A stretch of 64,000 nt of DNA from assembly GCA_021201665.1 (NCBI GenBank), contig JAJQEO010000121.1, positions 1 through 64,000 on the forward strand, written 5' to 3'. Position 1 is the stretch's first letter. Each line of letters begins with the position of its first letter. The notes beneath the pieces were generated by a model, which had not been told where the DNA came from, did not search any database, and saw nothing but the letters and a program-made list of their open reading frames with translations. The position numbers were made by a program, and so were the translations under genes. Source of the stretch: Lachnospiraceae bacterium. Its GTDB lineage: Bacteria; Bacillota; Clostridia; Lachnospirales; Lachnospiraceae. Of this stretch, positions 1 to 64,000 are shown piece by piece.

Positions 1-114
1 ACTTGAAATTCTGGGAAAAATTAGGTAGAATAGCAAAAGGTTGGGGATTTTTTAACAAATATGTGGATCCCTGATACTTACCTGTAAAAATCACATATAG
101 GAGGAATTATTATC

Positions 115-1128
115 ATGGCAGTAAAAGTTGCGATCAATGGATTTGGACGTATCGGCCGTCTGGCATTCAGACAGATGTTCCAGGCAGAGGGCTACGATGT
201 AGTAGCGATCAACGATCTGACCAGCCCGAAGATGCTGGCTCACCTTCTGAAGTATGACTCTTCTCAGGGTAAGTATGAGAAGGCTGACAAGGTTTCCTAT
301 ACGGACGACGCGATCGTAGTTGATGGACATACCATCACGATCTACAAAGAGGCAGACGCTTCCAAGCTTCCGTGGGGCGAGCTGGGCGTAGATGTTGTTC
401 TGGAGTGCACCGGATTCTATACCTCCAAGGAAAAATCCATGGCTCATATCAACGCTGGCGCAAAGAAGGTTGTTATCTCCGCACCGGCCGGAAATGATCT
501 TCCGACTATCGTTTACAATGTAAACCATAACACTCTGACACCGGAAGATACCGTTATCTCCGCAGCTTCCTGTACGACGAACTGCCTGGCTCCGATGGCG
601 AAGGCTCTTAATGACTATATGCCGATCGAGTCCGGTATTATGTGCACGATCCATGCGTACACCGGCGACCAGATGATCCTTGACGGACCGCAGAGAAAAG
701 GCGATCTGAGAAGATCCCGCGCAGGCGCATGCAATATCGTTCCGAACTCCACAGGCGCTGCAAAGGCAATCGGCCTGGTTATTCCGGAGCTGAAGGGCAA
801 GCTCATCGGCGCTGCACAGCGTGTTCCGACCCCGACAGGTTCTACTACGATCCTGAACGCGGTTGTAAAGGGCGAAGCTACGGTTGAGGGTATTAACGAG
901 GCAATGAAGGCTCAGGCTACAGAGTCCTTCGGCTACAACACTGATGAGATCGTATCCTCTGACGTGATCGGTATGAGATTTGGTTCTCTGTTCGACGCTA
1001 CCCAGACGATGGTTGTAAATCTTGGCAACGGCACCTCTCAGGTACAGGTTGTTTCATGGTACGACAATGAGAACTCCTATGTAAGCCAGATGGTTCGCAC
1101 GATCAAGTATTTCGCTGAGCTGGTGTAA
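115..1128 (+). CDS. gap: Glyceraldehyde-3-phosphate dehydrogenase, type I
   Basis: [17 protein letters not shown]-terminus, SCTTNCLAP active-site motif, RBS aggagga upstream. Confidence 0.98.
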
Positions 1129-1162
1129 TCCATCGTTTCCTATAATTATAAGAAGACCCAGA

Positions 1163-1195
1163 AGAGGTCCGGTCTGATAGGGCCGGATCTCTTTT
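1163..1195 (+). terminator. Rho-independent terminator after gap
   Basis: Hairpin agaggtccggtc-tgatag-ggccggatctct followed by tttt. Confidence 0.75.
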
Positions 1196-1377
1196 CCGTC
1201 TATGCGGCCCTCGCAGAATGGCTTTTGCAAAATATTAGCAGAAACCAGCTGAGATTTCATTGATTTTACCGGATTACAGCCGGAAATTGATAGGCTGTTC
1301 AGGATGCTCTCCAGAGGATTCGATTTATTTCAGCAGGACCGCAGGACATGAAAAAGATATTTCAGGAGGATTTTTCA

Positions 1378-2598
1378 ATGCTTAACAAAAAGACAGTTGA
1401 TGATTTCAACGCAAGTGGCAGAAGAGTTCTGGTTCGCTGTGACTTTAACGTACCGCTCAAGGCTGGCGAGATCACGGACGAGACCCGAATCGTGGCGGCG
1501 CTGCCGACCATCAAAAAGCTGATCGCAGATGGCGGCAAGGTCATTCTTTGCTCCCATCTTGGCAAAGTAAAAAATGGCCCGAACGAGGGAGAGTCTCTTG
1601 CTCCGGTAGCAAAGAGACTGAGCGAGAAGCTTGGCAAGGAAGTAAAATTTGTTTCTGATTATAATGTGACCGGCGCGGACGCGACAGCAGCCGTAGAGGC
1701 CATGCAGCCTGGAGACGTCATCCTTCTGCAGAATACCCGCTTCCGCGGCGCGGAAGAGACCAAGAACGGCGAAGCGTTCAGCAAAGAGCTGGCTGATCTC
1801 TGCGATGATTATGTATGCGACGCGTTTGGTTCCTCTCACAGAGCGCATGCGTCCGTGGCAGGCGTTACGGAAGTTGTACGTGCGAAGGGCGGCAACTGCG
1901 CGGTTGGCTATCTGATGCAGAAGGAAATTGATTTCCTTGGCAACGCGGTCAACAACCCTGTTCGCCCGTTCGTAGCCATCCTTGGCGGCGCGAAGGTAGC
2001 GGACAAGCTGAACGTTATCTCCAATCTGCTTGAGAAATGTGATACTTTGATTATCGGCGGCGGCATGGCCTACACCTTCCTGAAGGCTCAGGGCTATGAG
2101 ATCGGCACCTCCCTTTGTGATGATACCAAGCTGGATTATTGCAAAGAGATGATGGCCAAGGCAGAGCAGCTGGGCAAGAAGCTCCTTCTTCCGGTTGACA
2201 CCGTGGTGACAGCTGCGTTCCCGAACCCGATCGATGCTGAGATTGCAACAGAAGTCTATGCATCCACAGAGATTCCGTCGGATAAGATGGGCATGGATAT
2301 CGGACCGAAGACCCAGGCTCTTTACGCAGAGGCTGTTAAGTCTGCAAAGACCGTAGTATGGAACGGACCGATGGGCGTATTTGAGAACCCGACTCTGGCA
2401 GCCGGCACCATCGCGGTAGCGAAATCTCTGGCTGAGACCGATGCGACCACCATCATCGGCGGCGGAGACTCCGCGGCAGCAGTCAACCAGCTTGGCTTTG
2501 GCGACAAGATGTCCCACATCTCCACAGGCGGCGGCGCATCCCTTGAGTTCCTTGAGGGCAAGGATCTTCCGGGCGTTGTTGCGGCAGACGACAAATGA
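1378..2598 (+). CDS. pgk: Phosphoglycerate kinase
   Basis: [23 protein letters not shown] and GGGDSAAAV motifs; aggagg RBS precedes the ATG at 1378 (longer ORF starts 1348). Confidence 0.97.
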
Positions 2599-2607
2599 TG
2601 CGAAAGC

Positions 2608-2770
2608 AATGAGCCGTGCCGAGAGTAGAATAGGCGGCTCAAATGAGCTTGCTCATAGAGAGCAGATTTTCTACTCTCGATAGGGCGAATGCCCGTGCAT
2701 GAGATGGAGCGCCGTAGGGCGCGGAATCGAGGGACGGCTCATTACACGAATTATAGAGTCCGTGCCGAGA
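2608..2770 (+). repeat. Intergenic hairpin cluster between pgk and tpiA with outer inverted repeat (aatgagccgt/acggctcatt) and flanking ccgtgccgaga direct repeat
   Basis: Inverted repeat 2608-2617 / 2734-2743; direct repeat 2614-2624 / 2760-2770; internal hairpins. Confidence 0.6.
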
Positions 2771-2798
2771 ATAATATATCATAAAGGAGACAAAAAAT

Positions 2799-3545
2799 AT
2801 GGCAAGGAAGAAAATCATCGCCGGCAACTGGAAAATGAACATGACGCCGAGCGAGGCAGTAAAGCTGGTAGAGACGCTGAAACCGCTTGTAGTGAATGAC
2901 GAAGTGGACGTCGTATTCTGCGTACCCGCAATCGACATCATTCCGGTAGTGGAAGCCGCGAAGGGCTCCAACATCCAGGTTGGCGCTGAGAATATGTACT
3001 TCGAGGAGAAGGGTGCTTACACCGGAGAAATTTCCCCGAACATGCTGGTAGACGCCGGCGCAAAATACGTTGTACTCGGCCACTCTGAGAGAAGAGAGTA
3101 TTTCGCGGAAACCAGCGAAAGTGTGAATAAAAAGATGCTCAAGGCATTTGAACACGGCATCACGCCGATCATGTGCTGCGGTGAATCTCTTACCCAGAGA
3201 GAGCAGGGCATCACGATGGACTGGATCCGTCAGCAGGTAAAGGTAGGCTTCCTCAACGTGACCGCAGAGCAGGCGAAGACAGCTGTCATCGCCTATGAGC
3301 CGATCTGGGCTATCGGTACCGGAAAGACCGCTACCACCGAGCAGGCACAGGAGGTATGCGCAGGGATCCGTGCATGCATCGCTGAGATTTATGACGATGC
3401 TACTGCAGCCGCTATCCGCATCCAGTACGGCGGCTCTGTAAACGCAAAGACCGCTCCGGACCTGTTCGCACAGGCGGACATCGACGGCGGACTGGTAGGC
3501 GGCGCTTCCCTCAAGGAAGAATTCGGTAAGATCGTTAATTATTAA
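2799..3545 (+). CDS. tpiA: Triosephosphate isomerase
   Basis: [23 protein letters not shown] motifs. Confidence 0.98.
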
Positions 3546-3640
3546 TATCGGATATGGGAACACCTTTTTCCCCTATCCGTCTGCGCGAGCCCAGTGCGGC
3601 TTTTGCCGCAATAGTTCCATGCCCGGCTCAATGCATAATG
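3546..3640 (+). repeat. Structured intergenic repeat (family F), copy 1; first hairpin may act as terminator of tpiA
   Basis: cggatatgggaacacctttttcccctatccg then gagcc..ggctc hairpin; related to 6898-6985. Confidence 0.55.
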
Positions 3641-3897
3641 GCATGCTTTCAGGTATCAGTCGTTTATATTCAAGCGTGTTTTATGAAAAGCAATTTTCAA
3701 TAGAATACAGACAAAATAGGGCATACTGATAGAATCGGGCGTTCTGTAAGTTTCATTTACAGGACGCCTGTTCATCTTTTGACAGACTTCTGCTGCAGGT
3801 GGCCTTCGCCGTTCCGGACATCATCTGCGGGGACACTAATCAGTCCGAATGCATATGATGATACCGGGATTATTTTAAAAATCAGGAGAAGTTTACG

Positions 3898-4749
3898 ATG
3901 GCTCTGAAGATTACGAAAAAGACGAGCACACATAATACGACAGCATCCGCCGGGAGGGCGATCGAATATATCGTGATCCATTATACGGCAGGGGTTTCTT
4001 CTGCGAAGGGGATGGCTGCGAACACGGCAGAGTATTTTGCGACAACAAAGACCCAGGCATCTGCAGACTTTATTGTAGATGATAAGACCATTGTGCAGTA
4101 CAATCCGGATCTGGAAAACCGGTACTGCTGGCACTCTGGCGGCAGCGTAGCTTCAGAAAAGGGCGGTTCCCTGCATGGAGTGGCGAAAAATGCCAATTCC
4201 ATCGGGATTGAGATTTGCTCTACGAACAGTACCGGAAAAGTCCTGCCCGCGAATGATAAATCGTGGAAGTTTACGGAAGCGGTTGTGGCGAGAGTAGTGG
4301 AACTGACGCGGTACCTGATGGAGAAATATTCTATAGCCGCTGAACATGTGATCCGTCATTACGATGTGACCGGAAAACCCTGTCCGGGGATCATCGGATG
4401 GAATGCGGATTCCGGGGATGAAAGCCAGTGGAGGGCATTTTGCGCAGCGATTTCATCCGGGGTAAAAAATAACTCTGACAGTACGGAGAATGACTCTGAC
4501 AGTACGAAAAATGATTCTGACAGCACGAAGAAGGAAAGCTTTCAGGTAAAGGTGAGCATCGACAACCTGAATATCCGCACTGGTCCCGGGACAGAGTTCG
4601 CGAAGACCGGAAAGTATACCGGAAAGGGTGTGTTCACGATTGTGGAGACTTCTGAAGGAGCGGGATCTGCTGCCGGATGGGGGCTGCTGAAGGCGTACCA
4701 GAGCGGACGGAACGGGTGGATCAGTCTGGATTATGCAATGAGATTATAA
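3898..4749 (+). CDS. N-acetylmuramoyl-L-alanine amidase (Amidase_2) with C-terminal SH3-like domain
   Basis: IEYIVIHYTAG, HYDVTGKPCPG motifs; SH3b-like NIRTGPGT; NDSDSTK tandem linker. Confidence 0.85.
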   Translation: MALKITKKTSTHNTTASAGRAIEYIVIHYTAGVSSAKGMAANTAEYFATTKTQASADFIVDDKTIVQYNPDLENRYCWHSGGSVASEKGGSLHGVAKNANSIGIEICSTNSTGKVLPANDKSWKFTEAVVARVVELTRYLMEKYSIAAEHVIRHYDVTGKPCPGIIGWNADSGDESQWRAFCAAISSGVKNNSDSTENDSDSTKNDSDSTKKESFQVKVSIDNLNIRTGPGTEFAKTGKYTGKGVFTIVETSEGAGSAAGWGLLKAYQSGRNGWISLDYAMRL

Positions 4750-4798
4750 GGCATGAGATTATAAGATTTTTCGAGGATTTTTTGTAAAGAAAAAATAC

Positions 4799-4827
4799 TT
4801 GACAGACCTTTGTTTTGTGTGTATGAT
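4799..4827 (+). promoter_or_regulatory. Sigma-A-type promoter for ylxM-ffh
   Basis: TTGACA-N17-TATGAT just upstream of ylxM. Confidence 0.7.
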
Positions 4828-4835
4828 AGGCAACG

Positions 4836-5189
4836 GTGATTGGCATGGACGAAGTATTGCGGCAGACGCTTCTGTATGATTTTTATGGGGAATTGCTCAC
4901 GAAGCACCAGCAGGATGTGTATGAGACGGTTGTACAGAATGACCTTTCATACTCAGAGGCAGCTGAGATGTTCGGCATCAGTCGGCAGGGAGTCCATGAG
5001 CTGGTGAAACGCAGTGTGAAGATTCTGGAGGAATATGAGTCAAAGCTGCATCTGGTTGAGCGTTTCCTGAAGATCCGGGAGAATGTGCAGCAGATTCAGT
5101 ATCTATCCTCTCACTGTGAAACGATAGAGAAAGAGAATTTAGCCAGACAGGTTTCAGAGCTATCCAGCCGAATCCTGGAAGAACTATGA
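4836..5189 (+). CDS. ylxM: YlxM family DNA-binding protein (UPF0122)
   Basis: LLYDFYGELLT..DLSYSEAAEMFGISRQGVHE helix-turn-helix; next to ffh. Confidence 0.9.
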   Translation: MIGMDEVLRQTLLYDFYGELLTKHQQDVYETVVQNDLSYSEAAEMFGISRQGVHELVKRSVKILEEYESKLHLVERFLKIRENVQQIQYLSSHCETIEKENLARQVSELSSRILEEL

Positions 5190-5208
5190 CTATGACCTGT
5201 CAGGCGCT

Positions 5209-5235
5209 TATAGTAAACGACGTAAGTCATTTTAC
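5209..5235 (+). repeat. 27-bp palindromic dispersed repeat, copy 1
   Basis: tatagtaaacgacgtaagtcattttac; other copies 15798-15824 (+) and 41477-41503 (reverse complement). Confidence 0.7.
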
Positions 5236-5284
5236 GATTTCTTGCGCAAAATGGCAAAATTTCTATTCCGGTTTATCCGGGTCA
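5236..5284 (+). repeat. Dispersed repeat (ttgcgcaaaatggcaaaattt..ttccggtttatccggg), copy 1
   Basis: Near-identical to the two tandem units at 13316-13439. Confidence 0.75.
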
Positions 5285-5302
5285 GGATATAGGAGAAACG
5301 GA

Positions 5303-6661
5303 ATGGCTTTTGAAAGCTTATCGGAGAAGCTGCAGAATGTTTTTAAAAATCTGCGGAGCAAGGGGCGTCTGACGGAGGCGGATGTAAAGACCGCGCTCAA
5401 AGAAGTTAAGATGGCTCTTCTGGAAGCGGACGTCAGCTTCAAGGTAGTAAAACAGTTTATCAAGGCTGTCGAGACGAAGGCAATCGGCCAGGATGTCATG
5501 AATGGCCTGAACCCAGGACAGATGGTGATCAAGATTGTCAATGATGAGCTGGTCGCCCTGATGGGTTCTGAGACGACGGAGCTGGCGCTGCGTCCGCCTA
5601 ATGAGGTCACGGTTATAATGATGGCCGGACTGCAGGGCGCGGGCAAGACTACTACCGCCGCGAAGCTGGCGGGCAAGTTTAAGTCTAAGGGGCGCAGGCC
5701 GCTGCTGGTCGCTTGCGATGTCTACCGCCCGGCGGCGATCAAACAGCTGCAGATTAATGGAGAGAAACAGGGGGTAGAGGTTTTTTCCCTCGGCGATAAA
5801 GAAGACCCGGTACGGATTGCCAGTGAAGCGGTCCGTTACGCGAAGGAGCACAGCCTGAATCTGGTTTTTCTGGATACAGCGGGACGGCTTCATATCGATG
5901 AGGATATGATGCAGGAGCTGCAGAAGATCAAGGATATCGTTTCGGTAGACCAGACGATCCTGGTTGTGGACGCGATGACCGGCCAGGATGCGGTCAATGT
6001 CGCATCCATGTTTGAAGAGAAAATCGGCATCGACGGCGTAATCTTGACAAAGCTGGACGGCGATACGAGAGGCGGCGCGGCACTTTCCATTAAGGCGACC
6101 TGCGGCAAGCCGATTCTCTATGCCGGTATGGGCGAGAAGCTTTCTGATCTGGAGCAGTTCTACCCGGACCGCATGGCTTCGAGAATCCTCGGTATGGGAG
6201 ACGTTCTTTCTCTGATTGAAAAAGCGCAGGATACGATTGATGAGGAAAAAGCCCGCTCCATGGAGCAGCGTTTCCGCAAGGCGCAGTTTGGGTTTGACGA
6301 CTATCTGGAGAGTATGAACCAGATGAAGAATATGGGCGGTATTTCCAGTATTCTGAGTATGATGCCGGGGATGGGCGGCGCCCAGATGAAACAGATCGAA
6401 GATTCGGTGGATGAGAAGCAGATGGCCCGCATCGAGGCGATGATCCTCTCCATGACCCCGAAGGAGCGCGCGAATCCGGATATCCTCAATCTTTCCAGAA
6501 AGCGCAGAATTGCGGCGGGAGCCGGAGTGGATATCAGCGAGGTAAACCGTCTGGTAAAGCAGTTCGAACAGAGCCGCAAGATGATGAAGCAATACTCCGG
6601 AATGTTTGGCGGGAAAGGACAAAAGGGCGGAAAAATGGGACGGTTCCGGCTCCCATTTTAA
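5303..6661 (+). CDS. ffh: Signal recognition particle protein Ffh
   Basis: GLQGAGKTTTAAKLA, DTAGRLHIDEDMM, Met-rich M domain; RBS aggag before ATG at 5303. Confidence 0.97.
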   Translation: MAFESLSEKLQNVFKNLRSKGRLTEADVKTALKEVKMALLEADVSFKVVKQFIKAVETKAIGQDVMNGLNPGQMVIKIVNDELVALMGSETTELALRPPNEVTVIMMAGLQGAGKTTTAAKLAGKFKSKGRRPLLVACDVYRPAAIKQLQINGEKQGVEVFSLGDKEDPVRIASEAVRYAKEHSLNLVFLDTAGRLHIDEDMMQELQKIKDIVSVDQTILVVDAMTGQDAVNVASMFEEKIGIDGVILTKLDGDTRGGAALSIKATCGKPILYAGMGEKLSDLEQFYPDRMASRILGMGDVLSLIEKAQDTIDEEKARSMEQRFRKAQFGFDDYLESMNQMKNMGGISSILSMMPGMGGAQMKQIEDSVDEKQMARIEAMILSMTPKERANPDILNLSRKRRIAAGAGVDISEVNRLVKQFEQSRKMMKQYSGMFGGKGQKGGKMGRFRLPF

Positions 6662-6897
6662 CTGACTGATGTGCGCCGGCTGATGATGCACACTGGCTGA
6701 TACACAGCTGATGCACGGTTCGCCAAAAGAAATGTTGAAAAAAAGTCCTGTAATAGAAGTTCTGCCAAAAATGCTAAAAATAGTGCTTTGAAAAAAGGAC
6801 TGAAAAGTTGTGTCAGTTCCGGCCTTTTATGAGGCCGTGGACGAGGGTGTGTGATTTTACAGAGCCCTCAAATATAGAAATGTGTAACTGCAATTTA

Positions 6898-6985
6898 AAT
6901 CGGATAAGGTAACACTTTTCCCCTATCCGCATGGCGTGGAGCGCGGGCAGCAAAGCTGCCAGATTCCTTTCGCGCCCCTGTGCAT
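6898..6985 (+). repeat. Structured intergenic repeat (family F), copy 2, upstream of rpsP
   Basis: atcggataaggtaacacttttcccctatccg followed by GC-rich hairpin, similar to 3546-3640. Confidence 0.55.
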
Positions 6986-7043
6986 TATAGAATAGCAGTT
7001 ACAAGATCCGTTACAAAAAGATTTAGTACAGGAGGTGAAAAAA

Positions 7044-7289
7044 ATGGCGGTAAAGATCAGATTAAGAAGAATGGGAAAAAAGAAAGATCCTTTCTATAGA
7101 ATCGTTGTCGCGGACGGCAGATCACCGAGAGACGGCAGATGCATCGAGGAGATCGGTTCCTACAATCCGAACACCGATCCGAGCGAGTTCAAGATTGACG
7201 AAGAGCTTGCTAAGAAATGGCTTGCGGCCGGCGCACAGCCGACCGAGACCGTCGGGAAGCTTTTCAAGCTGGCTGGCATCGAGAAGTAA
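7044..7289 (+). CDS. rpsP: 30S ribosomal protein S16
   Basis: [32 protein letters not shown]; aggaggtg RBS. Confidence 0.98.
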
Positions 7290-7305
7290 AAAGAGGTGAG
7301 CAGAT

Positions 7306-7536
7306 ATGAAGGAATTATTGGAAGTGATTGCGAAATCTCTGGTTGAACATCCCGACGAGGTAGAGGTTACAGAAAGAGAAAGCGGCAAAACGCTTGTACT
7401 GGAGCTGAAGGTTGCTCCCACGGATATGGGCAAGGTGATCGGAAAGCAGGGCAGAATCGCGAAAGCGATCCGTTCCGTAGTGAAAGCTGCTGCGACCCGG
7501 GATGACCGCAAGGTTGTAGTGGACATCCTGCAGTAA
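7306..7536 (+). CDS. khpA: KH domain RNA-binding protein
   Basis: KVIGKQGRIAKAIRSVVKAA KH motif; position between rpsP and rimM. Confidence 0.93.
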   Translation: MKELLEVIAKSLVEHPDEVEVTERESGKTLVLELKVAPTDMGKVIGKQGRIAKAIRSVVKAAATRDDRKVVVDILQ

Positions 7537-7595
7537 GGCTGTGGGATGGCATCCCGCCTGGACAGCCGTGTATATTAAAAAGATAATGCTGCTGT

Positions 7596-7637
7596 GAGGA
7601 GCTGTTAATGAAGGTTGACAGCTCCTTCTTTTCTATA
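7596..7637 (+). terminator. Possible terminator/attenuator upstream of rimM
   Basis: gaggagctgt...acagctccttc + ttttct. Confidence 0.45.
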
Positions 7638-7757
7638 TTTGATGTACACGGGCTGTGTCGGGAATTTTCCAGCCTACACTGGATGCGGCTTTGCGCAGGC
7701 GGACAGGGAGGATATGTCCCCTGCCTGATTTATACTAAAAAATTCAAGGAGAACTGT

Positions 7758-8504
7758 ATGCTGGATATTTTGCAGGTGGGTGCTGTGACATCCACGCATG
7801 GCCTGGCAGGTGACGTAAAAGTCTTTCCTACGACTGATGATCCGATGAGATACAAAGATTTAAAGACCGTTTTGGTTGAGAGGGCAGGAGCATCAGCCCG
7901 AAACCTGACGGAAGGGACAAATAACAGGCAAAAACATAACTCTTCAGACAAAAAAACTCCGGGAATCAAACAAAATGGCGCACCGAAATTATCTGAAGAC
8001 GATCTGCGGGAACTGACTATCGAACATGTCCGTTTCTTCAAAAACCTCGTCATTTTGAAATTTTGCGGCCTGGATCGAATCGAGGATGTAGAATGGCTGC
8101 GCGGACACGCTCTCTATGTCACCCGCGAGAATGCAGTTGCTCTAAAGGAAGGGGAGTACTTTATCGCGGATCTGATAGGGTTGTCTGTCTATGCGGACAA
8201 ACCTTTTGATGAAGACAGCCAGACGGGAAATGTTTTACCCAATGCAGCCTCTGGACAGTCCATGCATGCGGACAAGGGTGAAAAATCATCTGAATCGATT
8301 GAAAAACCGGAAAAGAATTCAGAACAGAGATACTTCCTTGGAGAACTGACAGATGTGCTGCAGACCGGAGCAAATGATGTCTATGAAGTAAAGCTGCCAG
8401 ACGGACGAGAAGTACTGATTCCAGCGATTCGACAGTGTATATTAAATGTTGACCTGGAACAGGGCACCATGCTCGTGCATCTGCTGGAGGGACTGCTGGA
8501 ATGA
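7758..8504 (+). CDS. rimM: Ribosome maturation factor RimM with two low-complexity insertions
   Basis: VGAVTSTHGLAGDVKVFPTTDDPMRY N-terminus; PRC-like C-terminus; trmD follows. Confidence 0.92.
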   Translation: MLDILQVGAVTSTHGLAGDVKVFPTTDDPMRYKDLKTVLVERAGASARNLTEGTNNRQKHNSSDKKTPGIKQNGAPKLSEDDLRELTIEHVRFFKNLVILKFCGLDRIEDVEWLRGHALYVTRENAVALKEGEYFIADLIGLSVYADKPFDEDSQTGNVLPNAASGQSMHADKGEKSSESIEKPEKNSEQRYFLGELTDVLQTGANDVYEVKLPDGREVLIPAIRQCILNVDLEQGTMLVHLLEGLLE

Positions 8505-9469
8505 ACTTTTATGTAATGACCTTGTTCCCGGAAATGATTGAGCAGGGAATGAATACCAGTATTACCGGACGTGCGATCGCGAAAGGACTGCTTTCTCTCG
8601 AAACCGTGAATATTCGTGATTATTCCGTTTCTGGGAATGGAAGAATTGACGATTATCCTTACGGAGGCGGAGCGGGCATGGTCATGCAGGCAGAACCGAT
8701 TTACCGCGCCTTTAAGGAGTTGCTTGAGAAAATTCAAGATTCGAAAATTCAGAATTTGAACATTCAGGATTCAAAGAATCAGGATTTAAAGAATTATGAT
8801 TCTATCGGCGGCGAGCCTGTACAGATACAGGGAGAAGGGGGACCTGGGCTGACGCAAGACAGCGGAGCACCCGGGCTGAAGCAAGACAGTGGAGAACCCG
8901 GACGGACGCAGGATGGCAGGACCCCCCGCGTTATTTATCTCACTCCGCAGGGGCAGGTCTTTCATCAGGCTATGGCCCGGGAGCTTGCGGAAGAGGAGAG
9001 TCTGATCTTCCTCTGCGGACATTATGAGGGCGTGGATGAGCGGGTGCTCGACGAGATCGTTACCGATCAGGTGTCGATCGGCGATTACGTTTTGACCGGA
9101 GGCGAGCTTCCGGCCATGGTCATGATGGACGCAATTGCCCGGATGGTTCCCGGAGTGCTGAGCAACGAACAGTCGGGAGAGTCGGAAAGCTTTTCAGACG
9201 GTCTGCTGGAATATCCTCAATACAGCCGCCCGGAAATCTGGCATGAACGGGCGGTTCCGCCTGTCCTTTTATCCGGACATCATGGCAATGTGGACCGATG
9301 GCGGCGAGATCAGTCCCTGCTTCGCACCTTGCTGATCCGGCCGGAGCTCCTTGACGGGATTGCTCTGGATAAGGGTGACAGGAAATTTTTACTGCAATTG
9401 CTAAATGGAGAAGCAGGCATTCCTCTGAGTGAGGAACAGGCTGTGTGCCTGCAGAAAATACTTATATAG
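8501..9469 (+). CDS. trmD: tRNA (guanine-N1)-methyltransferase TrmD with about 65-aa repetitive insertion
   Basis: MNFYVMTLFPEMI, YGGGAGMVM, CGHYEGVDERV, IGDYVLTGGELPAM. Confidence 0.95.
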   Translation: MNFYVMTLFPEMIEQGMNTSITGRAIAKGLLSLETVNIRDYSVSGNGRIDDYPYGGGAGMVMQAEPIYRAFKELLEKIQDSKIQNLNIQDSKNQDLKNYDSIGGEPVQIQGEGGPGLTQDSGAPGLKQDSGEPGRTQDGRTPRVIYLTPQGQVFHQAMARELAEEESLIFLCGHYEGVDERVLDEIVTDQVSIGDYVLTGGELPAMVMMDAIARMVPGVLSNEQSGESESFSDGLLEYPQYSRPEIWHERAVPPVLLSGHHGNVDRWRRDQSLLRTLLIRPELLDGIALDKGDRKFLLQLLNGEAGIPLSEEQAVCLQKILI

Positions 9470-9590
9470 TCTTACCGCCGGCTGATCGCTGATTTAACAC
9501 GCAGATGGCTGCGGGAAATGGCTGCGGTTCAACAGGAAGAGCCTGAAGAAACGTCAGTGACGAAAAGTTGGAAAAACAGAGAATATTTTC

Positions 9591-9619
9591 TTGCATTTTA
9601 TCGGGAATCATGCTACACT
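9591..9619 (+). promoter_or_regulatory. Candidate sigma-A promoter upstream of rplS
   Basis: TTGCAT-N17-TACACT. Confidence 0.5.
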
Positions 9620-9773
9620 CATTTGCGTTGCGAGAAAGATGGTCCTCTGTTACAGTACCCGCGGACCAGGAGCGTGAAGATGAAAAACGATGAGAGATTA
9701 TATGCCGTTTTTCACAAATTTCTGGTCAGGCGCGGGAGTATTAAGAACATCGATTACAGGAAGGAGATCCAAA

Positions 9774-10121
9774 ATGAGCGATATTATCAAACAGATCGAG
9801 GCTGCCCAGCTTAAGACTGAGGTACCGCAGTTTTCCGTAGGCGACACGGTGAGAGTGTACGGAAAGATCAAAGAGGGCAACCGCGAGAGAATCCAGGTAT
9901 TTGAAGGCATTGTCATGAAGAGGCAGGGCGGCGGCGTCCGTGAGACCTTCACAGTTCGTAAGACTTCAAATGGTGTCGGCGTAGAGAAGACCTGGCCGCT
10001 GCATTCCCCAAGCGTAGAAAAGGTGGAAGTGGTTCGCCATGGTAAAGTAAGACGCGCGAAGCTGACTTACCTGAGAGGACGCGTAGGCAAGAAAGCAAAA
10101 GTAAAAGAGCTTGTGAAATAA
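9774..10121 (+). CDS. rplS: 50S ribosomal protein L19
   Basis: [28 protein letters not shown]; aaggag RBS. Confidence 0.98.
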
Positions 10122-10187
10122 GGATCGGATCAGGGAGATTACAATTACATTATTGTACTCTCCCTTTTTGCACACAAGTCCCAAACA

Positions 10188-10233
10188 GCAGCAAAGCAGA
10201 AAGGCAGACGATGCGGATTTATCCGCAATCGGC
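10188..10233 (+). repeat. 46-bp direct repeat, copy 1
   Basis: gcagcaaagcagaaaggcagacgatgcggatttatccgcaatcggc; one mismatch to 10353-10398. Confidence 0.85.
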
Positions 10234-10352
10234 TGAATTTCTGCTTTGGGATGGGCGGGACGCCCATACAGCCTCAAACATATGACGCGTAAGCGGCATA
10301 TAGCCTGCGAAGCAGGCGGTTTGTGGCCTGCTGTTTGGGACTCCTAGCGCAG

Positions 10353-10398
10353 GCAGCAAAGCAGAAAGGCAGACGATGCGGATTTATCCGCAACCGGC
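10353..10398 (+). repeat. 46-bp direct repeat, copy 2
   Basis: gcagcaaagcagaaaggcagacgatgcggatttatccgcaaccggc. Confidence 0.85.
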
Positions 10399-10421
10399 CA
10401 GGCAGGAGGAGGTGCCCGCGA

Positions 10422-10967
10422 TTGACTACGAAAAAGCATTCCATATTCCGCAACATCCTTTTGTGGGCCTTTGAGATACTGGTTGTCATTCTGTTTGCCT
10501 ACGTGGTCGTCTATTTTTTCGGACAGACCCGGACGAATATCGGCCAGTCGATGGATACGACTCTTTCCGGAGGCGATACGGTTCTTCTTAATACGTTTGT
10601 CTATCAGTTCGGGACTCCGCAGCGCGGTGACATCATTGCGTTTAAGCCGAACGGGAGTACTACGGCGTATACAAGTATTAAGCGTGTGATTGGCCTCCCC
10701 GGAGAAACCATTCAGATCAAAGACGGCATGATTTATATTGACGGGGAAGTGTATATTGAGGATCAGAATTATCCGGCCATGACGAACGGAGGGATGGCGG
10801 AGGATGGGATTACTCTTGGAGACAGAGAGTATTTCGTGCTGGGAGATAACCGCAACAACAGTGAAGACAGCCGCTTCGCAGATGTGGGCGTGGTGTCGAG
10901 CGACTATATAGAAGGAAAGGTCTGGTTCGTGATTTCACCGTCCTCCCACCGGGGATTTGTCCGCTGA
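10422..10967 (+). CDS. lepB: Signal peptidase I (paralog 1), probable TTG start
   Basis: GQSMDTTL Ser motif, SIKRVIGLPGE Lys motif, GDNRNNSEDSR; aggagg before TTG 10422 (ORF track start 10323). Confidence 0.9.
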   Translation: MTTKKHSIFRNILLWAFEILVVILFAYVVVYFFGQTRTNIGQSMDTTLSGGDTVLLNTFVYQFGTPQRGDIIAFKPNGSTTAYTSIKRVIGLPGETIQIKDGMIYIDGEVYIEDQNYPAMTNGGMAEDGITLGDREYFVLGDNRNNSEDSRFADVGVVSSDYIEGKVWFVISPSSHRGFVR

Positions 10968-11034
10968 CCGTGAGCTGCCCATTGCCTGAAGACAATGGGA
11001 TTGCGACCGCATTCTTTCAAATGGGGGATGATTC

Positions 11035-11874
11035 ATGGATGTTCAATGGTATCCGGGGCATATGACAAAGGCCAGACGGATGATGCAGGAGGATATGAAG
11101 CTGATTGACCTGGTCATCGAGCTGACGGACGCCCGCGCTCCTTTATCGGGGAGAAATCCGGATATTGACGAGCTGGCAAAAAATAAATCCCGCGTGATTT
11201 TGCTGAACAAGGCAGACATGGCTGATGAACGCGTGACCCGCTGCTGGGAGGATTATTTTCGAAAATCCGGATTTAAAGTGGCCGCGGTCAATTCAAGATC
11301 CTCTGCTGACATGAAACAGATCTGGCAGATCATTATGGAAGCAAGCCAGGAAAAGGTGGAGCGTGACCGGAAAAGAGGTATTCAGAACCGTCCGGTACGG
11401 GCCATGATTGTCGGTATTCCCAATGTGGGAAAGTCTACCTTCATCAATTCCTTTGCCGGGAAAGCCAGTGCGAAAACGGGCAATAAGCCAGGGGTTACAA
11501 AGGGGAAGCAGTGGATTCGGCCAAAGAAAGGGATCGAGCTGCTTGACACGCCGGGGATCCTGTGGCCTAAAATTGATGACGCCCAGGTCGGAACGAGACT
11601 TGCCGCGCTTGGTTCCATCCGGGATGAGATTCTGCAGACGGAGGAGCTTTCCCTTTGGATACTGGACTTTCTGGTAAAAGAATATCCTGGCTTTTTATCC
11701 GGACGCTATCAGATAGAGGAGGCGCAGGATTCCGTAAAGCTTCTTGCGGATATCGCCAGGGTGCGCGGCTGCCTCAAAAAGGGGGGAGAGCCTGATTATG
11801 AGCGGGCAGCAGCCATTTTACTGGATGATTTCAGAAGCGGACGGATTGGGCGGATCACGCTTGAACGGCCATAA
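11035..11874 (+). CDS. rbgA: Ribosome biogenesis GTPase RbgA (YlqF)
   Basis: MDVQWYPGHMTKARR; circularly permuted GTPase motifs LLNKAD, GIPNVGKSTFIN, DTPGILWPK. Confidence 0.96.
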   Translation: MDVQWYPGHMTKARRMMQEDMKLIDLVIELTDARAPLSGRNPDIDELAKNKSRVILLNKADMADERVTRCWEDYFRKSGFKVAAVNSRSSADMKQIWQIIMEASQEKVERDRKRGIQNRPVRAMIVGIPNVGKSTFINSFAGKASAKTGNKPGVTKGKQWIRPKKGIELLDTPGILWPKIDDAQVGTRLAALGSIRDEILQTEELSLWILDFLVKEYPGFLSGRYQIEEAQDSVKLLADIARVRGCLKKGGEPDYERAAAILLDDFRSGRIGRITLERP

Positions 11875-12027
11875 AGTGTACCTGCGCGCTAACCAAAGGG
11901 GATCGCGCTTTCTTACTTGCAGACAATGCATATATTTTGTTTAATATTGCAAATGCATAATAGATTCTTACTGGCCGCAGGCTTTTTAACCATATATAAT
12001 TGTATGTAGAAAGAAGAGAAATGACCT

Positions 12028-12612
12028 ATGAGTAAAGAAAACAGGCAGGGCGATCCTGCAGAAGAGGAAAAAACTGTGGATCCGAAAAAAGAAATTTTAA
12101 GCTGGATCTTTTACATTGCGTTTGTTGTGCTGGCGACCTGGCTGATTTTGCATTTTGTCGGCCAGAGGACGGTGGTGGATGGTTCTTCTATGAATGATAC
12201 GCTTCAGAATGGCGATAACCTGATCGTGGAAAAGCTTTCCTACCGGTTTGGCGACCCGCAGCGCTTTGATATTATTGTTTTTCGCCCCTACGAGGATTCC
12301 AACGAATACTATATCAAACGCATCATCGGGCTGCCAGGTGAGACGGTGCGCATTGACGATGATGGGAATATCTACATTAACGGCGAGCTTCTCGAGGAGG
12401 ATTACGGGAAAGCGACGATTGAAAATCCCGGACGCGCGAGAGAGGAAATCACGCTTGGGGAGGATGAATACTTTGTGCTGGGAGATAATAGAAATAACAG
12501 CACGGACAGCCGTACAGAGAAGGTCGGGAATGTGAGCCGCGATTCCATTGTCGGAAAGGCATGGGTGCGGATCTGGCCTCTTGGCAGTATCGGCTTTCTG
12601 ACACATCAGTAA
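12028..12612 (+). CDS. lepB: Signal peptidase I (paralog 2)
   Basis: GSSMNDTL, YIKRIIGLPGE, GDNRNNSTDSR. Confidence 0.94.
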   Translation: MSKENRQGDPAEEEKTVDPKKEILSWIFYIAFVVLATWLILHFVGQRTVVDGSSMNDTLQNGDNLIVEKLSYRFGDPQRFDIIVFRPYEDSNEYYIKRIIGLPGETVRIDDDGNIYINGELLEEDYGKATIENPGRAREEITLGEDEYFVLGDNRNNSTDSRTEKVGNVSRDSIVGKAWVRIWPLGSIGFLTHQ

Positions 12613-12696
12613 ATACAGGGGAGAATTGCCCTCTGATCCGTGTTTCGACAGGGGACAGGCATTGGGTGCAGATTGGCTGCGACAGGGGATAAATCA

Positions 12697-13248
12697 TTGA
12701 AGAAGGGTGAAAAAAAGAAAAGGAGTATTATCCGCGAAGCGATCGAATGGATCTTTTATGTCCTGCTGATCTGCTGCGTGGCGTATGTAGTTGTAAATTA
12801 TGTCGGCGAGCGTACAGAGGTTCGTGGGGAATCCATGTATCCGGCATTAAATGACGGCGATCAGCTGATTGTAGACCTGATATCCTACCAGTTTACAGAT
12901 CCAAAGCGATTCGACGTGGTCGTGTTTCCTTTTCAGTACCAGGAGGATACCTACTATATCAAACGGATCATCGGCCTTCCCGGCGAGACTGTGAAGATTG
13001 AGGACGGTATTATTTACATCAACGGAGAGGTTCTGGAAGAGTCCTACGGATACGAGGAAATTAAAAATCCGGGATTGGCCTCCACAGAAATTACGCTTGG
13101 AGAGCAGGAATATTTTGTGCTGGGCGATAATCGCAATGACAGCACGGACAGCAGAGAACCAAGTGTCGGAAATATTACACGGGACAAAATTATCGGCAGG
13201 GCATGGCTTCGGATCTGGCCGCTTAAATCATTTGGATTTATTTCGTGA
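12697..13248 (+). CDS. lepB: Signal peptidase I (paralog 3), probable TTG start
   Basis: GESMYPAL, YIKRIIGLPGE, GDNRNDSTDSR. Confidence 0.93.
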   Translation: MKKGEKKKRSIIREAIEWIFYVLLICCVAYVVVNYVGERTEVRGESMYPALNDGDQLIVDLISYQFTDPKRFDVVVFPFQYQEDTYYIKRIIGLPGETVKIEDGIIYINGEVLEESYGYEEIKNPGLASTEITLGEQEYFVLGDNRNDSTDSREPSVGNITRDKIIGRAWLRIWPLKSFGFIS

Positions 13249-13315
13249 TATATGACAGAATTATCAGATTCTGAAGTGTTATAATTTTTCATGCTTTGCA
13301 GTAAGATTTTACAGA

Positions 13316-13439
13316 TTAGGCACTTAAAAACGATTTTTTACGAAAAATGGCAAAATTTCGGTTCCGGTTTATCCGGGTTAGGCACTTACAAACGATTTTT
13401 TGCGCAAAATGACAAAATTTTTATTCCGGTTTATCCGGG
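13316..13439 (+). repeat. Two tandem 62-bp units of the dispersed repeat also seen at 5236-5284
   Basis: ttaggcactta(a/c)aaacgattttttrcg..aaaattt..ttccggtttatccggg twice. Confidence 0.8.
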
Positions 13440-13488
13440 TTAGGGGTTTATAAACATACATGAGAACAGAGCGGACAGGAGGGATTCT

Positions 13489-14247
13489 GTGAAATCTGTC
13501 AGGGAAATTAAAGAGGAGTTTGAAGCTGCGGAAGAATCCAGGATCCCGATGCTCATAGAAGAGTACAGGGACGATGGCCGCAGCGGAGTCCTTCGCCTGA
13601 TCGGGCAGGCTGAGAAAAAGAGGAATCTGCTTGTAAAAGAACGTCAGCGGCTGGAGGCTATGCGTATTTATGAACACAAATACGAGGATCTGGGACTGAT
13701 CTGCGGAATTGACGAGGCCGGAAGAGGCCCTCTGGCCGGTCCTGTTGTGGCCGGCGCGGTGATTTTGCCGCGTGACTGTGAAATCCTGTATCTCAATGAT
13801 TCCAAAAAGCTCAGTGCCAAAAGGCGCGAGGAGCTGTATGAGGAGATCAAAGAAAAAGCGATATCCTTTGGGATCGGCATGGCCTCCCCGGAGCGGATTG
13901 ACGAAATCAATATTTTGCAGGCGACCTATGAAGCGATGCGTGAGGCCGTCCGTCAGCTTTCTCCACAGCCGCAGGTTCTTTTAAATGACGCGGTTACGAT
14001 CCCGGAGATCCCTTACCGGCAGGTGCCGATCATCGGCGGCGATGGGAAAAGTCTGTCGATCGCTGCAGCCAGCGTGCTTGCCAAGGTGACCAGGGACCGT
14101 CTGATGGTGGAATATGACGCACAGATGCCAGAATATGGCTTTGCCTCCCACAAAGGCTATGGCTCGGCGGCTCATATTGAGGCTCTGAAAAAATATGGAC
14201 CATCGCCCATCCACAGGAAAACGTTTATCGGGCATTTTGTAGATTAA
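13489..14247 (+). CDS. rnhB: Ribonuclease HII
   Basis: GIDEAGRGPLAGPVVAGAVIL, DSKKLS motifs. Confidence 0.96.
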   Translation: MKSVREIKEEFEAAEESRIPMLIEEYRDDGRSGVLRLIGQAEKKRNLLVKERQRLEAMRIYEHKYEDLGLICGIDEAGRGPLAGPVVAGAVILPRDCEILYLNDSKKLSAKRREELYEEIKEKAISFGIGMASPERIDEINILQATYEAMREAVRQLSPQPQVLLNDAVTIPEIPYRQVPIIGGDGKSLSIAAASVLAKVTRDRLMVEYDAQMPEYGFASHKGYGSAAHIEALKKYGPSPIHRKTFIGHFVD

Positions 14248-14307
14248 TCGGCGCTTCTTTTATTAATTAGAACGTATGAAAAGCGTTTCCAGAGCGATAG
14301 CGTAGAT

Positions 14308-14355
14308 GCGGAGCAATCCGTAGCATTATGTTCCTTTGCCGCCCGAATCATTTGA
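14308..14355 (+). repeat. Dispersed repeat (family G), copy 1
   Basis: gcggagcaatccgtagcattatgttcctttgccgcccgaatcatttgat, similar to 62428-62475. Confidence 0.6.
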
Positions 14356-14370
14356 TAAAGAGGATCACGT

Positions 14371-14718
14371 ATGAATAAACGCGCAGTCGGCACCCGATAC
14401 GAGGATCTTGCAGCCGCTTACCTGAAAAAACTCGGTTATCGGATTCTCTGTCACAATTACCGCTGCAAGGCGGGAGAGATTGATCTGGTTGCCTCCCAGG
14501 AAAGCTATCTGGTATTTATAGAGGTAAAATATCGCTCTGATGAAAGCAACGGCAGCGCGACGGAGGCTGTGGACGCAAAAAAGCAGAAACGGATCATCCG
14601 CGCAGCCAGATGGTATCTGATGGAACGGCATCTTTCGGAGGAAACACCGGTGCGCTTTGATGTGGTGGCATTTGATGGAGAGGAAGCACGTGTCATAAAG
14701 GACGCGTTCTGGACATAA
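14371..14718 (+). CDS. YraN family (UPF0102) endonuclease-like protein
   Basis: GTRYEDLAAAYLKKLGYRIL..GEIDLVA..FIEVKYR. Confidence 0.93.
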   Translation: MNKRAVGTRYEDLAAAYLKKLGYRILCHNYRCKAGEIDLVASQESYLVFIEVKYRSDESNGSATEAVDAKKQKRIIRAARWYLMERHLSEETPVRFDVVAFDGEEARVIKDAFWT

Positions 14719-14755
14719 GAAAATTGAAATAAGCTTAGATCGTCAATGAAAAACG

Positions 14756-15643
14756 GTGAAAATAATGGAGCAGTTATTGCGAAAAGAATCTTCAGCACCT
14801 GTGCGTGAAAACTGGAGTCAGGGGGTCCTGTATTTTACATTTCCTCTTTTTGAACAGTTTTCTTTTCTTACTCACGGATTCAGCAGCCGCCTGGGCGGGG
14901 TCAGTGAAAAGGAACTTGGTGAAATGAATCTGAGTTACACACGCGGCGATCTTTCGGAGCGTGTTGAAGAAAATTTCAGGCGGATCGCTGACGCGATAGG
15001 GTTTCCTTATGACCGCATGGTATTTTCACACCAGACACATACGACTAATGTGCGGGAAGTAACCAGGAAAGACTGCGGCAAGGGTTATCTGTTGGAGCGG
15101 GATTATCAGGAGGTAGACGGTCTGGTCACCAACGATCCGGGCGTAGTGCTGACAACCTTCTACGCGGATTGTGTGCCGCTTTACTTTGTAGATCCAATAC
15201 ATCGGGCAATCGGTCTGGCGCATTCCGGCTGGAAGGGCACGGTTCATAATATTGCCCGTGTCACGGTAGAAAAGATGCAGAGCACTTATGGAACAGATCC
15301 GGCCAGCCTGTTCGCGGCCATCGGGCCATCCATCTGCCAGGACTGCTACGAGGTGGGAGAGGATGTGGCTTCGCAGTTTCGCGCGCATTATCCGGAATCT
15401 GTCCGGCCGCTTTTGCTTAGACAGAACAGTCGGGGAAAATATCAGCTGAATCTCTGGGAGGCCTGCAGATACAATCTGCAAAACGCCGGACTCATTCGCG
15501 AGCATATCTTTGTGACAGACCTTTGCACCTGCTGTAATCCGGAAGTCCTCTTTTCCCACCGGGCTTCGCATGGAAAGCGTGGAAATCTGGCTGCTTTTCT
15601 GGCCATTCGTGACTGGCAGGAGACAGCAGGAAACGAAACGTAA
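14756..15643 (+). CDS. pgeF: Polyphenol oxidase family / purine nucleoside phosphorylase (DUF152)
   Basis: FSSRLGGVS, FSHQTHTTNV, FYADCVPLYFVDP, GLAHSGWKGT. Confidence 0.92.
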   Translation: MKIMEQLLRKESSAPVRENWSQGVLYFTFPLFEQFSFLTHGFSSRLGGVSEKELGEMNLSYTRGDLSERVEENFRRIADAIGFPYDRMVFSHQTHTTNVREVTRKDCGKGYLLERDYQEVDGLVTNDPGVVLTTFYADCVPLYFVDPIHRAIGLAHSGWKGTVHNIARVTVEKMQSTYGTDPASLFAAIGPSICQDCYEVGEDVASQFRAHYPESVRPLLLRQNSRGKYQLNLWEACRYNLQNAGLIREHIFVTDLCTCCNPEVLFSHRASHGKRGNLAAFLAIRDWQETAGNET

Positions 15644-15738
15644 ACGATTCCCAGGCAGGGAACGAAACGAAAACGATTCCCAGGCAGGAAACGAAACGTA
15701 AACGATTCCCAGGCAGAAAATGAAACATAAACGTTTTC
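15633..15738 (+). repeat. 29-bp tandem repeat, about 3.6 copies, overlapping the pgeF stop codon
   Basis: acgaaacgtaaacgattcccaggcaggga x3 plus partial. Confidence 0.9.
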
Positions 15739-15767
15739 TTGACGCACGGAATTCAAGATGCTATACT
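15739..15767 (+). promoter_or_regulatory. Sigma-A promoter for prs
   Basis: TTGACG-N17-TATACT. Confidence 0.65.
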
Positions 15768-15797
15768 GTCCTCAAAAATCAGTCTCTCGTACATAAT

Positions 15798-15824
15798 TAT
15801 AGTAAACGCCGTAAGTCGTTTTAC
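15798..15824 (+). repeat. 27-bp palindromic dispersed repeat, copy 2
   Basis: tatagtaaacgccgtaagtcgttttac. Confidence 0.7.
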
Positions 15825-15852
15825 AGCTGCATCCACGAAAGAGAGGGTATCT

Positions 15853-17046
15853 ATGTCTGAATTAGAAAATGAAACGCTGGATCAGATTTTGCCGGTAGGT
15901 CCGCTGAAGATCGCGGCTCTTGAGGGCTGCCGGGACTTCGGGTCGGCAGTAGATCGGTATCTGGTAGAGTCCAGAAAAAACAGCCATCTAAAGCCGGAAA
16001 ACAGCAGCGTCATCTCCCAGCCGGGATACATCGCCGATACCTATCTGCTGGACTGCTGCTGTCCGCGTTTTGGTACAGGCGAGGGCAAAGGCCAGATCAA
16101 TGATTCGGTCAGGGGGACAGACCTGTATATTCTGGTCGATGTATGCAATTACAGTCTTACCTATACCGTCTGCGGACATGAAAACCACATGTCCCCGGAT
16201 AATCATTTTCAGGATTTAAAGCGCATCATTGCCGCAGCGAATGGCAAGGCAAAGCGGATCAATGTCGTGATGCCATTCTTATACGAGGGAAGACAGCACA
16301 AGCGCTCCAAAAGGGAGTCTCTGGACTGTTCCCTGGCTCTGCAGGAGCTGGAGGCTATGGGCGTCACCAATATTATCACTTTTGACGCGCACGATCCTCG
16401 CGTACAGAATGCGATTCCTTTAAGCGGGTTTGACTCGTTCATGCCGACCTACCAGTTCCTGAAGGCACTGGTGGACAATGTCGAAGATTTTCAGATTGAC
16501 AACGACCATCTGATGATCATCAGCCCGGACGAAGGGGCAATGAGCCGCGCGGTTTATTTTTCCGGTATCCTTGGTGTGGACATGGGCATGTTCTATAAGA
16601 GACGTGATTATTCCGTCATCGTAAATGGCAAGAATCCGATTGTCGCTCATGAATTTCTCGGAGATTCCGTCGAAGGCAAGGATGTCATTGTTGTTGATGA
16701 CATGATTTCCTCCGGAGAGAGCATGCTGGACGTGGCTAAGCAGGTGAAGGAGCGCGGCGCGAAGCGTGTGTTTGTATGCACGACATTCGGCCTGTTTACG
16801 GATGGCCTGAAAAAGTTTGATGAATATTATGAAAAAGGCTTTATTACAAAGGTCGTGACGACGAACCTTCATTATCGGAATCCCCAGCTGCTGACGAAGC
16901 CCTGGTATGCGGAAGCCGATATGACGAAGTTTACGGCCACGATCATTGAAGCACTGAACCATGACTCGACGCTGAGCAATATCGAGAGTCCTACTGCGAA
17001 GATTCACGAGCTGCTGCTGAAAATCCGGGGCGGCGCCTCCGCTTGA
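15853..17046 (+). CDS. prs: Ribose-phosphate pyrophosphokinase
   Basis: FDAHDPRVQNAIPL; VIVVDDMISSGESMLDVAKQVKERGAKRV PRPP-binding motif. Confidence 0.93.
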   Translation: MSELENETLDQILPVGPLKIAALEGCRDFGSAVDRYLVESRKNSHLKPENSSVISQPGYIADTYLLDCCCPRFGTGEGKGQINDSVRGTDLYILVDVCNYSLTYTVCGHENHMSPDNHFQDLKRIIAAANGKAKRINVVMPFLYEGRQHKRSKRESLDCSLALQELEAMGVTNIITFDAHDPRVQNAIPLSGFDSFMPTYQFLKALVDNVEDFQIDNDHLMIISPDEGAMSRAVYFSGILGVDMGMFYKRRDYSVIVNGKNPIVAHEFLGDSVEGKDVIVVDDMISSGESMLDVAKQVKERGAKRVFVCTTFGLFTDGLKKFDEYYEKGFITKVVTTNLHYRNPQLLTKPWYAEADMTKFTATIIEALNHDSTLSNIESPTAKIHELLLKIRGGASA

Positions 17047-17233
17047 GGAAATGCGTAAATACATTTTGCAGGGGATCCGTTCATATATAGATGGGATATC
17101 TGAGTCTTTGCTGGTCTTTGCTGCCTTTGGCAGCGGGCAGATTCTATGGCGGTGAGGGTATTCTCCTACCTGCTGCGGGAGATGGAAGCTTTTTCCTGGT
17201 TGAATCGACAGATGACTTGTTTCATAATAAGAT

Positions 17234-18820
17234 ATGGGAAAGAAACGCACAGAACACATTATAAAAGAAGTGGCACCGGACAGTATCGCCTGGGAGCTGG
17301 AGCTTGTGCCGGGCGATGTGGTACTTTCAGTAAATGACCAGCCGATTGAGGATATTTTCGACTATCAGTATCTGATCAATGAAGAATATCTGACATTGCA
17401 GGTGCGAAAGACCGATGGGGAAGAGTGGGAGCTGGAGATTGAAAAGGAATTCGAGGACGATCTTGGCATTACCTTTGAAAGCTCGCTGATGGATGAGTAC
17501 CGCTCCTGCAGGAACCATTGTATTTTCTGCTTTATCGACCAGATGCCAAAGGGCATGCGCGATACTCTCTATTTTAAAGACGATGATTCCAGGCTGTCTT
17601 TTCTGCAGGGGAATTATGTGACCCTGACGAATATGAGTGATCATGATATTGACCGGATTATTCAATATCATATGGAGCCGATTAATATTTCCTTTCATAC
17701 GATGAATCCAGCGCTGCGGCGTGAGATGCTGCGCAACCGCTTTGCCGGAGATATCTTTCCGAAGGTCCGGCGCCTGGCGGACGCAGGGATTGAGATGAAC
17801 GGGCAGATTGTCCTTTGCCGGGGGATCAACGACGGGGAAGAGCTGGAGTATTCGATTCAGGAGCTGGTAAGGTACCTGCCGCAGCTGCGCAGCGTATCGG
17901 TCGTGCCGGTCGGCCTGACAAAATTCCGGGAGGGACTGTATCCGCTTAAGGCTTTCACACCCACAGACGCCTGCCGGGTGATTGACTGTATTGAGCACTG
18001 GCAGAAAGAGCTATACGCCGAATATGGGCTGCATTTTATACACGCTTCGGATGAATGGTATATCCTGGCCGGACGGGATTTCCCCGAGGCCGGGCGCTAT
18101 GATGGATATCTGCAGCTGGAGAACGGCGTCGGCATGATGCGGCTGCTGCACGATGAAGTGGTGGAGACTCTGGACGATATACGGAGCGAAAGGACAGTGT
18201 GTGATTGGAATCCGGACGATACCGGGGAAAATATCCGTACAGGTTTCACTGACTCTGGATCTGTCGGTAAGGATCGTACCACTTATATTTCTGCCAATAC
18301 AGATGACAAAGCAGAGGATTCAGCTGCCGCTGCGGATGGCAAAGCTGAGGATTCAGCTGCCGTTGCGGATGGCAAAGCAGAGGATTTAGCTGCTGTTGCG
18401 GATGGCAAGGCAGATTGTTCAGCTGACGCTGTGGATGACAGATCGGATTTCGTTCAAAGGAAGGTGTCAATTGCTACCGGCCGTCTGGCCGGACCGTTCC
18501 TGCGCAGGCTGTGCGATAGCATTTGCGAGCTGTATCCAAATGTGGTTTGCAGTGTCTATGAGATTCGAAACGATTTTTTTGGAGAAGAGATTACGGTGTC
18601 CGGGCTGATCACAGGCACGGACTTAAAGGCACAGCTTATGGGGAAGGATCTCGGAGACGAGCTGCTGCTTCCCTGCACAATGCTGCGCAGCGGTGAAAAT
18701 GTGTTTTTAGATGATGTTCGTGTGGACGAGCTGGAAGGAGTGCTGCAGGCACCGATCCGCATTGTAAAATCAGAAGGAAGCGATTTCGTCCATGCTGTAA
18801 CTGGAAATATAGAAGAGTGA
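17234..18820 (+). CDS. DUF512 / PDZ-like radical SAM protein
   Basis: PDZ-like N-terminus, CRNHCIFCFIDQMPKGMR radical SAM motif, C-terminal DUF512. Confidence 0.88.
   Translation: MGKKRTEHIIKEVAPDSIAWELELVPGDVVLSVNDQPIEDIFDYQYLINEEYLTLQVRKTDGEEWELEIEKEFEDDLGITFESSLMDEYRSCRNHCIFCFIDQMPKGMRDTLYFKDDDSRLSFLQGNYVTLTNMSDHDIDRIIQYHMEPINISFHTMNPALRREMLRNRFAGDIFPKVRRLADAGIEMNGQIVLCRGINDGEELEYSIQELVRYLPQLRSVSVVPVGLTKFREGLYPLKAFTPTDACRVIDCIEHWQKELYAEYGLHFIHASDEWYILAGRDFPEAGRYDGYLQLENGVGMMRLLHDEVVETLDDIRSERTVCDWNPDDTGENIRTGFTDSGSVGKDRTTYISANTDDKAEDSAAAADGKAEDSAAVADGKAEDLAAVADGKADCSADAVDDRSDFVQRKVSIATGRLAGPFLRRLCDSICELYPNVVCSVYEIRNDFFGEEITVSGLITGTDLKAQLMGKDLGDELLLPCTMLRSGENVFLDDVRVDELEGVLQAPIRIVKSEGSDFVHAVTGNIEE
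18302..18433 (+). repeat. 33-bp in-frame tandem repeat (DGKAEDSAAVA), 4 units
   Basis: gatggcaaagcagaggattcagctgccgttgcg-type units. Confidence 0.9.
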
Positions 18821-18827
18821 GGACATA

Positions 18828-18900
18828 GAAGCCGCGCATTGAAAATCGGCGAAGCCGATGGCGCGGCCTGCGTCCCCACTCTCGAAGAGAGTGAGGACAT
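18828..18900 (+). repeat. Structured dispersed element family A, two-hairpin copy
   Basis: gccgcgc..atcggc gaa gccgat..gcgcggc + cctgcgtccc actctc gaa gagagt gaggacat; flanked by agtgaggacata direct repeats. Confidence 0.75.
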
Positions 18901-18903
18901 ATT

Positions 18904-20232
18904 ATGAGTAAACCGATTGTCGCGATTGTCGGCAGGCCGAACGTAGGAAAATCTACCCTGTTCAACGCGCTGGCCGGTTCTAACATTTCGATTGTAAAGG
19001 ATACGCCGGGAGTCACCAGAGACCGTATTTACGCGGATGTTGAATGGTTGAATCTGAATTTTACCCTGATTGATACCGGCGGGATTGAGCCGGAGAGCAA
19101 GGATATCATGCTCTCTCAGATGCGTGAGCAGGCGCAGATCGCGATTGATACAGCGGATGTTATTATTTTTATGGTGGACTGTCAGCAGGGGCTGGTTGAT
19201 TCGGACGCGAAGGTGGCGGACATGCTTCGGCGCTCTCACAAGCCGGTCGTGCTGGTGGTAAACAAGGTAGACAGCTTTCAGAAATACCAGGCCGACGTCT
19301 ATGAATTTTACAACCTGGGGATTGGCGATCCGGTACCGGTTTCTTCTGCAAACCGGCAGGGGATCGGCGACATGCTTGATGTCGTCACTTCTTATTTTGA
19401 CCCGGAAAAGATATCTTTCGAGGAGGACGAGCGCCCGCGCATCGCGATTGTCGGCAAGCCAAATGTCGGCAAATCCTCTCTGATTAATAAGCTGCTCGGG
19501 GAGAATCGCCTGATCGTGACTGATATTGCGGGCACGACCCGCGACGCGGTGGACGCGGCAGTGCGCTGGCAGGACAGAGAGTATGTCTTTATTGACACGG
19601 CCGGACTGCGCAGAAAGAGCAGGATCAAAGAAGAGCTTGAGCGTTACAGCATTATCCGCACGGTTTCCGCTGTGGAACGTGCGGACGTAGTGGTTCTGAT
19701 GATTGACGCGACGGAAGGCGTGACGGAGCAGGACGCGCACATTGCCGGGATCGCGCACGAGCGGGGCAAGGGCATTGTGATCGCGGTCAATAAATGGGAC
19801 GCCATCGAGAAGGATGACAAGACCATTTACCGGTATACGGAGAAGATTCGTCAGGTGCTTTCCTATATGCCATACGCGGAGATTATTTTTATTTCTGCCG
19901 AAACCGGGCAGCGTCTGCCGAAGCTGTTTGAGACGATCGACATGGTGCTTCAGAATCAGTCGATGCGAGTCAAGACCGGCGTTCTTAATGAAATCATGGC
20001 AGAAGCCGTCGCGCTCAAACAGCCGCCGACGGATAAGGGAAAACGGCTGCGGCTGTACTATATCACGGAAGCGCGGGTCAAGCCGCCCACCTTTGTGATT
20101 TTTGTCAACGACAAGGATCTGATGCATTTTTCTTATCTAAGATATCTGGAAAACCGTATCCGGGACGCGTTTGGGTTCCGTGGTACCCCGCTGAAATTTA
20201 TCATTCGTGAACGAAAGGACAAAGAGAATTAA
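18904..20232 (+). CDS. der: Ribosome biogenesis GTPase Der (EngA)
   Basis: Two GTPase domains [12 protein letters not shown] and [14 protein letters not shown]-like C-terminus. Confidence 0.97.
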
Positions 20233-20886
20233 ATGGAACGTCTGGCATGTCTTGCGATTGGTTATGTCTTCGGACTGTTTGAAACCAGTTATATTATCGG
20301 CCGGCTGCATGGGATTGATATCCGTGATTATGGCAGTGGGAACGCCGGCACCACGAATATGTTCCGTACGCTTGGCAAGGGCTGGGGCGCGCTTACCTTC
20401 ATAGGCGATGGCCTCAAACCTGTCTTTGCCGCTCTCTTAGCCTGGCTGATTTTCAGGAAAACGTATGCGGATATCTGGCCCTTATTATGTGTATACACGG
20501 GGCTGGGCGCGGTACTCGGCCACAGCTTTCCCTTTTACCTTGGATTTCGCGGTGGAAAAGGAATTGCGACGACCGGCGGGACGACGCTGGCGCTGCATCC
20601 TGCGCTCTGCCTTCTGGCTATTATAGGATTCTGCCTTGGATTTTTCCTGACAGGGTATGTGTCTGTCGGCTCCCTGATTGTGGCTGGCGGATTTCTGGTG
20701 GAATCCGTGATCTTCGGTCAGCTTGGGATTCTGGGGATGACACAAAGATATCTGAATGAACTCTATGTGGTTGTGGCTGTCATTGCCGGACTTGATTTTT
20801 ACAGGCATCGCGGAAATATCGACCGGCTCCGAAAAGGAGAAGAGAGAAAAGCAGGTTTTCTGGATAAATCTAAGAAAACCCAATAA
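20233..20886 (+). CDS. plsY: Acyl-phosphate glycerol-3-phosphate acyltransferase PlsY
   Basis: DIRDYGSGNAGTTNMFRTLGK; GHSFPFYLGFRGGKGIAT. Confidence 0.95.
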   Translation: MERLACLAIGYVFGLFETSYIIGRLHGIDIRDYGSGNAGTTNMFRTLGKGWGALTFIGDGLKPVFAALLAWLIFRKTYADIWPLLCVYTGLGAVLGHSFPFYLGFRGGKGIATTGGTTLALHPALCLLAIIGFCLGFFLTGYVSVGSLIVAGGFLVESVIFGQLGILGMTQRYLNELYVVVAVIAGLDFYRHRGNIDRLRKGEERKAGFLDKSKKTQ

Positions 20887-21020
20887 AACCCAATAAAACC
20901 CAATAAAACACAATAAAACACAATAAAACACAATGAAACCAAATAAAACCAAACAAAACCAAACAAAACCGAATAAAACCAAATAAAACCAAATAAAGCC
21001 ATGTAAAATCAAATATAATC
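20880..21020 (+). repeat. A-rich tandem repeat of 10-bp unit (caataaaacc/acaataaaac), about 13 copies
   Basis: aaacccaataaaacccaataaaacacaataaaac... between plsY stop and gpsA. Confidence 0.9.
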
Positions 21021-21109
21021 GGGCAGGTTTTTTGGGAAGAATTCGGCACAGGAATCTTTGAGCAGGCATGATATACCTTCCAGAAGGTAATGCAAAGGAG
21101 GTACGGGAT

Positions 21110-22117
21110 ATGGCGAAAATCGGCGTGATCGGCGCGGGCAGCTGGGGGTTGGCGTTGTCAAAGCTTTTATGTGAAAACGGACATGAGGTGGCGATCTGGT
21201 CGTTTCTGGAATCAGACACGGAACTGATCCGCACGACTCGCGAGCTGCCATCAAAGCTTCCGGGAGTAAAGCTTCCGGAGCAGATTCAGGTATCGTCTGA
21301 TCTGGCGGCGGTGGTGCCGGGACAGGATGTTCTGGTGATGGTCAGCCCGTCCGCGGTTGTGCGCGAGACGGCAAAAAAGATGCGTCCGCTGGTGGCAGAT
21401 GGCACTGTGATTGTCAATGCGGCAAAGGGCATTGAAGAAGGCTCTCTGATGACGATGACTGATATCATTGAGGAGGAAATCCCGCAGGCAAATGCGGCAG
21501 TGATTTCCGGACCAAGCCACGCGGAGGAGGTCGGGCGCGGCATGCCGACGGCGATCGTGATCGGTGCCAAAGATGAGACGACGGCGCGTATGCTGCAGAA
21601 GCTGTTTATGAGTCCGGTCTTCCGCGTCTATATCAGCTCGGACATGGTAGGCATTGAGCTGGGCGGCTCTCTGAAAAACGTGATCGCCCTTGCGGCCGGC
21701 ATTGCCGACGGGATGGGTTACGGCGATAACGCAAAAGCAGCCCTGATCACGCGCGGTATTGTAGAGATCGCGCGGCTTGGCACAAAGATGGGCGGCCGAA
21801 TGGAAACTTTCAGCGGCCTGACCGGTATCGGCGACCTGATTGTCACCTGCGCGAGTATGCACAGCCGCAATCGCCGGGCGGGGATTCTGCTCGGACAGGG
21901 ATATACCATGGAGGAAGCCATGAAGGAAGTCAACATGGTTGTAGAGGGCGTCTACTCCACAAAATCCGCGGTTGCCCTGGCAGAAAAATATCAGGTGGAG
22001 CTCCCCATTATCGAGCAGGTGAATAAGGTTCTGTTTGAAGGAAAAGACCCGAAGGAGGCGGTATCCGCGCTGATGCTGCGCGATATGGGTGTGGAAAATT
22101 CGCTGACGCCGTGGTAA
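21110..22117 (+). CDS. gpsA: NAD(P)-dependent glycerol-3-phosphate dehydrogenase
   Basis: KIGVIGAGSWGLALSKLL; GPSHAEEV; NVIALAAGIADGMGYGDNAKAALITRG. Confidence 0.96.
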   Translation: MAKIGVIGAGSWGLALSKLLCENGHEVAIWSFLESDTELIRTTRELPSKLPGVKLPEQIQVSSDLAAVVPGQDVLVMVSPSAVVRETAKKMRPLVADGTVIVNAAKGIEEGSLMTMTDIIEEEIPQANAAVISGPSHAEEVGRGMPTAIVIGAKDETTARMLQKLFMSPVFRVYISSDMVGIELGGSLKNVIALAAGIADGMGYGDNAKAALITRGIVEIARLGTKMGGRMETFSGLTGIGDLIVTCASMHSRNRRAGILLGQGYTMEEAMKEVNMVVEGVYSTKSAVALAEKYQVELPIIEQVNKVLFEGKDPKEAVSALMLRDMGVENSLTPW

Positions 22118-22150
22118 GATTTTTGTGTATTTTTTTTAATACTTATTAAG

Positions 22151-22187
22151 AAAAAGCTCGGGAAAACGTTGTATTTTCCGAGCTTTT
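22151..22187 (+). terminator. Rho-independent terminator after gpsA
   Basis: aaaagctcgggaaaa cgttgta ttttccgagctttt. Confidence 0.8.
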
Positions 22188-22318
22188 GTGTTAGTATACA
22201 GACGGTTATCCGAGGTGGGGGATATCTTGTAATATGTCCTCGAACGTCAAAAAATTAACAATTAGTAATATAATCACTCTTAATATATCAGTGATAGCTT
22301 TAAGAAAGGAGTATCTTT

Positions 22319-22759
22319 ATGCATCTGATTGAGGATGAGAATGGCAATCCGGTTCCGCATGAGCATGAGCACACCCATACACACACGCATACGTATGAGC
22401 ATTCACACCCGCATACTCACGAGCATGGACATGAGGAGGATCACCATCATACACATGAGCATGAGGAAGAACACTGCCACGCGCATGGCGCAGAAGAATG
22501 TCACACACATGACCACTCGCATTGCGGCAGCTGTGACGAGCATGCGCAGGATGCGCCGCAGGGAGACAAAATGGTCGCTCTGCTTGACTATATGTTAAAG
22601 CACAATGAGCATCACGCCGCAGAGCTGGATCAGGTGGCGGAGTCCTTCCGCGCCGACGGCAAGGCAGCGGCTGCGGAGCAGATCAAAAAAGCGGTCGATG
22701 AATTCCAGAAGGGAAACCTGTATCTGAAGCTCGCGCTTTCTATGGTGAAGGAAGCTTAA
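22319..22759 (+). CDS. His-rich N-terminus metal-binding protein, candidate nickel chaperone (CooJ-like in composition)
   Basis: HEHEHTHTHTHTYEHSHPHTHEHGHEEDHHHTHEHEEEHCHAHG.. plus C-terminal helical region; adjacent to cooT/cooC/acsA. Confidence 0.75.
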   Translation: MHLIEDENGNPVPHEHEHTHTHTHTYEHSHPHTHEHGHEEDHHHTHEHEEEHCHAHGAEECHTHDHSHCGSCDEHAQDAPQGDKMVALLDYMLKHNEHHAAELDQVAESFRADGKAAAAEQIKKAVDEFQKGNLYLKLALSMVKEA

Positions 22760-22794
22760 GACTTATAACGATTTTTAAGAAGAGAGGTGATACT

Positions 22795-22986
22795 ATGTGT
22801 CTGGCGACTGTGTACAGTAAAAAGGAATACAGTGTCATCCTGGAATATGTCAGCAAGATTGAAGTCGAAGGGAATCTGATCACTCTGACAGATGTCATGG
22901 GCGACACAAAAACGGTAGAGGGAACCCTCGCGATGGCGGACCTGACCGGCGGCAAGGTGGAGATCAATTGCACGGATGCTGCGTAA
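22795..22986 (+). CDS. cooT: CooT-family nickel-binding protein
   Basis: Small (63 aa) protein starting MCLATVY, position next to CODH maturation genes. Confidence 0.75.
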   Translation: MCLATVYSKKEYSVILEYVSKIEVEGNLITLTDVMGDTKTVEGTLAMADLTGGKVEINCTDAA

Positions 22987-23144
22987 ACTGATTGCCTGAT
23001 TGGTTGCAGGAACGTTTTGTGTTTTGAAACTGCACGACACATGTTTCTCGATGAAAAGTAAAGGTGAAGCATAATGCAGCCAGCTTTTATAAGTGATGGC
23101 GCAGTGATAATTGCAGCCTGAAGATTTACGATGGAGGTGCTTCA

Positions 23145-23921
23145 ATGGCGAACGTGATTGCGATTGCCGGAAAAGGTGGCGTAGGTAAGACTACTTTGGG
23201 CGGCCTGCTGATTCAGACCATGTGTGCCGAAGGGCGCCGACCGATTCTAGCGGTGGATGCGGACGCAAATTCGAATCTGAATGAGGTACTTGGCGTTGAG
23301 GTGGAGATGACGCTCGGCGATGTCCGTGAAACAGTACTTCATGACGCCGAAAAGCTCGGACAGAAGATTCCGTCCGGAATGACCAAGGCGGATTATACAG
23401 AAATGATGCTGCAGCGCTGCCTGGCTGAGGATGATGATTTTGACCTGCTGGTGATGGGCCGTTCTCAGGGACAGGGGTGCTATTGCTATGTAAACGGCCT
23501 TCTTCAGGCGCAGCTGGCGAAGCTGATCCCGAATTATAAATATGTCGTGGTAGACAATGAGGCCGGCATGGAACACATCAGCCGCGGAATCCTGCCAAAG
23601 GTGGATATCATGCTGCTCGTCAGCGACTGCTCCAGAAGGGGTGTGCAGGCGGCAGAGCGGATTTCTGAGCTGATCGAAGAATGCCACATGAATCCCAAAA
23701 TGATCGGCCTGATTATCAACCGGGCACCGAACGGGCAGCTCAATGACGGCACGAAAGAGGAAATTGAAAAAAGCGGACTGACGCTCCTTGGAGTGGTGCC
23801 GCAGGATGAGCAGGTTTATGAGTATGACTGCGAGGGCAGACCGACGTCTTCCCTGCCGGAGGATTCCCCGGTTCGTCTTGCCCTGCAGGAGATCATGAAA
23901 AAGATAAATCTGACAGCCTGA
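23145..23921 (+). CDS. cooC: CooC-type P-loop ATPase for CODH maturation
   Basis: IAGKGGVGKTTLGG, DADANSNL, CxC motif GCYCYVN. Confidence 0.9.
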   Translation: MANVIAIAGKGGVGKTTLGGLLIQTMCAEGRRPILAVDADANSNLNEVLGVEVEMTLGDVRETVLHDAEKLGQKIPSGMTKADYTEMMLQRCLAEDDDFDLLVMGRSQGQGCYCYVNGLLQAQLAKLIPNYKYVVVDNEAGMEHISRGILPKVDIMLLVSDCSRRGVQAAERISELIEECHMNPKMIGLIINRAPNGQLNDGTKEEIEKSGLTLLGVVPQDEQVYEYDCEGRPTSSLPEDSPVRLALQEIMKKINLTA

Positions 23922-24069
23922 AATCCGATGGGCGTATAACACGCAGCACAGTGTAATTCAACATAAAGCAAAATAAAGCAATCCATTACGATCTGAGCAC
24001 ACAAAACACAGCGTCCGGCTGCTGCCAAAGTGTGTAATGATAAAAAAACATTTGACCTTGGAGGTACTT

Positions 24070-25962
24070 ATGGGAGAATTTAAGTTGACTACGGTTGAGG
24101 AGTTTGAAGCGGCCACGAACCGGCTCCTCGAGACAGGAGCAAAGGTAGGAGCGGACGCCTACCAGTTCCGCGTAAAGAATCAGACGCCGCACTGTAAGTT
24201 CGGCGAGCAGGGTGTCTGCTGCCGTATCTGCACGATGGGTCCGTGCCGCATTACGCCGAAGGCACCGAGAGGCATCTGCGGCTGCGACGCGCATGGCATC
24301 GTAGGACGTAACTTCTTAAGATTCACGGCAGGCGGCGCGGCCACGCACTCGGATCATGGCCGTGAGATCTGTCATACGCTTTACTGCACGGCTCCGGATG
24401 GAAATTACAAGGTAAAGGATCCGGAGAAGCTGATCCGTATCGCGCATGAGTGGGGTGTGGAGACGGAAGGAAAGGATATCTACGATCTGGCACACGAGAT
24501 GGCTGTCCTTGCTCTCGGCGAGTACGGTAAGGTGTTTGGTTTCCAGAATTTCCTGAAAAGAGCTCCGAAGCATACGCAGGAGATCTGGGAGAGAGAAGAG
24601 ATTCAGCCGCGCGCGATTGACCGCGAGGTTTCCTGCTCTCTGCACATGACACATATGGGATGCTCTTCAAAGCCGGAGGCACTGATCCGTCAGTCGCTGC
24701 GTGCGGGTCTGTCTGACGGCTGGGGCGGTTCCATGGCCGGTACGGAGTTTTCGGATGTCCTCTTTGGCACGCCGAAGCCAATCGATACCGAGGCGAACCT
24801 TGGCGTTATGGTGGAAGAGAATGTCAACATCGTGGTACACGGACATGACCCTTCCCTTTCAGAAATGATCTGCGAGTACGCGGATGATCCGGAAATGATT
24901 GCCTATGCAAAAGAGATGGGCGCAAAGGGTATCACAGTATCTGGCGTCTGCTGCACCTCCAACGAAGTGGCAATGCGCCGCGGAATTCCGATGGCGGGCA
25001 ACTTCCTTCAGCAGGAGAATGTCATCCTGACCGGAGCCTGCGAGGCAATCGTTGTAGATGTGCAGTGTATTTTCCCGGCAATCGGACCTCTGGCAAAATG
25101 CTTTCATACCAAATTCGTCACGACATCCGCGATCGCGCAGATGCCGGAGAGCGATTACATCCGTTTCTCACCGGAGAACGCGGGCGAGAATGCAAAGGCG
25201 ATCGTGAAGATGGCGATTGAAAACTTCAAGAACCGCAAGCCGGAGCTGGTACATATCCCGCAGATGAAGCAGAAGGCGACAGTCGGCTATTCCTTTGAGG
25301 CGATTGTAAAGACCCTGGATACCGTGACAAACTCTCAGGTAGATGTGACCGGTACGACGAAGCCGCTCATCGAGTGCGTGAAGTCCGGCGTCATCCGCGG
25401 CGCGGTTGCGATGGTCGGCTGCAACAACCCGAAGGTACGCCCGGATACCGCGCATATTGCGCTGATGAAGAAGCTGATTGAAAACGATATCATCATCGTA
25501 GCATCCGGCTGCTCCGCACAGGCGGCGGCAAAGGCGGGTCTGATGGACAAGCGTGCCAGAGATCTCTGCGGCGCAGGCTTAAAGAGAGTATGTCAGCTGG
25601 CGGACATCCCTCCGGTACTTCATATGGGCTCCTGCGTGGATATCAGCCGTATGATGGTGCTGGTAGCAGAGCTTTCCAAGGATTCCGGCTGGAACATTTC
25701 CGAGCTTCCGGTAGTCGGCTGTGCACCGGAGTGGATGTCTGAGAAAGCAGTTTCGATCGGAAACTATGTAGTAGCTACCGGTCTGGATACCTTCCTCGGT
25801 GTTGACCCGTACGCGAGCGGCTCCTCAGAGGTGGAAGGACTGCTGCAGGGCGGCATCCGCGACTGGGTAGAGGCCTGCTATACCGTAGAGACCGATATCG
25901 ACAAGCTCGTAGACAAGATGATCGACCGGATCGAAGAAAAGAGAGCTGCTCTGGGGATCTGA
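24070..25962 (+). CDS. acsA: Anaerobic carbon monoxide dehydrogenase catalytic subunit (CooS/AcsA)
   Basis: QTPHCKFGEQGVCCRICTMGPCRI cluster motifs; VGCNNPK, SGCSAQ, MGSCVDISR C-cluster ligands; APEWMSEKA. Confidence 0.97.
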   Translation: MGEFKLTTVEEFEAATNRLLETGAKVGADAYQFRVKNQTPHCKFGEQGVCCRICTMGPCRITPKAPRGICGCDAHGIVGRNFLRFTAGGAATHSDHGREICHTLYCTAPDGNYKVKDPEKLIRIAHEWGVETEGKDIYDLAHEMAVLALGEYGKVFGFQNFLKRAPKHTQEIWEREEIQPRAIDREVSCSLHMTHMGCSSKPEALIRQSLRAGLSDGWGGSMAGTEFSDVLFGTPKPIDTEANLGVMVEENVNIVVHGHDPSLSEMICEYADDPEMIAYAKEMGAKGITVSGVCCTSNEVAMRRGIPMAGNFLQQENVILTGACEAIVVDVQCIFPAIGPLAKCFHTKFVTTSAIAQMPESDYIRFSPENAGENAKAIVKMAIENFKNRKPELVHIPQMKQKATVGYSFEAIVKTLDTVTNSQVDVTGTTKPLIECVKSGVIRGAVAMVGCNNPKVRPDTAHIALMKKLIENDIIIVASGCSAQAAAKAGLMDKRARDLCGAGLKRVCQLADIPPVLHMGSCVDISRMMVLVAELSKDSGWNISELPVVGCAPEWMSEKAVSIGNYVVATGLDTFLGVDPYASGSSEVEGLLQGGIRDWVEACYTVETDIDKLVDKMIDRIEEKRAALGI

Positions 25963-25963
25963 T

Positions 25964-26086
25964 ACATGTCCCGCATCGGTTTTTGATGCGGGACGCAGGC
26001 AATGTTCCGATTTTCGGAGAAAATCGAGAACGGTACCGAGCCCTCGTGCTTTAGCGCGACTTTAAATGGCGAGGGCGAGGCTTTCC
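25964..26086 (-). repeat. Structured dispersed element family A, inverted full-length (three-hairpin) copy
   Basis: Reverse complement reads ggaaagcc..taccgttctcgattttctccgaaaatcggaacattgcctgcgtcccgcatc..gatgcgggacatgt. Confidence 0.8.
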
Positions 26087-26110
26087 ACTTGATACTAAGA
26101 GGCAGAATTC

Positions 26111-26884
26111 ATGAAAATAGCAATTACCGGAAAGGGCGGCGTGGGAAAGACAACGTTTGCGGCAACTCTGGCACGGCTTTACGCGGACGAGGGGCGGCCG
26201 GTGCTGGCCGCGGACGCGGATCCGGACGCCAACCTGGGGTTAGCCCTTGGCTTTGACGAGGAGTCTCTGGATGAGATCATTCCGATCACAAAAATGCGGA
26301 AGCTGATTGAGGAGCGGACCGGAGCAGACGAGTTTAATAAGATTTTCAAGCTGAACCCGAAGGTCGATGACATCCCGGATAAATACGCGAAAAAGTGCAA
26401 TGGAGTGAAGCTTCTCGTGCTCGGTACGGTTGAAACCGGCGGGAGCGGCTGCGTCTGCCCGGAGCATGTCATGCTTAAAAGGATTATCAATCACCTGATG
26501 CTTCGCTCCAATGATGTGGTGATTCTTGACATGGAGGCGGGGCTGGAGCATTTAGGCCGCGGCACGACAAGCGGCATGGACGCGTTTATTGTGGTGATTG
26601 AGCCGGGCGCCAGAAGTGTGCAGACCTACCGCAATGTAAAGCGTCTGGCGGATGATCTGGGCGTAAAGCAGGTCTATGTGGTGGCTAACAAGGTGCGGGA
26701 TGAAAAGGACGAGGAATTTATTCGTGCAAAGATTCCTGCGGAAGACCTTCTTGGCGTGATTCACTACAATGCGGAAGTGATTGACGCAGACCGCAACGGC
26801 TCTTCTCCTTATGATTATAGTCCGGCCGCAGTGTGTGAGATCCGATCCATTAAGGATAAACTGGATCATGCCGGTACGTTATAG
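26111..26884 (+). CDS. CooC/AcsF-type nickel-insertion ATPase (second paralog)
   Basis: ITGKGGVGKTTFAATL, DADPDANLGLALG, CxC motif GCVCPEH; adjacent to acsA and acsB. Confidence 0.9.
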   Translation: MKIAITGKGGVGKTTFAATLARLYADEGRPVLAADADPDANLGLALGFDEESLDEIIPITKMRKLIEERTGADEFNKIFKLNPKVDDIPDKYAKKCNGVKLLVLGTVETGGSGCVCPEHVMLKRIINHLMLRSNDVVILDMEAGLEHLGRGTTSGMDAFIVVIEPGARSVQTYRNVKRLADDLGVKQVYVVANKVRDEKDEEFIRAKIPAEDLLGVIHYNAEVIDADRNGSSPYDYSPAAVCEIRSIKDKLDHAGTL

Positions 26885-27042
26885 CTGATATACAGGAAAT
26901 TCGCTCCCTGTACGAAAAAATCTCTGCTTGCCGGGACAGCTGCCTGATGATGCTTTGACTGTTTTAAAATCAGGCGAGGGAATGATTACGTTACATTCCT
27001 GAACATTTGGCACTTGGTGTCATCATTTTATTGTGATTTTTG

Positions 27043-27071
27043 TTGCAAAAATGGCAGGATCTTGGTATAAC
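27043..27071 (+). promoter_or_regulatory. Candidate sigma-A promoter ahead of the CODH-like pseudoenzyme/acsB
   Basis: TTGCAA-N17-TATAAC. Confidence 0.55.
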
Positions 27072-27108
27072 AGAGAGTAGAAATAAACAAAGAAGAGAGG
27101 CGAATGAA

Positions 27109-27801
27109 ATGAGTGATTCTGCATTACCGAAACTCGAAGTCGCGGACATCATCCAGGCACTGGACGGGGTCTGCAATTCAAAGGTCGATACGACCGGTTC
27201 AACAAAGCCGCTCCTTGAGTGCGTGGTTTCCGGCGTACTGCGCGGCGCGGCTGTTCTGCTTGGGACAGATGGCTCTGAGGTCAGAGACACGGATGAATAT
27301 GTCGCCCTGATCAAAAAGCTGATCGCGAATGACATCGTGGTGCTGGCGATCGGCTATCCAGTACAGGTGGCCCTGGACGCGGGACTGATTGCCGCAGAGG
27401 CAAAGGATCTGTGCGGAGCGGGATTAAAACGTGTCTGTGAACTGGCTTCGATTCCTCCGGTACTGCCGCTTGGCGGGCTGGAGAACGTGGGCAATGTCGT
27501 GACGATCGCAACTGCCTTGTGTAATGATTCCGGTCTTACGGTACCGCAGCTGCCGGTAGTGGGCTGTGACGCGGCCGGTGTGACAGCGCAGGCGGTCGAG
27601 CTTGGCAACACCTTTGCGGGACTTGGCGTAGATACGTTCATCGGCATTATGCCGTACGAGGGTTCTCTTGAAGAAGTATTTGCGGCGAGCGGACTGAAAA
27701 ACGGCCCGGATGCCACACAGACGATTTCTGCGGATCTGGATGAGCTTGCCGACGCCCTGATCGCGGATATCGAGAAAAAGCGTGCGGCGATAGCCATCTG
27801 A
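27109..27801 (+). CDS. CODH C-terminal-domain paralog lacking C-cluster ligands (putative pseudoenzyme)
   Basis: Clear similarity to the C-terminal ~240 aa of the AcsA encoded here (DVTGTTKPLIECVKSGVIRG vs DTTGSTKPLLECVVSGVLRG; RDLCGAGLKRVCQLADIPPVL vs KDLCGAGLKRVCELASIPPVL). Confidence 0.9.
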   Translation: MSDSALPKLEVADIIQALDGVCNSKVDTTGSTKPLLECVVSGVLRGAAVLLGTDGSEVRDTDEYVALIKKLIANDIVVLAIGYPVQVALDAGLIAAEAKDLCGAGLKRVCELASIPPVLPLGGLENVGNVVTIATALCNDSGLTVPQLPVVGCDAAGVTAQAVELGNTFAGLGVDTFIGIMPYEGSLEEVFAASGLKNGPDATQTISADLDELADALIADIEKKRAAIAI

Positions 27802-27915
27802 TGATACAAGGATTCCTTGTATCATGGCACTGACCGAAGCAAAACGCAGCTTCAAGATTATGAAGTGCGTAAAAATCTATAGTATTATCTAACTTTATAC
27901 TAGGAGGATAGTAAA

Positions 27916-30045
27916 GTGACTTTATTTGATATTATTTACAGCGGAAATGATGAATTATTTGCCCGCGCGGACAAGGCGATCAGTGACGCGATCGCTCAGT
28001 ACGGCGAGGACAAAGCAGTGGCCTTTCCGGACACTGCCTACAGCCTTCCCTGCTACTATGGTGTGACCGGCCAAAAGGTGGGCAATCTCGGTGAGCTGAA
28101 GGCAGCGCTTGCCAATGTGAAAGAAACTCTGATGGGCAGAAAGCCGAGACTGAACGATGTGTTCAATTCCGGCATCGCGTCTGCACTCTGCGCGGAGTTT
28201 CTGGAGGTCTTGAAGTATCTTGACGGCGCGGCTCCCTACGAGCTTCCGCGCTATGGACATCTCTCTGATGCCATGATCCGTGAGCTGGGTGTACCGCTTG
28301 TTACCGGAGATATCCCGGGTGTGGCGGCGATCATCGGTACAGCTCCGAACGCGCAGGACGCAGTTGATCTGGTAAAGAGTTATCAGGCGCAGGGCATCCT
28401 GGTAACACTGACCGGCGGCGTGATCGACCAGTGTGAATCTCTCGGTTTGAAGACTGGTTTTAACATTCGTGTGATCCCGCTCGGCGATGAGATGCAGTCC
28501 GTGATTCATGTTGTATCCGTGGCTGTCCGTGCTGCCCTGATTTTCGGCAATATCACTCCAGGCGATCTTCCAGGACTGGAGAAATACACGATGGATCGTG
28601 TGTTCGCGTTTGTAAATGCTTACGGTCCGCTGACGGACGAGATCTTTGCGTACGGCGGCGGCGCGATCGCGCTGGGCTTCCCGGTTATTACCAATGAAGA
28701 CCGCTACAGAGTTCCGAAGAGCCTGATTTATCAGGAGGATGTCTCCAAGTTTAACGCGACCTCTCTGGAGGCTCGTGATATTAAGCTTAAGATTACAAAC
28801 ATCGATATCCCGGTAGCATTCGCATCAGCATTTGAGGGCGAGATTATCCGCCGCGGCGACATGCAGGTCGAGTTCGACGGCTCCAGAGTGGACTGCTTCG
28901 AGCTGGTACACAACAAGGATGCTTCTGAGGTAGAGGATCACAAGATCGAAGTCATCGGACCGGACATTGACGAGTTTGAGGTGGGCAGCAAGCATTCGAT
29001 CGGCTACATAGTAGAGGTTGCCGGCAAGAGCATGCAGGCGGACTTCGAGCCGGTATTTGAGCGTAAATTCCATTCTTATCTGAACTGTATCGAGGGTCTG
29101 ATGCATACTGGTCAGCGTGACATGATCCGAATCCGTATCAGCAAGGATACCTTCAACGCGGGCTTCCGCGCGAAGCACCTTGGCGAAGTCCTTTACGCGA
29201 AGGTAAAGAGCGAGTTTGCGGCAGTTGTGGACAAGTGTCAGGTGAAGGTAATCACCGATCCTGAAATGTGTACAAAGCTCCGCCATGAGCTTGCAATCCC
29301 GATGTTTGACAAGCGTGATGAACGTCTGACGACTCTGACGGATGAGGGCGTGGATGTTTACTATAGCTGCATTATGTGCCAGGCATTTTCCCCGAGCCAT
29401 GTCTGTGTGGTTACTCCGGAGCGTCTGGGCCTGTGCGGCGCTGTTTCTTGGCTGGACGCAAAGGCGACCAACGAGCTGGATCCGCAGGGACCCTGCCAGG
29501 TAATCACCAAGGAGAAAGTTATCGACGAGCGTATCGGCGAGTATGAGGATGTCAACGATGCTGTCCGGAAGTTCTCCCAGGGCGCACTGGAGGATGTATC
29601 TCTGTATTCCATTATTGAGAAGCCGATGACAAGCTGCGGCTGCTTCGAGTGCATCTGCGGGATTGAGCCGCTCTCTAACGGCGTCTGCATCGCGAACCGT
29701 GAGTACGCAGGCATGACCCCGATCGGCATGACCTTCTCCGAGCTTGCATCCATGACCGGCGGCGGTGTACAGACACCGGGCTTCATGGGTCACGGCAAGC
29801 ACTTCATCTCTTCCAAGAAGTTCATGAAGGCAGAAGGCGGCATCGCACGTATCGTATGGATGCCGAAGGATCTTAAAGACCAGGTGGCGGATCGCCTGAA
29901 CGAGACAGCAAAAGAGCTTTACGGAATCGATAACTTCGTCGATATGATTGCGGATGAGACCGTAGTTACCGAAGACCCCGAAGCACTGCTCGAATTCCTG
30001 ACCGAAAAAGGCCATCCCGCTCTGGAGATGGAACCAATGATGTAA
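27916..30045 (+). CDS. acsB: Acetyl-CoA synthase (CO dehydrogenase/acetyl-CoA synthase subunit alpha)
   Basis: CIMCQAFSPSHVCVVTPERLGLCGAVSWLDAKA and SCGCFECICGIEP A-cluster motifs. Confidence 0.97.
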   Translation: MTLFDIIYSGNDELFARADKAISDAIAQYGEDKAVAFPDTAYSLPCYYGVTGQKVGNLGELKAALANVKETLMGRKPRLNDVFNSGIASALCAEFLEVLKYLDGAAPYELPRYGHLSDAMIRELGVPLVTGDIPGVAAIIGTAPNAQDAVDLVKSYQAQGILVTLTGGVIDQCESLGLKTGFNIRVIPLGDEMQSVIHVVSVAVRAALIFGNITPGDLPGLEKYTMDRVFAFVNAYGPLTDEIFAYGGGAIALGFPVITNEDRYRVPKSLIYQEDVSKFNATSLEARDIKLKITNIDIPVAFASAFEGEIIRRGDMQVEFDGSRVDCFELVHNKDASEVEDHKIEVIGPDIDEFEVGSKHSIGYIVEVAGKSMQADFEPVFERKFHSYLNCIEGLMHTGQRDMIRIRISKDTFNAGFRAKHLGEVLYAKVKSEFAAVVDKCQVKVITDPEMCTKLRHELAIPMFDKRDERLTTLTDEGVDVYYSCIMCQAFSPSHVCVVTPERLGLCGAVSWLDAKATNELDPQGPCQVITKEKVIDERIGEYEDVNDAVRKFSQGALEDVSLYSIIEKPMTSCGCFECICGIEPLSNGVCIANREYAGMTPIGMTFSELASMTGGGVQTPGFMGHGKHFISSKKFMKAEGGIARIVWMPKDLKDQVADRLNETAKELYGIDNFVDMIADETVVTEDPEALLEFLTEKGHPALEMEPMM

Positions 30046-30049
30046 AAAA

Positions 30050-30700
30050 CTCAAGAATGCAGCGAAGCTGCATTCTTAGGGAGATTCGCCTGCGAATCTC
30101 CCGTAAAATCGACTTGCAAAGAAATCTCGCTTGCGAGATTTCTTGCATGGCGATTTTGAGTTTTTTAACGAGAAAAAAATGCGAAGCATTTTTTTCGAGT
30201 CTATGATGTAGACCAAGCAGAGGGATTCATTCGCTTGCGAGAATTTCCTGCGAGAGAATCATGGCTTTTTTAACGAGAGAAAATGCGGAAAGCCGCGCCA
30301 TTAGAAATCGCGTTTCACGCGATGGGCGCGGCCTGCGTCCTCGATTTTCTTCGAAAATCGGGACATGTGCCGGAGGCATTTTCTCGAGTCTATGATGTAG
30401 GCCAAGCAGAGGGATTCGCTCGCTTGCGAGATTTCTTGCATGGCGATTTTGAGTTTTTTAACGAGAAAAAATGCGAAGCATTTTTTTCGAGTCTATGATG
30501 TAGACCAAGCAGAGGGATTCATTCGCTTGCGAGAATTTCCTGCGAGAGAATCATGGCTTTTTTAACGAGAGAAAATGCCGAAGGCATTTTTCTGAGTCTA
30601 CGATGTAGGCCGAGTAGTGAGACTCATCTGATAGCTTTAAAACACTTAAATGAAAGCATGATTCTGAGTCTACGATGTAAACCACCCTTTTTTTACAATG
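30050..30700 (+). repeat. Hairpin-rich repeat array in the acsB-acsD intergenic region (family B); five copies of GAGTCTAYGATGTARRCC
   Basis: Copies at about 30197, 30386, 30489, 30594, 30666; ~90-bp identical segments 30197-30286 and 30489-30578. Confidence 0.85.
30287..30373 (+). repeat. Structured dispersed element family A, two-hairpin copy nested in family B array
   Basis: ggaaagccgcgccattagaaatcgcg..cgcgatgggcgcggcctgcgtcctcgattttcttcgaaaatcgggacatgtgccgg. Confidence 0.8.
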
Positions 30701-30729
30701 AAGTACCACCACAAGGAGGATTAAAAGAA

Positions 30730-31671
30730 ATGCCGTTTACTGCGAAATCAGGAAAATTTAACGCAAAAATCAACACCGTAGCAGTCGGTACCGGTGACAA
30801 GGCGATCACACTCGGCGGAGAGAATGTGTTCCCATTCTACACCTTTGACGACGCGATTGAGAACGCGCCGAAGGTCGGTATCGAAATCACGGACGGTGGC
30901 ATGGAAAGCGAGCCGGAATGTGTGCAGAAGCTTTACGAGGGCTGCACAACGGTTGTTGACATGGCGAAAAAAGCCGTTACATTTGAGGGTGTTGACTTTT
31001 TGAGCATTCGTTTGGAGGGCGGAGATCCGAACGGAAAGAACAGACCGACAGAAGAGCTTGTCCAGATCGTCAAGGAAGTCGCTGACGCTGTGGATGTGCC
31101 CCTGGTTGTCTGTGGATGCAAAAATGTTGAGAAAGATTCTGAGCTTCTTGATAAGGCTGCCGCTGCGCTGGAAGGCAAAAATGCCATGATTCTGGCGGCA
31201 AAAGAAGAGAACTATAAGACCGTAGGTGCGTCTGCTGGCCTGGCTTACAAGCAGGTAGTCGGCGCCGAGTCAGCCGTGGATATCAACCTTGCGAAGCAGC
31301 TGAATGTACTGCTGACCCAGCTTGGTGTTGACAGCAAGACCATTGTTATGAATGCCGGTACCGCGGCAGTCGGATATGGATTTGACTATGTGATTTCGAC
31401 TCTGGATCGTGTGAAGGCAGCCGCCCTCTCCCAGGGCGACGCTACGCTGCAGATGCCGATTATTACTCCGGTCGCTTCTGAGGCATGGACTGTGAAGGAA
31501 TCCACCGCTACGGAAGAGGATATGCCTGCATGGGGCAATCTCGAAGAGCGCGGGATTGATATGGAAGTGGAAACTGCCGCTGCAGTTCTCGCTGCCGGTT
31601 CGGATGCAGTGATTCTGAAACATCCGGAATCTGTCAGAACCGTCAAGGCCATGATCACAGAACTGATTTAA
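30730..31671 (+). CDS. acsD: Corrinoid iron-sulfur protein small subunit
   Basis: ALGGENVFPFYTFD; GGDPNGKNRPTEELV; aaggagg RBS before ATG 30730. Confidence 0.93.
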   Translation: MPFTAKSGKFNAKINTVAVGTGDKAITLGGENVFPFYTFDDAIENAPKVGIEITDGGMESEPECVQKLYEGCTTVVDMAKKAVTFEGVDFLSIRLEGGDPNGKNRPTEELVQIVKEVADAVDVPLVVCGCKNVEKDSELLDKAAAALEGKNAMILAAKEENYKTVGASAGLAYKQVVGAESAVDINLAKQLNVLLTQLGVDSKTIVMNAGTAAVGYGFDYVISTLDRVKAAALSQGDATLQMPIITPVASEAWTVKESTATEEDMPAWGNLEERGIDMEVETAAAVLAAGSDAVILKHPESVRTVKAMITELI

Positions 31672-31743
31672 TGATTGATCATCATTAACTGATATTTGAC
31701 TGCGTTATTTGACTGCTATAAGAAGCGAAGGAGGATTCATAAA

Positions 31744-33087
31744 ATGGCATTAAAAGGCTTGGATATCTTTAAATTATCACCGAAGAAAAACTGTAAAGAG
31801 TGCGGCAGCCCGACCTGTATGGCTTTCTCTATGAAAGTGGCGCAGGGCGCGGTTTCTATTGACAAATGTCCTTATTTTTCCGAGGACGCTAAGGCCTCTC
31901 TGAATGAGGCAACTGCGCCGCCCATGAAGACCATCAAGGTCGGTACCGGAGATCATGAATACGCACTCGGCGGCGAGACCGTCCTGTTCCGCCACGAGAA
32001 AACCTTTGTCAGCAGAACACGTTATGCCGTAACGGTATGCAGCTGCATGGATGATGCGGCGATTGATGCGAAGCTTGAGGAAATCAAGAGCGTAGATTAT
32101 GAGCGTATCGGTGAGCGCATGTTTACAGAAATGATTTATGTAAACTACGCGGCGGCAGCCGGAAAAGAAAAATATCTGGAGCTGGTAAAGAAGGCTGCGG
32201 CTCTTGACCGTGTGCTGGTTCTTGGCTGCGATGATCCGGATGTGGCAGCGGAAGCCCTGGCACTTGTAAAGGATGGCAAGCCGATCCTGAACGGCGCGAA
32301 CGCGTCCAACTATGAGGCGATGAATAAAGTAGCAACCGACGCGAAGGTGACCCTCGGCGTATCCGGCTCCGACATTAACGAGCTGTATGACACCCTGGCA
32401 GCCCTTGAAAAGCTTGGCAACAAGAACCTTGTCTTTGACTGCGGCGTCAATTCCGTAAAGGAAGCTTATCAGATCGCGGTGCAGTTCCGTAAGGCGGCTA
32501 TCAAGGACAGCAACCGTACCTGCGGTTATCCGTCCATCGTCCGTCTGGACCGTTTAAGCGGCGGAGACAAGCATCTGCAGGCAGCTCTGCTTTCCCTGTT
32601 CACTATGAAGTATGGTTCCATCATCGTTCTCGACCAGATGACCTATGCGGAAGCAAACCCGGTCTATGGCCTCAGACAGAACCTTTTCACCGACCCGCAG
32701 AAGCCCATGAAGGTAGAGCCGGGCATCTATCCGCTCAACGGCGCGGACGAGAATTCTGTCTGCCTGACCACGGTAGACTTCGCTCTGACCTACTTCCTGG
32801 TATCCGGCGAGCTGGAGCGCTCCGGCGTACCTTGTAACCTCATCATCAACGATGCAGGCGGTCTTTCCGTACTGACCAGCTGGGCAGCAGGCAAGTTCTC
32901 AGCCGGTACGATTGCGAAGTTCTTTGAGGAGCAGCAGATCGAGAGCAAGGTGAAATCCAGAAAGCTGGTCATCCCGGGCAAGGTAGCCGTACTGAAGGGC
33001 GAGCTGGAGGCAAAGCTTCCGGGATGGGAGATCATAATCGCTCCGAGAGAGGCTGTACAGCTTGTAAAGTTTATGAAAGAGCTTTAA
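31744..33087 (+). CDS. acsC: Corrinoid iron-sulfur protein large subunit
   Basis: LDIFKLSPKKNCKECGSPTCMAFSMKVAQGA 4Fe-4S motif; C-terminal corrinoid-binding region. Confidence 0.95.
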   Translation: MALKGLDIFKLSPKKNCKECGSPTCMAFSMKVAQGAVSIDKCPYFSEDAKASLNEATAPPMKTIKVGTGDHEYALGGETVLFRHEKTFVSRTRYAVTVCSCMDDAAIDAKLEEIKSVDYERIGERMFTEMIYVNYAAAAGKEKYLELVKKAAALDRVLVLGCDDPDVAAEALALVKDGKPILNGANASNYEAMNKVATDAKVTLGVSGSDINELYDTLAALEKLGNKNLVFDCGVNSVKEAYQIAVQFRKAAIKDSNRTCGYPSIVRLDRLSGGDKHLQAALLSLFTMKYGSIIVLDQMTYAEANPVYGLRQNLFTDPQKPMKVEPGIYPLNGADENSVCLTTVDFALTYFLVSGELERSGVPCNLIINDAGGLSVLTSWAAGKFSAGTIAKFFEEQQIESKVKSRKLVIPGKVAVLKGELEAKLPGWEIIIAPREAVQLVKFMKEL

Positions 33088-33298
33088 TGGCAGCTGTGTG
33101 ATCAGATGAATCAGACAGATGTTGTGAACAAGAACGCCTGATATCAATGGCTGAATATTTGAACGGAATATTTGAACTCAATATGTAACTGTTGTAATTT
33201 GTCTGTTCTTCAAATCGGAATAGCTGCTTCTGGGAGAAAGGGACAGCCTTCCGGTTTGGAGCATGACAAACAATCTACCATAAAGGAGAACAACCATC

Positions 33299-34084
33299 AT
33301 GGCAAAATTTGTAACAATTGGAGAGAGACTTTCCACCACTGCTCCGGCTGTCAACAAGGCATTCATGGAAAGAGATCCGGAGCCGATTCTCAAAAGAGCA
33401 AAGCAGCAGCTGGATGCAGGCGCGGTTTACCTTGATGTAAATATCGGACCGGCGGAAGGCTATGGCGAGGATCTGATGAAGTGGGCAGTACAGCTCCTTC
33501 AGAGCAACTTTGACAATGTCCCGCTTGCCCTGGATACTTCCAATAAGAAAGCGATCGAGGCTGGTATTTCCGTTTATAACCGTTCAAAAGGAAAGCCGAT
33601 CGTAAACTCTGCGGACGCATCCGGCAGAATTGAGAACATCGACCTCGCGGCTGCAAATGATGCGATCGTCATCGCGCTTTGCAACGGCGAAGGAATTGCG
33701 AAGGACAACGATGAGCGCATGGAATACTGCCAGCTGCTGCTCGAGAGAGGCATGGAGCAGGGCATGGAAGCGACCGATATGTGGTTTGACCCGCTGTTCC
33801 TGGTAGTAAAGGGCATGCAGGACAAGCAGATGGAGATCCTGGAGTTCATCAAGATGCTCTCTGACATGGGCTTAAATTCCACCGGCGGACTTTCCAATAA
33901 CTCTAACGGCATGCCGAAGACCATCCGTCCGATCATGGATTCCGCGCTGGTAGCGATGTGCATGATGCAGGGTCTGACCTCCGCAATCGTGAACCCGAAC
34001 GACCTGCGCCTGATGGAGACCATCAAGTCTTGCGACGTATTCAAGGGCAATACCCTGTATGCGGATTCCTATCTGGAGATCTGA
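33299..34084 (+). CDS. acsE: Methyltetrahydrofolate:corrinoid/iron-sulfur protein methyltransferase
   Basis: Pterin-binding fold motifs ERDPEPILKRAKQQLDAGAVYLDVNIGPAEG; LSNNSNGMP. Confidence 0.95.
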   Translation: MAKFVTIGERLSTTAPAVNKAFMERDPEPILKRAKQQLDAGAVYLDVNIGPAEGYGEDLMKWAVQLLQSNFDNVPLALDTSNKKAIEAGISVYNRSKGKPIVNSADASGRIENIDLAAANDAIVIALCNGEGIAKDNDERMEYCQLLLERGMEQGMEATDMWFDPLFLVVKGMQDKQMEILEFIKMLSDMGLNSTGGLSNNSNGMPKTIRPIMDSALVAMCMMQGLTSAIVNPNDLRLMETIKSCDVFKGNTLYADSYLEI

Positions 34085-34319
34085 TTTTCGAAATCATCCG
34101 CTGAAAACTTGGTAATCCGTCGTGACGGATAAGATAATGAATTTTATTCATATACCCGGGGAGTATACGACCGTCAATTGTCATGGACGTGCCTGTATAC
34201 CGCTCCGGGTATCCATTTATTCCTGCGAGGCAACGAGCCAAGTAGCCAGAGGAGTCATAAGGGATCCGTCGGCTTTGCCGACACCTTATGACATATCATA
34301 AGGTATCCACCGGCAAAAT

Positions 34320-34439
34320 GGAAAGCCAGGCCATTTAAAATCGCTGCGCGATGGGCCTGGTACCGTTCTCGATTTTCTTCGAAAATCGGAACATTGCCTG
34401 CGTCCCATATCCTCTTCGAAGATATGGGACATGTGCCGG
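34320..34439 (+). repeat. Structured dispersed element family A, full-length (three-hairpin) copy
   Basis: ggaaagccaggccat..atgggcctggtaccgttctcgattttcttcgaaaatcggaacattgcctgcgtcccatatc..gatatgggacatgtgccgg. Confidence 0.85.
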
Positions 34440-34555
34440 TTCCCCTTATGGCTTAGCTTGTACGGATATTTTAAAGAATAAGGAAACTGCATTTTCATTT
34501 ATATATCTGCTTTTTGTCGGATATAGGATGATATTTACGGAGAGAAGAGAAAACT

Positions 34556-36568
34556 ATGTTTAAAGTGACTTTTACATTCGAAAACGGCAATGAGACAGTG
34601 GGTTATGCTCTGGAAGGAGAGAGCCTTCTGGATGTCGCAAAGAAAATGAACGTGGCCATTGATGCGCCCTGTAATGGAAATGCAGCTTGCGGAAAATGTA
34701 AGGTAAAGCTTGTCGGGGGAGAACTGGATACGAAAAAGACCAGCCATATCTCCGGGGAGGAGTTTGCGCAGGGATGGAGGTTAGCCTGCGTGAGCAAAAT
34801 TAACGCGGATGTGCAGGTAATGGTACCGGACATTGCCTCTGCGTATCGCAGCCGGATGAAAGTTGCGGACTTAAGTTCGGCAGAAGAAATACAGATTTTT
34901 GAGAAAACGAAGACAGACATGGCGGGGGCCGGAATCGGTTTTGGAAATGACCTGGATGTCATCACCGTGACGATGGAAGAGCCGTCTCTGGATGATACGA
35001 TGCCGGATAACGAGCGTCTTACCAGGGCGGTGGAATCCGCCTGCGGCGTGGAAAAGGTAAAGCTGCCATTTGTCGTGCTTCAGAAGCTCTCCGAGACTCT
35101 GCGCAGGAGTGGCTTCCAGCTAAAATGCCTGATTCGGAGGGGATCAGATCATTCTGCAGGCGGCGGTGCTGCAGACGGCAGCAGCTCAGACGGCTCGAAA
35201 GCGGGCGATTATTCGTCGGGTTCTTCTCCCAAAAAAGTAGAAGTGCTGGATATTTTCCCGGCCACAGAAGAGCCAAAGATCTGCGGCCTGGCAGTCGATA
35301 TCGGCACGACGACGGTATCTGCGTTGATTATCGACATGCTTACCGGTGAGATCCTTGCGAAAGGCTCTTCAGGCAACGGTCAGATCCGCTATGGAGCGGA
35401 TGTGATCAACCGCATCATTGAGCAGCAGAAAGAGGGCGGACGCAAAAAGCTGCAGGACGCGATCATCAAAGAGACGCTCAATCCGATGATCAGCCAGATG
35501 TGCGGCTCTATCGGGATAAAGCCGGGACAGATTTACCGCGCATGCATCGCGGGCAACACCACCATGAACCATCTGCTGTTAGGCGTTGACGCGGATCCGG
35601 TTCGCATGGAGCCGTTTATCCCGACCTTTTTTGAGACAAATTCGGTCTACGCGCATGATCTCGGACTGGAACTCTATGAACACGCCCGGGTCATCATTTC
35701 CCCGAATATCGGAAGCTATGTGGGCGGCGATATCACCGCCGGTACGCTCGCCAGCACGATCTGGAATAAGGAAGAAATGTCTTTATTCATTGACCTGGGT
35801 ACCAACGGCGAGCTTGTATTTGGCAATTCGGACTTTATGATGAGCTGTGCATGCTCTGCCGGGCCCGCTTTTGAAGGCGGCGACATCAGCTGCGGCATGC
35901 GAGCCACAGATGGCGCGATCGAAGCCTGTGTCATCGATAAAGAGACCATGGAGCCGACCTTTACCATCGTCGGTGATGAAGGTCAGAAACCAGTGGGCTT
36001 GTGCGGCTCCGGCATCATCGACGTGATCAGCGAGCTGTTCCGCTGTGGGATCATCAGCCCGAAGGGAAAATTTATCCGGGAAGGTTCGCGTGTCCGTCAT
36101 GACCAGTATGGCATGGGAAGCTATGTCCTGACCTATAAAGAGGACGCAGCGTCTATAAAGGACATCGAGATCACCGAGGTCGACATCGACAGCTTCATCC
36201 GCGCGAAGGGCGCGATCTTTTCCGCCATCCGCGTCATGCTGCAGTCGCTGGATTTCGATGTGTCCATGATCGACCACGTCTATGTGGCTGGAGGCATTGG
36301 CAGCGGCATCAACATGCGCAATGCAGTGTCTATTGGCATGTTCCCGGACATCGAGATGGAGAAATTTACCTACATCGGCAATTCCTCTTTGTCCGGCGCG
36401 TACGCGATCCTGCTCTCTGCCGAAGCGGAGGCAAAGGTCTCTGAGGTGGCACATAACATGACCTACCTCGAACTCAGCAACGAACCCACCTACATGGATG
36501 AATTTGTCGCCAGCTGCTTTTTGCCGCACACAGACGCGGGACTGTTTCCGTCGGTCACGATGAAATAA
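34556..36568 (+). CDS. acsV: Reductive activator of corrinoid protein (RACo-type, 2Fe-2S + ASKHA domain)
   Basis: N-terminal ferredoxin motif CNGNAACGKCKVKL; ASKHA motif CGLAVDIGTTTVSALI; position in acs cluster. Confidence 0.9.
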   Translation: MFKVTFTFENGNETVGYALEGESLLDVAKKMNVAIDAPCNGNAACGKCKVKLVGGELDTKKTSHISGEEFAQGWRLACVSKINADVQVMVPDIASAYRSRMKVADLSSAEEIQIFEKTKTDMAGAGIGFGNDLDVITVTMEEPSLDDTMPDNERLTRAVESACGVEKVKLPFVVLQKLSETLRRSGFQLKCLIRRGSDHSAGGGAADGSSSDGSKAGDYSSGSSPKKVEVLDIFPATEEPKICGLAVDIGTTTVSALIIDMLTGEILAKGSSGNGQIRYGADVINRIIEQQKEGGRKKLQDAIIKETLNPMISQMCGSIGIKPGQIYRACIAGNTTMNHLLLGVDADPVRMEPFIPTFFETNSVYAHDLGLELYEHARVIISPNIGSYVGGDITAGTLASTIWNKEEMSLFIDLGTNGELVFGNSDFMMSCACSAGPAFEGGDISCGMRATDGAIEACVIDKETMEPTFTIVGDEGQKPVGLCGSGIIDVISELFRCGIISPKGKFIREGSRVRHDQYGMGSYVLTYKEDAASIKDIEITEVDIDSFIRAKGAIFSAIRVMLQSLDFDVSMIDHVYVAGGIGSGINMRNAVSIGMFPDIEMEKFTYIGNSSLSGAYAILLSAEAEAKVSEVAHNMTYLELSNEPTYMDEFVASCFLPHTDAGLFPSVTMK

Positions 36569-36615
36569 ATACGATATTTTTCGTAAAAGGTTTTATGTAG
36601 AACCTAAAGCATTCG

Positions 36616-36754
36616 GGCATCCGGCCCCTCGCCGGGAAGGCATCCTCGTCATCCGGACGGGATAAGCCATCGCGAAACGATTTTAAATAGTCGGATGCCG
36701 TTAAAGGTCACACCTGTAGAGGCAGAAATATCGTAAATTTGTCAGGGCGTGACC
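36616..36754 (+). other. Structured intergenic segment: multibranched stem (36616-36699) plus hairpin (36706-36754)
   Basis: ggcatccg/cggatgcc outer helix enclosing three hairpins; ggtcac/gtgacc hairpin. Confidence 0.55.
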
Positions 36755-36918
36755 TGTAACGTAACTTGTAACAAAATTAGAAAGCAGACAAGAATTTCCT
36801 TGAAAAACAGCGCTTAAAGGGATACAATAAGGGCGAATTTCAGAAATCTCTTCTGAATGAATCTGCGCAGCTGCAAACGATAAGCCGCTGCGCACTAAAC
36901 TAACAAGGAGGTGAGCAT

Positions 36919-38901
36919 TTGGAAGACTACACCAAATACAGGCTGAAAAGCAGCGAAGAACTCTCGTCGGTTCTGTCGGGGACTGACCAGATCTTTGTCA
37001 TTGCCTGTAATAAATGCTTCAGGGAGTTTCAAAACATTGAAGAGCCGGAGCTGGCTGAGTTTGAAAAAATTGCTGCCGGGGAAGGAAAGACCATCACGGG
37101 AAGCGCGAGGGTCGATTTTTTGTGTAACAAGACGCAGACGGCGAAAAAACTCTCGGACCTGATTCCTGATGGCACGGAGAATGTCTTTGTGGTTTCCTGC
37201 GGGCTCGGCGTCCAGACAGTCGCGGATCTGATGCTGCAGCGTGAATCGGGGCCGGTTTCCGTATATGCGGCTGCGGATTCTCTGAACTATACAGGACATC
37301 ACGGCATGGCGCTGACGGAAAAGCGATGCGATGCCTGTGCCCAGTGTTATCTGAATATTACCGGAGGGATCTGTCCGATCGTGGACTGCTCCAAGAGTCT
37401 GGTCAATGGGCAGTGCGGCGGCGCGAAAAACGGCAAATGCGAGGTAGACCCGAATAAGGACTGTGCCTGGGAAAAAATCTACCAGAGGCTGAAAAAGCAG
37501 GGGCGCCTGGAAGAGTTTTTAAAGCAGCCGGTGCAGCTGCGGGACTATTCAAAGACCGATTACAAATTTGTACATAATTATGTGACATCGATCCGGGAGA
37601 AGAGCCTGGACGGCTATTATGGCGGTGTGCATCCTCTGGAGCATAAGGAGTTTACAGAGAATCTCCCGCTTCAGAAATTCCCGGAGCCGGAGATCGTGGC
37701 GATTCCGCTTTCCATGCACGCGGGCGCTCCCGCGACGCCGGTTGTGGCTGTGGGAGACACCGTGAAGGTCGGACAGAAGATCGGCGAGTCGGCAGGGTTT
37801 ATCAGCAGTCCGGTGCATTCAAGCGTCAGCGGTACCGTGATCGCGATCGAAGAGCGCGGCCATGCGACCAGAGGTACCTGCCCGGCAGTCGTGATCCGGT
37901 CGGATGGGAAAAATACGCTGGATGAATCCGTCCGTCCGCAGAAGTCTCTGGAGGAGCTGACGCCGGACGAGATTATCACGATTGTCAAGGAAGCCGGTAT
38001 CGTCGGCATGGGCGGCGCGGGATTCCCGACATCAGTAAAGCTCAAGCCTGCCAAACCGGTCGATACGATCCTTCTGAACGGCTGCGAGTGCGAGCCTTAC
38101 CTGACGGCAGACCATCGTGTCATGCTTGAATACGCGGATGACATCGTGTTTGGCCTGCGTGCGATCGTTAAGACAGTCGGCGCTGAGAAGGGCCTGATTG
38201 TGATCGAGGACAATAAACCGGACGCGGTCGAGCTGATGAAGGCCAAGGTGGCGGATTATGACAATCTCGATGTGGTTGTCGCCAGAACGAAATACCCGCA
38301 GGGCGCGGAGAAAATGCTGATCAAGCGCGTCCTCAAACGTCAGGTGCCGAGCGGCGGCCTGCCTGCTGATGTCGGGTGCGTGGTCAGCAACATCAGCACC
38401 ACCAAGGCGATCTCTGACGCGATCCAGAAGGGCATGCCGCTCATCGAGCGCGCGGTCACCGTGACTGGCGAGCGCCTGAAGAATCCGGGCAATTATATGG
38501 TAAAGATCGGTACTAATACAAAGGATCTGATCGATTATTGCGGAGGCGTAACCGGAAAAGACGAGATCACTTATAAGGCCGGCGGTCCGATGATGGGATT
38601 CATCCTCAAGGATCTGAACGTGCCGATTATGAAGGGATCCAACGGCATTATCTGCGTGGATACAGACCATACAGTGGAACAGCCCTGCATCAAGTGCGGG
38701 CGCTGCATGGATGTCTGTCCGATGGAGCTTTCACCACTGTACTTCGCGAAATATGCGGATGAGGAAAACTGGCAGGGCATGAAGGACATGCATGTCATGG
38801 ACTGCCTGGAATGCCGCTGCTGCGAGTACATCTGCTCCTCGAAGATTCCGCTGGTGATCAAAATCAAGGCCGGAAAGACGGCAGTAAGGGGGATGAAGTG
38901 A
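36919..38901 (+). CDS. rnfC2: MetV-like domain fused to RnfC-like NADH/flavin subunit (RnfC2)
   Basis: N-terminal ~205 aa paralogous to downstream MetV (NITGGICPIVDCSKSLVNGQCGGAKNGKCEVDP); C-terminal RnfC motifs GMGGAGFPTSVKL, LLNGCECEPYLTADHR, CIKCGRCMDVCPMELSP. Confidence 0.9.
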   Translation: MEDYTKYRLKSSEELSSVLSGTDQIFVIACNKCFREFQNIEEPELAEFEKIAAGEGKTITGSARVDFLCNKTQTAKKLSDLIPDGTENVFVVSCGLGVQTVADLMLQRESGPVSVYAAADSLNYTGHHGMALTEKRCDACAQCYLNITGGICPIVDCSKSLVNGQCGGAKNGKCEVDPNKDCAWEKIYQRLKKQGRLEEFLKQPVQLRDYSKTDYKFVHNYVTSIREKSLDGYYGGVHPLEHKEFTENLPLQKFPEPEIVAIPLSMHAGAPATPVVAVGDTVKVGQKIGESAGFISSPVHSSVSGTVIAIEERGHATRGTCPAVVIRSDGKNTLDESVRPQKSLEELTPDEIITIVKEAGIVGMGGAGFPTSVKLKPAKPVDTILLNGCECEPYLTADHRVMLEYADDIVFGLRAIVKTVGAEKGLIVIEDNKPDAVELMKAKVADYDNLDVVVARTKYPQGAEKMLIKRVLKRQVPSGGLPADVGCVVSNISTTKAISDAIQKGMPLIERAVTVTGERLKNPGNYMVKIGTNTKDLIDYCGGVTGKDEITYKAGGPMMGFILKDLNVPIMKGSNGIICVDTDHTVEQPCIKCGRCMDVCPMELSPLYFAKYADEENWQGMKDMHVMDCLECRCCEYICSSKIPLVIKIKAGKTAVRGMK

Positions 38902-38902
38902 T

Positions 38903-39526
38903 ATGCTGATTACCGGATTAAAATCAAAAGAAACCATTCACTCCCTCGCTGATGGCAAAAAAATTTTTATTATCAACTGCTTCGGGTGCCGGGAGGTCTA
39001 TTTCCCGCTGGAGGAGGCAGCACAGCTCCAGGAAGAGCTTTCCGCCTCCGGCAACGTGACCGGGATACTGACGACGGATTATATTTGCAATCCTGAAAAT
39101 TTAAAAGTAAGGCTCGACGGCCATAAGGCGGAGGTAGACGCGGCCGATGTGTTGCTTGTCTTTTCCTGCGGCGTCGGGGTACAGACCATCGCGTCTTATC
39201 TGGAAGAGAAAACGGTCTGTGCGTGCTGCGATACCAGCCGTCTGCCGGGCTTCCAGGGCGTCACGCCTCTGGAATACGACTGCGGACAGTGCGGGGAGTG
39301 TTATCTGAATCTGACCGGCGGCATCTGCCCGATCACGGCCTGTTCCAAGAGCCTTTTAAATGGCCAGTGCGGCGGGGCGAAAAAAGGCAAATGCGAGGTC
39401 GATCCCGATATGGAATGCGGCTGGGAGCGCATTTACCGGCGGCTGGAGGCGATCGGCCGGCTGGACGCGCTGAAATGTCCGACCCAGATCCGCAATTATG
39501 CTACTGATGATGCTATATCAAAATGA
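38903..39526 (+). CDS. metV: Methylenetetrahydrofolate reductase C-terminal/zinc-binding subunit MetV
   Basis: NLTGGICPITACSKSLLNGQCGGAKKGKCEVDP; immediately precedes metF. Confidence 0.9.
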   Translation: MLITGLKSKETIHSLADGKKIFIINCFGCREVYFPLEEAAQLQEELSASGNVTGILTTDYICNPENLKVRLDGHKAEVDAADVLLVFSCGVGVQTIASYLEEKTVCACCDTSRLPGFQGVTPLEYDCGQCGECYLNLTGGICPITACSKSLLNGQCGGAKKGKCEVDPDMECGWERIYRRLEAIGRLDALKCPTQIRNYATDDAISK

Positions 39527-39747
39527 CATCCCGCACTGTGCATATTGGATGGGAAATGACCTGGTGCTTTTCATATATGGCTGTCCGCAGGACATTTCAG
39601 CATAATATTTTTCGTTTGCTTTATTTCTGCTTTATTGAAACAAGGCACAGTAAAACCTGATATTCCCTGCAATATTGTAGACAATCTTGCAGGCAGGGGA
39701 TATGCACAGACAAGGATCTCTATCATACAAAAACAGGAGTGACGATC

Positions 39748-40629
39748 ATGAAAATCACAGAATTATTTGAACAGGGTGAGTTTGTAGTCACGGCGGAAGT
39801 CGGACCGCCCAAGGGGTGTCACATAGAAAACCTGCTGGAAGAGGCAAAGACCTATTTGAGCGGCATCTCAGCGGTCAATGTGACGGACAATCAGTCGTCT
39901 GTTATGCGTCTTGGCTCCCTGGCCACCTGCAAAGCTCTGAAGGATGAAGGCCTGAACCCGATCTTCCAGATCACCTGCCGCGACCGCAACCGGATTGCGC
40001 TGCAGTCAGATCTTTTAAGCGCGGCCATGCTCGGAATTGAGAACGTACTGCTGCTGACCGGCGACCACACGAAGATGGGCGACCATCCGCAGGCAAAGCC
40101 GGTCTTTGACCTGGATTCCGTTTCGCTGCTTCACACCGCGAAGCTGCTGGAAGAGGGCGTAGATCTTGGCGGCAACAAGCTGGTCGGCGAGCCGCCGAAA
40201 TTTGCCAAGGGCGCGGTAGTATCTCCCTGCAGCGACTCGGTGGACGCACAGCTCGCCAAGATGGAACGCAAGGTAGCCGCCGGTGCGGACTATTTCCAGA
40301 CACAGGCGGTCTACGAGCCGGAGAAATTCATCAAATTCATGGAGAAGGCGAAGCAGTTCGGCAAGCCGGTCCAGCTGGGCATTGTCATCCCGAAATCAGC
40401 TGGCATGGCGAAGTACATGAACGACAACGTGGCCGGTATCCATGTGCCTCAGGAGATGCTCGATGAGCTCCGCGCGGATAAAGAAAAGACCAAAGCCGGG
40501 ATTACTGGCGTAGAGATTGCGGCGCGCATCATCAAAGAGTGCCGCCCGTACTGCCAGGGTGTCCACATCATGGCATTGGGCTGGGAATCCAAGGTTCCTG
40601 CGCTGCTGGAGCAGGCCGGGATTTGTTAA
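39748..40629 (+). CDS. metF: Methylenetetrahydrofolate reductase
   Basis: FVVTAEVGPPKG; ITCRDRNRIALQSDLLSA; LLLTGDHTKMGDHPQAKPVFDLDS. Confidence 0.95.
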   Translation: MKITELFEQGEFVVTAEVGPPKGCHIENLLEEAKTYLSGISAVNVTDNQSSVMRLGSLATCKALKDEGLNPIFQITCRDRNRIALQSDLLSAAMLGIENVLLLTGDHTKMGDHPQAKPVFDLDSVSLLHTAKLLEEGVDLGGNKLVGEPPKFAKGAVVSPCSDSVDAQLAKMERKVAAGADYFQTQAVYEPEKFIKFMEKAKQFGKPVQLGIVIPKSAGMAKYMNDNVAGIHVPQEMLDELRADKEKTKAGITGVEIAARIIKECRPYCQGVHIMALGWESKVPALLEQAGIC

Positions 40630-40709
40630 GAGTTGGGTTTAATAAAAGCTGAAAAAATTGTGAGGGGTTCGTCAGATGTACCTGTCTAAAAAAGCTGAAG
40701 ATATTGTTA

Positions 40710-40738
40710 AAAAGGGAACGTCTTCGTTCCCTTTTTTA
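40710..40738 (+). terminator. Rho-independent terminator after metF
   Basis: aaaaagggaacg tcttcg ttccctttttt. Confidence 0.9.
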
Positions 40739-40841
40739 GAGGAGAATTCATGGATTCAAGATGATGCTGCATACAGGGAATCCAGTTTGTTTTTTTAAAT
40801 GGGCTGGAGCTATCCAACTGACAGGAAGAAAAGGAGTTATT

Positions 40842-41480
40842 ATGGGAGTTGCCTATAACAAGGATAATAAAGAACGTGTTCCTTTTGAACATTACCTTGC
40901 TGAATATAAAAATGCAGACCCGCAGGAGATTTGTGCACGTACGGAAATTCAGTACAACAAGGAAGGGGATTACTTCTGCCTGAGATTTCTAGGCAAAGTG
41001 TACCACATAGGATATCCGGATTTTTCCATAACTCCGGTGGCGGAAGATGGACAGGATGCTCCATTGCTGTCAATAAGCGCGGCCCGAACGCTTGTCATTC
41101 GCTATTTGCTTGAGGGATGCTTCTCTGAGGGAACAGGCAGATATCTGACCTACCGTGAGGTACCGTGGGGCGAGGTGTATTATCGCCAGTTCAATGGCAG
41201 ATGTATGATGCGGCTGGCGTATTCGTACGGGAACCGTCTGGACGCGTTTTGTTCTGCTATGGAAAAACTGGGGGCACATTCCATTAAAGCCGGAGACGCC
41301 GGATATGAGATAGAGGTATTTGATGGTTATTTCATTCGCTTCCAGCTCTGGGGCGGTGACGAGGAATTTCCGCCATCCTCACAGATCCTGTTCAGCGACA
41401 ACTTCGCGGCGGCTTTCCATGCTGAGGATCTGGTGGTGGCCTGTGATGTCATCATCAGTGCTATGAAGACCGTAAAGTAA
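40842..41480 (+). CDS. DUF3786-like protein of unknown function within the Wood-Ljungdahl cluster
   Basis: Intact ORF with RBS aaggag; family call from memory of DUF3786-type sequence. Confidence 0.6.
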   Translation: MGVAYNKDNKERVPFEHYLAEYKNADPQEICARTEIQYNKEGDYFCLRFLGKVYHIGYPDFSITPVAEDGQDAPLLSISAARTLVIRYLLEGCFSEGTGRYLTYREVPWGEVYYRQFNGRCMMRLAYSYGNRLDAFCSAMEKLGAHSIKAGDAGYEIEVFDGYFIRFQLWGGDEEFPPSSQILFSDNFAAAFHAEDLVVACDVIISAMKTVK

Positions 41481-41503
41481 AACGGCTTACGTCGTTTACT
41501 ATA
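41477..41503 (-). repeat. 27-bp palindromic dispersed repeat, copy 3 (reverse complement)
   Basis: gtaaaacggcttacgtcgtttactata. Confidence 0.7.
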
Positions 41504-41860
41504 AAAATTGAGTTACGGCGTTCGTAATTACATCGCCCCGGAACGGTGGGCTGGAACCTATATGGGGGGTGCTTTAAAGGGTGCTTTAAAGGCTGTTTTT
41601 AAGCGGCTTTTAACAGACATTTTCCTTGACAAGCCTCAGGGGTCAGCTTATAATTTTGCTGATGTAATCAAGAAAACAGCGCCTGTGGAAATTGTGTCCC
41701 GCACAATGGCATGCCTGTAAAAAACTAAATAATACATACTCCGATTACAAATTATGAGGAAAATCGCTTCTCATAATGGCTTATGATTCTACGATTGGTT
41801 TTTAATCATAAAAAGGACATAACATCATATGCCCGGATCGGAGTATAAAAGGAGGAAAAA

Positions 41861-42493
41861 ATGGGATTTTCAACCGTACCTTGCAATGAATTTGTAGAAG
41901 TGCTTGCATCCAAAGCGCCGGTACCGGGCGGCGGCGGCGCGTCCGCGCTTGTCGGAGCAGTCGGCACCGCTCTTGGCAACATGGTCGGCAGCCTGACCGT
42001 AGGGAAGAAAAAATATGCCGACGTCGAGGATGAGATGTGGGAGCTGAAGAAAAAATGTGACAAGCTTCAGGCGGAGCTTCTTACACTCGTGGAAAAAGAC
42101 GCTGAAGTGTTTGAGCCGCTCTCAAAAGCCTATGGCATGCCGCGTGCGACCGAAGAGGAGAAAGCAGAGAAGGCGCGCGTCATGGAAATCGTATTAAAAG
42201 ACGCGTGCTCGGTTCCGATGGAGATCATGGAAAAATGCTGCGAGGCAATCGAGCTGATTAAAGAGTTCGCCGCGAAAGGATCCGCCCTGGCCATCAGCGA
42301 TGCGGGCGTGGGCGCAGTGTTTTGCAAGGCGGCTCTGCAGGGCGCGAGCCTGAACGTTTACATCAACACAAAATCCATGAAAAACCGGGAGTACGCGGAA
42401 GAGCTGAACGCTAAGGCAGACGCGATGCTCGCGAAATACCCGGCGATGGCGGATGAGATTTATGAGAGCGTACTGGCGAGACTGAAGGGCTGA
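41861..42493 (+). CDS. fchA: Methenyltetrahydrofolate cyclohydrolase (cyclodeaminase/cyclohydrolase family)
   Basis: VPGGGGASALVGAVGTALGNMVGSLTVGKKKY. Confidence 0.92.
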   Translation: MGFSTVPCNEFVEVLASKAPVPGGGGASALVGAVGTALGNMVGSLTVGKKKYADVEDEMWELKKKCDKLQAELLTLVEKDAEVFEPLSKAYGMPRATEEEKAEKARVMEIVLKDACSVPMEIMEKCCEAIELIKEFAAKGSALAISDAGVGAVFCKAALQGASLNVYINTKSMKNREYAEELNAKADAMLAKYPAMADEIYESVLARLKG

Positions 42494-42725
42494 TTCGTAA
42501 AACAGAGGCAAATGTGTATTCGAAAGGCTGTAGCAAACAGCTGTAAAGGAATAGACAGGCACTAATAAAAAGCTGTAAAAAGGCCGAAATAAATATAGAA
42601 ACTGAAAATAGAACGGTGTCTAAAAAGCGGGATTTATGTGGTGTAAACTATAACGATGGTACAACACTGCAGAAGAATTTCGCCAAACGGCAAAAGAGAT
42701 AAATTAATTTTACGGAGGTATCATC

Positions 42726-43580
42726 ATGGCAAAACAGCTTCTGGGCAAAGAAGTCACGGCGGCACTGAATGAGCGTATCAAGGCAAAGGTGGCCGTACTG
42801 ATGGAAAAGGGAATCAAACCGACACTTGGAATCATCCGCGTGGGAGAGAATGAGAGCGATCTTTCCTACGAAAGAGGCGCAACAAAGCGCTGCGAAACAC
42901 TCGGTGTAGCCTGCGAGAAAATCCTGCTTCCGGCGGACGTCTCACAGGATGAGTTCCTGAGGGTAATTGACGAAGTCAATAAAAATGACGCGATTCACGG
43001 CGTTCTTCTGTTCCGCCCGCTGCCGAAGCATCTGGATCAGAGCGTGATCGAGAACGCGCTTGACCCAGCGAAGGACGTGGACTGCATGACAGATGGATCC
43101 ATGTCGGGCGTGTTCACCGGCAAGGCGATCGGCTATCCGCCGTGTACGCCGCAGGCCTGCATGGAAATTCTGGATCATTATGGCATTGACTGCACCGGCA
43201 AGAAGGCAGTCGTCATCGGCAGAAGCCTGGTCGTAGGCAAGCCTGCAGCTATGATGCTGATTAAGAAAAATGCGACCGTCACCATCTGCCACACCAGAAC
43301 GGTCGATATGCCGTCGGTAGCCCGGGAAGCAGATATTATCGTTGTGGCCGCAGGACGCGCGGGCGTGGTCGGCGCGGAATATGTGAAGCCAGGTCAGGTC
43401 ATCATTGATGTCGGCATCAATGTCAACGCAGAGGGCAAGCTTTGCGGAGATGTGGATTACGCGGCGGTAGAGCCGATCGTAGACGCGATCACTCCGGTGC
43501 CGGGCGGTGTCGGCAGCGTGACGACCTCTGTTCTGGTGAGCCATGTCGTGGAAGCGGCTGCTAAAAAAGCAGGAATCTGA
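42726..43580 (+). CDS. folD: Bifunctional methylene-THF dehydrogenase / methenyl-THF cyclohydrolase
   Basis: VGENESDLSYERGA; KKAVVIGRSLVVGKPAAMMLI; TPVPGGVGSVTTSVL. Confidence 0.96.
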   Translation: MAKQLLGKEVTAALNERIKAKVAVLMEKGIKPTLGIIRVGENESDLSYERGATKRCETLGVACEKILLPADVSQDEFLRVIDEVNKNDAIHGVLLFRPLPKHLDQSVIENALDPAKDVDCMTDGSMSGVFTGKAIGYPPCTPQACMEILDHYGIDCTGKKAVVIGRSLVVGKPAAMMLIKKNATVTICHTRTVDMPSVAREADIIVVAAGRAGVVGAEYVKPGQVIIDVGINVNAEGKLCGDVDYAAVEPIVDAITPVPGGVGSVTTSVLVSHVVEAAAKKAGI

Positions 43581-43623
43581 AGATTACAGACAACAGACCG
43601 GAAAGCGGATATCAAAAAAACGG

Positions 43624-43652
43624 TTGACGCATTCAGGCGATTATGCTATAGT
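43624..43652 (+). promoter_or_regulatory. Sigma-A promoter for the cobalamin-riboswitch transcript
   Basis: TTGACG-N17-TATAGT. Confidence 0.75.
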
Positions 43653-43679
43653 CTTAGCGTGTAATTCAAAATTGCCACG

Positions 43680-43860
43680 TCAAGTGCAGCCCTATAGGGC
43701 TGAAGAGGGAATCAGGTGAGAGGCCTGAGCGATCCGGTCACTGTATACAGGGAGTGAGATCTCGTTTATTCCATTGCGTACCCGAACTGACAGCGCGAGA
43801 AGGAGAGATCGAGCACAGATCTGTGAGCCAGGAAACCTGCTTGGTGTGAGAGAAGAGCTT
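43680..43860 (+). promoter_or_regulatory. Cobalamin riboswitch aptamer
   Basis: agggaatcaGGTGagaggCCtgaGC..CCggtCACTGTatacaGGGAG core and B12 box gAGCCAGGAAACCTGCtt. Confidence 0.85.
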
Positions 43861-44080
43861 CCGAGTAAAGCTGAACACTCCGCACAGCCGAACATTTTAC
43901 AATTGGCTGTTGTCGCCTGTGATGGGGAAACGGGCACATGAAAATATAAAGGAATGTTGTCTCGAGGCAATGGGCAATACACAAATACCTCCTTGTGTCA
44001 GAGGGATTTCCGATACTCCGCAACCATCGGGATCCTTTTGAGACACGTACAGATGACGTTCCGCAAGCTGATCTGTACGC

Positions 44081-44135
44081 AAGGCACAATCTCAGGAAGC
44101 AGTCCGCAATGCTTCCGGGATTGTGCCTTTCTTAT
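44081..44135 (+). terminator. Long terminator-like hairpin ending the riboswitch transcript
   Basis: aaggcacaat ctcaggaagca gtccgcaa tgcttccggg attgtgcctt tctt. Confidence 0.65.
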
Positions 44136-44197
44136 GCATACGGCCGCGTTAGGATTATGTCGCTAAAGTGACTGAGACCGGTGCAAATGAAAATTTA

Positions 44198-44226
44198 TAA
44201 TATTTTCCAACCCTCCCGCATATATT
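44198..44226 (+). promoter_or_regulatory. Sigma-E-type (mother cell) promoter for spoIVA
   Basis: TAATATT-N14-CATATATT, matches the SigE consensus layout (kmATAtT / CATAcAnT). Confidence 0.65.
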
Positions 44227-44274
44227 GAAGCAGTGACACCCACGATGTGGGCAGTATATGCAGGGGGTCTTTTT

Positions 44275-45750
44275 ATGGAAAAATTCGATTTATACACAGA
44301 CATCCGCACGCGGACGAACGGTGAGATCTACATAGGAGTTGTAGGCCCTGTGCGGACTGGAAAGTCAACCTTCGTGAGGAAGTTCATGGAGCAGATGGTT
44401 TTGCCTTCCATTGATGAGGCAGAAGGGAAACCGCTCAGAGATGAATTGCCTGCAAGTGCATCAGGCAAAACCGTTACCACAGTAGAACCTAAATTTGTTC
44501 CGAAAAAAGCATTTCCGGTTGAGATCGGAGATGGGTCCGCGATGAAAATCCGGCTGGTGGACTGTGTGGGCTTCCTCGTACCGGGAGCGGAAGGCGCCTC
44601 AGAGGGTGGCAAGGACCGGATGGTAAAAACTCCATGGGATCCCAACCCGGTCCCTTTTGAAGAAGCTGCCCGGATTGGTACAAAAAAAGTCATCACAGAC
44701 CATGCTACAGTCGGTCTTGTAGTCACAACGGATGGAAGCTTCGGGGATTTGCCCAGAGAGAGCTTTTACGAGGCAGAAAAAGAGACGATTGAACTATTGA
44801 GAAAGATGGGAAAACCGTTTCTTGTGATTGTAAATTCGTCCAGACCATATTCCAGGGAAGCTGAAGCTGTTTCTAAACAGATTGCCCAGAGTCATGGCGT
44901 ACACACAATGATTCTGGACTGTGAACAGATGGGCGCGGCAGAGCTTCGCATGGTTCTGGAACAGTTCCTTCTGGAGTTCCCGCTTACACGAGTATTTTTC
45001 CAAATCCCCAAATGGGTGGAAACGCTGGATGAGGGGCACTGGCTGAAGCAGTCCCTTTTGGAGTCTGTAAAAAAGGCAACGAAATCACTTCGCACCATGC
45101 GCGATATTACAGAAATGGAGAGTGTATTTCCCATTGAAAGCAAATACATTACGCAGGCTCGTGTAGACCAGGTAAATCTAAATGATGGTAGTACGCAGGT
45201 GCTGCTATCCCTTCCTGGTTCTCTATATTATGAGATTCTCAGTGAAATGACGGGCGCAGATATCAGCAGCGAATACCAGCTGATTTCCCTGATCAGAGAG
45301 ATGTCTATGAAAAAAAGGGAATATGATACCGTTGCGCAGGCCCTTGCTTCTGTACGTGCTACCGGTTACGGAACAATTGCGCCCGCCAGAGATGAGATTA
45401 CGATGAGAGAACCCGTGATTATCCGGCAGGGCAATCGCTATGGTGTTAAAATTGCGGCTGAAGCACCATCGATTCATCTGATTCGTGCGGATGTGACTGC
45501 TGAGGTGTCTCCAATCGTAGGAAGCGAGGATCAGGCAAAGGATCTGGTTGCCTATATAGGAGATGGTGAAAACAAGGGCGAGGAAATGTGGAACACGCTG
45601 ATTTTCGGAAAATCCATTGACCAGCTTGTCGAAGAAGGAATTCATGCAAAATTGTCTTCCGTGAATGAGGATTGCCGGAAAAAGCTTCAGAATGCCATGC
45701 TAAGAATTGTAAACGATTCACTAGGGAATTTAATATTTATAATTATTTAA
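44275..45750 (+). CDS. spoIVA: Stage IV sporulation protein A
   Basis: MEKFDLYTDIRTRTNGEIYIGVVGPVRTGKSTFVRKFMEQMVLP. Confidence 0.97.
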   Translation: MEKFDLYTDIRTRTNGEIYIGVVGPVRTGKSTFVRKFMEQMVLPSIDEAEGKPLRDELPASASGKTVTTVEPKFVPKKAFPVEIGDGSAMKIRLVDCVGFLVPGAEGASEGGKDRMVKTPWDPNPVPFEEAARIGTKKVITDHATVGLVVTTDGSFGDLPRESFYEAEKETIELLRKMGKPFLVIVNSSRPYSREAEAVSKQIAQSHGVHTMILDCEQMGAAELRMVLEQFLLEFPLTRVFFQIPKWVETLDEGHWLKQSLLESVKKATKSLRTMRDITEMESVFPIESKYITQARVDQVNLNDGSTQVLLSLPGSLYYEILSEMTGADISSEYQLISLIREMSMKKREYDTVAQALASVRATGYGTIAPARDEITMREPVIIRQGNRYGVKIAAEAPSIHLIRADVTAEVSPIVGSEDQAKDLVAYIGDGENKGEEMWNTLIFGKSIDQLVEEGIHAKLSSVNEDCRKKLQNAMLRIVNDSLGNLIFIII

Positions 45751-45758
45751 ATTAATGA

Positions 45759-45787
45759 TTGACATTTTAAATAAAGTAGCATATAAT
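45759..45787 (+). promoter_or_regulatory. Consensus sigma-A promoter
   Basis: TTGACA-N17-TATAAT. Confidence 0.75.
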
Positions 45788-45919
45788 GTGAATAAAATAT
45801 TACAAATTATTAAACAAGACTTCAAAAACTTTTGACCAGAAGGCCTTCAACAAGACTTTCTGTTGTTAACTGAAAAACCGCAGACCAACGGATTTGCGGA
45901 TATTCGCGAGGAAGTGTAC

Positions 45920-47164
45920 ATGGCAATTCAAAGCACGTGCTGGAAAAAGCTGATTGCAGCGGCATTCTTTTTTATCCTGATGTTTTTATGCATTCACGTG
46001 AAGGCAGATGCGGCCTGGGAGCAGAATACCGACGGGAGCTATTCCTGGTACAGCAGCAGTGGTGTGCTTGCCCGGAGCAAGTGGATTAGCAGTAAATATT
46101 ATGTGGACGCTGACGGCATCCGTGTGACCGGTTTGCAGAAGATTGATGGAAAATACTATTATTTTAATAAAACAACCGGAGAATTAGTCACCGGTACCTG
46201 GATCAGGTCCGGTTCGAACTATTATTATGCCCGGAAAAGCAGCGGCGCGCTCTACACCAGCTGCCGGAAAAAAATCGGCGGATATTACTATTATTTTAAC
46301 GCGAAAGGGGTTCGCACCACAGGAAAGAAAACGATAAGTGGAAAAACCTACTATTTTTCCAAATCTACCGGGAAGATGGTGACGGAAAAATGGGTCAGCA
46401 TCAGTAAAAAATACTATTACTTCGGCAGCGACGGGGCGATGGTAAAGAGTTCATGGGTCGGCAGATATTATGTGAACTCAAAAGGTGTCCGCCTGACCAG
46501 TCAGTGGAAGGGCAGCAGGTACCTGGGCAGTGATGGCAAATGTGTATCTGGTCTTCAGGAAATTGATGGTGAATACTATTATTTCAATACAAAAACCTAT
46601 AAAAAGGTCACGAATAAAACCGTAACTGTCGGTCAGTATACATATGTCTTTGACAGCACGGGGGTCGGTACGCTTACCCAGATAAATGGGATAGATGTTG
46701 CTGCTGTCTCTGTAGAAGACACTTACTATACGGATGAGGTTGTGGATGATGAGACTCTTCTTGCGGCAATCATATACTGTGAGGCAGGAAATCAGTCCTA
46801 CACCGGACAGTTGGCTGTCGGCCTCGTGGTTCTCAACCGGGTAAACAGTGATTTGTTTGCGGCTTCTACCTTGCGGGAAGTGATTTATTCGACCAGTCAA
46901 TTTGCATCCGCCCGGAACGGAAGCCTGACGAAAGCACTCGCCGGTACGACAACCGTGACCTCCAGCTGCCAAAAAGCAGCAAAAAAGCTCCTGACTCTGA
47001 ATGAAAAGTATAAGACCGGGAAAACACCGACCTTGACTGTGAATGGAAAAACAGTGAAATTTACTTACCTGTTTTTTATGACACCCGCCGCATATAAAAA
47101 GCTGGGGCTGACCGCTTCGTATCTGACAATAGGCGACCACGTATTCTTTAAAACATGGAAATAG
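45920..47164 (+). CDS. Secreted cell-wall hydrolase (SleB/CwlJ-like Hydrolase_2) with choline/glucan-binding-type repeats
   Basis: Signal peptide; GKYYYF/GYYYYFNAKG repeats; LLAAIIYCEAGNQSYTGQLAVGLVVLNRV. Confidence 0.88.
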   Translation: MAIQSTCWKKLIAAAFFFILMFLCIHVKADAAWEQNTDGSYSWYSSSGVLARSKWISSKYYVDADGIRVTGLQKIDGKYYYFNKTTGELVTGTWIRSGSNYYYARKSSGALYTSCRKKIGGYYYYFNAKGVRTTGKKTISGKTYYFSKSTGKMVTEKWVSISKKYYYFGSDGAMVKSSWVGRYYVNSKGVRLTSQWKGSRYLGSDGKCVSGLQEIDGEYYYFNTKTYKKVTNKTVTVGQYTYVFDSTGVGTLTQINGIDVAAVSVEDTYYTDEVVDDETLLAAIIYCEAGNQSYTGQLAVGLVVLNRVNSDLFAASTLREVIYSTSQFASARNGSLTKALAGTTTVTSSCQKAAKKLLTLNEKYKTGKTPTLTVNGKTVKFTYLFFMTPAAYKKLGLTASYLTIGDHVFFKTWK

Positions 47165-47430
47165 GATTTCCTCAGCAGAAGGAAATGTAGTATAAGTAAC
47201 AGTATTAAGAAAAGGAAACGGAAGGCTTCGTTACATGTCACATCCGCGCCACGCATCTGCTGCGGGACGCAGAGAGCACAGTAACGCAGGTTCCCGGACA
47301 AATAAGGATGAAATCGAACATACGATTGATTTTGTCCTTTTTTTATGCTATAGTAAGCATTGTTGGCCGTTCGCCGTAGATTTTTTTGAACGTCCGTTGG
47401 CAGAGCATTGTCCGATTATGGGAGATTCAG

Positions 47431-47793
47431 ATGAAAAAAGCGGATATTAAATTGATTTTGGCAGTATGCATCCTGTGCGCCGTTTTTTTTATATACCGGA
47501 GTTTTACGCAGGATACCGGTAAAAGGATAGTCGTGGAAGTCGACGGGACGACCTGGGGAACCTATTCTCTCTCGCGAAACCAGACGATCGAGATTAATGA
47601 CACGAATGTACTGATCATAAAAGACGGTGAGGCATATATGTCGGAAGCAAGCTGTCCGGACGGTCTGTGCATCAGCCAGGGGCACATATCCAACACAGGC
47701 GAGATGATCGTCTGTCTGCCGAACCGTGTAGTGGTCTATGTGGCGGATGACGAAGAAGAGGATGATGATGGTCTGGACGCAGTAACAGGATAA
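47431..47793 (+). CDS. NusG domain II-containing membrane-anchored protein
   Basis: N-terminal TM; YMSEASCPDGLCISQGHISNTGEMIVCLPNRVVV. Confidence 0.85.
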   Translation: MKKADIKLILAVCILCAVFFIYRSFTQDTGKRIVVEVDGTTWGTYSLSRNQTIEINDTNVLIIKDGEAYMSEASCPDGLCISQGHISNTGEMIVCLPNRVVVYVADDEEEDDDGLDAVTG

Positions 47794-47852
47794 AAAGAAT
47801 CCTTGTGACTTGTGTTCTTGTACGCGGCAGTCTTTATTTTTGAGGCTTATTT

Positions 47853-48347
47853 ATGAAATACAAAACAGCTTATCTGGGAATGTTCACTGCACTTGCAATG
47901 ATACTTAGCTATGTGGAGTCTCTTTTCCCATCTTTTTACGGAATACCGGGCGTAAAGCTCGGACTGGCGAACAGCATGTCGCTTGTGATCCTTATACTGA
48001 TCGGAGTCCCGGGAGCCTTTTGTGTTTCCCTGCTCCGCGTGATTTTGTCAGGATTCCTTTTTGGAAGCCTTTTTTCCATTGCTTATAGTATGGCTGGCGC
48101 CCTGCTCAGCCTGACTGTGATGGCGATCGCAAAAAAAAGCGGATTATTTTCCGTAGTCGGCATCAGCATACTGGGCGGTATCTCGCATAATATCGGGCAG
48201 CTCCTTATCGCAATCTTACTGGTGGAAAATCTGAAGCTGTTTTATTATTTCCCCATACTGCTTTTGTCTGGTCTGGTGACGGGGCTGATTGTCGGTATCA
48301 TTTCCGTAGAGATATTGAAACGTCTGCCCGGGAATCTCTTAAAATAA
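47853..48347 (+). CDS. Gx transporter family / heptaprenyl diphosphate synthase component I-like membrane protein
   Basis: ALAMILSYVESLFP..GIPGVKLGLANSMSLVIL; follows NusG_II protein. Confidence 0.85.
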   Translation: MKYKTAYLGMFTALAMILSYVESLFPSFYGIPGVKLGLANSMSLVILILIGVPGAFCVSLLRVILSGFLFGSLFSIAYSMAGALLSLTVMAIAKKSGLFSVVGISILGGISHNIGQLLIAILLVENLKLFYYFPILLLSGLVTGLIVGIISVEILKRLPGNLLK

Positions 48348-48463
48348 ACAGAGAACGTTATCTGAAAAAATGAATTGCAGCTGAAACGATATGCTAATGA
48401 AAGATTTGCTTTTGACATGGATCGACTGTGGACGAGCAACGGCTTGCAGGAGGATAAGAGAAA

Positions 48464-49072
48464 ATGATTGCTTATTTAAAAGGAACAGTAGATGCTGTAT
48501 CGGAAACGGTTCTGATTCTGGATGTGAATCAGGTGGGGTACCGGGTTTTTATTTCTTCTCGCGACGCGCAGGAAATGCCTGCTCGAGGGCAGGAGGCAAA
48601 GGTTTTTATATGGATGAGTGTCAGCCAGGACGCGATTCGTCTTTATGGCTTTTTAAAAGAGGAGGATCTGGATTTATTTAAGCTGTTGATCAATGTGAGC
48701 GGTGTCGGTCCTAAGGCGGCTCTGGGAATCCTGTCTGCGCTGACAGCGGACGATCTGCGTTTTGCTGTTCTCTCGGACGACGCAAAGACGATTACGCGGG
48801 CTCCAGGTATCGGCGCTAAAAGCGCAAAAAAAATTATTCTTGAATTAAAGGACAAGCTGAGCCTGGAAGACGCTTTTGAGCATAAGCTTGCCTCCACAGA
48901 GTCGGCTTCAGCCGGGGCGGCCGGTCATACGAACGCGGAGGATGAGGCCGTGCAGGCACTTGCGGCACTCGGATATTCTGCCAGCGAAGCACTGCGCGCA
49001 GTCAGAAAATGTACCATTACAGAAGACATGGATACCGAAACGATTTTAAAGCTGGCGTTGAAGCAGATTTGA
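48464..49072 (+). CDS. ruvA: Holliday junction branch migration protein RuvA
   Basis: MIAYLKGTVDAV; VSGVGPKAALGILSAL; ruvB follows. Confidence 0.95.
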   Translation: MIAYLKGTVDAVSETVLILDVNQVGYRVFISSRDAQEMPARGQEAKVFIWMSVSQDAIRLYGFLKEEDLDLFKLLINVSGVGPKAALGILSALTADDLRFAVLSDDAKTITRAPGIGAKSAKKIILELKDKLSLEDAFEHKLASTESASAGAAGHTNAEDEAVQALAALGYSASEALRAVRKCTITEDMDTETILKLALKQI

Positions 49073-49170
49073 GGTGTATCGGTAAATATCAGCTGCACAT
49101 GAACGTGAGAGCATCCAGGAAGTGACGCGGGGCTTCATGATTCGCCACAGGAACTGGCAGGGAGGAATGC

Positions 49171-50166
49171 ATGGCAAAACGAGTGATCGCTACTGACGCG
49201 ACAGAAGAAGACATCCGGCTGGATGCCGGTCTGCGTCCGCGTCTTTTACAGGACTATATTGGGCAGGAAAAAGTCAAAAGTACATTAAAAATATACATAG
49301 AGGCTGCAAAAGCCAGAGGGGACGCTCTGGATCATGTTCTCTTTTATGGTCCTCCCGGCCTTGGCAAGACAACGCTGGCCTGCATTATCGCGAATGAAAT
49401 GGATGTAAATATCAAAATCACCTCCGGACCCGCGATCGAGAAACCGGGAGAAATGGCCGCTATTCTGAATAATCTCCAGGAGGGGGATGTGCTTTTTGTC
49501 GACGAAATCCACCGCCTGAATCGCCAGGTTGAGGAGGTTCTTTATCCGGCAATGGAGGATTTCGCCATCGATATTGTAATTGGAAAGGGCTCGGCCGCGC
49601 GTTCTGTGCGGCTGGATCTGCCGCATTATACATTGATCGGGGCTACGACCAGAGCCGGAATGCTCAGCGCACCGCTCAGGGATCGCTTCGGAGTTGTAAA
49701 TCATCTGGACTATTATTCAGAAAAAGAATTGCAGACGATTGTTCAGCGTTCGGCAGCCGTACTGCAGGTAGAAATTGACAATCGCGGCGCTCTGGAAATC
49801 GCGCGCCGTTCCAGGGGAACCCCAAGGCTCTCCAACCGCATGCTCAAGCGAGTCAGAGATTATGCGCAGGTGCGCTACGACGGAAGGATCACCGCCGCCA
49901 TTGCCTCAGAAGCACTGGATCTTCTTGAGGTGGACCGTTTCGGCCTGGACTCAGTAGACCGTTCCATCCTGACCCTCATGATTGAAAAATTTGACGGAGG
50001 TCCGGTAGGTCTTGATACACTTGCGGCAGCGATCGGGGAAGATCCGGGAACGATTGAGGATGTCTATGAGCCATATCTGATCAAAAACGGCTTTATTAAC
50101 CGCACACCAAAGGGGCGGGTAGTAACATCTCTCGCCAGAGAGCATATTTTACCGGCAGGGAAATAA
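49171..50166 (+). CDS. ruvB: Holliday junction branch migration helicase RuvB
   Basis: [34 protein letters not shown]. Confidence 0.97.
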
Positions 50167-50331
50167 AAGAAACTGACCGTGAGGAAATAAAAGAAACGGT
50201 TGTAATTTCATGAATCTGCGTTTATAATGATTCGCACAGGGATTTTCAGACATTCGCGTAACTATTCGGAACAGGTTTTCATACTCGCCGCAGGGGCCTT
50301 ATGAAAGCCTGATGCATTTGGGGAGAATTAT

Positions 50332-50736
50332 ATGTCAGCCAAAAACAGTACCCAGGTGATTATAGCCGGGAAAATATACACATTGAGCGGATATGAAAGC
50401 GAAGAATATCTGCAGCGTGTCGCTGCCTATCTGAACGGCAAAATTTCAGAGCTTCGGAATCTGGACGGATATCAGAGGCTTTCCCCGGATATGAAATCGA
50501 TCCTTCTGAACCTGAATACTGCCGACGATTACTTTAAAATGAAAAATAAAGTGGACGAGCTTGAGCAGATCCTTTCTGAAAGAGACCGGGATATCTATGA
50601 GCTTCGCCATGAGATCATCACTTCTCAGATTCGACTGGAAAACACGCAGAAACAGATACAGACGCTTGAGGACCGCAATGCAGAGCTTCAAAAGGAGGTC
50701 ATACAGCTGGAGACTCAGCTGAAGACCGGTCATTGA
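50332..50736 (+). CDS. zapA: Cell division protein ZapA
   Basis: VIIAGKIYTLSGYESEEYLQRVAAYLNGKI; coiled coil. Confidence 0.88.
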   Translation: MSAKNSTQVIIAGKIYTLSGYESEEYLQRVAAYLNGKISELRNLDGYQRLSPDMKSILLNLNTADDYFKMKNKVDELEQILSERDRDIYELRHEIITSQIRLENTQKQIQTLEDRNAELQKEVIQLETQLKTGH

Positions 50737-50760
50737 GCGGCCATTCAAGGGGGAGACACT

Positions 50761-53142
50761 ATGACGGAATTGCTTGCGCCGGCAGGCTCTTTAGAGGCAT
50801 TGCGTCAGGCCGTGGACGCAGGAGCAGATGCGGTTTATATTGGCGGTCAGATGTTTGGCGCCAGAGCGTTCGCGGACAATCCTGATGAAAATGGTCTGAT
50901 GGAAGGTATCGAGTATTGTCACCTGCGCGGCAGGAAACTATATCTTACAGTGAATACCCTTTTAAAAGAACGCGAGCTCAGGGATCAGCTGATTCCCTGG
51001 CTCGCCCCATTATATTATCATGGGCTTGACGCTGTGATCGTGCAGGATCTGGGTGTGATTCGCGTTTTGCGCGAGACTTTTCCGGATCTGGGTCTGCACG
51101 CAAGTACACAGATGAGTATTACGACGCCCGCCGGAGCTATATGGCTGACGCGTCGCGGAGTCTGCCGCGTGGTGCCGGCCAGAGAGCTTTCTCTTGAAGA
51201 GGTACGTTCAATCGTGCGCATCGGAGTGGAGGTGGAAACCTTTGTCCATGGAGCCATGTGCTACAGCTACTCCGGCCGCTGCCTGTTCAGCAGCATCCTC
51301 GGCGGAAGGAGCGGAAACCGCGGCCGATGCGCGCAGCCCTGCCGCCTTCCTTACGAGTACATCGGAAGCTCTGATGAGGGCAGCAAAAGGCACCCACAGG
51401 ATTCCAAAAGCTGTCTGCTCGGCATGAAGGATATGTGTACGCTGGATATTCTGCCGGATCTGATGGATTCCGGGATTTCCTCTTTTAAGATTGAGGGCAG
51501 GATGAAACCGCCTCAGTATACAGCCGGGGTCACAGCTGTATATCGCAGATACATGGATCTGTATGCGAAAGAGGGGCGGGACGGATATCATGTAAAGGAA
51601 AAGGATCGCCGGGCTTTGCTGGAATTATTTGACCGCGGAGAATTCTCCGGCGGATACTATCAGATGAAAAATGATCCTTCAATGATTATGGGAAAACCGG
51701 CGGCGGAAAAAAGTGCAGATGTTGCCTGGCACAGAAACGAACGCAATCAGCAGTTTTTGCAAGAAAAATCTACAGTAAAAATTAATGGGGACTTAAGGAT
51801 TTATCCGGATCAGCCTGTTATACTGAGGCTATGGACTGCTGAAGCAGGACAGAAGGAAGCTTTTAAAGTGGAGGTCAGCGGCGGCGTGCCGGATGTGGCG
51901 AGAACAAATGCCGCCACCTCCGATGACGTGTCGCGCCAGATCTGTAAAACAGGTGGTACCCCATTTGAATTTGCCCACTTGACGGTTGATCTGGCGGACG
52001 GGCTTTTTCTGCCGGTGCGGATGCTGAATGAGCTGCGCAGGAAAGCTCTGGACCAGCTGAAGGAACAGATACTCAGCGAACGAGGCTGCATAAGGCAGCG
52101 TCTGGAACACAGCGCGTGTATGGGCACGGCTGCTGATGCCCGGACTGGCATGGACGCATTTCAGCATAATCTTCCTTCTGAATCTGATAAAATGATTTCG
52201 TCCGGAAACAATATTTCTCCAGGAATTGAAAAAACGATTCCGTATAGAAAAAGGGCAGTTCCTTTTTTCAATATCCTTGTTACGACGTCAGAGCAGCTGG
52301 ACGCGGTACTCCGTTTCAGGAGCGAGTCTGCGGATACAGGCCGCTCGGGTATGCTTGACACCGTCTATCTGGATTCCTTCCTTCTTGGCAATAAAGGACA
52401 GATTGCCAGATCCTGTGCCAGATTGAAAGAGCAGATGGATACAGCCAGGAAGCTGGGACTCCGGTGCATGTTCTGCCTTCCTCCTATTCTGAGAGAGTCA
52501 GGATGTGCTGTTCTGGAGAACCCGGCCGTATGTGACCTGCTGGGAACCATGGACGGTTTTCTGGTGCAGACGATTGATGAGCTTTCCTGGTTGAAGAAAC
52601 AAGCGTTTGGAGGAGTAATTATTTCTGACAGCAGCCTGTACACGTTTAACCTGGCTGCCCGCGGGGAGCTTCTGAAGGATGGGGTTTCACGCTTCACATT
52701 CCCTGCCGAGCTGAATGCCCAGGAGCTTATGCATCTGGGAGGAGGCAGCGACAGTGAGCTTGTCATCTATGGCCGGGAGCCTCTGATGCAGTCTGCCCAA
52801 TGCCTTAGAAGGAACAATGCCTCATGCAAAGAAGGAGGAATTTTATACATCCGGGACCGGAAGAGGATTTTCTTTCCGGTGCTTACGCGCTGTCTGTTTT
52901 GTACAAATACCATTTATAATTCTGTTCCGCTGCACCTGGCGGGATGCCTTGACGACATTATGAAAATTGCTCCATCGTCTGTCCGTATTTCTTTTACGGT
53001 TGAGACGAGAGAGGAAACCCGGCATGTACTGCATATTTATGGAAAGCTTTTTGACATGGTTTCATCTGGGAAAGATGCATCCGGCCTGAATGTCGGAGAC
53101 CTTCAAACGACAAAGGGTCATTTTAAAAGGGGAGTAAAGTAG
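50761..53142 (+). CDS. U32 family peptidase / tRNA hydroxylation-type protein
   Basis: ELLAPAGSLEALRQAVDAGADAVYIGG; CYSYSGRCLFSSILGGRSGNRGRCAQPCR. Confidence 0.93.
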   Translation: MTELLAPAGSLEALRQAVDAGADAVYIGGQMFGARAFADNPDENGLMEGIEYCHLRGRKLYLTVNTLLKERELRDQLIPWLAPLYYHGLDAVIVQDLGVIRVLRETFPDLGLHASTQMSITTPAGAIWLTRRGVCRVVPARELSLEEVRSIVRIGVEVETFVHGAMCYSYSGRCLFSSILGGRSGNRGRCAQPCRLPYEYIGSSDEGSKRHPQDSKSCLLGMKDMCTLDILPDLMDSGISSFKIEGRMKPPQYTAGVTAVYRRYMDLYAKEGRDGYHVKEKDRRALLELFDRGEFSGGYYQMKNDPSMIMGKPAAEKSADVAWHRNERNQQFLQEKSTVKINGDLRIYPDQPVILRLWTAEAGQKEAFKVEVSGGVPDVARTNAATSDDVSRQICKTGGTPFEFAHLTVDLADGLFLPVRMLNELRRKALDQLKEQILSERGCIRQRLEHSACMGTAADARTGMDAFQHNLPSESDKMISSGNNISPGIEKTIPYRKRAVPFFNILVTTSEQLDAVLRFRSESADTGRSGMLDTVYLDSFLLGNKGQIARSCARLKEQMDTARKLGLRCMFCLPPILRESGCAVLENPAVCDLLGTMDGFLVQTIDELSWLKKQAFGGVIISDSSLYTFNLAARGELLKDGVSRFTFPAELNAQELMHLGGGSDSELVIYGREPLMQSAQCLRRNNASCKEGGILYIRDRKRIFFPVLTRCLFCTNTIYNSVPLHLAGCLDDIMKIAPSSVRISFTVETREETRHVLHIYGKLFDMVSSGKDASGLNVGDLQTTKGHFKRGVK

Positions 53143-53145
53143 CGT

Positions 53146-54882
53146 ATGATGAGCTTGCTCTACGAGATCTCAAAATATCTGATGCTCGTTTTAATGGCAT
53201 TTTATACCCTGCAATGCTATACTGTCTTTCGCAAAAAGGACGAGGAATCGAGACAGTATCTGTTTTTGCGCCAGAATATGCTGATGTTTTTTTTGCATTT
53301 TACAGGATATGCATTGATTTATCTGGAGCTGCAGGAAACGGAGGTGCTGTTGTTTTATGGCGCACAGGTGCTGTATTTACTGCTGACCCTGATTTTATTC
53401 AGGCTTCTCTATCCAATGGCGTCCCGACTGCTGATCAACAATATGTGCATGCTGCTTTGCATTGGCTTTATCATGATCGCACGGCTGGATTATGATGAAT
53501 GTCTGAAGCAGTTTGTAATTGCGGTAGCAGCCACTGTGCTTGCGCTATTGATTCCGGTTATCATACGAAAGCTGCGCTTTATCACAAAAATGTATTACGC
53601 ATACACGCTTCTCGGAATCGGAATGCTCGGTCTTGTAGCAATTGCAGCACGCACGACCTACGGAGCGAAGCTTTCTATTTCAATAGGGGGCTTTACCTTC
53701 CAGCCTTCCGAGTTTGTGAAGATTGTTTATGTATTTGCCATCGCCGGACTTCTGAACCAGGCGAAGGATTTTCGCAGGGTTGTCATCGCGACCGGCCTTG
53801 CGGCTGCCCATGTACTGATTCTGGTCGTGTCAAAGGATCTGGGCAGCGCAGTGATTTTCTTTGTTACATATCTGGTCATGATTTTTATTGCCACAAAAAA
53901 TCCTTTTTATACGCTTGCCGGAATTCTGGCGGGCGGTGCCGGGGGTGTTGGCTCATATTTCCTGTTTTCTCATGTCCGTGTGCGTGTACAGGCCTGGCTT
54001 GATCCGTTTGCAGATTACCAGCTTACTGGTTATCAGGCGGCGCAGGCCCTGTTTTCCATTGCGGCCGGAGGCTGGTTTGGCACGGGATTATATCAGGGGT
54101 CCCCGACAGCCATCCCGGTCGTCGAACAGGACATGATGTTTGCTGCCATCGCGGAAGAGCTGGGGACGATTTTCGGTATCTGCCTGATCCTGGTCTGCAT
54201 GAGCTGTTTTATTATGTTCATCAACATCGGCATGCAGCTGACAAATAAATATTACCGCCTTGTAGCAGTCGGGCTGGGTACCACCTATGGAGTGCAGGTT
54301 TTTCTGACAATCGGAGGTACTATTAAGCTGATTCCGCTCACCGGCGTCACTCTGCCTCTGGTAAGCTACGGCGGAAGTTCCGTACTTAGCACGCTCATCA
54401 TGTTTGCAATCGTGCAGGGACTGTATATGCTTCGCAGTGATGAGGAGATTCAAAGAGAAAAGAAAGAAACAGCGCGCATACAGGCGCAAAGTATTCCTTA
54501 TGGGCGAGTTCCCCGCCCGGGTGAGCCGCAGGGTCCGGATTCTTACGGCGGCAGTGTGTATCCGCCCAGACAAAACGGCCGCCAGAGAGAACCACAGTTT
54601 TCCGGCTCTCAAAGAGGAAGCACCTATCCGCCCGCAGGAAATGGCTACCCGGGGGGACCGCCCTCTTCCGGTTCCCGGCGCGGAAACGCCAGTCCGCCCG
54701 CGGGAAATGGCTATCCAAGGGGGGCGCAGTCTTCCGGCTCCTATGACAGAAGCGTATATCCGCCGCCCGCAGGAAACGGTTACCCGATGGGTTCACAATC
54801 CACTGGTGCTTCAGGTCGAATTGAGACTTCTTCTGATAAAGTTCACAAACGCAGAAGGAAACGCAGGAATGAAGATGAATAG
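53146..54882 (+). CDS. FtsW/RodA/SpoVE family protein with repetitive C-terminal tail
   Basis: QPSEFVKIVYVFAIAG; SKDLGSAVIFF; LPLVSYGGSSVLSTLI. Confidence 0.92.
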   Translation: MMSLLYEISKYLMLVLMAFYTLQCYTVFRKKDEESRQYLFLRQNMLMFFLHFTGYALIYLELQETEVLLFYGAQVLYLLLTLILFRLLYPMASRLLINNMCMLLCIGFIMIARLDYDECLKQFVIAVAATVLALLIPVIIRKLRFITKMYYAYTLLGIGMLGLVAIAARTTYGAKLSISIGGFTFQPSEFVKIVYVFAIAGLLNQAKDFRRVVIATGLAAAHVLILVVSKDLGSAVIFFVTYLVMIFIATKNPFYTLAGILAGGAGGVGSYFLFSHVRVRVQAWLDPFADYQLTGYQAAQALFSIAAGGWFGTGLYQGSPTAIPVVEQDMMFAAIAEELGTIFGICLILVCMSCFIMFINIGMQLTNKYYRLVAVGLGTTYGVQVFLTIGGTIKLIPLTGVTLPLVSYGGSSVLSTLIMFAIVQGLYMLRSDEEIQREKKETARIQAQSIPYGRVPRPGEPQGPDSYGGSVYPPRQNGRQREPQFSGSQRGSTYPPAGNGYPGGPPSSGSRRGNASPPAGNGYPRGAQSSGSYDRSVYPPPAGNGYPMGSQSTGASGRIETSSDKVHKRRRKRRNEDE

Positions 54883-54909
54883 TAAAAGTATTGGCGAGAG
54901 GATGACAAT

Positions 54910-56445
54910 ATGGCAATGAAGCTTTTCCGGAAAAAAGGAAAAAAGGAACCGGCTAACGATAAAAAACCTCCTGTCAGGGAAGTTCATTTAGAACAGGAAT
55001 CCGAGCCGATTGACGCGAAGGGCCGCAATACGGAGCTTGGAATCATAACCTATGCCTTTGTTCTTTTGTTTATCGCCATGATCGGATATCTTGTCTATCT
55101 GAATGTCTGGAAAGCAGACTCTCTGAATTCCAGCTCTTATAATACGAAGCAGGATGCGAACGAGGATAAGTATGTCCGGGGTTCTATCTACTCCTCGGAT
55201 GGCCAGGTGCTTGCTTATACAAGTGTGGCGGAGGATGGAACAGAAACACGGGTATATCCGTATGGCAATGTATTTTCCCATGTCGTCGGTTATTCAACAG
55301 TTGGGAAATCCGGTCTGGAATCCACCAGCAATTCTGACCTGATGACTTCCCATACCTCTGTTTTAACACAGCTTCGCGAAGAATCTGATGAGAAACAGCT
55401 GGGAGATTCTGTATATACGACTCTGAACACGACGCTGCAGCAGACTGCCTACAGCGCGCTCGGAAGCTACAATGGCGCCGTGATCGCGATGGAGCCTGAT
55501 ACCGGCAAAATTCTGGCGATGGTTTCCAAACCGGACTTTGACCCAAACTCAATTTCTGAGATCTGGGAGCAGGTTATCAATGACAGTACCAGCTCCGTAC
55601 TTCTGAACCGGGCAACACAGGGCCTGTATCCTCCTGGATCAACGTTTAAAATATTAACGACACTTGCTTATATACGTGAGAATCCGACGACTTACTCAGA
55701 CTTTTCCTTTGACTGTGAGGGAACACTGGAACAGAGTGGAGCGTCTATACATTGCTACAATTACAAGGTTCATGGTACGGTAGATCTGAAAACTGCGTTC
55801 GCAAAATCCTGCAATACGACTTACGCAAGTATCGGATTGAACCTCGAAAAAAACAGTCTGGCCTCTGTCTGTGAAGAATTCCTTCTGGGCGACAGTCTGA
55901 CTCTTCCGACCTCGCTTGTACACAGTGCTTCAAAATTTGATTTGAGCAGTGATGCTTCCTACGGTGAAATCATGCAGACAGCGATCGGCCAGGGAAATAC
56001 CGAAGTGACTCCTCTTCACATGGCTATGATTACCGCGACCGTGGCGAACGACGGCGTGATGATGCGCCCTTACCTGGTGGACTATGTCGAGGCAAGCGAT
56101 GGAACGTCTGTATCCTCCAACAGTCCATCCAAATATAAACGTCTTATGACTACAGAGGAAGCCAGTATCCTGCAGGAATTCATGGAAGAAACCGTCATCA
56201 GCGGCACGGCGACCTCTTTGAGCTGGTATGACTTTACCGTTGCCGGGAAAACGGGATCGGCAGAATATGGTTCCGAGGAGAGCGGCGGTACGCATTCCTG
56301 GTTTGTCGGATATTCCTCAGGCAGCAGCGGGGAGGCGGATCTTGTCGTTGTTGTGATTGCGGAGGACGGCGGCGCCGGAAGTGATACTGCGGTGCCCATC
56401 GCGTCCCAGGTTTTCCAGGCCTACTACAATTATGTAGCAGAATAA
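54910..56445 (+). CDS. Penicillin-binding protein (class B transpeptidase)
   Basis: PPGSTFKILTTLAYI (SxxK), SCN, VAGKTGSAEYG (KTG). Confidence 0.93.
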   Translation: MAMKLFRKKGKKEPANDKKPPVREVHLEQESEPIDAKGRNTELGIITYAFVLLFIAMIGYLVYLNVWKADSLNSSSYNTKQDANEDKYVRGSIYSSDGQVLAYTSVAEDGTETRVYPYGNVFSHVVGYSTVGKSGLESTSNSDLMTSHTSVLTQLREESDEKQLGDSVYTTLNTTLQQTAYSALGSYNGAVIAMEPDTGKILAMVSKPDFDPNSISEIWEQVINDSTSSVLLNRATQGLYPPGSTFKILTTLAYIRENPTTYSDFSFDCEGTLEQSGASIHCYNYKVHGTVDLKTAFAKSCNTTYASIGLNLEKNSLASVCEEFLLGDSLTLPTSLVHSASKFDLSSDASYGEIMQTAIGQGNTEVTPLHMAMITATVANDGVMMRPYLVDYVEASDGTSVSSNSPSKYKRLMTTEEASILQEFMEETVISGTATSLSWYDFTVAGKTGSAEYGSEESGGTHSWFVGYSSGSSGEADLVVVVIAEDGGAGSDTAVPIASQVFQAYYNYVAE

Positions 56446-56576
56446 CTGTTATAAATGGCATCATACCATGAAATTCAATCATGAAAATTGACTCTGGTAT
56501 TTGCGTTTGAAACGCATATTTGAGCTTTGTTCTGAAATTGTCGCTGAAATTGTCTGGATTTTTCCTGGAATTTTGG

Positions 56577-56605
56577 TTGAATGTTTTCCTGAAAAGAGTT
56601 ATACT
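56577..56605 (+). promoter_or_regulatory. Sigma-A-type promoter for the NUDIX gene
   Basis: TTGAAT-N17-TATACT. Confidence 0.55.
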
Positions 56606-56648
56606 GTCTCCAGTCTATCGAACAGGCAAAGCTACAGGAGGGATTGCA

Positions 56649-57101
56649 ATGATTGAAGCAACAAGCTGTGGCGGTGTGGTGATATTCAGGGGAAAGGTAC
56701 TTGTTTTATACAAGAGTTATCGGAATAAGTATGAAGGCTGGGTTCTGCCAAAGGGGACGGTTGAGGAAGGCGAGGATTTTAAAGAGACGGCTTCCCGCGA
56801 GGTCCTCGAGGAGACAGGAGTCAAAGCTGCCATTATTAAATATATCGGAAAAAGCCAGTACACGTTTAACGTACCGGATGATGTTGTGTCCAAGGACGTC
56901 CACTGGTATCTGATGATGGCAGACAGCTATTACAGCAAACCACAGAGAGAAGAATATTTTGTTGATTCCGGATACTATAAATATCACGAAGCCTACCACT
57001 TGCTGAAGTTTTCCAATGAAAAAATGATTCTGGAAAAGGCGTACAGCGAGTATCTGAACTTAAAAAAGAACAATCTATGGGGCAGCCGGAAATATTTTTG
57101 A
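56649..57101 (+). CDS. NUDIX hydrolase
   Basis: GTVEEGEDFKETASREVLEETGVKA Nudix box. Confidence 0.93.
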   Translation: MIEATSCGGVVIFRGKVLVLYKSYRNKYEGWVLPKGTVEEGEDFKETASREVLEETGVKAAIIKYIGKSQYTFNVPDDVVSKDVHWYLMMADSYYSKPQREEYFVDSGYYKYHEAYHLLKFSNEKMILEKAYSEYLNLKKNNLWGSRKYF

Positions 57102-57124
57102 TGCACGGGGGCGGATAAGGAGCT

Positions 57125-57478
57125 TTGCGTCCGATGAAATGGTATCGAAATCTGTATATTGGAAAGACTTTTGAAGGGAAAAAGAAAAGGATCATGCGCT
57201 GTGTCCGGAGTGGGAAGCCTCTCAAGGATCTGTATCTGATCCTTCTGCGTGAGGATCAGGAACACAACCAGCTGGAAATCATGGAACAGCCCTTCCTTTA
57301 TAAGATTTTGCCCGATACGGATTCCGTGCTTGTAGTGGGCGCAGCCTCCGGAATGTCGGAGGCAAGGGATCTTTTAATTGAAATGACGGATGAAGTGTAT
57401 CACGCAACTGGCGGAGTCCTATTGCGGGACTATATTTTGTCGCGGCAGATGGGGGATGAGACGCAGTTCACATCTTAA
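57125..57478 (+). CDS. Conserved hypothetical protein (118-aa class)
   Basis: Intact ORF between NUDIX and DUF2953 genes. Confidence 0.65.
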   Translation: MRPMKWYRNLYIGKTFEGKKKRIMRCVRSGKPLKDLYLILLREDQEHNQLEIMEQPFLYKILPDTDSVLVVGAASGMSEARDLLIEMTDEVYHATGGVLLRDYILSRQMGDETQFTS

Positions 57479-57517
57479 TATGGGGCAGTGGCTGCAAAGC
57501 GAGGTTTGCAAACAGAC

Positions 57518-58669
57518 ATGATTTCTATTATTCTGACAATTCTTAAAATAATAGGCTTCGTTCTTCTTGCACTTCTTTTCCTGGTACTGCTGCTTTTATT
57601 TGTGACTCTATTTGTCCCGCTGCGATATTCTGCCAGGCTGACAAGGACGGAAGAGGAGTCTTCTGGCGAGGTGCGCCTGACCTGGCTGCTGCATCTGGTT
57701 TCTGTGCGCATACGTTTTGATATGAAAGATAACCAGCCGGACATGCAGCTTCGTGTGCTGGGAATTTCTCTGGCGGATGTAAAGCGTTTTTTTCAGCAAA
57801 GAAAGCAAAGCAAAAAACAAAACAAAAAACAAAATAGAAATCAAAATAGAAATCAGAAAAGCAGGCAGAATAAAAAGCAGAAAGATAAGCAGAATAGTAA
57901 GCAAAAAAGAAAAGCCGAAAAACCTGCGCGGAGCGTCAAAGAAAGTCAAAAAGATACGCAAAAAGACGTGCAAAAGGATGTGCAGAAAGGCGACCAAAAA
58001 GACGCACAGAAATCTGCCCAAAAATCCGGTGCCGGCGCTGATACGGCACAAGGATCAGACAAACATTCATCTGGAGCGCGGGATACCGAAGTCGGAGCTG
58101 ATCTGGTGCGCGCTAAAATGAATGGCAAACAGAAGAAGCCTTCTTCTGGATCAGAGCCAAATACGGACAGACGCCAGGGGAGCGGCAGACGATGGTTTCA
58201 AATCAGGCAGAAGCTGTTGACATTTTGGAACAGGGTAAAGCAGATTCCGGCTAAGGCAAAACAACTGTTCCGGCAGCTCCGGCAACTCCTGAAAAAGCCG
58301 ACAGAGCTTCTGAATAAATTAGAAAACCTTCGGCAGATCGCTGAAAAGAATGAATTCTCCGCGCTGTGCAGCGAACTATCGGACACATTAAAGAATCTTC
58401 TGAAACACTTTCGGGTAAGGCGCGGCTCTGGATATCTGCAATTTGGCACTGGAGACGCTTCTGCAACAGGAGAGATCACAGGTCTGATTTACCTGTTCCT
58501 GCCTGTTTCGTGCGGCGATATACAGATACAGCCTCAGTTCACAGAGCAGGTATTAAGGCTGGATATCCAGATCCAGGGACATGTAAGGCTGATTCATCTG
58601 GTAAGAGCAGGCTGGAAAGTCTTCCGCAGCAAAAAACTCCGGGGACTCATTCGAGATCTGCGGGCCTGA
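57518..58669 (+). CDS. DUF2953-type membrane protein with long Lys/Gln-rich repetitive linker
   Basis: N-terminal TM and VPLRYSARL; upstream of gerW homolog; KQNKKQNRNQNRNQKS.. linker. Confidence 0.75.
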   Translation: MISIILTILKIIGFVLLALLFLVLLLLFVTLFVPLRYSARLTRTEEESSGEVRLTWLLHLVSVRIRFDMKDNQPDMQLRVLGISLADVKRFFQQRKQSKKQNKKQNRNQNRNQKSRQNKKQKDKQNSKQKRKAEKPARSVKESQKDTQKDVQKDVQKGDQKDAQKSAQKSGAGADTAQGSDKHSSGARDTEVGADLVRAKMNGKQKKPSSGSEPNTDRRQGSGRRWFQIRQKLLTFWNRVKQIPAKAKQLFRQLRQLLKKPTELLNKLENLRQIAEKNEFSALCSELSDTLKNLLKHFRVRRGSGYLQFGTGDASATGEITGLIYLFLPVSCGDIQIQPQFTEQVLRLDIQIQGHVRLIHLVRAGWKVFRSKKLRGLIRDLRA

Positions 58670-58808
58670 AGTTAAATGAGCAGGGATTGTTCAACTTGTT
58701 TTCTCGGTGATCATTTGTTTAAAGCGCTTTAAAACGTTGTTTTATTTGTTTTTGCATAAATATAGCATTTATCACCCGAATCACAGCAATATAAAAGAGG
58801 AGAAGGAT

Positions 58809-59213
58809 ATGGCAGAGAATTTTCAGAATACAGTTGCTTCTTTGTTTAAGGGAATGGATAATTTTATCACTACCAAAACAGTAGTAGGAGATCCTGTTAC
58901 GGTAGGAGATACCATCATCCTCCCGCTGGTAGATGTGACTTTTGGCGTAGCGGCTTCCGCTAAATCGGAGGACAAGAAAAATTCCGGCGGCGGAGGGATG
59001 GGCGGCAAAATCTCGCCGAGCGCTGTACTGGTGATCTCAAACGGCAGTACAAAGCTGGTAAATGTGAAAAACCAGGATGCAGTTACAAAGGTACTGGATA
59101 TGGTACCCGATCTGGTCAACCGCTTTATACCGGGCGGAAAGGATAAGGACCAGCCGGACTCTAAGGTGGACGAGGCGATCCATGCCGCGTCTGAGGACGA
59201 GACCACATTCTGA
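58809..59213 (+). CDS. gerW: GerW family sporulation protein (YtfJ)
   Basis: GDPVTVGDTIILPLVDVTFGVAA; GGGGMGGKISPSAVLVI. Confidence 0.92.
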   Translation: MAENFQNTVASLFKGMDNFITTKTVVGDPVTVGDTIILPLVDVTFGVAASAKSEDKKNSGGGGMGGKISPSAVLVISNGSTKLVNVKNQDAVTKVLDMVPDLVNRFIPGGKDKDQPDSKVDEAIHAASEDETTF

Positions 59214-59294
59214 TCGACAGTCAGTCATTCAGGCAGTCATTCGGGAAGGGCGTCCGGCATATAATATACAAAAGATGCTAAGGTTTTCGCAGGC

Positions 59295-59432
59295 ATGCAG
59301 AGGCTGATTGGTTATACGATTTTCTGGATTGCCATCGGAATGGCGGTGGGATTGTTTGTTAAGAGTGCCCTGCTGTGCGTCCTGATCATTTTGCTGTTGC
59401 TTCTGATTGGGTATAATCTTTTTATGAATTAA
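59295..59432 (+). CDS. 45-aa small membrane protein (not in the ORF track)
   Basis: MQRLIGYTIFWIAIGMAVGLFVKSALLCVLIILLLLLIGYNLFMN, followed by a terminator. Confidence 0.6.
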   Translation: MQRLIGYTIFWIAIGMAVGLFVKSALLCVLIILLLLLIGYNLFMN

Positions 59433-59441
59433 AAAATATGG

Positions 59442-59474
59442 AAAAATGCCAGGAGGTAATCTCCTGACATTTTT
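59442..59474 (+). terminator. Rho-independent terminator
   Basis: aaaaatgccaggag gtaat ctcctgacattttt. Confidence 0.85.
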
Positions 59475-59580
59475 AATGCGATAACAATACAAAGGAATGT
59501 TCTTCCATCTGATAAACATCACCATTGGTACAATATGAATTGTCCTTGCTTCCGGATGGTGCTTCCGCGGGAAATAGCTT

Positions 59581-59769
59581 TCAGGCTCTTTCTACTCTGC
59601 CAGATCTCAGGCAGTTTGTACATACATAAATCTTCCTGGCAGAAGTCGGGCCGGTTTTCACCTTGACCTTCTGGATGTTGGACTTCCAGATCTTGTTGCT
59701 TCTTCTGTGGGAATGGCTCACCTGATTGCCGAAATGTACGGATTTATCACAAATAGCACATTTTGCCAT
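59581..59769 (-). CDS. rpmB: 50S ribosomal protein L28
   Basis: MAKCAICDKSVHFGNQVSHSHRRSNKIWKSNIQKVK. Confidence 0.97.
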   Translation of the reverse strand: MAKCAICDKSVHFGNQVSHSHRRSNKIWKSNIQKVKVKTGPTSARKIYVCTNCLRSGRVERA

Positions 59770-59972
59770 GACTGCACCTCCTTGATATAAATTCAGCCTT
59801 TCTTATAATAGGCGGTGTAACACCGCATAAAGACTCACAACAAACTGTATTCTACCAGAAGGGAGACCAATTTGCAAGCAGAAATTACAAAATTCACGTA
59901 AAAAGTTATTTGCAAATAGCTGTGTTTCTGGTAAAATAATGGGCAAAGAATATCTGAAGGAGGTTCCCGGCT

Positions 59973-60329
59973 ATGAAGGGACGCATGAATAATGAGCTAG
60001 GCTCTATTGTAATCGACACGAATGTAATAGCCACCTACGCGGGCAGTGTGGCAGTCGAATGCTTCGGCATCGTCGGAATGGCGATTGTAAATATGAAGGA
60101 CGGGCTGGTAAGACTGCTGAAAAAGGACAGTCTCGAGCGGGGCTTAAGCGTGAGGATTGAAGATAACCGGATCACGATAGATTTTCATGTAATCGTTTCC
60201 TATGGCGTAAGTATTTCAGCAGTTGCGGACAATCTGTTTAGCAGCGTGAAGTATCGAGTGGAAGAATTCACCGGTATGGAGGTTGAAAAAATCAACATGT
60301 ACGTAGAAGGCGTACGAGTAATTGACTGA
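59973..60329 (+). CDS. Asp23/Gls24 family envelope stress response protein
   Basis: GSIVIDTNVIATYAGSVAVECFGIVGMA; conserved rpmB-asp23-yloV-recG order. Confidence 0.92.
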   Translation: MKGRMNNELGSIVIDTNVIATYAGSVAVECFGIVGMAIVNMKDGLVRLLKKDSLERGLSVRIEDNRITIDFHVIVSYGVSISAVADNLFSSVKYRVEEFTGMEVEKINMYVEGVRVID

Positions 60330-60344
60330 TGGAGGATTCTGATC

Positions 60345-62270
60345 ATGGATACGAAGGCGAATGTACAAACACCCCCGAAGGCCGGTCAGGCTGACAATTG
60401 CGGGAAATGTCCAGAGACGAATATTTCAGCTATTGACGCGTCTCTCTGTGCAAAAATGTTTCTGGCCGGAGCCAGGAATCTTGAAACGAAAAAAGAATGG
60501 ATCAATGAACTGAATGTTTTTCCGGTTCCGGACGGAGATACCGGCACCAATATGACGCTTACCATTATGTCTGCGGTAAAGGAAGTGCAGGCACTCGATC
60601 CGCTGACAATGGAATCTTTATCAAGGGCAATTTCGTCCGGCTCTCTGCGTGGCGCGAGAGGAAATTCCGGTGTTATCCTTTCTCAGCTCCTTCGCGGCTT
60701 TACAAAAGTAATCCGCACGGAAGAGCTTATCACACCGGTTGTTCTGACCGCCGCATTTCAAAAGGCGGTAGAGACGGCATACAAGGCGGTAATGAAGCCC
60801 AAAGAGGGTACCATCCTGACCGTGGCCAGAGGCGGAGCGGAGCGTGCTGCTGAGCTATTGGAGGAGAACCCGGATATCACGCTCTATGAACTGATGAAAC
60901 AGGTCCTGGAGCGTTCCGAGGAGGTTCTGGAAAAAACTCCCGATCTGCTTCCTGTGCTGAAGGAAGCCGGCGTCGTCGATTCCGGCGGCCAGGGCCTTGT
61001 ACAGGTGCTTAAGGGCGCATTCGACGCTTTTAATGGGATTGAAATTCCTTCCGCGTCACAGGATGTCTCCGTGCAGAAGGAATCCGGGACGGCAAAAGCA
61101 GGTACTTCGGATTCAAAGTCGGCAAAAGACGGTATTCTGGATTCTGAAGACACCGGAACCGGTGTATCTGATTCCCCGGATTCAGGAACGGCCAAAACCG
61201 GTTCCTCCGCAACGAAATCAGCCGCAGACACAGAAATCCGGTTTGGGTATTGTACAGAATTTATTATCCTTCTGGAAACAGAATATACTTCAGCCACAGA
61301 GCAGGACCTGAAAACCTTTCTGGAATCCATCGGGGATTCTCTGGTGCTTGTGTCAGACGACGGACTGGTCAAGGTGCATGTTCATACAAATGATCCCGGC
61401 CTGGCACTGCAGCGCGCGCTGAAGCTAGGCTCCCTGACGAAGATAAAGATTGACAACATGCGGATCGAGCATCAGGAGCGTTCCACAGCCAGCCAAAACA
61501 GCCAGGAGCAGATCCTTGCAAAGGAAACTGTAAAGGAAACCCCGGCGGTTAATGACGCGGCGGATTCTTCTGAAGAGAAATCTGTGTCCACCGACGATTG
61601 TCGGGAATGGAAGGAGGCCGGATTTATTTCGGTATCCATCGGCGAGGGTATTGCGGATATTTTCCGCAGCCTCGGCGTGGACTGCCTGATTGAAGGCGGG
61701 CAGACGATGAATCCCAGCACCGAAGATATGCTGAACGCGATTTCGCAGGTTCCCGCAAAAAATATATTTATTCTTCCGAACAATAAAAACATCATCCTTG
61801 CCGCAAATCAGGCGCAGTCTCTGACAAAGGACAAACATATTTTTGTCATTCCGACGAAGACCGTGCCGCAGGGCATCACAGCATTGATCAATTACGTTCC
61901 GGAGAAAGCGCCGGAAGAAAATGCCAGAATTATGGAGCAGGAGATTGAAAATGTCCGCACTGGTCAGCTGACTTATGCCGTGCGTGACACCCATATCGAG
62001 GATAAGGTGATTTGCGCGGGTGATATCATGGGCGTGGGAGACCACTCGATTCTTGCAGTGGGAAAGGAAATTGAGCCTGTCGCGGAAGAAACGGTTCAGG
62101 CGATGATGACCGATGAAGCGGAGCTCATCAGTATCTATTATGGAGAGGACATGCACAGGGAGGAAGCAGAAGAGTTCTGCAGCCGCCTGGCGGAGCTTTA
62201 TCCGGACTGCGATGTCGAGCTGAATTATGGCGGACAGCCGATTTATTATTATATAATATCTGTAGAATGA
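60345..62270 (+). CDS. DAK2 domain protein (YloV/FakA-like fatty acid kinase subunit)
   Basis: NVFPVPDGDTGTNMTLTIMSA; SGSLRGARGNSGVILSQLLRGF. Confidence 0.92.
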   Translation: MDTKANVQTPPKAGQADNCGKCPETNISAIDASLCAKMFLAGARNLETKKEWINELNVFPVPDGDTGTNMTLTIMSAVKEVQALDPLTMESLSRAISSGSLRGARGNSGVILSQLLRGFTKVIRTEELITPVVLTAAFQKAVETAYKAVMKPKEGTILTVARGGAERAAELLEENPDITLYELMKQVLERSEEVLEKTPDLLPVLKEAGVVDSGGQGLVQVLKGAFDAFNGIEIPSASQDVSVQKESGTAKAGTSDSKSAKDGILDSEDTGTGVSDSPDSGTAKTGSSATKSAADTEIRFGYCTEFIILLETEYTSATEQDLKTFLESIGDSLVLVSDDGLVKVHVHTNDPGLALQRALKLGSLTKIKIDNMRIEHQERSTASQNSQEQILAKETVKETPAVNDAADSSEEKSVSTDDCREWKEAGFISVSIGEGIADIFRSLGVDCLIEGGQTMNPSTEDMLNAISQVPAKNIFILPNNKNIILAANQAQSLTKDKHIFVIPTKTVPQGITALINYVPEKAPEENARIMEQEIENVRTGQLTYAVRDTHIEDKVICAGDIMGVGDHSILAVGKEIEPVAEETVQAMMTDEAELISIYYGEDMHREEAEEFCSRLAELYPDCDVELNYGGQPIYYYIISVE

Positions 62271-62300
62271 TATGATGATACAAGGGACACAAGGTCAGGA
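62265..62300 (+). repeat. 36-bp perfect direct repeat, left copy (overlaps DAK2 stop codon)
   Basis: gaatgatatgatgatacaagggacacaaggtcagga. Confidence 0.95.
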
Positions 62301-62464
62301 ATGGAACGCTCGCGTTCCTATTCCTGGCTTTGGGGACCGCAACAACATGAGGAAGTAGCCATTTTGGCTATTTATTAGCCAAAATGAGCGGATTCCGAAT
62401 GTTGTTAGGATTGCGGGAGTGCGAAGCACGGAGCAATCCGTAGTATCATCTCCTTTTGTCGTTC

Positions 62465-62500
62465 GAATGATATGATGATACAAGGGACACAAGGTCAGGA
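62465..62500 (+). repeat. 36-bp perfect direct repeat, right copy (includes recG RBS region)
   Basis: Identical to 62265-62300, offset exactly 200 bp. Confidence 0.95.
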
Positions 62501-62507
62501 GGATTGC

Positions 62508-64000
62508 ATGAATCTTGATTCGCCGATTGATTCCATTAAAGGAATCGGACCCAAGACAAAGCAACTGTTTTTAAAGCTGGGAATTGAGACCACAGGAGAT
62601 CTTCTTCAGTATTTTCCGCGGTCGTATGATCAATATCAGGCACCGGTGCCCATTACTGAGCTGACAGAGGGAGAAATCGCCGCTGTGGAAGGAATTCTGA
62701 TATCACCAGTCTCGAATCAATATTACAAAGGACGCTGTGTTTCCACGGCGTCCTGTTCTGATGGAAGCAATGTGATCAGCCTGACCTGGTACAACATGCC
62801 CTATCTGAAATCTTCGCTGAAGCCTGGGATGCCCATGGTGTTTCGGGGCAGAATCAAGAAAAAAGGTTCGCGGCTGCTGATTGAGCAGGCCACCGTTTTC
62901 CAAAAGGAGCAATATCAGGCCCGTACCGCTTCCTGGCAGCCGGTCTATTCTCTTACAAAGGGTCTTACTGAAAAAACCATTCAGAAGGCCGTCAGGGAAG
63001 TCCTTCGAAATTTACCGGCGGATACGGATTATCTTCCGGAATGCGAGAGGGCACGCTTCCGTCTCTGCAGTTGGACAGACGCAATCAACCAGATGCATTT
63101 TCCACAGAATCGGGAGAAGCTGATTGAGGCGCGGCGGAGGCTGGTATTTGATGAGTTTCTGTTTTTCCTGCTGCGCCTGCGGATGCTGAAGGAGCATCGG
63201 CAGGAAGCCAGTAATGACTTCCACATTCGCGCCAGAGGGTCGGCCGAAAAGCTGATCGCGTCGCTTCCCTATGAATTAACATCCGCTCAGCGCCGGGTAT
63301 GGGCGGATATTGAGCAGGAGCTGCAGACTAATGAAATCATGTCCAGGCTGATCCAGGGAGATGTCGGATCCGGAAAAACAATTCTTGCCGTACTCTCCCT
63401 GCTTGAGGTGGCGGAAAATGGTTATCAGGCTGCTCTGATGGCTCCGACCGAGGTTCTCGCAAGACAGCATTATCAGACAATGCAGGCACTGTTTGAGAAA
63501 AACCATTTTCCATACGAAGTACTCTGCCTGACAGGCTCTATGAGCACGTCTGAAAAACGCCTCGCTTATGCAAAAATGGAATCCGGGGAAGCGTCGATTA
63601 TAGTGGGAACGCACGCATTGATCCAGGAAAAAGCGATTTATCACAACCTGGCACTGGTTATTACTGATGAGCAGCATCGGTTTGGCGTGCGGCAAAGAGA
63701 GACTCTGGGGGAAAAGGGGCGTATGCCGCACACGCTTGTTATGAGCGCCACTCCGATTCCGCGTACACTGGCAGTCATACTCTATGGGGATCTGGATATT
63801 TCTGTTCTCAACGAAATGCCGGCGGAGAGGCTTCCGGTCAAAAACTGCGTTGTTCATACCGGCTATCGCCCGAAGGCGTACGCTTTTATTGAGTCTGAAG
63901 TAAAAAAAGGACATCAGGCCTATGTGATCTGCCCGATGGTGGAGGGCAGCGATACGGCAGATGTTGAAAATGTCACGGATTACACTGAAACACTCAAAGA
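62508..64000 (+). CDS. recG: ATP-dependent DNA helicase RecG (runs off the window)
   Basis: SIKGIGPKTKQLFLKLGIETTGDLLQYFPRSYD; QGDVGSGKTILAVL; MAPTEVLARQH; DEQHRFGVRQR. Confidence 0.96.
   Translation, partial: MNLDSPIDSIKGIGPKTKQLFLKLGIETTGDLLQYFPRSYDQYQAPVPITELTEGEIAAVEGILISPVSNQYYKGRCVSTASCSDGSNVISLTWYNMPYLKSSLKPGMPMVFRGRIKKKGSRLLIEQATVFQKEQYQARTASWQPVYSLTKGLTEKTIQKAVREVLRNLPADTDYLPECERARFRLCSWTDAINQMHFPQNREKLIEARRRLVFDEFLFFLLRLRMLKEHRQEASNDFHIRARGSAEKLIASLPYELTSAQRRVWADIEQELQTNEIMSRLIQGDVGSGKTILAVLSLLEVAENGYQAALMAPTEVLARQHYQTMQALFEKNHFPYEVLCLTGSMSTSEKRLAYAKMESGEASIIVGTHALIQEKAIYHNLALVITDEQHRFGVRQRETLGEKGRMPHTLVMSATPIPRTLAVILYGDLDISVLNEMPAERLPVKNCVVHTGYRPKAYAFIESEVKKGHQAYVICPMVEGSDTADVENVTDYTETLK

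Follow-up and report, generated by a model that had tools for sequence, protein, structure and literature searches.

Riboswitches known to govern an RNA that acts in trans are few, and the model is a B12-dependent one: EutX of Enterococcus faecalis and its Listeria counterpart Rli55. In these RNAs an AdoCbl aptamer is joined to hairpins, and EutV is sequestered when AdoCbl is absent; they are separate transcripts, composed of the aptamer, G-loop hairpins and a terminator, that may lie at any genome location (PMC5821096). An ANTAR site requires a hexaloop with A1 and G4, and in the crystal structure G4 alone is contacted in a base-specific manner (PMC8934654, PMC8164766). A different design is that of LhrC of Listeria monocytogenes, in which a short motif is present in three redundant copies (one each in a stem-loop, in a stretch and in the loop of the terminator); these three CU-rich sites pair with the ribosome-binding site, and pairing to the Shine-Dalgarno (SD) region involves refolding of a stem (PMC4132741). 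A repeated motif in hairpin loops is also found in the CsrB/RsmY sponges.

Here we describe a locus, in a 64,000-nt stretch of Lachnospiraceae DNA (hereafter, the window), that looks like a hitherto undescribed regulatory RNA under B12 control; a literature search found no published description of it. Its likeness to EutX/Rli55, read from sequence alone, extends to the separate transcript, the aptamer, the G-loop hairpins and the terminator. In contrast to those RNAs, it does not lie beside eut genes and no EutV-type ANTAR protein was found; its loop is YCCGCA(A) instead of AxxGxx and occurs in up to three copies; it also has an anti-SD motif and an alternative helix that is conserved; and no terminator was seen between aptamer and hairpins. 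With LhrC it shares one motif repeated in loops that include the terminator loop, but the motif is UCCGCAA and not UCCC, the RNA is longer and has a riboswitch in front, and there is no sequence relation. A first reading of the window from its letters (the sequence-only reading) had likened the locus to sequestration RNAs, which turned out to be apt in an unforeseen way, since an AdoCbl riboswitch opens the unit, just as in EutX/Rli55. It had also set the loops apart from the CsrA motif of CsrB-type RNAs, correctly: they read UCCGCAA, and GGA is absent from them. The 5' part of the unit belongs fully to RF00174, but in most genomes it precedes a conserved non-coding tail and not a B12 gene.

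Predicted organization and distribution of the unit

The unit comprises, in this order, a promoter, an AdoCbl aptamer, a leader of approximately 90 nt, a conserved block, UACCUCCUU, and hairpins 1, 2 and 3 (Table 1). It would probably be transcribed as a free-standing RNA of approximately 475 nt that ends with hairpin 3. A matching promoter was located at the same place in those homologs with long enough upstream sequence, and a cobalamin aptamer preceded the unit in every homolog whose upstream sequence was checked. The aptamer, which would sense AdoCbl, gave the only Rfam match to the unit, sub-threshold matches being due to chance. In the aptamers of this RNA family, both in the window (43771-43777) and in the homologs, CCAUUG is found where the Rfam consensus has CCACUG. 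No terminator-like site was seen on the + strand between 43860 and 44080, where a Rho-dependent or unusual one is possible. The motif ACCUCCUU within UACCUCCUU is identical to the anti-SD tail of 16S rRNA; it was invariant in all aligned homologs, including those of both other genera mentioned below, and could pair with SD sequences. The promoter, the riboswitch, the anti-SD motif, the long-range switch helix described below and the terminator role of hairpin 3 had all gone unmentioned in the sequence-only reading.

Table 1. Predicted features of the unit (window coordinates).
Feature	Position	Strand	Basis or remarks
Promoter, sigma-70 type, TTGACG-17-TATAGT, extended -10 (TG)	43624..43652	+	Predicted from sequence
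Cobalamin (AdoCbl) riboswitch aptamer, RF00174	43665..43858	+	cmscan 94.2 bits (gathering score 31.5), E 3.9e-22
Conserved block GGAAUGUUGUCUCGAGGCAAUG	43951-43972	+	Between leader and UACCUCCUU
Switch strand, block A, GGAAUGUUGUCU	43951..43962	+	Complementary to 5' half of hairpin 2
GGCAAUG	43966..43972	+	Complement of CCAUUGC in the aptamer (43771-43777); tentative anti-aptamer strand
UACCUCCUU	43986..43994	+	Identical to anti-SD tail of 16S rRNA over ACCUCCUU
Hairpin 1	43995..44046	+	Predicted fold; loop ACUCCGCAACC with UCCGCAA at 44017-44023
Hairpin 2	44046..44079	+	Loop with UUCCGCAAG, UCCGCAA at 44060-44066; most conserved of the hairpins
AGAUGACGUUCC	44051..44062	+	Partner of 43951-43962 in alternative long-range helix
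Hairpin 3, intrinsic terminator	44081..44133	+	Loop GUCCGCAA with UCCGCAA at 44103-44109; U-rich tail

A DNA search of the other 46 genus genomes detected the unit in 41 (42 of 47 with the genome of the window); the named records are Lachnospiraceae, mostly MAGs, and one homolog, L039, is carried by the cultured strain 1XD42-54. When 397 genomes of the family were searched with covariance model R1, two more true homologs came from other genera: L149 (E 3.6e-6) and L150 (E 6.3e-5), in each of which the unit lies 3' of a cobalamin aptamer; the covariance model search of 395 genomes of the order gave no further homolog. Matches in G058, G070, G083, G223, G258, G135 and G094 were discarded as unrelated, being coding sequence or lacking an adjoining cobalamin riboswitch.

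Conserved loops on variable stems

Three copies of TCCGCAA, each in its own hairpin loop, had been proposed, and their positions and predicted unpaired state confirm this (mean unpaired probability of 1.0, 0.91 and 1.0 for loops 1, 2 and 3 in the window RNA). The region 43860-44150 (291 nt) folded better than shuffled sequences (z = -4.0). The copies are spaced 43 and 43 nt, so the exact period reported in the sequence-only reading is real in this genome; it is found in this genome alone, however, and the expectation of a conserved spacing failed, since inter-loop distances range from 37 to 59 nt in 40 homologs, mostly 44-45.

Comparison of the 38 aligned genus members revealed that the stem of hairpin 2 (GUACAGA/UCUGUAC) is nearly invariant and its loop core, UUCCGCA, invariant. 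The loop of hairpin 1 is kept in about half of the homologs, on a variable stem. In hairpin 3, CCGCAA is kept in nearly all of the 38 genus members, while compensatory changes were found at 13 of 15 pairs, with a score reached by none of 500 shuffles; a TTT tail follows this hairpin in homologs. The stem sequences of hairpins 1 and 3 differ both within the window and from homolog to homolog. CCGCA was present in two to four copies in all 40 homologs: in hairpin 2 of every one, and in hairpin 3 of all except L033, L137 and L150, in loops with a predicted median unpaired probability of 0.98. Loop size in the genus is 8-16 nt. Outside it, the loops of L149 (CUCCGCAAAG, GUUCCCGCAAAC and UUUCCCGCAAAA) and of L150 (CUCCGCAAGA and AUUCCGCAG) are carried by stems unrelated in sequence to those of genus members. 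Conserved loops on unrelated stems had been put forward as the mark of a repeated binding site, to be abandoned if the loops varied freely among homologs; loop conservation together with stem covariation bore this out. Since the conserved loops sit on unrelated, covarying stems, the selected element, as judged from these alignments, is the loop and not the stem, and the CCGCA loop recurs in them beyond chance.

An alternative long-range helix

RNAalifold paired the switch strand of block A with the 5' half of hairpin 2 over 12 bp. This long-range helix can form with 12 contiguous pairs in 34 of 38 homologs and with at least 8 in all 38, and hairpin 2 is possible as its alternative in every one of them. 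The mean energy difference between the two was 0.35 kcal/mol (SD 3.1; 38 homologs). Because helix and hairpin 2 compete at nearly equal predicted energy, the RNA looks bistable at hairpin 2. In the alignment 99.6% of the cells of the helix were paired, with one-sided changes only within the genus. Alignments read by eye revealed, outside the genus, a G-C to C-G exchange in L149 and matching stretches missing on both strands in L150. The single-sequence shuffle test of the helix gave 13 of 5000.

When the whole RNA was folded without constraints, GGCAAUG paired with CCAUUGC of the aptamer, and it was freed once the aptamer was forced. Release of GGCAAUG is therefore a tentative candidate for the coupling to AdoCbl; the pairing is plausible in this genome, and it is not kept in L149 and L150. 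Forcing the aptamer left the predicted balance of the two hairpin-2 states unchanged, in a model without pseudoknots.

A putative B12-gated base-pairing RNA

Comparison of homologs establishes, at the sequence level, the unit, the conservation of its loops, the covariation of its stems, the alternative helix and the independence from the downstream gene. We consider a base-pairing sRNA of LhrC-like design the most likely explanation, and a protein sponge less likely. Accordingly worded in full, the unit would be a stand-alone sRNA under control of an AdoCbl riboswitch, acting in trans, whose redundant loops and anti-SD motif pair with translation-start regions (probability of roughly 0.47). 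The 5' aptamer would sense AdoCbl, and the strand 43951-43972 would be either paired with the aptamer, engaged in the long-range helix with hairpin 2, or free. Cofactor binding would in this way set the exposure of hairpin 2, in a direction of switching that we infer. The output would be the redundant loop UCCGCA(A), in two to three copies, one of them on the terminator, plus the exposed anti-SD ACCUCCUU; by base-pairing with the translation-start regions of target mRNAs, loops and ACCUCCUU would alter translation. Conservation covers all of UCCGCAA rather than two positions, which is what a pairing seed would show. Base-pairing to translation-start regions is therefore favoured by the LhrC-like loop design together with the invariant ACCUCCUU. 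That the partner would be an RNA rather than a protein, and which targets it would have, we likewise infer; conserved loops on variable stems suit a protein site equally well, which speaks against the pairing reading.

Several searches for targets yielded none. TTGCGGA near start codons, suggested in the sequence-only reading as a way to targets, was abundant near ATG genome-wide and thus uninformative. TTGCGG upstream of AGGAGG occurred 49 times versus 35 in the reversed control, barely above it, and no convincing target emerged; nor was there a convincing one among the genes of the window. The antisense of hairpin 2 gave no gene-start match among the 30 best loci. The one attractive candidate, cobC-cbiD with UGCGGAGG at the SD, was rejected since it is not conserved in relatives, and the SD of folD because it, too, lacks conservation.

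The same features can be read as a protein sponge like EutX/Rli55, in which a riboswitch-controlled RNA sequesters an RNA-binding regulator, possibly of the ANTAR type, by its repeated loops. The layout agrees with this, with an AdoCbl aptamer, hairpins with G at position 4 of the YCCGCA core and a separate transcript (PMC5821096, PMC8934654). In our locus the place of the aptamer, upstream on a transcript that stands alone, is read from the sequence layout. True hexaloops, CCCGCA, occur in L149, and some loops of hairpin 3 read ACCGCA, with A1 and G4. Against this, the loops in the genus are larger than the ANTAR hexaloop, and where ANTAR sites fix A1 and G4 only, positions 2, 3, 5 and 6 are fixed here as well. 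Of 99 copies, 92 carry U at position 1, 4 carry A and 3 carry C; G4 is present in all. The loops are thus not hexaloops with A1 and G4, and the earlier statement that they do not follow the ANTAR A1/G4 rule held for A1, present in few homologs, and not for G4. In favour of a sponge, the genome does encode an ANTAR-domain protein, a single one (L034 1033-1659, directly after glnA); being linked to glnA and without a Pfam receiver match, it is not an EutV, and no EutV-type two-component ANTAR regulator was found among the genome's proteins. Operon leaders bound by the same protein would also be expected, but no further hairpin of the kind was conspicuous in the genome: with the hairpin-only model hairpin 3 itself was the sole significant match, and the next six (E 0.4-8) look like chance, most of them inside open reading frames. 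We therefore regard a sponge as the less likely of the two readings; the unit may work in a somewhat EutX-like way, yet on its sequence it is not classifiable as an ANTAR sponge.

Neighbouring genes and a possible role in cis

In the window the unit is preceded by folD, with which a Wood-Ljungdahl cluster ends, and followed by spoIVA. A third reading takes the unit as a cis-acting leader, hairpin 3 being a regulated terminator for the next gene and the loops serving the switch only. The bistable switch in the region would fit, and in L050 and L063 cbiD follows closely with no second riboswitch seen, so that a role in cis is possible there. However, the genes downstream differ among homologs (spoIVA, nuoE-like, cbiD and others, all but spoIVA named from reading the proteins), which makes a stand-alone RNA probable. 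In L135 a second cobalamin riboswitch (L135 1543-1721, - strand) separates the sRNA from the downstream cbiD and belongs to the latter; the gene after the unit in L150 is convergent and ends just past the terminator; and spoIVA has a conserved leader with its own promoter, CATATATT, which we take to be sigma-E-like. A separate RNA is thus the simplest reading. A switch, moreover, has no need of an identical heptamer in three loops, and altogether we consider a leader function improbable as the general explanation. In the spoIVA leader (approximately 44216-44278) and in many relatives, an inverted repeat CCCCCTGCATATA...TATATGCAGGGGG spans the presumed sigma-E -10 and the ribosome-binding site.

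Conservation due to a small protein on either strand can be practically dismissed: open frames overlap the region and, on the minus strand, an SD-like AAGGAGGT precedes a GTG, but the frame is not kept, with the spacing of the two best-conserved blocks taking all three residues mod 3 (16, 13 and 9 of 38), and the stems covary by compensatory change.

If the base-pairing sRNA is real, it represents a further, apparently independent design of riboswitch-controlled trans-acting RNA, widespread in a gut Lachnospiraceae genus. The unit makes it testable how B12 status is conveyed beyond individual operons, and whether a multi-copy loop sequence is a common riboswitch output. A broader proposal, which we put forward as speculation, is that of a new metabolite-gated sRNA family of acetogenic gut bacteria, in which AdoCbl, via a conserved three-way strand exchange, would set the exposure of seed copies and of an anti-SD mimic and so control translation of targets in trans, perhaps in corrinoid-dependent metabolism such as that of the adjacent Wood-Ljungdahl cluster. 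This cluster (window 24037-43580) codes for CO dehydrogenase, acetyl-CoA synthase, AcsC/D, AcsE, AcsV, MetF-like, FchA and FolD proteins, both corrinoid protein subunits included, and because of it the host is probably an acetogen. A 103-bp tandem repeat of 2.3 copies (window 30368-30608) is located immediately before acsD. Elsewhere in the window, a Clostridiales-1 sRNA (RF01699) was detected at 62276-62448 on the + strand, with 123 bits.
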